Positions 1 through 36,307 of a stretch of 36,307 nt of DNA are shown here, one piece after another. This DNA comes from an uncultured Alphaproteobacteria bacterium (lineage in GTDB: Bacteria; Pseudomonadota; Alphaproteobacteria; Rs-D84): NCBI GenBank assembly GCA_944389135.1, contig CALXLG010000022.1, forward strand, positions 1 through 36,307. Direction: 5' to 3'. The position numbers and the translations under genes were made by a program. Position 1 is the stretch's first letter. The number at the start of each line of letters is the position of its first letter. Below the pieces are notes generated by a model. That model made no database searches. It saw only the letters and a list, made by a program, of their open reading frames with translations, and was not told where the DNA came from.

Positions 1-300
1 TCTCTTGGGAATACATCTACAACTGGGTATATTGGCGATAGCTATGTTAACACAGATAGCTATACAGATTCTCTTGGGAATACATCTACAACTGGGTATA
101 TTGGCGATAGCTATGTTAACACAGATAGCTATACAGATTCTCTTGGAAATACATCTACGACGGGGTATATTGGCGACAGCTATGTTAACACAGATAGCTA
201 CACAGATTCTCTTGGAAATACATCTACGACGGGGTATGTTGGCGATAGCTATATTAACTCAGATAGCTATACGGATTCGCTGGGTACAACATCGTATTCG
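1..300 (+). repeat. 69-bp direct tandem repeat, about 4.3 copies
   Basis: Units begin at 1, 70, 139 and 208, with a partial fifth unit at 277-300. Units 1 and 2 are identical over 69 bases; units 3 and 4 differ at scattered, mostly third-codon positions. The period is a multiple of three, so copy-number change keeps the reading frame. The identical neighbours suggest recent duplication. Confidence 0.95.
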
Positions 301-309
301 TTTTATTAA
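1..309 (+). CDS. C-terminal part of a tandem-repeat protein (5' end outside window)
   Basis: Frame 1 is open from the first base to a TAA at 307-309. It encodes four full copies of a 23-residue unit and a shorter fifth. The unit is rich in S, T, G, Y, N and D, beginning SLGNTST and containing GDSYVNTDSYTD. There are no hydrophobic segments or cysteines. The start lies upstream, so the N-terminal domain and function cannot be seen. It lies just before the portal gene, where lambdoid phages carry a small head-joining gene, but its low-complexity repeats do not look like one. A terminator follows at once, so it may be a cargo gene or the end of an upstream unit. A second overlapping frame is also open because the 69-bp period keeps all frames in register; frame 1 is preferred because it runs through the left edge and ends directly before the terminator. 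Confidence 0.6.
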   Translation, partial: SLGNTSTTGYIGDSYVNTDSYTDSLGNTSTTGYIGDSYVNTDSYTDSLGNTSTTGYIGDSYVNTDSYTDSLGNTSTTGYVGDSYINSDSYTDSLGTTSYSFY

Positions 310-327
310 AATAAGAAACAAATAAAA

Positions 328-356
328 AACCGTTCCTTTTTCGGAACGGTTTTTTT
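328..356 (+). terminator. Intrinsic terminator between repeat protein and portal
   Basis: A perfect 9-bp stem (aaccgttcc at 328-336, ggaacggtt at 343-351) with a 6-nt loop is followed by a T run to 356. It ends 13 bases before the portal start, so it would separate the repeat gene from the structural operon unless read through or antiterminated. Confidence 0.85.
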
Positions 357-368
357 GTGGGGCCAAAA

Positions 369-1928
369 ATGAAAAAAATCAATTTACCATCACAAACATT
401 TGTAGACAAAGCTATTATGTGGATTGCGCCACAGACTGCGCTTAAAAGATGGCAAGCTCGCACTCAATTGGCTATGTTGGGAGGCTATACAGGTGCTAGA
501 AAAGACAGAAGACAGACAACAACGTGGTATCCAACTAGTGGTTCTGCGGATAATGTTTCTCTAGATGATTTGCCTGTTTTACGAGATAGATCAAGAGATT
601 TGCTCAGAAACGCACCATTGGCTTGCGGGGCTGTAAATACTGTAATAACCAATGTTATTGGCACGGGGTTGAAACCTCAATCGCATATAGATAGAAATAT
701 TTTGCGCCCATATCTCAAGACAGATGAGGCTATGGAAAAGTGGGAGGCAGATGCGGAACGTATTTTTCAAATATGGGCAAATAGCCGAGATTGCGATATC
801 ACACGTGGACAGACTTTTGCAGAAATGCAATCGTTGGTATTGCGGTCTTGCTTAGAATCTGGCGATGTGTTTGTACTACGTAAGTATAAAACAAGGCTAG
901 GTAATCCTTTTGGAACTAGTTTACAAGTAATAGAAGCTGATCGCATAGCCGATCCAGAAACTTATAATGAAAATATTGTGGCAGGTGTTGAAATAGATTC
1001 AGACGGTGCGCCAGTTGCCTATCATGTAGCAAATCGTCATCCTGATGATCACGATAAAGGCGTTTTGGCATTTAGTAGAATCTCTGCGTTTGATTCTGAT
1101 GGGCATAGGCAAATGTTGCACATATTTTCAAGAACAAGACCAGGTTTGACACGTGGAATACCATATTTGGCACCTGTAATTGAAAGCCTTAAACAATTAG
1201 ATAGATATACTGAGGCGGAAATTATGGCGGCCGTCATATCGTCTATGTTCACAATATTTGTGAAAACAGAAAGTGAAACAGGAATGGCGCCAATGGTACC
1301 CATGGGGGTTAATGACCAGCCGACCAACACCAAAAACAGCGACTATAAAATGTCGCCGGGCGCAATTCTGGATCTGCAACCAAATGAAGAGATAGAGATA
1401 GCAGACCCCAAACGCCCAAACCAAGCGTTTGACGGTTTTGTACAATCAATTTTGCGACAAATCGGTGTTGCATTGGAATTACCGTTTGAAATACTGATAA
1501 AGCATTTTACAGCAAGTTATTCAGCAGCACAGGCGGCATTGGTTGAGGCGTGGAAAACGTTCAGTACAAGGCGTATCTGGATGGCTAGTCAGTTTTGCCA
1601 ACCCGTATATGAGATGGTAATAACTGAGGCTGTGGCAAAAGGGATAATTGAAGCACCGGGGTTCTTTTCTGATCCATTTGTAAGAGCTGCATATTTAGGA
1701 ACAGAGTGGATAGGACCTCCACGTGGACAAATAGATCAGTTGAAAGAAATTCGTGCTGCTGACTATCGTGTTCGTTTAGGTGTTTCAACACTTGAAGAAG
1801 AAACTGCACAAATAACAGGTGGTTCTTGGGAAGTTAAACATGTTCAGCGTGCCAAGGAACAAAGACTTCGAACGGAGGCAGGATTAACAGAAACCATAGG
1901 AAAGGATAACGATGAAGAAGAGGAATGA
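369..1928 (+). CDS. Phage portal protein (lambda gpB family)
   Basis: The 519-residue product matches the lambda-type portal family in length and pattern. The N-terminus has a basic stretch and a LRDRSRDLLRN-type segment, then NVIGTGLKP, and GVALELPFEILIKHF with an ASYSAAQAALVEAWK helix near residues 375-400, typical of the portal core. Twelve copies would form the DNA entry channel of the head and bind terminase and connector. I chose ATG 369 over an in-frame GTG at 357 because a GGGG tract sits about 6 bases before it. The C-terminus is rich in D and E. The gene overlaps the following protease gene by 17 bases, pointing to coupled translation. Confidence 0.93.
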   Translation: MKKINLPSQTFVDKAIMWIAPQTALKRWQARTQLAMLGGYTGARKDRRQTTTWYPTSGSADNVSLDDLPVLRDRSRDLLRNAPLACGAVNTVITNVIGTGLKPQSHIDRNILRPYLKTDEAMEKWEADAERIFQIWANSRDCDITRGQTFAEMQSLVLRSCLESGDVFVLRKYKTRLGNPFGTSLQVIEADRIADPETYNENIVAGVEIDSDGAPVAYHVANRHPDDHDKGVLAFSRISAFDSDGHRQMLHIFSRTRPGLTRGIPYLAPVIESLKQLDRYTEAEIMAAVISSMFTIFVKTESETGMAPMVPMGVNDQPTNTKNSDYKMSPGAILDLQPNEEIEIADPKRPNQAFDGFVQSILRQIGVALELPFEILIKHFTASYSAAQAALVEAWKTFSTRRIWMASQFCQPVYEMVITEAVAKGIIEAPGFFSDPFVRAAYLGTEWIGPPRGQIDQLKEIRAADYRVRLGVSTLEEETAQITGGSWEVKHVQRAKEQRLRTEAGLTETIGKDNDEEEE

Positions 1929-3168
1929 TTTGCAAATAATTGCTAAGCATTGGGCGATAGAACCACAAACATTTCAAAATATGGATGCAAATATAAGAGA
2001 GCTCCAATCGGGGCTCTCTTTGTTTTCACAAAAGCCGTTAGAACATTCGTTTACAACAACAATACGAGATGGTGTTGCCGTAATTCCCATTAAGGGGATT
2101 ATCACGGCTAGGTTCGATTTATTCACTCTATTGATGGGCGGAACAAGTTTGGACGTTTTGGCTCGTGATATACAAACAGCACTTGATGATAAGTCCATTC
2201 ATTCAATTTTATTAGATATAGACAGTCCTGGTGGTGTTGCAGTTGGACCGTCTGAAATGGCCGCTATTATTCGCCAGGCATGTGAATGTAAAAAAGTTTG
2301 GGCATACGTTGGGCGCAACTGCTGTTCTGCGGCTTATTGGCTTGCTTCAGCAACGAAACGAATTGTTGCTCAAAGAACGGCTTTATTGGGAAGTATAGGA
2401 GTTGTTTCAACAGTGTCTGTTCAAGAGCAGCCAGATGCAGATGGATATAAAAATATAGAAATTGTTTCTACTAACGCAAAGAAAAAACGACCTGACCCAC
2501 GTACAGCAGAGGGAGTCGAAACAATCAGAGCTGAGCTTGATGATTTGGAATCAGAATTCATAGATGCTGTTGCAAAATACCGAGGTTTGGCACCAGAAAC
2601 CGTAAAAAAGGATTTCGGACAAGGCGGTGTTTTGATGGGGCCTGCCGCCGTCAACGTAGGTATGGCGGACGCACTTGGCGACTATGAAAGTACCTTGGCA
2701 GAACTTATTGAACAAAACAAAGGAGTACAAAAAATGGACAAACAAGCCATTACACAGGAACAGATCGATGCGTATCGTTCTGAGGGGGCGGCTGCTGAAC
2801 GTGCCAGATTGTTGGCTCTGGAAGAGCTTGCTGTTGCTGGACATGAAGATTTGTTGGCAAAAGCGAAAGCAGATCCAGAAATGACCGCCGAAAAATTAGC
2901 ATTGGAAATCGTAAAAGCAGAAAAAGCTAAAGGTAACGATTACCTTGCGAGTTTAAAAAATGCGGAAGAGAATTTACCAGAAATATCTCCTAGCGCAAAA
3001 GTTGTAGCACCTTCTTTCGTTGGAGCTACGGCAACAGAGCGTGCAGAACACGAGTGGAACACAAAGGCGGAAATTCGTAAAGAATTTGACGGTGATAAAG
3101 AAGCTTTTGTTGCATATTTCATCGCTCAAGAAAATGGTCAAATAAAAATTCAAAATAAAGGGGAATAA
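1912..3168 (+). CDS. S49-family head maturation protease with fused scaffold (lambda gpC/Nu3-like)
   Basis: The 418-residue product combines a ClpP/SppA-fold S49 protease (about residues 50-270) with a helical, charged scaffold-like tail (275-418). LLDIDSPGG lies at about 100-108, and the CCSAAYW motif gives a nucleophile candidate at Ser139. A lysine cluster at 190-192 lies about 50 residues later, where phage S49 enzymes carry the general-base lysine. In lambda, gpC cleaves head proteins and the in-frame Nu3 product is the assembly scaffold. The same layout is seen here, with an internal start at 2734. The gene overlaps the portal end and is followed closely by the decoration gene. Confidence 0.9.
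   Translation: MKKRNDLQIIAKHWAIEPQTFQNMDANIRELQSGLSLFSQKPLEHSFTTTIRDGVAVIPIKGIITARFDLFTLLMGGTSLDVLARDIQTALDDKSIHSILLDIDSPGGVAVGPSEMAAIIRQACECKKVWAYVGRNCCSAAYWLASATKRIVAQRTALLGSIGVVSTVSVQEQPDADGYKNIEIVSTNAKKKRPDPRTAEGVETIRAELDDLESEFIDAVAKYRGLAPETVKKDFGQGGVLMGPAAVNVGMADALGDYESTLAELIEQNKGVQKMDKQAITQEQIDAYRSEGAAAERARLLALEELAVAGHEDLLAKAKADPEMTAEKLALEIVKAEKAKGNDYLASLKNAEENLPEISPSAKVVAPSFVGATATERAEHEWNTKAEIRKEFDGDKEAFVAYFIAQENGQIKIQNKGE
2734..3168 (+). CDS. Nested in-frame scaffold protein (Nu3-like internal start)
   Basis: ATG at codon 275 of the protease gene is preceded by AGGAG at 2721-2725, an 8-base spacing and a better ribosome-binding site than most genes nearby. Starting here gives a 144-residue protein, MDKQAITQEQIDAYRSEG onward, mostly helical and rich in A, E and K. 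Such composition fits a capsid scaffold. In lambda, Nu3 is made the same way from the 3' part of C. The boundary falls just after the protease domain ends. Independent translation is inferred, not shown. Confidence 0.75.
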   Translation: MDKQAITQEQIDAYRSEGAAAERARLLALEELAVAGHEDLLAKAKADPEMTAEKLALEIVKAEKAKGNDYLASLKNAEENLPEISPSAKVVAPSFVGATATERAEHEWNTKAEIRKEFDGDKEAFVAYFIAQENGQIKIQNKGE

Positions 3169-3170
3169 AT

Positions 3171-3638
3171 ATGGCAAAACTTACAGAAGATGTGACACGT
3201 ATATTTGAAACGCAGACGGATAGTAATGCTGTTTCTGTTGCCGCAGGTGAAAAGATTTTTAAGGGGGCAGTTGTTGGCTGTTCCGCAACTGGTTACGGTC
3301 GTTCTTTTCAAGTAGGCGATACTTTAATGGGGATTGCCCTGGATTCTGCAGATAATACAAACGGTGCAGATGGGGATATAAAGGTAGAGGTCAAGGTGTC
3401 CGGAAAGATCGTATTGGAATTTGAAAGCATTACACAGGAAAAAATAGGTTCTAGTGTATATGTAACAGATGACAATACTTTCAGTTTAGAAGAAAGTGGT
3501 GGTACATATTTCGGAACCATAATCCGTTTAGAAGATGATAAAAACGCTGTTGTTTCATTTGATTTCTTAAATATTGCAAAGGTAACAACAATATCTGAAG
3601 AACCCGAAGAAACCACAGGGGAAGATGTACAACCATAA
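3171..3638 (+). CDS. Probable head decoration/capsid cement protein
   Basis: The 155-residue beta-rich protein has a run of short strands (AGEKIFKGAVVG, GDTLMGIALD, VEVKVSGKIVLEF, YFGTIIRLED) like the DUF2190/capsid-cement family found just before the major capsid gene. It would sit on the outside of the expanded head and stabilise it. A strong AAGGGG site lies 7-8 bases before ATG 3171. The acidic C-terminal tail (EEPEETTGED) is probably disordered. The family call rests on pattern and on its position between scaffold and capsid genes. Confidence 0.7.
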   Translation: MAKLTEDVTRIFETQTDSNAVSVAAGEKIFKGAVVGCSATGYGRSFQVGDTLMGIALDSADNTNGADGDIKVEVKVSGKIVLEFESITQEKIGSSVYVTDDNTFSLEESGGTYFGTIIRLEDDKNAVVSFDFLNIAKVTTISEEPEETTGEDVQP

Positions 3639-3658
3639 AACGTTAATGGAGGTTAACG

Positions 3659-4612
3659 ATGAATAGATTATCTAGCCGAGCGATTATCGGTGAATTTTAT
3701 AAACGTTTAAATGAAAACAGCGGTATGGAATGGATTACCGCTATTTCTAACTATTTTACTTCAGATCAAGACAGTGAAGAATACGCTTGGATTGGACAAA
3801 GCCCAGTAATGCGTGAATGGATTGGAGGTCGTCATTCTAAGGGTTTTACATCTAACGGTATCTCAATTGAGAATAAGCATTTTGAGGCTACATTAGATAT
3901 TCCTGTAAAACATTTGCGCCGTGATAAAACTGGTCAAATCAAAGCCCGTATTGGTGAATTGGCCACACGTACAAATTCTCATTGGGCATTGTTATTATCT
4001 AAACTGATAATAAATGGCGAAACAGGCGAATGCTATGACGGGAAACCTTTCTTTGCAGAAAATCACAAAGAGGGTAAGTCCGGTGTACAATCAAATAAAA
4101 TAGACTTTAATTTGATGTCAGCAGGTATCAATGGGGAGGTTGGCACAGTAACCGCACCAACTGAAGCCGCATTGCGTGAGGCGATATTGGCAGGTGTTCA
4201 GCAAATTATCAGTTTTAAGGATGATCAAGGTGAACCAACAAATGAAAACGCAACTCGTTTTGTTGTGATGGTTCCAGTAAATTTGTGGTTCGTAGCCAAA
4301 GCTGCGCTGGCGGTTCCATTGACTACAGGTGGTGCAACTAACCCTGTAAAGGTTTTGGCAGATTTGGATATCGCTGTTGCGGCAAATCCACGTTTGAATG
4401 GAAGTAAAATCTATATTTTTCGAGCGGACGGTGATGTAAAAGCATTTATTCGTCAGGAAGAAACAAAGGTACAAGTAAAAGCCAAGGCCGAGGGTTCAGA
4501 ATATGAATTTGATAACGATGCCCACCAGTATGGAGTAGATACATGGCGCAACGTTGGATACGGCTATTGGCAACACGCTTGTCAAGTAACTCTGACAAAA
4601 TCAGGTTCATAA
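3659..4612 (+). CDS. Major capsid protein, Mu gpT-like
   Basis: The 317-residue product resembles the Mu-like major head subunit gpT: FYKRLNENSGMEWITAIS near the start, WIGQSPVMREWIGGRH at about 42-57, IENKHFEATLDIPVKHLRRDKTGQ, and the GETGECYDGKPFFAENH segment near 120. A GGAGG site at 3648-3652 gives strong translation, fitting the most abundant virion protein. The upstream portal, protease and scaffold look lambda-like, so the head module mixes two lineages. The C-terminal part (GVDTWRNVGYGYWQHA) also matches the family pattern. Confidence 0.88.
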   Translation: MNRLSSRAIIGEFYKRLNENSGMEWITAISNYFTSDQDSEEYAWIGQSPVMREWIGGRHSKGFTSNGISIENKHFEATLDIPVKHLRRDKTGQIKARIGELATRTNSHWALLLSKLIINGETGECYDGKPFFAENHKEGKSGVQSNKIDFNLMSAGINGEVGTVTAPTEAALREAILAGVQQIISFKDDQGEPTNENATRFVVMVPVNLWFVAKAALAVPLTTGGATNPVKVLADLDIAVAANPRLNGSKIYIFRADGDVKAFIRQEETKVQVKAKAEGSEYEFDNDAHQYGVDTWRNVGYGYWQHACQVTLTKSGS

Positions 4613-4613
4613 A

Positions 4614-4946
4614 ATGCCATTTGATTTTGATAACTTTGTTAATAAACCAAATATGGCAATCTTTGGGCGGCGAGTAATGTACCGCCCAAAGAATACGGCT
4701 TTTCTTCCGTTTGAAATAATTGGTGACTTTCATAAAAGTTATATGGAAGTTGAATTAAAAAACGCTGGTGCAGATATATCTAGCGCAAAAATAGTACTTT
4801 TTGTGCGGCTTGTAAATTTTCCGCCAGAATATCCGACACCATTACAAGGTGATTATGTAAAGATTTGGGACATAGAATATCAAGTTATTGATATAGAGCA
4901 TCATATACCTGGATCAAGAAAACTAGTACTACACGAAACAGCATGA
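4614..4946 (+). CDS. Head-tail attachment protein (lambda FII-like)
   Basis: This 110-residue beta-rich protein follows the capsid gene by one base. Its pattern (FGRRVMYRPKN near the start, PLQGDYVKIWDIEYQVIDIEHHIPGSRKLVLHE near the end) resembles the Phage_attach family that closes the head-tail interface. It overlaps the next gene by 4 bases (ATGA). The position after the capsid and before a gpU-like gene supports the role; the sequence match itself is moderate. Confidence 0.6.
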   Translation: MPFDFDNFVNKPNMAIFGRRVMYRPKNTAFLPFEIIGDFHKSYMEVELKNAGADISSAKIVLFVRLVNFPPEYPTPLQGDYVKIWDIEYQVIDIEHHIPGSRKLVLHETA

Positions 4947-5383
4947 CACACCCAAGATCAGACATTCGGGATAAAATAGCAGAACAGCTTAAAAAAGTTC
5001 CAAACGTAAAAATATTTTCTGGTCGTTCAATTTCTATGTTCGACCAAGATTTACCTGCAATTTTAGTTTATACAAACAATGAACAGATTATAGCAGAACG
5101 TTGGGATACTGACGGGTATGGGGAACTAACTCGTGAATTAGAAATATTCATAGAGGCAATATCAAGTGGTCGTGACGATTTGGATAACATTTTGGATGAT
5201 ATTGCCGAGAAAATAGAAAAGTCTTTGGACGGCTGGACAATACCCAATAGAAAAAACGCAATTTTACGCTTTAAACGTACGCAGGTTGAGCATAATATTG
5301 TCGGAAATAAAATATATGGTGCAATTCTATTAGAATATTCTCTTACATATATGACGGAAACGCACAATGATGACATCGATTGA
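4943..5383 (+). CDS. Probable tail terminator/minor tail protein (lambda gpU-like)
   Basis: The 146-residue alpha/beta protein starts with RSDIRDKIAEQLKKVPNVKIFSGRS and carries LPAILVYTNNEQI, LEIFIEAISSG and a long helical DDLDNILDDIAEKIEKSL stretch. This order is typical of gpU-like minor tail proteins that cap the tail and join it to the head. It sits between the connector and baseplate genes and overlaps both neighbours, consistent with tight operon translation. The name is inferred from pattern and context. Confidence 0.6.
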   Translation: MTHPRSDIRDKIAEQLKKVPNVKIFSGRSISMFDQDLPAILVYTNNEQIIAERWDTDGYGELTRELEIFIEAISSGRDDLDNILDDIAEKIEKSLDGWTIPNRKNAILRFKRTQVEHNIVGNKIYGAILLEYSLTYMTETHNDDID

Positions 5384-5945
5384 ACAAGGCAGACAAATTA
5401 GCGAATTGTTACGTAGGGTTAGTAATATAGTTCGCATGGGAAAAGTTGTGACAGTAGACTACAATAAAGCTAAAGCACGGGTAAAAATCGGTGAAATAAC
5501 CACAGGCTATTTGCCATGGTTAACACCAAGCACCTCGGCATGGATACCACTAAAAATGGGTGAACAAGTGGTCGTTTTGTCACCAAATGGTGATTTACGA
5601 ATGGGGATGATATTACCAGCGTTGTATCAAAGTTCTATGCCAGCGCCAAGTACCGATGATAAGAAAATAGTTCTAAATAACGATATTGAGCAAACAGGCG
5701 AAGTAAAAAATAATGGGAATATAAGCTGTACCGGCAACATGAAAGCAGATGGTAATGTTGAAGCTATTGGCGATATGAAAACATCTGGTAATTTAACTGC
5801 TGATGGCGATATAAACACGTCTGGTGAGTTAAAAGCAACAGGCGAAGTGACGGGCAAAAACGTGAAATTGTCTACGCATACACACAAGTTTGCATACAAT
5901 GGAGGCAATGTTCCTGCAACTTCAACAACAATGATACCTTCATAG
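5367..5945 (+). CDS. V: Baseplate spike protein gpV
   Basis: The 192-residue protein has a gpV/gp45-type OB domain (about 20-90: GKVVTVDYNKAKARVKIG, then LKMGEQVVVLSPNGDLRMGMIL). A stalk follows (111-164) of nine consecutive hexads starting with G (GEVKNN, GNISCT, GNMKAD and so on). The tip carries HTH at 171-173. In P2 gpV and related spikes the trimeric tip binds iron through an HxH motif, which this HTHKF segment fits. The spike pierces the outer membrane when the sheath contracts. The gene overlaps the preceding one by 17 bases. Either of two adjacent ATG codons (5367, 5370) could start it. Confidence 0.88.
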   Translation: MMTSIEQGRQISELLRRVSNIVRMGKVVTVDYNKAKARVKIGEITTGYLPWLTPSTSAWIPLKMGEQVVVLSPNGDLRMGMILPALYQSSMPAPSTDDKKIVLNNDIEQTGEVKNNGNISCTGNMKADGNVEAIGDMKTSGNLTADGDINTSGELKATGEVTGKNVKLSTHTHKFAYNGGNVPATSTTMIPS

Positions 5946-5955
5946 AGTAATGTAA

Positions 5956-6294
5956 ATGAACGGAATGGATAAAGTCAGTGGAAAACCACTGGCTGATTTT
6001 TCGCATCTTCAACAATCAATAATGGATATTTTAAGCACACCGATAGGGTCTAGACCAATGCGGCGTGATTATGGGTCAAGGTTATTTCAACGGCTAGACG
6101 CACCTTTGACTGGGGATCTGGTTGCCGAGATTTATTCAGATGTTGTAGAGGCACTTTTTAATTATGAACCACGCATAAAAGTAACAGCCGTGACAGTAAC
6201 CGAACTTATACCGGGGAAGATAGTTCTGACTTTGGACGGGGTATATATCCCGACTGGGGAAATAATAAATATCAATGGGATAACGATACAATGA
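5956..6294 (+). CDS. W: Baseplate wedge protein gpW (T4 gp25-like)
   Basis: The 112-residue product fits the gpW/gp25 family: HLQQSIMDILSTPIGSRPMRRDYGSRLF near the start is the hallmark segment, followed by a helix and the IKVTAVTV and GKIVLTLDGVYIPTGE strands. It joins the baseplate to the sheath. A second ATG at 5965 would remove three residues and has a closer CGGA site, so the exact start is open. The end overlaps the J start by 4 bases. Confidence 0.9.
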   Translation: MNGMDKVSGKPLADFSHLQQSIMDILSTPIGSRPMRRDYGSRLFQRLDAPLTGDLVAEIYSDVVEALFNYEPRIKVTAVTVTELIPGKIVLTLDGVYIPTGEIININGITIQ

Positions 6295-7181
6295 GTACAG
6301 CGAACAAAGACGATATTCAAAGTTTGATAACACCGACACACGTTGATATGTCGCTTTTACCTTTTCCTAATGTGGTTGAAGAACTGTCTTTTGAAAACAT
6401 ATTTCAAAGTTTGTTGACAGATTTTAGATCTCGTTGCCCCGATTATGATGCTCTACTAGAATCAGATCCGGTCATAATTATACTAGAATGTGCTGCGTAT
6501 CGTGAGTTGTTATTGCGCCAACGTATAAATGAGGCTGCAAAAGCAAATATGTTAGCTTATGCGACAGGGGCTGATTTAGATAATTTAGCATCATTTTATG
6601 GTCTGATACGTTTGGAAAATGAAACAGACGAACGACTAAGATATAGAGCGCAATTGGGATTGGAGGCTTTGACTACAGCCGGTTCGGAAAAAGCCTATTT
6701 GTTTCACACTTTGACGGCTGATTCAAGGGTCGCATCCGCTAGCGTTCAATCCCCATCACCAGGGAAAGTGCTGATATCTATATTGTCTACAGAAGATGGC
6801 GGAACGGCCGGTGAAGAGTTGGTCAAAACGGTAAGTGATTATATAACGTCTGAAGATAAGCGACCTTTGGCGGACCAAGTAACAGTTCAAAGTGCCAAAT
6901 TAGTAGAATATGACATAGAAGCTAAGATTTATATATTTGTTGCCCCGAGCATGACAGTTACTGAACAAGAATGTCGAGCTGCATTAGATATTTATATCAA
7001 AAAGCATACAACTATAGGTAACTTGATTGCTCGGTCTGGCATTTTTGATGCCTTGCATACAGAGGGGGTTCAAAAAGTTGAATTGTTGTCACCACAACAA
7101 GATATAAGCACTGATAAAGAACAAGCACCTGTGTGTAAAAATATCAATTTAGAATTTGTGATAATAAATGACTCAGATTAA
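6291..7181 (+). CDS. J: Baseplate assembly protein gpJ
   Basis: The 296-residue protein matches P2 gpJ: MLAYATGADLDNLASFYGLIR (about 85-105) is the signature, followed by an ERLRYRAQLGLEALTTAGSEKAY helix and the SASVQSPSPGKVLISILS and KRPLADQVTVQSA strands. It forms the baseplate wedge together with W and I. It starts by ATGA overlap with W and overlaps gpI by 14 bases, the classical P2 order V-W-J-I. Confidence 0.92.
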   Translation: MSTANKDDIQSLITPTHVDMSLLPFPNVVEELSFENIFQSLLTDFRSRCPDYDALLESDPVIIILECAAYRELLLRQRINEAAKANMLAYATGADLDNLASFYGLIRLENETDERLRYRAQLGLEALTTAGSEKAYLFHTLTADSRVASASVQSPSPGKVLISILSTEDGGTAGEELVKTVSDYITSEDKRPLADQVTVQSAKLVEYDIEAKIYIFVAPSMTVTEQECRAALDIYIKKHTTIGNLIARSGIFDALHTEGVQKVELLSPQQDISTDKEQAPVCKNINLEFVIINDSD

Positions 7182-7716
7182 AAGCATATTACCACCAAAT
7201 GCATCAATTTTACAGAAAGATGTAGAAGCCGTTATAACAGAACGGCTTCTTTCTTTGAATATTGATGTAATTAGTAGGATGAATAATGCTGATAATTGTC
7301 CAGAAGAGATATTGCCGTGGCTGGCTTGGGCAGTATCAGTTGATGTTTGGGATAATAATTGGTCTATAGAAACCAAACGTTCAGTTATTAAAGAGAGCAT
7401 ACAAGTTCATAAGCTTAAAGGGACAATTGGGGCGTTAAGGCGTGCACTGGCAAGTTTTGGTTTCGCTGATATTCGTATAGAAGAATGGTTCGAATATGGA
7501 GGTAAACCGTTTACATTTCGAGTTTATGCGATTTTTCAAGAAGATGGTTTATCTATTGAAGAGGCAAGTTTGATTTATGCGAGCATTATGCAAACGAAAA
7601 ATTTACGTTCGCATCTAGATCAATTTAGACCAGAAATAGAAACGATAAGTAATCGCCCGACATATGGTATAGCGTTTGGGCATCTTGAAACAACGACTAT
7701 TTATCCGAGGGAATAA
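7168..7716 (+). CDS. I: Tail protein gpI
   Basis: The 182-residue protein has the gpI pattern: ILPWLAWAVSVDVWDNNW (about 48-65), then a KRSVIKESIQVHKLKGTIGALRRAL helix and GFADIRIEEWFEYGG. gpI links the baseplate to the tail fibres. The gene follows J with an overlap and precedes the collar fibre gene directly. Length is close to that of P2 gpI. Confidence 0.9.
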   Translation: MTQIKSILPPNASILQKDVEAVITERLLSLNIDVISRMNNADNCPEEILPWLAWAVSVDVWDNNWSIETKRSVIKESIQVHKLKGTIGALRRALASFGFADIRIEEWFEYGGKPFTFRVYAIFQEDGLSIEEASLIYASIMQTKNLRSHLDQFRPEIETISNRPTYGIAFGHLETTTIYPRE

Positions 7717-7717
7717 C

Positions 7718-8842
7718 ATGGCTGAATTTTTCTCAATTATAACAAGTACTGGTTTAGCGAAATTGGCATCTTTACCAGTAGGAAACACCTTAACATTGAC
7801 GCATATGGCGTTTGGTAATAGTACACTAACACCGTACGAAGATCAGACAGCACTTAATAGTGAGCAATATCGTTGCGCATTAACTAAGGTCGCAAATATA
7901 GACAATGAACCAGATTGCATTGTTGCTGAGGCAATCATAACTGCTGAACATGGGGGCTTTTGGATACGAGAAGTTGGTATTTTTGATAGTGACGGTGACT
8001 TGTTCGCAGTTGGAAAATATCCAGCTACTTATAAACCAATTAGCGAAGAGGGAACTGTCAAAGAACTTGGTGTTCGTATGATTTTACGAGTGTCAAATGC
8101 AAGTAGCACCATTGTGACGTATAACAATGGGATTATGGATGGGGCCGCAAATACGGACTTAAGCAATTTGACATTTCAAGGGCAAAAGAAATTTGATGAT
8201 AAGGCAGATTTAGATTCTCCGAATTTTGTCGGCGAGCCTTCGGCTCCCACCGCAGAACCAGGAACTAATTCAGACCAGTTGGCAACAACAGCATTTGTTG
8301 TAAATGCGATTGCAAATGCTGTGTCAAACGCAATTTCATCATTAGTTGATTCTTCGCCAGAAGCTTTGGATACCCTTAATGAATTGGCACAAGCTTTAGG
8401 TGATGACCCAAATTTTGCAACAACTATTGCAAATCAATTGGGCTTAAAAGCAAATATTGCTTCACCGAATTTTACGGGTGTCCCAACAGCACCAACAGCA
8501 AATGCAGGAGTTAGTACAACCCAAATAGCAACAACTGCTTTTGTTGCAAACGCAATTGCTAAAGCTGTTACAGATGCTATTAACAGTTTGGTAGGGAAAA
8601 CACCGGATGATTTGAACACGTTAGAAAAAATAGCTGGTGCTATTGGTAATGATGCAGATTTTGTAACAACAATTCAAAAAGCTATTGCTCAAAAGGCATC
8701 AAAAAATGGCGACACAATAGTGGTTGCGGGTAAAGACCCTACAGGTGCTTTCGAAGTTCGTAATATCAAAACTCAGACAAATGACCCTGGTGCAGGAACT
8801 ACATTAGCAACAGGTAATGTTCTTTTAATTTATGAAGAGTGA
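7718..8842 (+). CDS. Tail fibre with collar domain and internal repeats
   Basis: The 374-residue product has the phage tail-collar fibre domain at the N-terminus (about 1-135: IITSTGLAKLASLPVGNTLTLTHMAFG, then GGFWIREVGIFDSDGDLFAVG). Two copies of an 82-residue unit follow, each starting SPNF and containing P.AP/TA, QxATTAFV.NAIA and a D.LNTLE-type helix. The start is ATG 7718, with GAGGG about 7 bases upstream, rather than an in-frame TTG at 7676. The collar domain attaches to the baseplate; the repeats form the shaft. The C-terminus is short and has no recognisable receptor-binding domain, which may be supplied by the next genes. Confidence 0.88.
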   Translation: MAEFFSIITSTGLAKLASLPVGNTLTLTHMAFGNSTLTPYEDQTALNSEQYRCALTKVANIDNEPDCIVAEAIITAEHGGFWIREVGIFDSDGDLFAVGKYPATYKPISEEGTVKELGVRMILRVSNASSTIVTYNNGIMDGAANTDLSNLTFQGQKKFDDKADLDSPNFVGEPSAPTAEPGTNSDQLATTAFVVNAIANAVSNAISSLVDSSPEALDTLNELAQALGDDPNFATTIANQLGLKANIASPNFTGVPTAPTANAGVSTTQIATTAFVANAIAKAVTDAINSLVGKTPDDLNTLEKIAGAIGNDADFVTTIQKAIAQKASKNGDTIVVAGKDPTGAFEVRNIKTQTNDPGAGTTLATGNVLLIYEE

Positions 8843-8848
8843 AAATAC

Positions 8849-9622
8849 ATGGCTAAGAATGTTTATATAGGTATAGCAAATTTATCAAAGCGAGTTCCGA
8901 CTATTTATATCGGGGTTGCTAATGTAGCACGTAAAGTTATTCGAGGGTATATAGGTATAAATAACTTATCCAAAGAGTTTTACAGTAGCGAACCAGTTTT
9001 GATATTTGAAACGAAAACTCCTGGAACATATACCCAATCATTGTCATCAGGTTTATATGAAATCACTTTAATTGGTAGTGGTGGTGGGGGATCTGGTGCT
9101 CGAAGTGTAGTTGTAAATAACCATCATTATGCCCAGGGTGGAGTTGGAGGTACGTTGCAATTTATAGCCAAATTAAACGCAAACGCTACAGTTACGCTGA
9201 CTTTGGGCGATAAGGGACAAACTAAAAGTGGGACTTTTGGAAATTCAGGGACATCAATTAGCGGAACAGACGGTGGTTTTGCAAATATAACTGGTTTTGG
9301 GGATTTAACTGCAAAGGCAGGCGGTGGAAGTGGTGCAAAAATAGTGTCTACATCTTCTTCTGCTTGTACAAAAACTGTTGGCCTGATGGGCGTAAACACT
9401 ATAACTGGTGCGAGCATCATAGAAGTTCTTATAAATAATACGAATAAGATTGTTGGGCGAGAGTCTACTTCTATGGGAACAAGCAGAACTCCTTCTGGCT
9501 GTTCAAATACAAACTGGTCCGAAAATACAACTATCGGCAAAGGTGGTGATTGTGGGTGGCGTAGTACGGCTTTTGTATCCATGGCACCAGGTGCCGGTCT
9601 TTTAAGAATAAAAAAACTTTAA
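8849..9622 (+). CDS. Glycine-rich tail fibre/adhesin-like protein
   Basis: The 257-residue product starts with three 14-residue repeats (tyrosines at 6, 20 and 34, each in YIGI/YIGV followed by an N- or A-rich turn). The rest is glycine-rich and beta-prone, with GGGGSG and GGGSG runs and a final GKGGDCGWRS motif. Phage fibre tips with polyglycine content are known as receptor-binding adhesins in T-even-like and other phages. The gene lies between two fibre genes, six bases after the first. Four cysteines in the C-terminal half may be structural. Receptor binding is inferred. Confidence 0.7.
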   Translation: MAKNVYIGIANLSKRVPTIYIGVANVARKVIRGYIGINNLSKEFYSSEPVLIFETKTPGTYTQSLSSGLYEITLIGSGGGGSGARSVVVNNHHYAQGGVGGTLQFIAKLNANATVTLTLGDKGQTKSGTFGNSGTSISGTDGGFANITGFGDLTAKAGGGSGAKIVSTSSSACTKTVGLMGVNTITGASIIEVLINNTNKIVGRESTSMGTSRTPSGCSNTNWSENTTIGKGGDCGWRSTAFVSMAPGAGLLRIKKL

Positions 9623-9635
9623 AAAAGGATATTAG

Positions 9636-10232
9636 ATGAGTTTAGCAAAATGGTTATTTTGTTCATGGACTAGGGATAAACATAAGGTTTTTGCAAAAGA
9701 AATAATACAAGAACTAGAAAAGAAAGCCAATGTGGATTCGCCAAATTTTACAGGAATCCCACTTGGACCGACTGCAGAACCAGGTACGCAAAGCAAACAG
9801 TTTGCAACAACAGAATTTGTTTCAAACGCTTTGGGTGAAAAAGCTTCTAAAAATGGTGACACGTTTACTGGAAATTTGGTACTAGATATACCACCTGGCA
9901 GTGGAGCGACAATATTCCCAATAACAATCATAGGCAAATATTCTGAAACAGGCGTAGGTTCTACTTATGAGTGGAAATTAGGTATTTCAACCATAGGAAC
10001 CACTATGTACATACGATATCGTACAGATAATGTTATAGGTATTTCGCCAATTACTGGAATATTTCCTCTAAAAGACATAACAACGCTCGGCTCTGAACAT
10101 TGTATATGGTCCAAAACATTTACAAAGAAATTAAATAATGGGGCGGACATAGATGTTCCACAAAAAGCAGGGACGATGGCACTTTTAAGCGATATTGAAG
10201 ACACTTTAAGAAAATATAATCTTATTTCATAA
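9636..10232 (+). CDS. Short tail fibre-like protein
   Basis: The 198-residue product has a predicted helical start (KEIIQELEKKA). It then carries one copy of the SPNFTGIPLGPTAEPGT / FATTEFVSNAL unit found twice in the collar fibre gene, followed by ASKNGDTFTGNLVLD, a common fibre shaft motif. The C-terminal half is beta-rich and ends with a DVPQKAGTMALLSDI segment typical of fibre ends. An AAAGGA site precedes ATG 9636. It may be an alternative or accessory fibre. Sharing of the unit suggests duplication within the locus. Confidence 0.78.
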   Translation: MSLAKWLFCSWTRDKHKVFAKEIIQELEKKANVDSPNFTGIPLGPTAEPGTQSKQFATTEFVSNALGEKASKNGDTFTGNLVLDIPPGSGATIFPITIIGKYSETGVGSTYEWKLGISTIGTTMYIRYRTDNVIGISPITGIFPLKDITTLGSEHCIWSKTFTKKLNNGADIDVPQKAGTMALLSDIEDTLRKYNLIS

Positions 10233-10253
10233 GGAAGCAAAGGAGTAAACAAC

Positions 10254-11459
10254 ATGGCAGAAACTTTTTTACACGGTATAGAAGTAATAGAGCTAGATAG
10301 TGGTGCCAGACCCGTGACTACTGTGACATCATCGGTTATAGGTTTAGTAGGTACAGCACCTCAAGGCCCAGTTAATACACCAACACTTGTATTGGGGTCT
10401 AAAAGCGAGGCGGTAAAGATATTTGGCGAAGACACCGAGGGCTATACAATACCTGCAGCGTTAAATGCTATTTTTGATCAAACTGGTGCAGTTGTTGTGG
10501 TGGTTAACGTGGCAGATCCAGAAAACGAAGAGTTTTTGAACGAAGAGGGCGAATTAGATGTCTCAAAGATAAATGAGGCAGATGTAGTAGGTGGCACAAA
10601 TGCTGACGGTACTTATAGTGGTGTACAATGTTTGCTGGCTTCACAATCAGAATGTGCAGTTCAACCACGTATTTTGATAGCACCTGGTTTTACTCATCAA
10701 ACATCTGATGAAACCACAAATGCTGTTGTTACGGCGTTAAAGACGGTTGCAGAACGTTTGAGAGCAATAGCGGTTGTAGATTGCCCAAATTCCACGAAAG
10801 AAGATGCAGTACAGCATGCTAAAACCGTTGCTTCGTCTCGTGTATATTGCATATATCCATGGGTTAAAGTTTATAAAGGCGACCAAATAACGGAAGAACC
10901 TGCTAGTGCTCATGTGGCTGGGGTTATTGCAAAATCAGATAACGATCGTGGTTTTTGGTGGTCACCGTCAAATTTGACTATCAATGGAATATCAGGTATT
11001 TCAAAGCCTATAGATTTCACACTCGGGGATACGGCTTGTGTAGCAAATTATCTCAATGAAAATAATGTTGCAACAATAATCCAACAAGATGGTTTTAGAT
11101 TATGGGGTAACCGTAGTGCAACAGAGGATAGCAAATGGTGCTTTTTAAGTGTTCGTCGTACAGCAGATATCATAAATGATAGTTTGTTAAGCGCACACTT
11201 ATGGGCGGTAGATCGCAACATTACAAAGACATATTGCGATGATGTATGTGAAAGTGTGAATAATTATTTGCGCTATTTAAAAAATATTGGGGCGATTATT
11301 GGCGGTGAATGTTGGACCGATGGCAGTTTAAATACTCCTGATCAGATACAACAAGGAAAAATAGTGTTTGATTTTGATTTTACTGCACCTTATCCGGCGG
11401 AACACATCACATTCCGTTCAAGAATGGTCAACAATTATTTAGAAGAAATCTTTGAATAA
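10254..11459 (+). CDS. FI: Tail sheath protein FI
   Basis: The 401-residue product matches the P2 FI contractile sheath family: HGIEVIELDSGARPVTTVTSSVIGLVGTAP at the start, PRILIAPGFTH in the middle, and the C-terminal sheath core with FWWSPSN, GFRLWGNRSATEDSKWCFLSVRRTADII. It surrounds the tube and contracts on infection. An AAAGGAG site 8-10 bases before ATG supports high expression. Confidence 0.95.
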   Translation: MAETFLHGIEVIELDSGARPVTTVTSSVIGLVGTAPQGPVNTPTLVLGSKSEAVKIFGEDTEGYTIPAALNAIFDQTGAVVVVVNVADPENEEFLNEEGELDVSKINEADVVGGTNADGTYSGVQCLLASQSECAVQPRILIAPGFTHQTSDETTNAVVTALKTVAERLRAIAVVDCPNSTKEDAVQHAKTVASSRVYCIYPWVKVYKGDQITEEPASAHVAGVIAKSDNDRGFWWSPSNLTINGISGISKPIDFTLGDTACVANYLNENNVATIIQQDGFRLWGNRSATEDSKWCFLSVRRTADIINDSLLSAHLWAVDRNITKTYCDDVCESVNNYLRYLKNIGAIIGGECWTDGSLNTPDQIQQGKIVFDFDFTAPYPAEHITFRSRMVNNYLEEIFE

Positions 11460-11470
11460 GAGGTAACCAG

Positions 11471-11968
11471 ATGAGCAAAATATTAAAAAACTTTAACTTA
11501 TTTGTTGACGGACGTGGTTATGCCGGTCGTGCTGAGGAAGTTACGCCACCAAAACTTACAATCAAGACAGAAGAAATAAGAGCAGGGGGCATGGATGCCC
11601 CCATTTCTGTTGATTTGGGAATGGAAAAACTGGAATGTCAATTTGTTTTGATTGAATATGACCCAGAACTATTAAAACAATTTGGTTTAGTTTCAGGAAA
11701 TAGTGTGCAATTGACATTACGTGGTGCGCTGGTTGATGAAACTTCAACAACACCTATGGTAATCGGTTTAAGAGGCATGTTTACTGAAGTTGATATGGGA
11801 AAGTTCAAGGCAGGTGACAAATCGACTCTGCAATGTACTGTAGCATGCCGGTATTATAGTTTGGATATAGGCGGTAACAGACTCATTGAAATAGACGTAG
11901 ACAATATGACCAGAGTTATAGATGGTACAGACCAATTGGCAGCTGTTCGTGAGGCGATAGGATTATAA
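11471..11968 (+). CDS. FII: Major tail tube protein FII
   Basis: The 165-residue product is a P2 FII-type tube protein: ILKNFNLFVDGRGYAGRAEEVTPPKL at the start and KTEEIRAGGMDAPISVDLGMEKLE, both typical of the family. It polymerises into the inner tube. It follows the sheath with an 11-base gap, in the P2 order. Confidence 0.94.
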   Translation: MSKILKNFNLFVDGRGYAGRAEEVTPPKLTIKTEEIRAGGMDAPISVDLGMEKLECQFVLIEYDPELLKQFGLVSGNSVQLTLRGALVDETSTTPMVIGLRGMFTEVDMGKFKAGDKSTLQCTVACRYYSLDIGGNRLIEIDVDNMTRVIDGTDQLAAVREAIGL

Positions 11969-11978
11969 GGAAAAAACT

Positions 11979-12242
11979 ATGGAAAAAATACAATTAAAAT
12001 ACCCAGTTACTGTGGACGGGGTGGAATATAAAGAAATAGAAATGCGGCGTAGCAAAGTCAAAGATCGTTTAGCAGTATCTAGCATGAAAACATCAGATGA
12101 GAATAAAGAAATACATTTATTTGCAAACTTATGTAATGTAGCACCTGCTGTGCTTGAGGAACTTGATGAAACAGATTATACGAAACTACAAAAGGTATAC
12201 ATCGGTTTTTTCGACTCGCAGGTGATATCCGTAGAGAAATAG
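11979..12242 (+). CDS. E: Tail assembly chaperone gpE (zero-frame product)
   Basis: The 87-residue protein (KYPVTVDGVEYKEIEMRRSKVKDRL near the start) fits the P2 gpE/TAC family that coats the tape measure during tail assembly. Its 3' part contains the slippery sequence T TTT TTC at 12206-12212, where a -1 shift would make a longer product. Position between tube and tape measure is the classical site. An AAGGA site lies before ATG 11979. Confidence 0.85.
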   Translation: MEKIQLKYPVTVDGVEYKEIEMRRSKVKDRLAVSSMKTSDENKEIHLFANLCNVAPAVLEELDETDYTKLQKVYIGFFDSQVISVEK

Positions 12243-12358
12243 TAGTGTTATCGATCATAACCCACTGGTCGTTGCATGAAATATTAGAATTAGATGAAGA
12301 AGATTTTTATAACTGGCACCAAACGGCGGTTATGGTGCAGAAAGAAATGGTAGGTTGA
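11979..12358 (+). CDS. Tail assembly chaperone E+E' by programmed -1 frameshift
   Basis: Joining the first 78 residues of E (to Phe at 12210-12212) with the -1 frame from 12212 gives a 126-residue protein. The extension starts RLAGDIRREIVVLSIITHWS and continues with LHEILELDEEDFYNWHQTA, the pattern of P2 GpE': a hydrophobic helix with HW, then an acidic helix and a W-H motif. The frame stays open from the slip site to TGA 12356-12358, one base before the tape measure start. The slip site has heptamer form X XXY YYZ with U runs, like P2's. The extension frame has no start codon of its own next to a ribosome site. Confidence 0.85.
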
Positions 12359-12359
12359 T

Positions 12360-14621
12360 ATGGGTGTTCAAACGGCAGTATCGGTAATCATTGGTGCAGA
12401 GCTTGGAGGAACGTTCAGGGGAGCGTTTGGAACCGCAGAAAAGCAATTATCTACATTAGGTAGTGCAATAAAGGGGTTGAATAAGAGCAGTGAAAATATA
12501 TCCGCATTTAAGCAGTTGCGTAATGAAACATTGACTTCTTACCAAACGTGGAAGAATGCTGAACAGCAGGTTGCTAAACTTGCACAGCAAATTAAAGCTA
12601 CGGAAAAACCATCTAAGCAACTTAGTAATGAATTTCGAAATGCAAAGAAAGATGCCTTATTAGCTAAGACCGCATATACACAAAATCGTAATAGCCTTGC
12701 TGAATTATCAAGTACTTTGAAACAAGCAGGAATAAATACCAAGCAGTTGGGGAAAGAACAAAACCAGCTTGTGAATGCGATAGATGTGTTAAAGGCAAGA
12801 TATACGTCTCTTTCTAATATTGAAAACAAGCGTCAAGCCAACCTAGCAAAACGTGCTGCATATCGTAGCCAAATAGTGGATGTGGTTGCGCTGGGAACAA
12901 GTTTGTACGGACTCGTTAAACCTGCTGTGGCTTTTGAATCTGCTATGGCGGACGTAAAAAAAGTGGTAGATTTTGATAGCCCGGAAGAAATTCGGCAGAT
13001 GGAGTCGGATATTAAAGAACTATCAAAGACAATACCGCTGTCTCTTGATGGGTTGGCACAAATTGTTGCAGCTGGGGGACAGTTGGGGGTCCCTAAAGAA
13101 AAACTTGCAGATTTTGCAAAGACTGCCTCACAAATGTCTGTTGCCTTTGATTTTTCCGCTGATGAGGCAGGACAATCAATGGCGAAACTTTCTAATGTTT
13201 TGCAGATGCCGATTGAGCAAATGGGGCTTGTGGGGGACGTGATAAACCATTTGTCAAATAACATAGCGGCAACGGCTCCAGAAATTGTAGAAGTAGATCT
13301 ACGTGCTGGCGCAATGGGCAAGTCGTTTGGTTTGGCGTATAACGAATTGTCTGCATTGGCTGGGGCCTTTATTGCTATGGGTAAAACGCCAGAAATTGCT
13401 GGTACTGCTATAAATATGATGACAAGCCGTCTAAAGCTAATCCCTGTATCGTCAGGGGCGGCACGTGAAGCATTTGATCAGTTGGGGATATCTATGAAAG
13501 ATTATACTCAATTGATTGAAAGCGGTAACGGGAAAGAGGCTTTGATGACTGTACTTGAGGCTTTGACACGAGTTCAAGGGATCAAACGCTCTCAAATCAT
13601 GAAAGATATGTTTGGCGAGGAGGCAACCAGACATGTAAACTCGTTGGTTGAAAGTTTGGATATGTTGAAAACAAACTTTCAATTAGTTGCAGATGAAACT
13701 GAATATACGGGTAGTATGCAACGGGAGTTTGCGGCACGTTCGGCAACAACTGAAAATAATATTCAATTGTTGAAAAACCAGATGGCTGTTTTAGCAACAA
13801 ATATCGGCTCAACACTATTACCTGCAATAAATTCTGTTGTAGGAATATTTGGTCAAGCAGCACATAGTTTAGCAGAGTTTGCGGAAAAGCATCCTACTTT
13901 GGTTAAATACATTGGTTTAGCGGTAGCAGGATTGACATCTGCTAAATTGGCAACATTTGCGTTGGGGTACGGTTTCACCTTTCTTAAAGGTGGTGTTTTA
14001 AGCATTATAAGCGTTTTTACACAAGCTCGTACAATATTCTCATTTGTTAGGCTTGGTCTAGTCGGTTTAATACCTATAATCAAGGCGGTTGGTACCGCTT
14101 TTATTGCTAACCCAATAGGATTGATAATAACGGCAATTGCTATAGGTGCGGCATTGATTATTAGATATTGGAAACCGATATCAGCATTCTTTAAGCGTTT
14201 GTTTGAGCCTGTTGTAGAAGTTTTCAAACGTGTGTGGAATTGGATTTCGAATTTATGGAATAAAGCCAGAGAAATCTTTGGAGGTATTAAAGAATGGGTC
14301 AAGAACTCTTGGGTGGGTAGCGCATGGAATTGGGCGTTTGGTTCTAATGAAACAGAGAGTGCAAACAATCTTGGACAGATGTCAAAGGTTGGGGATACTG
14401 TGTCTGTTGAGAACATTTTGCAGGGGCAACCAGCAACTCAATTGCCGCATAGTAAGATACCTGCAAATAACAATAGTTCTAACGTAGAAATATCTGCACC
14501 AATCACAATAAATGCAGCACCAGGAATGTCAGCAGAAGATGTAGCGGTTGCTGTTAAATCAGAGCTAGATAAGCGAGAAGCGGACAGCAACCGAAAACAA
14601 CGTAGCGTGAATTATGATTAG
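12360..14621 (+). CDS. T: Tail tape measure protein (TP901 type)
   Basis: The 753-residue product carries the TP901-type core (about 190-500): FESAMADVKKVVDFDSPEEI, IVAAGGQLGVPKEKLADF and SMAKLSNVLQMPIEQM, then a conserved IAMGKTPEIAGTAINMM segment. The N-terminal 150 residues are helical, probably coiled coil (KNAEQQVAKLAQQIKATEK). Two or three hydrophobic segments at about 515-610 could enter the host membrane. At roughly 1.5 angstroms per residue it would predict a tail near 110 nm. The start is 2 bases after the E' stop. The C-terminus overlaps the reverse-strand gene by 4 bases. Confidence 0.94.
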   Translation: MGVQTAVSVIIGAELGGTFRGAFGTAEKQLSTLGSAIKGLNKSSENISAFKQLRNETLTSYQTWKNAEQQVAKLAQQIKATEKPSKQLSNEFRNAKKDALLAKTAYTQNRNSLAELSSTLKQAGINTKQLGKEQNQLVNAIDVLKARYTSLSNIENKRQANLAKRAAYRSQIVDVVALGTSLYGLVKPAVAFESAMADVKKVVDFDSPEEIRQMESDIKELSKTIPLSLDGLAQIVAAGGQLGVPKEKLADFAKTASQMSVAFDFSADEAGQSMAKLSNVLQMPIEQMGLVGDVINHLSNNIAATAPEIVEVDLRAGAMGKSFGLAYNELSALAGAFIAMGKTPEIAGTAINMMTSRLKLIPVSSGAAREAFDQLGISMKDYTQLIESGNGKEALMTVLEALTRVQGIKRSQIMKDMFGEEATRHVNSLVESLDMLKTNFQLVADETEYTGSMQREFAARSATTENNIQLLKNQMAVLATNIGSTLLPAINSVVGIFGQAAHSLAEFAEKHPTLVKYIGLAVAGLTSAKLATFALGYGFTFLKGGVLSIISVFTQARTIFSFVRLGLVGLIPIIKAVGTAFIANPIGLIITAIAIGAALIIRYWKPISAFFKRLFEPVVEVFKRVWNWISNLWNKAREIFGGIKEWVKNSWVGSAWNWAFGSNETESANNLGQMSKVGDTVSVENILQGQPATQLPHSKIPANNNSSNVEISAPITINAAPGMSAEDVAVAVKSELDKREADSNRKQRSVNYD

Positions 14622-14887
14622 ATATTAACCATAATATATTCGCTATCAGCAGGTATTATTTCAGAACGTTCAATATCTTTGAATGTTATGGTTACTTCAT
14701 CGCCAGGGGTAACATTTGTAAGGATGAAAACTCTGTTTTTAGAAAATTCATGGTGATTTGCATTTTGGTTCAATTCTGTTGAACGACCATTGCCATGTAC
14801 GTGTACATGAATACCATCAGGTGACTTTGCGTGATTTGCAGTTTTTGCCGTTTCGCTTTCTAGATTGATTAAAACAGCTAAATCCAT
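14618..14887 (-). CDS. Reverse-strand cargo gene in the tail operon, histidine-rich, unknown function
   Basis: The 89-residue protein starts at the ATG whose AAGGAG site (reverse of 14894-14899) lies six bases upstream; an in-frame TTG at 14893 would sit directly on that site and is rejected. It contains IHVHVHGNG (about 27-35) and NHHEF, then a beta-rich C-terminal half (RVFILTNVTPGDEVTITFKD) that could be a small beta-sandwich. No signal peptide or membrane segment is seen. It sits against the direction of all late genes, between tape measure and gpU, and has its own promoter-like sequence. This is the layout of a phage moron expressed from the lysogen. I do not recognise the family. Confidence 0.75.
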   Translation of the reverse strand: MDLAVLINLESETAKTANHAKSPDGIHVHVHGNGRSTELNQNANHHEFSKNRVFILTNVTPGDEVTITFKDIERSEIIPADSEYIMVNI

Positions 14888-14915
14888 ATTCAACTCCTTT
14901 ATTTTTTATGGGATG

Positions 14916-14944
14916 TATGTAGGAACGAGAATAAGAAATGTCAA
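14916..14944 (-). promoter_or_regulatory. Promoter-like sequence for the reverse-strand cargo gene
   Basis: On the minus strand, TTGACA (reverse of 14939-14944) and TACATA (reverse of 14916-14921) are 17 bases apart. The -35 is a perfect consensus and the -10 is partial. The predicted start would be near 14909, about 22 bases before the cargo ATG. The -35 overlaps the start codon of gpU on the other strand, so transcription from it could interfere with U expression. Confidence 0.6.
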
Positions 14945-15438
14945 GTGTAGGCGATTTATTACAAAGTGTAGGTGGAAAAATAAATCTGAATTCTGCCCTT
15001 AATATCAACATGATGATGATATTGGGGGTATACAGATTCTGTATTTCCAATGCAGCGTATAACTTGTTAGCTCGCAACACGGAATATAACTGGCAAGAAC
15101 AACAAAGGCTTGGTACTACGCCAGCAATGCAATTTGTCGGACCGGGTATGGACAGTATTACGTTGCAAGGCGAAATATATCCGCAGTTCAAGGGTGGAAT
15201 ACGTCAAGTTAGCCTGATGCGTGCTGAAGCCGGTTTAGGGCTTCCTTTAATGCTTATAAGCGGAAATGGAACAGCTTTCGGGCGTTGGTGCATAACTTCT
15301 ATAAATGAAGTTCAAACAACTTTCCTAAAGGATGGCACAGCACGCAAGGTGTCCTTCACATTAGCTCTTAAACGATATGGTGAAGAACAACAACAGGGGT
15401 TATTAGGTATTGTTCAACAAGTAGCAGGTGCGTTATGA
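14938..15438 (+). CDS. U: Tail completion protein gpU
   Basis: The 166-residue product fits P2 gpU (tail terminator family). MMMILGVYRFCISNAAYNLL and the EYNWQEQQRLGTTPAMQFVGPGMDSITLQGEIYPQFKGG segment are highly typical. The C-terminus TSINEVQTTFLKDGTARKVSFTLALKRY also matches. Order U-X-D follows P2. It overlaps X by 4 bases. Confidence 0.93.
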   Translation: MSSVGDLLQSVGGKINLNSALNINMMMILGVYRFCISNAAYNLLARNTEYNWQEQQRLGTTPAMQFVGPGMDSITLQGEIYPQFKGGIRQVSLMRAEAGLGLPLMLISGNGTAFGRWCITSINEVQTTFLKDGTARKVSFTLALKRYGEEQQQGLLGIVQQVAGAL

Positions 15439-15641
15439 CGGTATATGTAACAGTTGATGGCGATACGTTAGATTATATAGTTTGGCGACATTATGGAAAA
15501 ACTAGTGGTGTGTTGGAACAGGTTTTAGAACAAAATCGACATTTAAGACAATATGATGCGGTGTTGCCGGCTGGAGTACAAATAACTTTACCGATAATTC
15601 CAGAAAAAAATCAAAAACAGAAAATTAAAATTTGGCAATAA
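15435..15641 (+). CDS. X: Tail protein gpX (LysM-like)
   Basis: The 68-residue protein is a single LysM-like domain: VDGDTLDYIVWRHYGKT at the start and AGVQITLPIIPE near the end, as in the P2 gpX family. In P2 it belongs to the tail tip and may bind peptidoglycan. Its TAA shares the A with the following ATG (TAATG), so D is translationally coupled. Confidence 0.92.
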   Translation: MTVYVTVDGDTLDYIVWRHYGKTSGVLEQVLEQNRHLRQYDAVLPAGVQITLPIIPEKNQKQKIKIWQ

Positions 15642-16615
15642 TGAAACCTAACTTTTCAATCATAGCCGATAATAAAGACGTAACAGATTTATTACAGTCA
15701 AGGTTATTGTCACTAAGTATTAGTGATGAAATAGGACTTGTATCTGATATACTTACGATAAAATTAGATAACAGAGATTCTGTTTTTGAGATTCCTTCTT
15801 GTGGCGCAAATTTACAGATTTCATTAGGATATGATAGTGATATATATTCAATGGGGCAGTTTGTAGTTGATGAAATAGAGCTCAACGCACCGCCAGAAAC
15901 TTTGACTATAACCGCTAGAGCATCAAATTCGATGTTGCATGATTTAGGAAGTTTTAGAAGCCCTAAAAGCAAATCTTGGGAAAATCAAAATTTATCATCG
16001 ATAGTTAGCGCATTAGCAAATGCATATGGTATGCAAGCGGAGCTATCAAGCGTATATAAAGGCATATTTATAGACCATATAGACCAAACGTGTGAAAGTG
16101 ATTGTGCTTTCATTCAGCGTTTAGCAACAGAATATGGCGGGTCAGTAAAAATATCCGGTGGAAAATTATTGTTTATTGACCCCTATACAGGCCAATTTCC
16201 AGATGGTACACCACTGCCTAAAATACAAGTTGGCGAATTGTCTGATTATTCATTACGAATAACCGAGCGCAATAAGTATGGCAGAGTGGTTGCCAAATAT
16301 TATGATTTCGATGCCGGGGAAGAAAAAGAGGTTACGATTGGTAATCAAAGCCCGACATACACTTTTCGAGAAACATTTAATAGTGAAATTCAAGCAAAGA
16401 GTAGAGCTAATTCCAAGTTGGTGAATATGCGTACAGGTATATATACATTAAATATAAATATGCCTGGAAATCCTTTGCTGTCAGCGGAAAGCGTGCTCGA
16501 TATTCAGACTGGAGCCGAAGAAATACTAGGAACGTGGATTGTTAAAGCCGCTATGCACGTACTGAATCCTTCGGGTTATAAGACAAGTATAGAGGCAACT
16601 AAACCAAGGGAGTAG
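15641..16615 (+). CDS. D: Baseplate hub protein gpD (late control gene D family)
   Basis: The 324-residue protein fits the P2 gpD family (gp27-like hub): DVTDLLQSRLLSLSISDEIGLVSDILTIKLDNRD at the start, LTITARASNSMLHDLGSFRSPKSKSW (about 88-113), a LATEYGGSVKISGGKLLFID strand pair, and the GIYTLNINMPGNPLLSAES end. It caps the spike. Start at ATG 15641, overlapping the X stop, is preferred over an in-frame TTG at 15632 inside X. Confidence 0.93.
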   Translation: MKPNFSIIADNKDVTDLLQSRLLSLSISDEIGLVSDILTIKLDNRDSVFEIPSCGANLQISLGYDSDIYSMGQFVVDEIELNAPPETLTITARASNSMLHDLGSFRSPKSKSWENQNLSSIVSALANAYGMQAELSSVYKGIFIDHIDQTCESDCAFIQRLATEYGGSVKISGGKLLFIDPYTGQFPDGTPLPKIQVGELSDYSLRITERNKYGRVVAKYYDFDAGEEKEVTIGNQSPTYTFRETFNSEIQAKSRANSKLVNMRTGIYTLNINMPGNPLLSAESVLDIQTGAEEILGTWIVKAAMHVLNPSGYKTSIEATKPRE

Positions 16616-16618
16616 TCA

Positions 16619-16864
16619 ATGGTTAAACATCAGCAGGAACGAGAGGGGTTTAAGATGCGGATAGATGGTCGGATCTTATACGGAGTAGTAGTGGCTTTGA
16701 TAGGCTTTGTGATTAGGGCAGAATCTCACCACTCATCAGTTAATACTAGGTTAGAACAGTTGGAGCAAAGAACTGATACCTTAGAGTCGGATTTAAAAAT
16801 AATTAAAGAGTCGTTGTACGAGATAAAAGGCGATGTGAAGATATTGATAAAGGGGGTAAATTGA
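16619..16864 (+). CDS. Small membrane protein with coiled coil, holin/XhlA-like candidate
   Basis: The 81-residue protein has one membrane segment (about 20-35: ILYGVVVALIGFVIRA) followed by a coiled-coil-like stretch (VNTRLEQLEQRTDTLESDLKII). Two in-frame ATG codons, 16619 and 16653, both have purine-rich sites upstream (AGGGAG and GAGGGG). Dual starts with a short basic extension are a known feature of holin/antiholin pairs such as lambda S. The position before a muralytic gene supports a lysis role, but either this or the next gene could be the holin. Confidence 0.6.
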   Translation: MVKHQQEREGFKMRIDGRILYGVVVALIGFVIRAESHHSSVNTRLEQLEQRTDTLESDLKIIKESLYEIKGDVKILIKGVN

Positions 16865-17079
16865 TGCGAAAATTTTTTACATATTTGGGCAGGATGTTCT
16901 CAGATCAGAATGGAAATCCGCTAGCAAGAAGATATGCTTGTGCTTTGTTTGGTATTACGGCAATAGTTTTAGCCTTTTTAAACTATGACATTGAATTAGT
17001 GGGGGTATTTGTTGCAGCAGCATTTGGCGAAAACATAATCAACATATTTAGTAGAAAACGAGGAAAAAATGAAACATGA
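16864..17079 (+). CDS. Small two-helix membrane protein, holin candidate
   Basis: The 71-residue protein has two hydrophobic segments (about 28-42 and 45-58: ALFGITAIVLAFLN and VGVFVAAAFGENII). A basic tail (FSRKRGKN) would stay in the cytoplasm. Start ATG 16864 overlaps the preceding TGA (TGATG) and has AAGGGGG upstream. Size and position before the muralytic gene fit a class II holin. The sequence alone does not identify the family. Confidence 0.6.
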   Translation: MRKFFTYLGRMFSDQNGNPLARRYACALFGITAIVLAFLNYDIELVGVFVAAAFGENIINIFSRKRGKNET

Positions 17080-17473
17080 ACCAAGAGGAATAAGAAACAA
17101 CAACCCAGGCAATATACGTTATAATGCGACAAGTTGGGTTGGATTAGCTGTGCCTCCAAGTGACGGGGAATTTTGTGTTTTTACAGAACCAAAGTATGGG
17201 ATACGTGCGCTGGCAAGAATAATAAAAGTATATAATGCAAAATATGGGATAAATACAGTTGCAGGAATAGTTAAACGATGGGCTCCTCCATGTGAAAATG
17301 ATACGAAAGCATACATTCACAGCATATGTCAGCAGACAGGTTTTAATGCAACATCAAAATTGAATCTAGCAGATGAAAAAGTGTTGCTTGCATTAGTAAA
17401 ATCAATCATAAAACATGAAAATGGAAAACAGCCGTACACAGATAAAGAAATAATCGAGGGGATAAGATGCTAA
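17069..17473 (+). CDS. Probable endolysin/lytic transglycosylase-like protein
   Basis: The 134-residue protein starts RGIRNNNPGNIRYNATSWVG, a motif common to phage muralytic proteins often annotated as structural P5 or transglycosylase-like. The IVKRWAPPCENDTKAYIHSI segment (about 67-86) is the second conserved part. There is no signal peptide, so it would depend on a holin. It overlaps the candidate holin by 11 bases and the spanin gene by 7. The enzyme class (transglycosylase versus muramidase) cannot be settled here. Confidence 0.75.
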   Translation: MKHEPRGIRNNNPGNIRYNATSWVGLAVPPSDGEFCVFTEPKYGIRALARIIKVYNAKYGINTVAGIVKRWAPPCENDTKAYIHSICQQTGFNATSKLNLADEKVLLALVKSIIKHENGKQPYTDKEIIEGIRC

Positions 17474-17682
17474 AATACATAAAACAATTTTGGGGCTACA
17501 TTGTAGCTGGTGCAATTGCATTGGCTTATTTTTTTGGAATAAAAAAAGGAAAGGAAAATGAAAAAACACATCAAACTAATAAGATTTTGGCGAACATGGA
17601 AAGCGGTAATCGTGCTAGGAACAGCCTTGATACTGATCCTGCTGTGCGTGACAGGTTGCACAAGAAATATAAGCGTAAGTGA
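17467..17682 (+). CDS. Inner-membrane spanin (Rz-like)
   Basis: The 71-residue protein has one N-terminal membrane segment (about 10-24: YIVAGAIALAYFFGI) and a charged periplasmic part (KKGKENEKTHQTNK and RDRLHKKYKRK). A second gene starts inside it in another frame and encodes a lipoprotein. This overlapping pair at the end of a lysis cassette is the hallmark of i-spanin and o-spanin genes. A GAGGGG site precedes ATG 17467. Confidence 0.7.
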   Translation: MLKYIKQFWGYIVAGAIALAYFFGIKKGKENEKTHQTNKILANMESGNRARNSLDTDPAVRDRLHKKYKRK

Positions 17683-17791
17683 TTATTGCTTGTTATATAG
17701 ACCTATATATGCAGATTATGACAACGATACACCAGAAACGGTACAGCAAATTGATGCAAATAATGTGGTGTATGACAATATCTGCGCATAA
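17558..17791 (+). CDS. Outer-membrane spanin lipoprotein (Rz1-like)
   Basis: The 77-residue product has a basic start, a hydrophobic stretch and the lipobox LCVTGC (Cys at about 34). The mature part is short: TRNISVSDYCLLYRPIY, then a T..QI..NN..YDNIC pattern seen in Rz1-like phage lipoproteins. It overlaps the i-spanin gene by 125 bases in a different frame. Two mature cysteines could form a disulphide. Together the pair would join the inner and outer membranes to complete lysis of a Gram-negative host. Confidence 0.75.
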   Translation: MKKHIKLIRFWRTWKAVIVLGTALILILLCVTGCTRNISVSDYCLLYRPIYADYDNDTPETVQQIDANNVVYDNICA

Positions 17792-17812
17792 AAGAAAATA
17801 CCATATCCACAT

Positions 17813-18030
17813 ATGGGTGTGATTATTGTTCAACAGTTGAACAGCCGCAGTAAGTTTTATAACCGTCACAAACTGGATGAGTCCGGTCTTTGTTCCTTTT
17901 GTGGCGGAAATTGTGGGTATGCACAAAGTTACCTTGACAAGTGACCTGGCTTTTTTGTGGAAATGGTTTCTGAATCGGGTCAGAAAGTGCTGTACACAGA
18001 GTATATTCAAGAAACGTATAAAGTGCATTG
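17813..18030 (+). pseudogene. Broken open frame with in-frame TGA, cysteine cluster
   Basis: ATG 17813 opens a 43-residue frame with CSFCGGNCGY, ended by TGA at 17942-17944. The same frame then continues PGFFVEMVSESGQKVLYTEYIQETYKVH to a second TGA at 18028-18030. Residue composition stays protein-like across the first stop, so a single gene with a nonsense change is likely. Other genes here use TGA as a real stop, so recoding is unlikely. It may be the front of the decayed gene that follows. Confidence 0.4.
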
Positions 18031-18042
18031 AGACTAAAGATT

Positions 18043-18313
18043 ATGAAGGGTTCAGTAACAATTATAGATCACATCTTATCAAAGATATATTAAAATCACA
18101 GGACATAAAATAGAAACTGTATTTTTACATAATAAAATTACACAACAACTTAATCTGAAAATAGATACAGATGATAGGGGTAAAAATATATTGTTAGGAT
18201 TGTATGGTGTGATAAACGGTATCGCCAGTTTAAGAAATGCTGCGGTTGATGCGAAAACATACAATGTTGAGGAAGAATATGCACGGTTAACTGTGAACGC
18301 TGCACTGATGTAA
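18043..18313 (+). pseudogene. Decayed gene resembling the abortive-infection C-terminal domain (Abi_C)
   Basis: A frame-1 piece (MKGSVTIIDHILSKIY) runs into a frame-2 piece, open from 18068 to TAA 18311-18313. The frame-2 part contains LLGLYGVINGIASLRN and YARLTVNAAL. The pattern of a G-[IL]-xx-LRN helix followed by AR-L-VNAA is that of the Abi_C domain of abortive infection proteins. The usual GD.H after RN is replaced by VDAK. Frame breaks and no clear start mark it as a remnant. The match is from memory of the family pattern. Confidence 0.45.
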
Positions 18314-18346
18314 TGTATACAGACGGCAAACAAAAAGAAAATAAAC

Positions 18347-20188
18347 TTATTCAGCATCTGTATTGCCAGAAATACGGCAATCGGTATCTGCAATCGGCTT
18401 AAACTGAATATCTTTCAACTTGCGGTATTCACCGCCTTCAATTGCAGATAATTCCACATCGGTACCCCGTTCTACAATTTGACCACATTTGATAACGCAT
18501 ATGATGTCAGAATCCAAAATGGTCGTCAGACGATGGGCAATAACAAATGTGGTACGGCCACGCATTAGTTTTTTTAATGCGGTTTGGATCGCTTTTTCGC
18601 TCTCTGTATCCAAAGCAGACGTAGCTTCATCTAATAATAGTATTGGAGCATCACGTAATATGGCACGAGCAATAGCAATGCGTTGTTTTTGACCTCCAGA
18701 CAAGGTTTGACCACGCTCGCCAATTTGTTGGGCATAGCCATCAGGAAATGATTTAATAAACTGATGTGCGTTGGCGGCTTTTGCCGCTTTTTCTATCTGT
18801 TCCATTGTTGCATTTGGACTGCCGTATTTTATGTTTTCTGCGACTGTCCCAGCAAACAAGAAGACATCTTGCGATACTGTAGCAATATTATCGCGCAAGG
18901 AATGAATTGTATACTCCCTAATATCACGACCATTTATACGAACGCAACCGCCCCACGTATCATAAAACCGTTGCAATAAATTAAAAACAGTGGTTTTTCC
19001 GCCGCCAGAAGGGCCAACCAATGCGCAAGTCTTTCCAGCAGGTACGGTTAAATTCATATCATGCAATACTTCCCCATCAGCAGAATCATAACCAAACCAT
19101 ACATGGTCTAAATTAACTTCCATCGGTCCCTTTTCTAATGGTATACTATCTGCTGTATCTCGTAAAACCGGGTCTCTATCCAAGAATTTAAATAAGCTTT
19201 CAGCGGCAATTAGACCAGTTTGGATACCGCCGTTAACATTTGTTAGGTTCTTTGCAGGCTGATATGCTGCTGTTAATGCCAACAAGAATGCAGCAAAATC
19301 CCCCGTTGAGATAGAACCAGAAGAAATAAAATACCCCCCAACCATTAATGCCATAAATAAACCAACAGAAATCATGGTTTCCAAAATAGGACTTTGCATA
19401 CCAGATAGAATTGCGTGTTTCATACTAAGACCGACACGTTCATCTTCAATTTTGTTCATATTATCTTGCTCAAATTGCTCGTTGCAGAATGCCTGAATGG
19501 TTTTTATTCCTGCTATTGTTTGAGTAAGTTGGGTCATTGATGCGGCTTCGGCACCAAATGTGTTACGTGACAAAATACGACGTTTGCGCGTAATGATTGT
19601 TAATGGCACCACAATCGCTGGAATTAGGAATGTTAACACAGCGGTCATTTGTGGAGCGTACCAAATCATCAATCCAAGCATCATCACAATAGTAGCAATA
19701 TTATGTACTGTTGTAATTATCGTAGTCGTAACTAAAGATAAAACCGAATTGGACATGTTTGTGAAATAATTCATAATAGTTCCAGTACGTGATGCCTGGA
19801 AATAAATCATCGGTTGACGTAGTACATGCTGATAAAGTCGGCGACGTAAATTAGTGGCACCGACCAAACCTGCTTTCGTCATTGTAACCGTTTTTAAGAA
19901 AGAAAAAACACCTTTTGCACCAAAAGCAGTGACAATTTGTAGTCCAATAAAGAATAAGGACTGCATGTTTTTTTCGATAAACCCCCGATCAATAACTTGT
20001 TTGACCAGAGTAATCGAAAATCCTTCGGCGGCGGCAGCCAGTGTTGTACAAATAACACCAAGTAACAACCATTTCCATTGCGGTTTTCCTATCTCAGTCC
20101 ACACTCTTATATACAAAGACCATTTGATTCTTGCCTCTGGATTATCATTACGGATAAAAGATTTTATGAATTTAAAAAATTTTTTCAT
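18347..20188 (-). CDS. MsbA/PglK-like ABC exporter, membrane and ATPase fused
   Basis: The 613-residue protein has a six-helix membrane domain (about 35-320) and one ATPase domain (about 355-600). The ATPase shows Walker A GPSGGGKT (392-399), Q-loop Gln440, signature LSGGQ (496-500), Walker B ILLLDE (516-521) and the AHRL switch histidine. It would act as a homodimer that flips a lipid-linked substrate: lipid A core, or an undecaprenyl-linked glycan as PglK does. It is divergent from the glycan operon, favouring the second role, but this is inference. I chose ATG 20188; upstream in-frame starts at 20209 and 20230 would add hydrophilic residues. Confidence 0.9.
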   Translation of the reverse strand: MKKFFKFIKSFIRNDNPEARIKWSLYIRVWTEIGKPQWKWLLLGVICTTLAAAAEGFSITLVKQVIDRGFIEKNMQSLFFIGLQIVTAFGAKGVFSFLKTVTMTKAGLVGATNLRRRLYQHVLRQPMIYFQASRTGTIMNYFTNMSNSVLSLVTTTIITTVHNIATIVMMLGLMIWYAPQMTAVLTFLIPAIVVPLTIITRKRRILSRNTFGAEAASMTQLTQTIAGIKTIQAFCNEQFEQDNMNKIEDERVGLSMKHAILSGMQSPILETMISVGLFMALMVGGYFISSGSISTGDFAAFLLALTAAYQPAKNLTNVNGGIQTGLIAAESLFKFLDRDPVLRDTADSIPLEKGPMEVNLDHVWFGYDSADGEVLHDMNLTVPAGKTCALVGPSGGGKTTVFNLLQRFYDTWGGCVRINGRDIREYTIHSLRDNIATVSQDVFLFAGTVAENIKYGSPNATMEQIEKAAKAANAHQFIKSFPDGYAQQIGERGQTLSGGQKQRIAIARAILRDAPILLLDEATSALDTESEKAIQTALKKLMRGRTTFVIAHRLTTILDSDIICVIKCGQIVERGTDVELSAIEGGEYRKLKDIQFKPIADTDCRISGNTDAE

Positions 20189-20331
20189 TGTTATCAGTCT
20201 CTTTATCATAGACAAGAATGACAGTTGCAATTCACTTTTTCAAGCACTATTTATGAAAAATAACTCATTAACCTCAAAATATTACACAAAAAATAGCTAA
20301 AAATATCTAACTTTTTTTGATTTGATTTGTA

Positions 20332-20337
20332 ATTATA
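20332..20337 (-). promoter_or_regulatory. Candidate -10 for the ABC exporter gene
   Basis: The minus strand reads TATAAT (reverse of 20332-20337). A weak TTTTGG lies 17 bases upstream of it. It would give a 5' leader of about 137 bases before ATG 20188. The whole tract is AT-rich, so chance matches are likely. Confidence 0.35.
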
Positions 20338-20367
20338 CGACCGTTAAAAAATGACCAAAATAACAGA

Positions 20368-20395
20368 TTGATTTTCCTAGGGTTTTGTTTATTAT
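20368..20395 (+). promoter_or_regulatory. Candidate promoter of the glycan operon
   Basis: TTGATT at 20368-20373 and TATTAT at 20390-20395 are 16 bases apart. A start near 20402 would give a leader of about 270 bases before the first enzyme gene. The divergent exporter promoter candidate is about 30-60 bases away, so both could share control. AT richness limits confidence. Confidence 0.35.
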
Positions 20396-20487
20396 AAGAT
20401 ATAAAACAACAGGACAAAATAAATTGTCGTTAAAAGAGAAAGTAAAAGTCTTGAATTTTTTTTAATCTTTTTACTGTTGTTTTTGCG

Positions 20488-20550
20488 GGTGGACTAGATG
20501 CTACGAAGAAACGCTACCTAAGTCGTTGAAAGTTTGAATGTCTGTCTACC
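20488..20550 (+). other. Structured leader element with alternative pairings
   Basis: GGTGGAC at 20488-20494 can pair with GTCTACC at 20544-20550, or its first five bases can pair with CTACC at 20514-20518. The two structures exclude each other. The element is the only GC-richer stretch in the 480-base gap between the exporter and the operon, and stands just before a small leader frame. I do not recognise a known riboswitch class. Confidence 0.3.
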
Positions 20551-20574
20551 ATATTTAACAATAAAGGGCAACGC

Positions 20575-20664
20575 ATGAAGAAAAATACGAATGTCGGTAA
20601 AGACGGATTGGCCTTTTCCCGATTTTTTCTGCTGGTGCCGACTAAGATTAAATTTAGAGAGTAA
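20575..20664 (+). CDS. Small leader open frame before the glycan operon
   Basis: A 29-codon frame starts at ATG 20575 with AAAGGG about 6 bases upstream and ends at TAA 20662-20664, six bases before the FdtA-like start. It reads MKKNTNVGKDGLAFSRFFLL then VPTKIKFRE: basic with a short hydrophobic stretch. It may be a leader peptide coupling translation to the operon, or a chance frame. No amino-acid run suggesting classical attenuation is seen. Confidence 0.4.
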   Translation: MKKNTNVGKDGLAFSRFFLLVPTKIKFRE

Positions 20665-20670
20665 CAAAAA

Positions 20671-21090
20671 ATGTACAAGTTAATAAATTTTCAGGTTCAT
20701 GGTAACTATCAAGGAAATTTAGTAGCTCTGGAAAAAGGGGCTGATTTTCCGTTTGAGATCCGTCGTGTTTATTATATATGGGGAACAACACCGTCAAATA
20801 TGGTGCGTGGAAAACATGCCCACCGCAAACTGGAACAGGTAATAGTATGTACATCTGGTAGTTGTGATTTTATTTTAGATAACGGCACAAGTCGTGAAAC
20901 AGTTCATTTAAGCTCACCCGCACAGGGGCTATATATCAAACATAACATTTGGCGTGAGTTTACCAATTTTTCGACTGATTGTGTTGTTATGGTTTTGGCA
21001 TCGGAACATTATGATGAAAAAGATTATATTCGTGATTACCAAACTTTCTTATCTGAAGTAAAGCAACAACAAAAGGCAAAAACAAAATGA
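20671..21090 (+). CDS. fdtA: dTDP-4-oxo-6-deoxyglucose 3,4-ketoisomerase (FdtA/QdtA family)
   Basis: The 139-residue cupin converts dTDP-4-oxo-6-deoxyglucose to the 3-oxo isomer. [11 protein letters not shown] holds His49 and His51, the same positions as the conserved pair of FdtA. The [33 protein letters not shown] start and the [15 protein letters not shown] segment are typical of the family. Whether the product is the galacto (Fuc3N) or gluco (Qui3N) form cannot be told by eye. It is the first enzyme gene of the operon and overlaps the acetyltransferase gene by 4 bases. Confidence 0.9.
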
Positions 21091-21530
21091 TTCATCCTTT
21101 GTCGGACGTGCAGTCAAAAAACATAGGCAACAACACAAATGTGTGGCAATTTTGCGTAATTTTGCCGGATGCACAAATAGGCGAAAATTGCAATATATGT
21201 TCGCATTGTTTAATAGAAAATGACGTAGTAATTGGGAACAACGTAACGATAAAGTGCGGGGTTCAAATTTGGGATGGTATGCGTATTGGTGATAATGTAT
21301 TTATTGGTCCAAATGTAACTTTTTGCAATGATCGCCATCCGAAATCTAGAAATAAAGACTGGGTTTTAGAACCAGTTGTCATTGAACATGGCGCAAGCGT
21401 TGGGGCAAATGTCACTATTTTGCCTGGTGTTATAGTTGGTGCTGGTGCAATAATTGGTGCCGGTTCTGTTGTGACAAAAAATGTGCCTACTGGTGCAACT
21501 GTTATTGGAAACCCAGCAAGGATGAGGTAG
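21087..21530 (+). CDS. fdtC: dTDP-3-amino-3,6-dideoxyhexose N-acetyltransferase (FdtC/QdtC family)
   Basis: The 147-residue protein is a left-handed beta-helix hexapeptide acyltransferase, with repeated [IV]G-type hexads (IGENCNI, IGNNVTI, IGDNVFI, VGANVTI) and the ending GNPARMR. The [11 protein letters not shown] loop (about 86-96) with the catalytic His type is typical of WxcM/FdtC-like enzymes. It would acetylate the 3-amino sugar made by the aminotransferase seven kilobases downstream, as a trimer using acetyl-CoA. Start overlaps the FdtA-like stop. Confidence 0.87.
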
Positions 21531-21535
21531 TCAGC

Positions 21536-23914
21536 ATGTCACAAATAAAACTGTCTATCATTATGCCGCTTTTTAATGTAGAACGAACAATACGTTTGGC
21601 GTTGGATTCTGTATTGATGCAGAAAGTTGACTTTGAATATGAAATCATCGCAATTGATGATGCGTCTACGGATAATACGATAAGTATATTGCAAGAATAT
21701 GCCAGAAAACATAAGAATATAAAAATAATTGCTCATACAGAAAACAAGGGTAATGCAATTGCTTTTTACGATGGTTTGGTTGCTAGCAGTGGCGATTATT
21801 TTTGTGTCTTAGATGGGGATGACTATTACACAATAAAAAGCAAGTTACAAAAACAAGTGGACTTTCTAGATGGCGATAAATCGCAGGAATATTTTGCAGT
21901 ATCTCATAAATATTTGCGTGTTAATGAAAAATTCCAGATTTTTGATGATCCTATGTTATATACAGGTCCACAAGAGTATACATATCTTGATGTCTTGTTG
22001 ATCAATTTTTATTCGCATACAACGACATATATGTATCGCAATATATTCCGTGGACAAGTTCCAGAAAAATTCAAAGAACCATTGTATCGTGGTGACAATC
22101 CCAGAACATTTATGCATGGATTTTATTCCAAAGGCAAAGTAAAAAATTTAGATTTTGTTGGCAGTGTATATTTTTATAATGGACAAGGAATATGGTCACA
22201 AACATCGCGGGCAGAACAAGATGCACGCAATATCAAAATGCGTACAGAATTAGGGGGAAATCTGAACAGTGACATAGAGCGCACCATTTACTGGTTGGGA
22301 ATGCAGAAAATTCGTGTTGTAAATCGTAGTGCTGTTATTCGCCCACCATATGGCTCCGGGATGTTTCAGGACGCAACACTATTTTTTGATTATTTAACTA
22401 GCAGGGCCAAAAAATATGCTTTTTCTCAAAAAGATTTTATTTTTCAAGGCTTATATAAATCAGAGTATATAGACACGTTTTGTGAAAGTTTGGGATTTGT
22501 AGAAATGGTACGTCGTGGTTATACTCCATCACAACCAGTAGAACCTACGAAAGATAATATATTGATTACTGTGTCAAAGCTGACAACAACAGGTGGCGGC
22601 GTATATCATGAAATTAAAGACATTATCGCAATGTATGCGGACAAAAATGTGTATTTGTTGTGGACGGATGTTCCTGCAATTGATGATTTAGATGATAAAG
22701 TTCGTAATCAGCTGGGGGCTTTTGATAATCTGACAATGTTATTCGGACCAAAGTCTGCATATAACAAACTGGCAGAATTGGTTGATACAGTGTTGACAGT
22801 CAAACCAGAAAAAATATATCACTATTGTGGGCATGATAACGTATATGCAGCGGCAATGATACAATCAATGCTGTCTAAAAACATATGCGTATTCTCGTTT
22901 GATCACGGCTTTTCGTTGGGACTGGACAACACCAACTATGACGTATACATAACCAAGCGACCAACAGATTATGATATATTAACCGAACGTTATGGCGACA
23001 AGGTTATATATATTCCATGTTGGAACGCAGACAAAATTGGCGATAACAAATACAAACCATTTAATGGTCACAATGGTTTGATAACAGCATCTGCCGCTGC
23101 CAGATATTATAAATTGGCATCTGGGGGCGGAGGATATATTGACCTTATCATAGAATTGTTGAAAAAAACTGGTGGACGGCATATTCATTATGGACCGATT
23201 CCAGATGAAGAAAAGCGCGAAATAAGCAAGAAATTATCAACCGCAGGTTTGCAATCTGACCAATTTGTAAATATAGAATGGGCAGAAAACTTGGGGCAGT
23301 CAATGTACGATGAACACGTTGATGTGTTTATAGAACCGTTTCCAACAGTATCATACAAGATTACATTGGATGTATTGAGTGCCGGAATTCCTGTTTTTGT
23401 ACATAAATCTGATGTTCGCATGGGGATAACAGATTTTATTTATCAAGAATGCCTGGCATGGAAGACCCCAGAAGATTTTGTTACGGTATTAACTTCTTTG
23501 ACACAAAAAGACTTAGGACATCATTCAAAATTGTCTCGTGATTATTATGTTAAAAACCATCGGCCAGCGACTCTTGTAAAGTCTTTTATCACAGAAAGCA
23601 ACTTTAGCCAACCACGAACGGTTAAAATCTTGGATAATCTTTTAGTTGATACATCTAATATTGATGCATTTTTGGGGACTGATATACAAAAATTCTTGCC
23701 AAAGACGCCTGTCGACAAATCTGTCCCAGCAAAAAAAATCCTTGTTCAACACTATCATAAATCTTTTGTTGCTAATTTACGGCTGAAACAAAGATTCAAG
23801 GTGTTTACGTATTCGTTCTTGTTGATGTTGGCACAAGTGCCGTTGCTGGATTTATTGTGCAGGTCCAATAAACGAAAGAAGTTGTTAGGTAAAATAAACA
23901 AGTACTTCAGATAA
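21536..23914 (+). CDS. Two-domain glycosyltransferase, GT2 plus second transferase-like domain
   Basis: The 792-residue protein starts with a GT-A family 2 domain (about 1-250: LSIIMPLFNVERTIRLALDS, IAIDDASTDNT and CVLDGDDYY as the metal-binding DxD). After a linker, a second domain (about 340-690) has a GT-B-like pattern: SKLTTTGGGVYHEIKDII, KIYHYCGHDNVYAAAMI, FSFDHGFSLGL, FIEPFPTVSYKITLDVLSAGIPVFVH, the last resembling the donor-binding site of GT-B enzymes. A short hydrophobic stretch near 765-780 may anchor the protein. It could add two sugars in sequence. Linkage and donors are unknown. Confidence 0.8.
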   Translation: MSQIKLSIIMPLFNVERTIRLALDSVLMQKVDFEYEIIAIDDASTDNTISILQEYARKHKNIKIIAHTENKGNAIAFYDGLVASSGDYFCVLDGDDYYTIKSKLQKQVDFLDGDKSQEYFAVSHKYLRVNEKFQIFDDPMLYTGPQEYTYLDVLLINFYSHTTTYMYRNIFRGQVPEKFKEPLYRGDNPRTFMHGFYSKGKVKNLDFVGSVYFYNGQGIWSQTSRAEQDARNIKMRTELGGNLNSDIERTIYWLGMQKIRVVNRSAVIRPPYGSGMFQDATLFFDYLTSRAKKYAFSQKDFIFQGLYKSEYIDTFCESLGFVEMVRRGYTPSQPVEPTKDNILITVSKLTTTGGGVYHEIKDIIAMYADKNVYLLWTDVPAIDDLDDKVRNQLGAFDNLTMLFGPKSAYNKLAELVDTVLTVKPEKIYHYCGHDNVYAAAMIQSMLSKNICVFSFDHGFSLGLDNTNYDVYITKRPTDYDILTERYGDKVIYIPCWNADKIGDNKYKPFNGHNGLITASAAARYYKLASGGGGYIDLIIELLKKTGGRHIHYGPIPDEEKREISKKLSTAGLQSDQFVNIEWAENLGQSMYDEHVDVFIEPFPTVSYKITLDVLSAGIPVFVHKSDVRMGITDFIYQECLAWKTPEDFVTVLTSLTQKDLGHHSKLSRDYYVKNHRPATLVKSFITESNFSQPRTVKILDNLLVDTSNIDAFLGTDIQKFLPKTPVDKSVPAKKILVQHYHKSFVANLRLKQRFKVFTYSFLLMLAQVPLLDLLCRSNKRKKLLGKINKYFR

Positions 23915-23929
23915 AAATAGAGGTAAAAT

Positions 23930-25876
23930 ATGTTACGAGGGTTGTGGGGAGGTAAATATGAGATCATATTCAAGGCAGACGATTTGTCTGGAATTACAGA
24001 TAATGTCTTGCAGTTGGATGAGTTAATCAAAAGACAGCGCATACGGGTGTCTTGGGGAATTATTGGCAGTTCCCTAAGGAATTATGATAAAGATTTTATA
24101 GAGTTTTTGAAAAAGAATAAAAGATTCTCAAGATACCATTTCTTTAATCATGGTTGGTTGCATCTAGGTGGCGAAGAAGATGAATTCAAAAATAAAAATA
24201 TGACCTATCAATTAGAGGCTTTACAGAATACACAAAGAATTGTGGCGGAAAAGATAGGATTGGTTTTGAATACTTTTGGAGCACCTTGTAACCATATTGA
24301 TGACAATACGTTGGATGCTATGGAGCGTATCCCAGAATTGCGCTACTGGTATTATGCGAATCCAAAGACAACAAAAATAAATATACTTCGTTCATTTGAG
24401 TTAGAAAAAGGAGTAGGTAAACCAAATTATGATTTCTTTGTTGAAAACTGGACAAAGTGTACAAATAAAGCGAGAATTTTGACATTTCAGATACACCCAA
24501 ACATGTGGTCACAAGATGCTTTTGCAGAGTTCGAAAAAATAGTTCTTTTTTTGAAAAAGAAAGGTTGCCGTTTTATTACTCCAAACCAAGTGTCACAAAA
24601 AAACACAAAAAGTAAGTTTAGAGAACTGATCGCACGGTTTATACAAAGAAAAAACGCAAAAAAAGAAAGACAACAGATGGTAAAAACGTTCCAAGAACAG
24701 AACAGTAGAACCTTGTCTAAATTGCGGAAAGAGTTGAAGACTGGTCGAAAGATAAAGATTGGATTTTATGTTGTTTTTGACAGTGTTTTCCCTGCCGAAA
24801 AGATTTATAAGGAATGCATAAACGATGATTTATTCGAACCTTTCATTTTTGTAATTCCAGACGTGTCACGCGGCGAAGCCAATATGTGGCACCAAATGGA
24901 CAAGACATATGCGACATTGTCCAAAAAATATAAAAATGTCCGCAAATCGTATGATGAGAAAACCAAGCAATTCATTGATATCAGCGACAGCGTGGACATG
25001 GCGTTCTTTGCAAATCCATATGACGGTATGACTCACGAATTTTATTCAATAGAATATAACGTTAAACATGGGGTGTTGCCACTGTATGTGTCGTATGGCG
25101 CAATGCCAAGCAAAAACGCAATTCGGTCCATTATCACAATGCCTAGTTTAAGCCAAGCATGGCTGGTCTTTGCAGACACGGCGGAAAATTACAACGATTT
25201 TAAGAAATATACAGCTGCCAAAGGCAAAAATGTTATTTTGACTGGTTACTGCAAAATGGATGAATTATCCCAAGTGCCTGTAGAAAAACGCAAACGCACA
25301 AAAATAATAATCGCCCCACATCATACTGTTTCTCATAGGGGGTTACCTTTGTCGACTTTTATGACATATCACAAATTTTTCTTGCGATTGCCAGAATTGT
25401 ATCCTGATATTGATTTCGTATTTCGACCACATCCATTGTTGTTTGTGACATTGTCAAGACCAGAGCTATGGGGAGCAGAACGAGTTCACGAATATATTGC
25501 CAAAATGACCGCACACAAAAACGTAGAATATCAAGACGGTGGTGACTATTTTGATACGTTTATAAATTCCGATGCTTTGATACACGATTGTGCATCATTT
25601 ATGCTGGAATATCTGTATACAGATCATCCTGTATGCTTTTTAATCAAGACAGGGAATAAGAATTCTAAGATCTTTGCAAAGCTGGGATTAAACTGCATAA
25701 AACATCACTACAAGGCATTTAATGAAAAACAGATTCTGGACTTCATTAACGACGTTGTCATAGCTAAAAATGACCCGATGGCAGTTGCCAGACACGCATA
25801 TGCTCAGACATTGAAATTGAATTATCCATACGTGTCACGGGCAATTGTTGAGCACATAAAAGGTTTAATACAATGA
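23930..25876 (+). CDS. Fusion of deacetylase-like domain and CDP-alcohol phosphotransferase (TagF-like)
   Basis: The 648-residue protein begins with a polysaccharide-deacetylase-like domain (about 8-215): FKADD for the metal-binding aspartates, HGWLH for the His pair, GAPCNHID and FQIHPNM for later motifs. A basic linker (about 220-270, KNAKKERQQ) follows. The C-terminal domain (about 275-648) matches the CDP-glycerol glycerophosphotransferase family: IIIAPHHTVS, FVFRPHP and LIHDCASFMLEYLYTDHPV. It would add polyol-phosphate groups to a glycan, and the first domain could remove an acetyl group. The next gene, a TagD-like enzyme, would supply the CDP-alcohol. Overlap with it is 4 bases. Confidence 0.78.
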   Translation: MLRGLWGGKYEIIFKADDLSGITDNVLQLDELIKRQRIRVSWGIIGSSLRNYDKDFIEFLKKNKRFSRYHFFNHGWLHLGGEEDEFKNKNMTYQLEALQNTQRIVAEKIGLVLNTFGAPCNHIDDNTLDAMERIPELRYWYYANPKTTKINILRSFELEKGVGKPNYDFFVENWTKCTNKARILTFQIHPNMWSQDAFAEFEKIVLFLKKKGCRFITPNQVSQKNTKSKFRELIARFIQRKNAKKERQQMVKTFQEQNSRTLSKLRKELKTGRKIKIGFYVVFDSVFPAEKIYKECINDDLFEPFIFVIPDVSRGEANMWHQMDKTYATLSKKYKNVRKSYDEKTKQFIDISDSVDMAFFANPYDGMTHEFYSIEYNVKHGVLPLYVSYGAMPSKNAIRSIITMPSLSQAWLVFADTAENYNDFKKYTAAKGKNVILTGYCKMDELSQVPVEKRKRTKIIIAPHHTVSHRGLPLSTFMTYHKFFLRLPELYPDIDFVFRPHPLLFVTLSRPELWGAERVHEYIAKMTAHKNVEYQDGGDYFDTFINSDALIHDCASFMLEYLYTDHPVCFLIKTGNKNSKIFAKLGLNCIKHHYKAFNEKQILDFINDVVIAKNDPMAVARHAYAQTLKLNYPYVSRAIVEHIKGLIQ

Positions 25877-26280
25877 AAAAAGTACTGACGGTTGGTGTAT
25901 TTGACTATTTCCATTATGGGCATTTGAAAGTCTTTGAACAGGCAAAGGGAATTTGCCCTGATGCTTATCTGATTGTTGCGGTCCAAGAATCTGAGTTCAT
26001 AAAAAATACCAAACCAGATGCAGAAATCTTTTATTCAACTAATGTTCGAACAGAGTTGGTGGCCGCGATAAGATGTGTAGATGAGGTCGTGACATATACA
26101 AATGTTGCCGATATTGTTAAAATATTAGCTTTTGACATCTTTGCAGTTGGTGCCGATCAAAACCATGAGGGTTTTCAGAAAGCAATTAAATACTGTCAAG
26201 AACAGGGAAAACAAGTGGTACGGTTAAAACGTACACCGAACATATCATCTAGTTCTCTAAAACAACAGTTACAAGACTAG
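25873..26280 (+). CDS. Glycerol-3-phosphate cytidylyltransferase-like enzyme (TagD-like)
   Basis: The 135-residue protein shows the nucleotidyltransferase signature GVFDYFHYGHL with His14 and His17, and RTPNISSS near the end in place of the usual R-T-x-G-I-S-T-T. It would make a CDP-activated alcohol from an alcohol phosphate and CTP. Glycerol phosphate is the usual substrate, but related enzymes use other polyols. It sits directly after the TagF-like fusion, so the two are likely partners. Length is typical of the family. Confidence 0.85.
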   Translation: MKKVLTVGVFDYFHYGHLKVFEQAKGICPDAYLIVAVQESEFIKNTKPDAEIFYSTNVRTELVAAIRCVDEVVTYTNVADIVKILAFDIFAVGADQNHEGFQKAIKYCQEQGKQVVRLKRTPNISSSSLKQQLQD

Positions 26281-26289
26281 GATTACAGA

Positions 26290-28011
26290 ATGTTTCAGAT
26301 AGAATTAGAACCAAATCTTGCCAATATCACAGCTGTGAATCCTAACATGTATTATACACGGCTGGATTTAATATATAAAAATGTTTATGTCCTGAAAACA
26401 ACTAGTACAAAGGATGTTATTCAATATATCCCAATTGCATTTGAAAACGACCATTGTTCTATATCGTCATATATGGTCGATATCAGCAAAGATTTATATA
26501 ATGCAATTTTTGCATTTGTTTATACCCATTGGGGAGTAGATAAATTCCATATGCAACACTGTTCTGTACCATTTAAAGGTTTAAAGCAGACACGTCACTA
26601 CCTGCTACAGTTACCAAATACATACCAAGAGTACCTTGGGCAATTTACATCAAAATCAAGAAACAATCTGCGCCGTGAAAAACTGTCCCTAGAACAGATG
26701 TTTAATTGCAAATATGTACATCTATCAAGTCACGATCTGAATTCGGATTTTTTTGAATGTTTTATTCAACAAGCAGCACAAACAAAACAAGAAATGCATA
26801 TTACTGCACAACAATTGCAGAAAATGACAACAGATGCGCTAGTTTTGATGGCGAATGGAAAACCTATTTCAATCGTTTTATACAACAAAATAGAAGGCAG
26901 TACAGATGTTGCCTGCATCAGTATGTCATATGACCCTGCATATAAAGCATACGGTCCTGGTAAGATTTTGTATTACCACTTTATAAAAAATATGACTGAA
27001 CAAAATATGAAACGCATTTATATGGGTGGTGGCGATTACGGTTATAAGAAAAACAGTCACGCAGAAGAAACGATAACATATAACGGCTGCACAAAACTAT
27101 CCACAGCACAAAAAATACTGTTTTCTGCAAAACATTTGATGAAAAAAAAGAAGAAAACACCAGTTATTGTGCGAACAGATGGAGGCATTTGTTCTCAAAT
27201 AGCATTTTACGCATATGGACTAGAACTAGAATCTCGTGGCTTTGATGTATCATATGACCTGAACTGGTTTAAATCATATGCTTTGGATACCAATGGACAA
27301 CATCGGCGTATTTATAGTATTGAACAAGCCTTTCCAAATATTCATACAAAAGAGTGTGATATTAAACAGTGGCGTTGGCTAAGAAAATGGCGGCGACATT
27401 CCGGTATTTTTGCAAAAGACGTAAAAAAAGCAACCTATGTGTCTGGATATCCCACAGATAGAACATTGTTGTTCATAAAGCATCTAGAATTCTTTCGCAA
27501 TAATTTTGCACCTATAGATTCCCAATTATGTGAAAACATGATCAGTCGCATAACAGCATTCCCTTCCTGTGCTGTACATGTTCGCCGTGGGGATTTGTCT
27601 GGGTATAATCCTGCCTATGGTTTTCCACCATCTGTTGATTACTTTATCCAAGCCATAGAATTTATAAAATCACGGAATAAAGATGTCACGTTTTATTTCT
27701 TTTCTGACGAAATAGACTGGGTTCAAGCAGTTGTTGTTCCCAAACTATCACTAGACACAAAATATGCTCTGGTAGATAGTTTTGATTCCGATAAGGGGTA
27801 TTTGGATTTATATACAATGTCACACGCAGATTATGTCGTTGCATCTCAAGGCAGTTTTGGAATATTTGCCGCATTGTTATCAAAAAAACAACCGTTATTG
27901 ATCATGTCTCGTTATAACCAGAATATACTGGATCACTATCCAAACTGTATGTATATAAACGAAGATATTAAGCAAAAACAATTACAGGAAAAGAAAGGAC
28001 AAACAGAATGA
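26290..28011 (+). CDS. Fusion of GNAT-like (CelD/BcsL type) and GT11 fucosyltransferase-like domains
   Basis: The 573-residue protein has an N-terminal part (about 60-270) with the acetyltransferase_6 pattern: [13 protein letters not shown], a helical stretch, [19 protein letters not shown] and [13 protein letters not shown]. The second part (about 290-560) begins [22 protein letters not shown], a GT11 start-type motif, and carries VHVRRGDL (about 429-436), the donor-binding HxRRGD motif of alpha-1,2-fucosyltransferases. Later come [10 protein letters not shown] and [16 protein letters not shown]. The join is at the MKKKKKTP linker. Acylation plus fucose transfer on one chain is inferred. It overlaps the aminotransferase gene by 4 bases. 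Confidence 0.78.
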
Positions 28012-29096
28012 TAAAATTCTTGGATTTAGAAAAAGTAAACAATCGGTTTCGTGCCGATATCGATAATCGTATTCGTGATATTTTGGATGCCGGTTGGTAT
28101 TTATCTGGAAAATATAACGAAGAATTCACCGCACATTTTGCAGAGTTTTGTGGGACAAAATATGCTATCGGTGTGGCAAACGGACTAGATGCCCTGAATC
28201 TGATTATTCGTGGGTATGGCTGGGGGGCTGGCGATGAAATTATAGTACCGGCAAATACGTTTATTGCGACCATTTTGGCGATTTCTGAAAACAACTGTAC
28301 ACCTGTGTTGGTGGAACCAGATATAAACACATACAACATCAATCCTGATTTGATCGAGGCTGCAATTACAACACGTACCAAAGCGATTTTGTTAGTGCAT
28401 TTGTATGGTCAGGCGGTTCAAATGGATAAAATCTGGGAATTAGCCAAGAAATATAACCTGAAAGTCATTGAAGATGCCGCCCAAGCACATGGGGCTATGT
28501 ATAACGGTCGCAGAGTAGGAAATCTGGGGGATGCCGCCGCATTTTCATTCTATCCAGGCAAAAACCTGGGGGCATTCGGTGATGCAGGTGGGGTGACAAC
28601 CAACGATCCAGAATTATATGAAAAAATCCGTGCCATCGCCAATTATGGTTCTGATTACAAATATCACCATGTTTACAAGGGTATCAATTCTCGTTTGGAT
28701 GAAATTCAGGCGGCAATATTGGATGCAAAACTGCCACATTTGGATGCGGATAATGCACGCAGACGTGAAATAGCAACCGCATACCGGACACGTATCACCA
28801 ATCCTAAAATTATATTGCCAAAGACATACGATGAAAACGCACATGTGTGGCACGTATTCGTGATTCGTACAGAAAACCGTGATGCGTTGGCAAAATACCT
28901 GAACGATAATGATATTCAGACGAATATCCATTATCCAACACCTCCACACAAACAAGGCGCATACAGCGAATTGGCGAACCAATCGTTCTCAGTCAGCGAA
29001 GAAATCCATCGCACGTGCCTGTCTTTGCCGATATCACCTGTTTTAACCGATGAAGAAGTAGGAAGAATTATAGGGGTAATCAATGCCTGGAATTAA
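28008..29096 (+). CDS. fdtB: dTDP-3-oxo-6-deoxyhexose aminotransferase (FdtB/QdtB family)
   Basis: The 362-residue protein is a DegT/DnrJ/EryC1 sugar aminotransferase. [15 protein letters not shown], the EDAAQAHGA motif with Asp156 and the PLP lysine Lys185 in [16 protein letters not shown] are all present. It would use glutamate to aminate the 3-oxo sugar made by the FdtA-like enzyme. FdtA, FdtC and FdtB lie in one operon but not side by side. RmlA and RmlB, needed to make the precursor, are not in the window. Start overlaps the preceding gene, and the end overlaps the next by 14 bases. Confidence 0.92.
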
Positions 29097-30171
29097 GAAA
29101 GGAACTGTATCTATTTTATGTCCATCATATAATCATGAACTGTATGTTGCCAGTTTTATGGACAGTGTAATGGCACAGACAAACCAAAACTGGGAATTGG
29201 TTATAATAGATGATAATTCAACTGATGGTAATGCGGAAATTATAAAGAAATACACGGACCCACGTATTAAACTGATAGAGCACAAATGGAATCAGGGTAT
29301 AAATGCAGGGCTAAATCATGCATTTGAGGTGGCAACAGGTGAATTTGTATCGTTTTGCGCATCAGATGATATGCTTTGCCCAGATTATGTGGAAAATGTA
29401 TTAAAAACGTTTAATGAACACCCAACAACAGATATTGTATATTGTGATTTACAACTGATTGATAACGACAATAAGGTTTTGAGGGGGGAAAAGTGGAAAA
29501 ATATAGTTGGTACACGTTTTGAGCTAGTGCGCAGACTGTTTTTACGTGGAAACTGCATGTTGTCACCTGGGCTGGCGATGCGTCGTAATGCAATGCGAGC
29601 TTTATATCCATTACCATTGGCAATATCGCAATACCAAGACTATAAAATGCATATAGATTTATTGTTGAACTTTGATTTTGTTATTATGGATAAGATTTGT
29701 GTATGGTACAGAAAGCCATCTATGAAATCTGGCATTAGTAACTGGGATGTTGCTACATTGAAAATCCGTGATTTAGAAGAAAATACTTTAATGAACACAA
29801 TGCTTCAAATAAAGACAGTTCGACAATTAAAACAGATATTTACCCCTGAACAGTTGGAACCATTTGGTCAAATGACCAATAAGTTTATCCCATATTATCT
29901 GGGTATGTTGGCATTAAAGTATGGGGAAACAGAATATAAACAACTGTGGGGATACCATACAGTTGCAAAATTCTTGGACGAATCTAATAATTATCAGGAG
30001 GTTCAGGACAAATACGGATTTAATTTCAAAGAATACCTAGGATTGGTTCGTTATATGGGTGAATCAGGATGGTTTAAAAAGTATCAGAAATACAAAAAAC
30101 TGTTCAACATTATGCTTGTGTTGGTGTTGTTTTTTGCTTTGACTACAAGTATTTATAATTTTATAGCATAG
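29083..30171 (+). CDS. Family 2 glycosyltransferase with C-terminal membrane segment
   Basis: The 362-residue protein has the GT2 pattern: [33 protein letters not shown] and [15 protein letters not shown], where the SDD is the metal-binding site. A hydrophobic segment at about 343-360 ([19 protein letters not shown]) may anchor it to the inner membrane. It is the last gene of the operon. The donor is unknown. Confidence 0.85.
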
Positions 30172-30185
30172 GCAAATAAAACCGC

Positions 30186-30213
30186 TGAACAGCATCCGAG
30201 AGGGTGCTGTTCA
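30186..30213. terminator. Hairpin between convergent genes
   Basis: A 12-bp stem (30186-30197 with 30202-30213, one G-T pair) has a 4-base loop GAGA. No T run follows on the + strand; on the minus strand it is followed by GCGGTTTTATTTG, so it better fits termination of the reverse-strand fibre-like gene. It could also act in both directions. Confidence 0.5.
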
Positions 30214-30286
30214 ACAATATAAATCCACAGGAGCTTCCTATAGGGTTCTGTGCCATTTAAATATAATTTAAAAATGTGTTTTGGGG

Positions 30287-30748
30287 TTAATAAGAAAAAC
30301 CAGCTACGTACCAATATGCTTCGCTCTGTGCCACAGAGCTTTCAGTTCTTATTCTGAAAGACGTTTGGGTTTTCTGGTCAGCATTTATAGAATAAGAAAT
30401 ATTGCCAGAGATTGCTAAATTTAGAGTCAGAGTTATGCCATATTTATTGTCCCGCATTTTGACAGGTAAAGTGATTGTTTCATCTTTACTGCCATAGCCA
30501 GCTTGTTCTATCCAGCCCGATTTATATTTGCGATACCACTTTGTACCGTCTGAATTCATCCAGCTATCCACAATATAGTCCGCAGAGTCCAGCTCACTCT
30601 TCTTTGCTAAGATAGTGCCACCTACAGTTTCTCCGTCATGAACACGCAATGTGTTATTGGTAGTGTCCATTGTAACTTCGCCGATAGCGCCAGTAAAATT
30701 TTCGTGTTCTTCCGCAGTTCCACGGCGAATTTGTATTTGCCTAGACAT
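30287..30748 (-). CDS. Orphan tail-fibre-like protein with Mtd_N-type domain
   Basis: The 153-residue protein starts MSRQIQIRRGTAEEHENFTG and continues AIGEVTMDTTNNTLRVHDGET, a pattern of the N-terminal domain of major tropism determinant and of many phage fibres. The C-terminal half (WYRKYKSGWIEQAGYGS, then YGITLTLNLAISG) resembles the terminal beta-domain of fibres. AAAGGG lies before ATG 30748. No other phage gene is next to it, and it opposes the glycan operon. It could be a remnant of a lost prophage or a captured glycan-binding protein. The prophage tail genes end about 14 kb to the left. Confidence 0.7.
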   Translation of the reverse strand: MSRQIQIRRGTAEEHENFTGAIGEVTMDTTNNTLRVHDGETVGGTILAKKSELDSADYIVDSWMNSDGTKWYRKYKSGWIEQAGYGSKDETITLPVKMRDNKYGITLTLNLAISGNISYSINADQKTQTSFRIRTESSVAQSEAYWYVAGFSY

Positions 30749-31313
30749 AGGTTCCCTTTTGTTTTTTATCTATTTTTTGTTCTACTCAACCCGTAGTTAA
30801 GTGCAAAATATATTGTTGTTAAAAACGACTATAAATAAAAATACGATCGAAACGAGTCGATCGTTACAAATAAATCCTCTTATGATGAAGTATACCACAA
30901 ACGACCATAAAAATCAATAGTTTTTTTATTTTGTATGTCAATGACAAAAAATAATTGATAATGCAGTAATTGAGAAATATGATTTTTGCGTCAAGGAAAG
31001 TTTTTTGAATATAACAGCATAGTTTTAACAGAGATAAAAAAGAAGATACATTGAAGAAGATAATGCGTTTCTAGTATTGTCTATTCGGGCGCATTTTATG
31101 CCACGTATTTATAATTTATTTGTTAAAACAGGGGTATGATTTTAGCCCCTGAAATCATCTCTGAAATCACACAGATTTAATACTTGAAATCAGAGATGAT
31201 TTCAGCAGTAATGGTATATATTACTGTGTGTCAAATATGTGTTTTTGTTTTACAACTAGGGCAATTTAGAGCAACTTTCGTCCAATTTTGCATAAAAACG
31301 GGGCAGCCGAAAG
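30749..31313. other. Intergenic stretch with hairpins, no coding support
   Basis: No open frame here looks real. It holds a perfect 6-bp stem CGATCG at about 30843 and 30857 with an 8-base loop, followed on the minus strand by a T-rich tract, and a long perfect inverted repeat at 31149-31205. The rest is AT-rich. Transcript start sites are not clear. Confidence 0.6.
31149..31205. repeat. Perfect 16-bp inverted repeat with 25-base spacer
   Basis: CTGAAATCATCTCTGA at 31149-31164 and TCAGAGATGATTTCAG at 31190-31205 are exact reverse complements. The short word GAAATCA occurs several times in and between the arms. It lies about 140 bases outside the tRNA-Asn fragment, on the chromosome-proximal side by my reading. 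It could be a protein-binding site, an RNA hairpin or a small transposable relic. Confidence 0.85.
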
Positions 31314-31341
31314 ACAATAAAAAATCCGCAGAAATCTGCGG
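31314..31341 (-). terminator. Terminator behind the tRNA-Asn fragment
   Basis: On the minus strand CCGCAG and CTGCGG form a 6- to 7-bp stem (31326-31341), followed by GGATTTTTTATTG. It lies directly after the CCA of the tRNA fragment, as the native tRNA terminator would. Confidence 0.75.
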
Positions 31342-31348
31342 AAATTCG

Positions 31349-31394
31349 TGGCTCGGGCAACTGGACTCGAACCAGTGACATACGGATTAACAGT
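31349..31394 (-). other. 3' half of tRNA-Asn (GTT), attachment-site scar
   Basis: The minus strand carries ACTGTTAATCCG, with anticodon GTT in the loop, then TATGTCACTGG, the TTCGAGT loop, CCAGT, acceptor strand TGCCCGA, G and CCA. This is the 3' half of tRNA-Asn, and much of it equals the E. coli gene as I recall it. On the 5' side the sequence GCCAGTTCATA does not form a D-arm or acceptor strand, so the gene is incomplete. A break in the anticodon loop is the usual crossover of tyrosine-recombinase islands. The intact tRNA should lie at the far end of the island. Confidence 0.85.
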
Positions 31395-32048
31395 TATGAA
31401 CTGGCGGGGCAAAAAATACCTGATTTCTGCGGGTTTGCTGAGATTTTTGTGGTGTGTGATAAAAACCCGTATGTCAAATGTATGTTTTAAAGAACATATA
31501 TAGAAGATATAAAAACCAATCTCCATACACCATTTTTTGTGTGTTCCCCAATAACTTAAATGAATTCTCATTAGAGAAATGAAATAAACATACATTTCAG
31601 CCAAACATACATGTATGGAAAATAGTGCAAAAATGCCCAAAAATCGCGATACTTGGACCTAGTGAATATGTCGAATTTGACATACCGTATGTGCACATAC
31701 GCACATACATTTTTAAGAAATTAAATTGATATGTAAATCAACTTTTCCCGTTTATTTGTGTTGAAAATCCGGTATGTTTTTTAGTGTGTTATGTATGTAA
31801 AAATAATCCCAAAACAACAGTATGCGCCGTATATAAAATCTCGCAAAAAGCGCATTTAAAGATTTTTATTTATTATCGGGACCTAATTTACGGTATAATA
31901 TTAGCATTGAGAAGATTGCGTCTTCAAGTTGATATAGACAGATTGTTTTTTATTGTGTAAAATATATTTTTGTATAGACATAAGAGTGGTGTGTTGCGGC
32001 CAAATTGGGTATAAAAACAAAAAATAGAGAAACGCATCAAGATTTTTC
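31395..32048. other. Intergenic stretch with clustered GTATGT/ACATAC words
   Basis: No supported gene is seen. GTATG or CATAC words recur in both orientations: around 31465-31480, 31588-31615, 31676-31712 and 31770-31798, including the palindromic GTATGTGCACATAC and CATACATGTATG. The cluster lies on the island side of the tRNA fragment, so integrase arm sites, an origin or a repressor array are possible. An ATCAAGATTTTTCTTGA inverted repeat sits at its right end. Confidence 0.55.
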
Positions 32049-32052
32049 TTGA
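32037..32052. promoter_or_regulatory. Inverted repeat overlapping the -35, operator-like
   Basis: TCAAGA at 32037-32042 and TCTTGA at 32047-32052 form a 6-bp dyad with a TTTT centre. The right arm shares four bases with the -35 box that follows. A repressor bound here would block the promoter of the winged-helix-like gene. Confidence 0.4.
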
Positions 32053-32077
32053 CAATGTTACAAAGATAATCTAAAAT
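32049..32077 (+). promoter_or_regulatory. Near-consensus sigma-70 promoter
   Basis: TTGACA at 32049-32054 and TAAAAT at 32072-32077 are exactly 17 bases apart. Predicted start near 32084 gives a short leader of about 26 bases before ATG 32110. It is the best promoter match in the window. Confidence 0.8.
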
Positions 32078-32109
32078 GGTTCTAGATTTGAAAACCAAGG
32101 AGTGCCAAA

Positions 32110-32457
32110 ATGAACTCGAATATGGATATTTTTAATACGTATAACATAGGTGATATCCCAGAAGCCATAAGGTCTGGGCTTCGTCAGGATGATTATGCGG
32201 ACCAAATTATTCAGTTGTTTAAGTTGGCGGGACCAGGGGTTGATTTAACTGTGGATAATATAACGGTTGCGTATTATCGTAAATTTACTGCGGGGACAAA
32301 TAACGAACCGAAGAAAAAAAATGCGATTATGGCTAAATTATATACCATGGGACGAGATAAAGATTGTCCGATAATTTCTGTGCCAGGGAAAAAGGGGGTG
32401 TACAGATTAAAAACATCCGATGAACAAAAGGAACAAGAAAATGCGGACGAAGCATAG
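32110..32457 (+). CDS. Small winged-helix-like protein, unknown function
   Basis: The 115-residue protein has a helical first part (DDYADQIIQLFKLAG), then TVDNITVAYYRKFTAGTNNEPKK and KKNAIMAKLYTMGRDKDCPI, ending with GKKGVYRLK. Helix-helix followed by a short hairpin with G-x-YRL is a common winged-helix pattern. The C-terminus is charged. An AAGGAG site lies 8 bases before ATG. Strong promoter and island position suggest a regulator, possibly of the restriction genes, but no family is recognised. Confidence 0.65.
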   Translation: MNSNMDIFNTYNIGDIPEAIRSGLRQDDYADQIIQLFKLAGPGVDLTVDNITVAYYRKFTAGTNNEPKKKNAIMAKLYTMGRDKDCPIISVPGKKGVYRLKTSDEQKEQENADEA

Positions 32458-32468
32458 ATAAAATAATA

Positions 32469-32496
32469 AAACCGCTGGGCCTGAACCCAACGGTTT
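32469..32496 (+). terminator. Hairpin after the winged-helix-like gene
   Basis: AAACCG and CGGTTT with an inner TGGG/CCCA pair form a stem across 32469-32496. The T run is short on the + strand; on the minus strand TTTTATTATTT follows. A second inverted pair GTGTAAAA (32512-32519) and TTTTACAC (32541-32548) lies just behind it. Confidence 0.45.
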
Positions 32497-32635
32497 CAGA
32501 ATTTACCCATTGTGTAAAAGGTAAACCTAAGCTAATGCCATTTTACACGATCCTAAAACAAATGTCAAGTTGCGAACTTGCTCTTTCCCGGGGTAAACAA
32601 GAGGAGGGTTAAGGGGGTACAAAAAGGAAAGGAAA

Positions 32636-32959
32636 ATGGCAAAAGAATTTTCCGAATATGTAAAAGAAGCCGTTTGGAACAGGGCTAGAATTGTTCCAGG
32701 ATACAACCCCTCCGAATGGAGACAAGATATTGCTGGAGCTTGGATAAAAAAATCCGAGTATGGCAATCGCGATTCTCGATGGGGATGGGAAATCGATCAT
32801 GTAAAACCAGAATCATTATTCGGTAGCGATAACCTGGATAATTTACAGCCGCTTCAATGGGAAAATAATGTATCAAAAGGTGATGATTTTCCAATGTGGT
32901 GGACGGCAGTATCTTCAGTTGGTGATACGTATGTAAAATCTAGACACCGTATTGGCTAG
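32636..32959 (+). CDS. HNH endonuclease
   Basis: The 107-residue protein contains WEIDHVKPESLFGSDNLDNL and then QPLQWENNVSKGD (about 50-84), the HNH motif with the DH pair, the N in NLQPL and the N-K end of the beta-beta-alpha fold. The N-terminal helix (EFSEYVKEAVWNRARIV) is typical of this small family. AAGGAAAGG precedes the ATG by a few bases. It could be a defence nuclease, a homing-type enzyme or part of phage packaging; island position favours defence. Confidence 0.85.
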   Translation: MAKEFSEYVKEAVWNRARIVPGYNPSEWRQDIAGAWIKKSEYGNRDSRWGWEIDHVKPESLFGSDNLDNLQPLQWENNVSKGDDFPMWWTAVSSVGDTYVKSRHRIG

Positions 32960-32972
32960 ATTTTAACTTGAA

Positions 32973-33009
32973 AAGATCCGGCCGTTTTGGTCGGGTCTTT
33001 CGTTGTTTG
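32973..33009 (+). terminator. Terminator after the HNH gene
   Basis: AAGATCCGGCC (32973-32983) and GGTCGGGTCTT (32989-32999) pair with two G-T wobbles around a 5-base loop, then TCGTTGTTTG. It separates the HNH gene from the next frame. Confidence 0.6.
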
Positions 33010-33020
33010 CGGAGATAAAT

Positions 33021-33824
33021 ATGACAGAATTTGTACACAAAGGTGGCCGGTTTATTGTTCAGGACGACACCAAAAAAGGCACAGAGGCGACTTATTTGGC
33101 ATTGTTCGCATGTCATAAAATTGGTGAAAAATGGATGCAGGATAATGGTATTACAACTAAGAAATCTTGTGAGTGTCCAGATTTTTTATTTGAAGTACCT
33201 GACCGGCCAACAATTGGATTAGAAATAGTCAATTTTATTTACAAAAGTGATAAAAATATAGCAACAATGCGGTTGGAAAGAGTCGCCAAAAAGGTTGTTG
33301 GGTACTTTAAACAAAAAGGGCTACCATTATCGCTATTGATAGATGTTTATGATCCAAGAGAATGGAGCTTAAATTGGGCGGAACATATTGATGCTCATAA
33401 TAACCCTGGTTTCGATCATTTAAATGCATCTGATGAAGAACTTAAAGATGCTTTTATATCTGCGCTGGAATCAGAAGGAATTAAACAATGGGGGATAACA
33501 AAGAGATGGGTGGATGTAGCTGGTCAAACTTTCATTGTTAACGGTAGTTTGATGCATGAACCGCATACTTCGTGTCATGTTAATAATATGGGTAGGTGTG
33601 TTGAAGATCCTTTTGATGAAATTCAAGAACTGATAAATACTAAAAACAAGAAGTTTGAATCTTATAAAAAGAACTGTGACGAGTGTGATTTATTGGTTGT
33701 TGTTGAGAATGGTTTTGTGCATTTTTCTGACAAACTACAAAAGCATAAATTTAAATCTGTATTTAGAAATGTATACTTGATGGATTTGTCGTTTGGTTGC
33801 AAGGTTACTAAATTAAAAATTTAA
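33021..33824 (+). CDS. Unknown protein, possible PD-(D/E)xK-like fold
   Basis: The 267-residue protein has CECPDFLFEVPDRPTIGLEIVNF (about 50-72), where the PDF and LEI segments could be the core of a PD-(D/E)xK nuclease fold. The expected lysine after E68-x is replaced by V70. The helix RLERVAKKVVGYF follows. Near the C-terminus EIQELINTKNKKFESYKKNC then CDLLVVVENG fits a pattern seen in such folds. Start ATG 33021 has GGAG seven bases upstream. It may be an inactive or variant nuclease; I do not assign a role. Confidence 0.6.
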   Translation: MTEFVHKGGRFIVQDDTKKGTEATYLALFACHKIGEKWMQDNGITTKKSCECPDFLFEVPDRPTIGLEIVNFIYKSDKNIATMRLERVAKKVVGYFKQKGLPLSLLIDVYDPREWSLNWAEHIDAHNNPGFDHLNASDEELKDAFISALESEGIKQWGITKRWVDVAGQTFIVNGSLMHEPHTSCHVNNMGRCVEDPFDEIQELINTKNKKFESYKKNCDECDLLVVVENGFVHFSDKLQKHKFKSVFRNVYLMDLSFGCKVTKLKI

Positions 33825-33837
33825 AACAAAAATAAAT

Positions 33838-33870
33838 AAAACGTGGTCTCAAGACCGCGTTTTTATTTTT
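33838..33870. terminator. Bidirectional terminator between convergent genes
   Basis: AAAACGTGGTC (33838-33848) and GACCGCGTTTT (33853-33863) form an 11-bp stem around TCAA. T runs follow on the + strand and the minus strand. It serves the 33021 gene and the reverse restriction genes. Confidence 0.8.
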
Positions 33871-33973
33871 AATTATCAACCTTTTGCATATAAAGCAGGT
33901 CACAGCAGCAATGGTTGTGGCAACTGATTCTGTACAAGAAATTATGTCTGTTACAATCACTGTTAATGATAAA

Positions 33974-34615
33974 TTACTCGCTTTCTGCCGCTTTTTTCTC
34001 CAATTCTAAAGCATCCCAGTCATTATAAAAACGATTGTTAAAGCAAGAATAGTCGTACTGCTTACCTTTGTTTAATACAACACCGTCTTCTCGTATGGTT
34101 AAGGTTGTTTTTTGATTGTCTGTAATCTGATACGTATCCAAATTTATATTATCAAACTTCTCAACATCCTTCGTATTTAAAATATAAAAATGGGCTTTTT
34201 TTTCTTCTTTGTTATCAAATACTGCTATCCATACATAAAAAACTTCTTTACCCATGTTGTACCGAATTTTTGGATGAAAACTAAAATGCCTTTGATCCTT
34301 CTTTTTAGAAATCGCGATTCCTTCTGATGTTTTGACTTGTAAATATCTCGATATGACTTCTAGTTCGGTTTCTTTGCAAAATTGGCACAAATTTGTAACA
34401 CATTTTTGTGTTTTATTTTTATATTTGGTATTACGTATATATTGATCCGAATATTTTTTGCACTTAGGACACCAATACTTTGTAATTGTAAAATCTATAC
34501 CCTCATCAATATACGCCCTATGAACCTGCCAGCCAAGTTCGTGTAATACCATGGACAAACGCATTTCACCATATAAACCTATCACTAGCTTCTTTTTATC
34601 TATAATTTCACTCAT
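33974..34615 (-). CDS. Probable restriction endonuclease, PD-(D/E)xK fold with four-cysteine insert
   Basis: The 213-residue protein has IGLYGEMRLSMVLHELGWQV (Glu17), DEGID (Asp41) and YLQVKTSEG (Gln93, Lys95), the order E..D..QxK of restriction enzymes. Between Asp41 and Gln93 lies an insert with CPKC (49-52) and CQFC (77-80), a likely zinc ribbon. It overlaps the end of the methyltransferase gene by 8 bases, so the two are co-transcribed with the methyltransferase first. Together they form a probable type II R-M system. The recognition site is unknown. Confidence 0.8.
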   Translation of the reverse strand: MSEIIDKKKLVIGLYGEMRLSMVLHELGWQVHRAYIDEGIDFTITKYWCPKCKKYSDQYIRNTKYKNKTQKCVTNLCQFCKETELEVISRYLQVKTSEGIAISKKKDQRHFSFHPKIRYNMGKEVFYVWIAVFDNKEEKKAHFYILNTKDVEKFDNINLDTYQITDNQKTTLTIREDGVVLNKGKQYDYSCFNNRFYNDWDALELEKKAAESE

Positions 34616-35819
34616 CGTCTAACTCCGATATTTTTATCTTGGCACCCAAATTGTTGTTTAAATTTTTTATGATACTTTTTCTGAACATTTCTTTGTTTAA
34701 TTCAATTCCCACGCCAACACGACCATTTTGGTGTGCGGCTATAACACTTGTCATACTTCCCCCAAATGGATCTAATACAATTTCATTTGGGTATGAAAAG
34801 AACTTTATTGCGAGCTCTGGTATGTCTATAGGGAAGGGAGCTGTGTGACCCAATGTGTTTTCTCCCTTGGAATTTATTTTTATAACAGGTGATATTTTGA
34901 CAACATCTCGTCTGTACTTTTTGATAAATTCAGAATCTATTGCAAATGCTTCACCCTGTCTGCTTTGAGTGATCAAAGTTTTAAGAGAAAAACGTTTTCC
35001 TCTATTTGCCGCACTGCGTTGGAAACAATCTGGGTTTTTGCATTCCCAGCTTTTTAACCCAATTTCAGTGAATGCGTTACCATTGACCTGTAAACAACCG
35101 CATACAGGGCATGGGAATCTGGTATAATCTAATCTGTGTTTATGAAAGATCAATATATGTTCATAACAATTCATAGGGTATTGATAAAATGGGTAAGGTT
35201 TGTCCCCATTTTTTTGTCTTTCGCTTTGAACTTCACCTTTGTCCCAGATAAAGTCATCGACAAAAGTGAACCCTTCTTCCTCAAAAATTTTGATAAAATA
35301 CGCACCAAGAGGAATTCGTCTCTTACCCCAGACGGATTTTACAACAAGGTTGTCGTTGTCAAAGATATCACCGACGTTCCAAACGAAAACTCTGTGATTG
35401 TCCAAAACCCTATAAGCCTCACGAATAATTCGTCTCATATCTTCCAAATAGTCATTCAAGTTTTTCCAATGTGAATATTCACGCGCATTGTAATAAGGAG
35501 GGGAAGTAACCATCAAATGAACCGATTCTGATTTCAATTTTTTCAGAACAGATAGACAGTCACCCCAGATCACTTTTACACCGTCATCTTTCTTATGTAA
35601 AAAATTATTTGTTTTTGCATTAGATTTGGTCTTAGATTGATAACATTCTTTAACAAATTTAATATATTCTTCAATCCAAGAACTAACCACATTGGTCGTG
35701 TCACTTTCTGTTTTTAGATAATCTATGCGAGAATATAATGTTTTCAATTGATTATCTGTAAATAGTTCATGCAGATATTTCTCGCTTTTTTCCAAGATTA
35801 CATCAATATACGGTTTCAT
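34608..35819 (-). CDS. DNA methyltransferase, beta class, likely N4-cytosine type
   Basis: The 403-residue protein has catalytic motif IV TSPPYY at 105-110 and the AdoMet-binding motif DPFGG at 350-354, so motif IV comes before motif I, the beta-class order. SPPY rather than DPPY is more usual for N4-cytosine enzymes, but adenine enzymes exist with SPPY. A cysteine-rich segment at about 236-268 (CPVCGCLQ and CKNPDC) may bind zinc in the target-recognition region. An AAAGGA site lies directly before ATG 35819. It protects host DNA from its partner nuclease. Confidence 0.88.
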   Translation of the reverse strand: MKPYIDVILEKSEKYLHELFTDNQLKTLYSRIDYLKTESDTTNVVSSWIEEYIKFVKECYQSKTKSNAKTNNFLHKKDDGVKVIWGDCLSVLKKLKSESVHLMVTSPPYYNAREYSHWKNLNDYLEDMRRIIREAYRVLDNHRVFVWNVGDIFDNDNLVVKSVWGKRRIPLGAYFIKIFEEEGFTFVDDFIWDKGEVQSERQKNGDKPYPFYQYPMNCYEHILIFHKHRLDYTRFPCPVCGCLQVNGNAFTEIGLKSWECKNPDCFQRSAANRGKRFSLKTLITQSRQGEAFAIDSEFIKKYRRDVVKISPVIKINSKGENTLGHTAPFPIDIPELAIKFFSYPNEIVLDPFGGSMTSVIAAHQNGRVGVGIELNKEMFRKSIIKNLNNNLGAKIKISELDDE

Positions 35820-35979
35820 AAAATCCTTTCCTTGCGACGATTGTAGAAGAAAAACACAATAAAAATCAAGGTGTTTTATAAATTTTTATTAGAATTGTTT
35901 TTCCACATAGCAACCATTTGCATCAACTTGCGCTGGATCCGGCTGAGTAACCAGGCTTGTTGGCAAAAATATAAAAATA

Positions 35980-36013
35980 ATAAAAACACCGCCTTTTGTG
36001 GCGGTGCTTTTTT
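35980..36013 (-). terminator. Terminator of the HigA-like gene
   Basis: CACCGCC (35987-35993) and GGCGGTG (36000-36006) form a 7-bp stem with a 6-base loop. A T-rich run follows on the minus strand just after the HigA-like stop, and a T run on the + strand as well. Confidence 0.75.
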
Positions 36014-36025
36014 CAAACATATTGC

Positions 36026-36307
36026 TTACATAGCTGTTACTATGTTCGCTTTTTTATTGTCGTTAGATGCTTTTGGAGTAAAACTGACTTTTAAACCTAA
36101 TGCATCTATTGTTTTAAATACTGTTTCTACATTAGGACGACGTGCCCCAGAGAAACTTTTATATAAAGATTCGCGACCTACACCTATCTCTTTTGATATT
36201 TTATTTATGCTACGTGCTTTGGCAACATCACCAAGAGCTATTAAGAAAAATTCAATATCATTTTCTTCCCACGCAGCTTCAAGATAGTTAGCGATATCTT
36301 CTTCTGT
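36026..36307 (-). CDS. HigA-like addiction-module antitoxin, C-terminal part (5' end outside window)
   Basis: The minus-strand frame is open from the right edge to the stop at 36026-36028, giving 93 residues. It matches the antidote family of probable addiction modules: EDIANYLEAAWEEN, FLIALGDVAKARSINKISKE, VGRESLYKSFSGARRPN and FKTIDALGLKVSFTP. The helix-turn-helix spans about residues 25-65. The partner toxin, usually a RelE/HigB-type protein, would lie outside the window. It is on the mobile island with the restriction genes, where such modules favour maintenance. Confidence 0.85.
   Translation of the reverse strand, partial: TEEDIANYLEAAWEENDIEFFLIALGDVAKARSINKISKEIGVGRESLYKSFSGARRPNVETVFKTIDALGLKVSFTPKASNDNKKANIVTAM

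Follow-up and report, generated by a model that had tools for sequence, protein, structure and literature searches.

A counter-oriented, exchangeable accessory gene between the tape measure gene T and gpU in a prophage of an uncultured alphaproteobacterium

Phage morons are single genes that are inserted between two genes adjacent in relatives, deviate in base composition, and carry their own start signals (PMC4378225). P2-like coliphages feature a hot spot of anti-phage cargo between gpA and gpQ, which includes old and tin (PMC9122126). The accessory region G of Pseudomonas Mu-like phages holds anti-CRISPR genes (PMC4378225). In prophages, a region antisense to the lytic genes has been described as a hallmark of accessory loci (PMC7067206).

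The window—the whole stretch of 36,307 nucleotides analysed here—belongs to the 0.99 Mb genome of an uncultured alphaproteobacterium, which is reported to be 98.5% complete (G000). The prophage on it is a mosaic myophage with a lambda-family portal, an S49 peptidase, a Mu-like capsid, and a P2-type contractile tail. A further contig of this genome holds another, distant gpU match (L017, G000:C21); hence, a second phage tail module may be present in the host. The contig end at position 1 may be explained by a 69-bp tandem repeat present in four copies (1–278). Downstream of the prophage end, genes at 20671–30171 resemble sugar or surface-polysaccharide enzymes, as judged by eye from the list of open reading frames. 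A 205-bp stretch (31190–31394) shares 93% identity with DNA close to the G124 prophage despite different surroundings and could represent an attachment site or a small gene common to both. On the minus strand at 33974–35819, a type II DNA methyltransferase overlaps an unassigned ORF of 213 aa, perhaps a restriction partner. The locus of interest lies in the tail operon and consists of the following features:

12360–14621, plus strand: gene T, tail length tape measure, left flank of the insert
14622–14937, no strand: insert between T and U, 316 bp, missing from nine prophages of the genus
14618–14887, minus strand: cargo ORF, 89 aa, ATG at 14887; orphan family with a predicted Ig/transthyretin-like β-sandwich
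14894–14900, minus strand: Shine–Dalgarno sequence AAAGGAG of the cargo gene, six bases before the ATG and identical in the G124 copy
14938–15438, plus strand: gpU, P2 GpU family (PF06995, E 4.6e-36), right flank of the insert

The insert is an exchangeable accessory (moron) cassette that carries one counter-oriented gene between T and gpU. Of the 11 genomes of the order that carry gpU, 9 have T directly adjacent to or overlapping U, with a gap of at most about 10 nt; the insert is restricted to G000 and G124. A sister-species prophage holds a 92% copy. Most of the 76 gpU loci of IMG/VR likewise feature a T–U gap of at most 14 nt, and five junctions carry an insert, each with a minus-strand gene ending at most about 12 nt from the T stop. 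A gap of 245 bp in L107 was rejected as an insert since T-like coding sequence seems, by eye, to continue up to U. Among eight described phages with a related gpU, including P2 and VHML, no reverse-strand gene is annotated between T and U. The GC content of the insert is 0.342 compared with 0.413 in T and 0.419 in U, and the inserts of L028, L049, L067, L070, and L073 are also lower in GC than their neighbours. When the three diverged versions of the family, the gene of L049, and the gene shared by L070 and L073 are counted as separate arrivals at this junction, all five have minus-strand orientation (p 0.03, assuming independence).

The exchange is most apparent in near-identical phages. L028 matches the window at 98.9% in T and 99.6% in U, whereas the cargo proteins are 27–28% identical (BLASTP 6e-11) and the cargo DNA is only about 55% alike. 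The BLASTN blocks between the two, 11944–14628 (98.9%) and 14917–17775 (97.3%), end at sharp breakpoints. L067 carries a third homologue of the cargo protein (BLASTP 1e-12; hhalign probability 96%), and L069, which is 94.7% identical to it in T and 96.5% in U, is without an insert: Here, the end of T overlaps with the beginning of U (ATGACTAA). In L067, ACTATGACTAA is found on each side of the insert, so that T and U both remain whole. Only three diverged versions of the family are known; three further phages hold two unrelated minus-strand genes at the same junction:

14629–14916, no strand: cassette exchanged relative to L028, with DNA homology lost between the BLASTN blocks
L049:1675–1900, minus strand: T–U cargo of L049, 74 aa, two hydrophobic stretches
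L070 1452–2003 and L073:1456–1956, minus strand: T–U cargo of L070 and L073, 166 aa, with CLPMSCC, GHAWLE, and DLS motifs

The latter protein is possibly a transglutaminase-like enzyme, based on a faint Pfam match (E 0.28). The best promoter-like match in L049 is TTGTCA-17-AATAAT, with the −35 element again inside the gpU start. The T–U junction is best viewed as a hot spot for reverse-oriented accessory genes, at which relatives hold a diverged version, other genes, or nothing.

With phage morons, the cargo gene shares the insertion between adjacent genes, the deviating base composition, and its own start signals. It differs by a weak promoter, the lack of a terminator, the counter-orientation in a tail operon, and interchangeable diverged versions at one site. 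The preliminary description had read it as a moron, and its absence from close relatives, interchangeable versions, AT-rich composition, and start signals agree with this; since it has no terminator of its own, it is filed here as an accessory cargo gene and not as a textbook moron transcription unit. The gpA–gpQ hot spot is likewise a small locus of high turnover between two conserved genes in phages with a P2-type tail, but the T–U site is located inside the tail operon and not cos-proximal, and holds single small genes without a recognised defence domain. Region G resembles it by low-GC, small orphan genes swapped between the structural genes of close phages; however, the cargo is not homologous, has no anti-CRISPR-associated gene, and lies on the strand opposite to its neighbours.

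The reading frame itself bears several marks of a gene. As the preliminary description had proposed, it encodes 89 residues with the stretches GIHVHVHGNG (HVHVH being residues 27–31) and NHHEF (HH being residues 45–46), follows a good ribosome site, and fits precisely between T and U: The cargo stop TAA (14618–14620) overlaps the T stop TAG (14619–14621). When the insert was shuffled 5000 times with its dinucleotides preserved, only 19 of the shuffles contained an ATG-initiated ORF of at least 89 codons. The codon usage is that of the phage's own genes (0.17 bits per codon compared with a shuffle mean of −0.19, and none of 2000 shuffles as high), with the cargo frame being the best frame of the region. 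Disruption of the frame in related prophages, which the preliminary description had named as a refutation of its reading, was seen in none of the copies found; the four family members are intact at 89, 89, 90, and 91 aa, and all of them feature a Shine–Dalgarno sequence.

Upstream of the start codon, a candidate promoter TTGACA-17-TACATA can be appreciated. This promoter, for which the preliminary description considered possible interference with gpU, is directed away from gpU; its predicted transcript would run antisense into T:

14939–14944, minus strand: −35-like TTGACA, 6/6 match, inside codons 1–3 of gpU, conserved in G124 and L028
14916–14921, minus strand: −10-like TACATA, weak at 3/6 in the window; TATATA in G124 and TATATG in L028, 4/6 each

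The sequence is thus present as previously proposed, with a spacer of 17 nt and a perfect −35 element, but its −10 element lacks the final T demanded by the sigma-70 scan, and the site is missing from the list of that scan. The −35 element is the gpU start read backwards (ATGTCAA), and its conservation may also stem from gpU coding and start. Because of this coincidence and the omission from the scan, the cargo promoter is plausible but not established. No terminator was found within 14300–15300. An AT-rich 10-bp hairpin (14605–14645, z −3.2) lies exactly over both overlapping stop codons and has no T run; it was rejected as a family feature since it is absent from L028 and L067.

The product was unrecognised from its letters and stays so in database searches: The family has no meaningful match in Pfam, PHROG, or PADLOC and no significant sequence match in the PDB. 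In PADLOC, three family members and two other T–U cargos gave no match at E 1 or better; in Pfam, Cupredoxin_1 stays below threshold (13.3 bits, cut-off 27). Searches for homologues in phages and plasmids returned none or non-significant matches only, and nothing in the viral fold library falls under E 0.001. Sequence matches to a laccase and a dynein light chain were rejected as not significant. Weak order-wide profile matches were judged to be chance—the two best of one search overlie long unrelated genes—and one in G126 was rejected because of the lack of a corresponding open frame. By eye, the protein contains neither a signal peptide nor a membrane segment. A structure search, as suggested in the preliminary description, yields a confident model and no telling relative. 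AlphaFold2 arrives at a pLDDT of 73 with two sequences and 86.8 with four (pTM 0.77), and the model features two helices and seven strands arranged as a sandwich. The closest folds are Ig-like and transthyretin-like domains, all with scores at a level common by chance: The best Foldseek E is 2.8e-3 (C-terminal domain of the PapC usher), and the best VIA Z is 7.1, below the level separating chance. The cargo protein is predicted to be a small Ig/transthyretin-like β-sandwich. Residues M1, L9, A14, N18, G25, E38, L39, N40, H46, R52, and F54 are invariant in all four members. Neither of the two distant homologues retains HVHVHGNG, and this stretch contains no invariant residue, which marks the His-rich strand as a trait of the window version; from NHHEF, the second His (H46) alone is kept throughout. 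As judged by these alignments and searches, the cargo proteins are a new, fast-diverging family.

Point substitutions were compared between the closest copies, G000 and G124. In T, the final 600 bp show no difference, and U diverges by 1%, whereas the cargo ORF has changed at 10 of 266 sites (nonsynonymous in seven codons, synonymous in one), and the leader has changed at 3 of 50. The nonsynonymous excess of the cargo over T, U, and X combined is significant (p 0.004); its nonsynonymous ratio by itself is not above neutral (p 0.27), nor is its substitution density above the mean of the 11.8-kb block (p 0.17). Because the latter two tests are non-significant, the swapping of diverged versions is the stronger evidence of diversification.

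For the function of the cassette, we consider the chances about even that it is a lysogen-expressed unit whose product antagonises competing phages. Expression in the lysogen is inferred from the orientation of the gene and from the accessory loci antisense to lytic genes in published prophages (PMC7067206). From a TTGACA-17-TA(C/T)AT(A/G) promoter, the cargo would be transcribed as long as the late tail genes are off; in the lytic cycle, cargo transcription would be opposed by late transcription that passes through the locus. The product would be a small soluble β-sandwich binding protein antagonising a variable partner, which would explain the turnover of versions between otherwise near-identical phages; the partner would most likely be a component of competing phages, with superinfection exclusion or defence as the outcome. 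A role in phage–phage competition with arms-race-like turnover is the most likely one, given this turnover, the other small cargo at the T–U junction, and the parallel with the P2-like hot spot (PMC9122126). Phage exclusion by the cargo protein, as considered in the preliminary description, is plausible. Quite unlikely in its entirety is the bolder version, in which the T–U junction serves as a dedicated arms-race slot, with the Ig-like orphan as a new superinfection-exclusion protein, each version recognising a different partner—perhaps rival tail components.

The same small, orphan, fast-changing, low-GC gene between structural genes resembles the anti-CRISPR site of Pseudomonas Mu-like phages (PMC4378225), and the contig also carries a type II methyltransferase. 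The product might inhibit a restriction, CRISPR, or other immune system of the host, being expressed either in the lysogen or upon phage entry, with versions tracking the host systems. This is unlikely, since the insert has room for one gene and thus no associated regulator, unlike known anti-CRISPR sites, the cargo is oriented against the late operon, and no known inhibitor family is matched. Morons often alter host traits, and a gene for host fitness unrelated to phage competition might bind metal via HVHVH and HH or confer another lysogen trait; with the His-rich motif missing from both distant homologues and H46 as sole invariant His, the metal handling proposed earlier finds no support as the family function, and we regard such a role as improbable. 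A minus-strand transcript running into T might itself block T expression of an infecting sister phage: The T end is nearly invariant, no terminator would stop the transcript, and the antisense RNA STnc6030 against the tailspike of prophage BTP1 provides a precedent (PMC7067206). Both are possible prophage transcripts opposite a tail gene, but the locus described here has a conserved protein-coding frame, kept across versions whose DNA is 55% alike, which argues that the protein matters and makes a purely antisense role very improbable. Ig-like domains are common on virions, and the location within the tail operon would suit a late decoration or tail assembly factor; the opposite strand to every tail gene and the absence in most close relatives speak against it, and it deserves little credence. 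Barely credible is a spurious ORF in non-coding filler: The 13 insert differences between the two closest copies are too few to prove frame constraint, yet frame-specific homology with length and start conserved in different phages, the codon usage, and the ORF shuffles all argue for a gene. The homologues already refute a spurious ORF, except if their common origin were itself non-coding.

The T–U junction is probably a site where these phages trade accessory weapons or shields. New are the place of the hot spot and the protein family, the general kind being already known. The finding places a cargo hot spot inside the tail operon, apart from the cos-proximal one of P2-like phages, and adds a new, quickly diverging protein family from phages whose hosts, alphaproteobacteria with small genomes, have been little studied. 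Near-identical phage pairs differing at T–U (the window and L028, L067 and L069) make its function directly testable.
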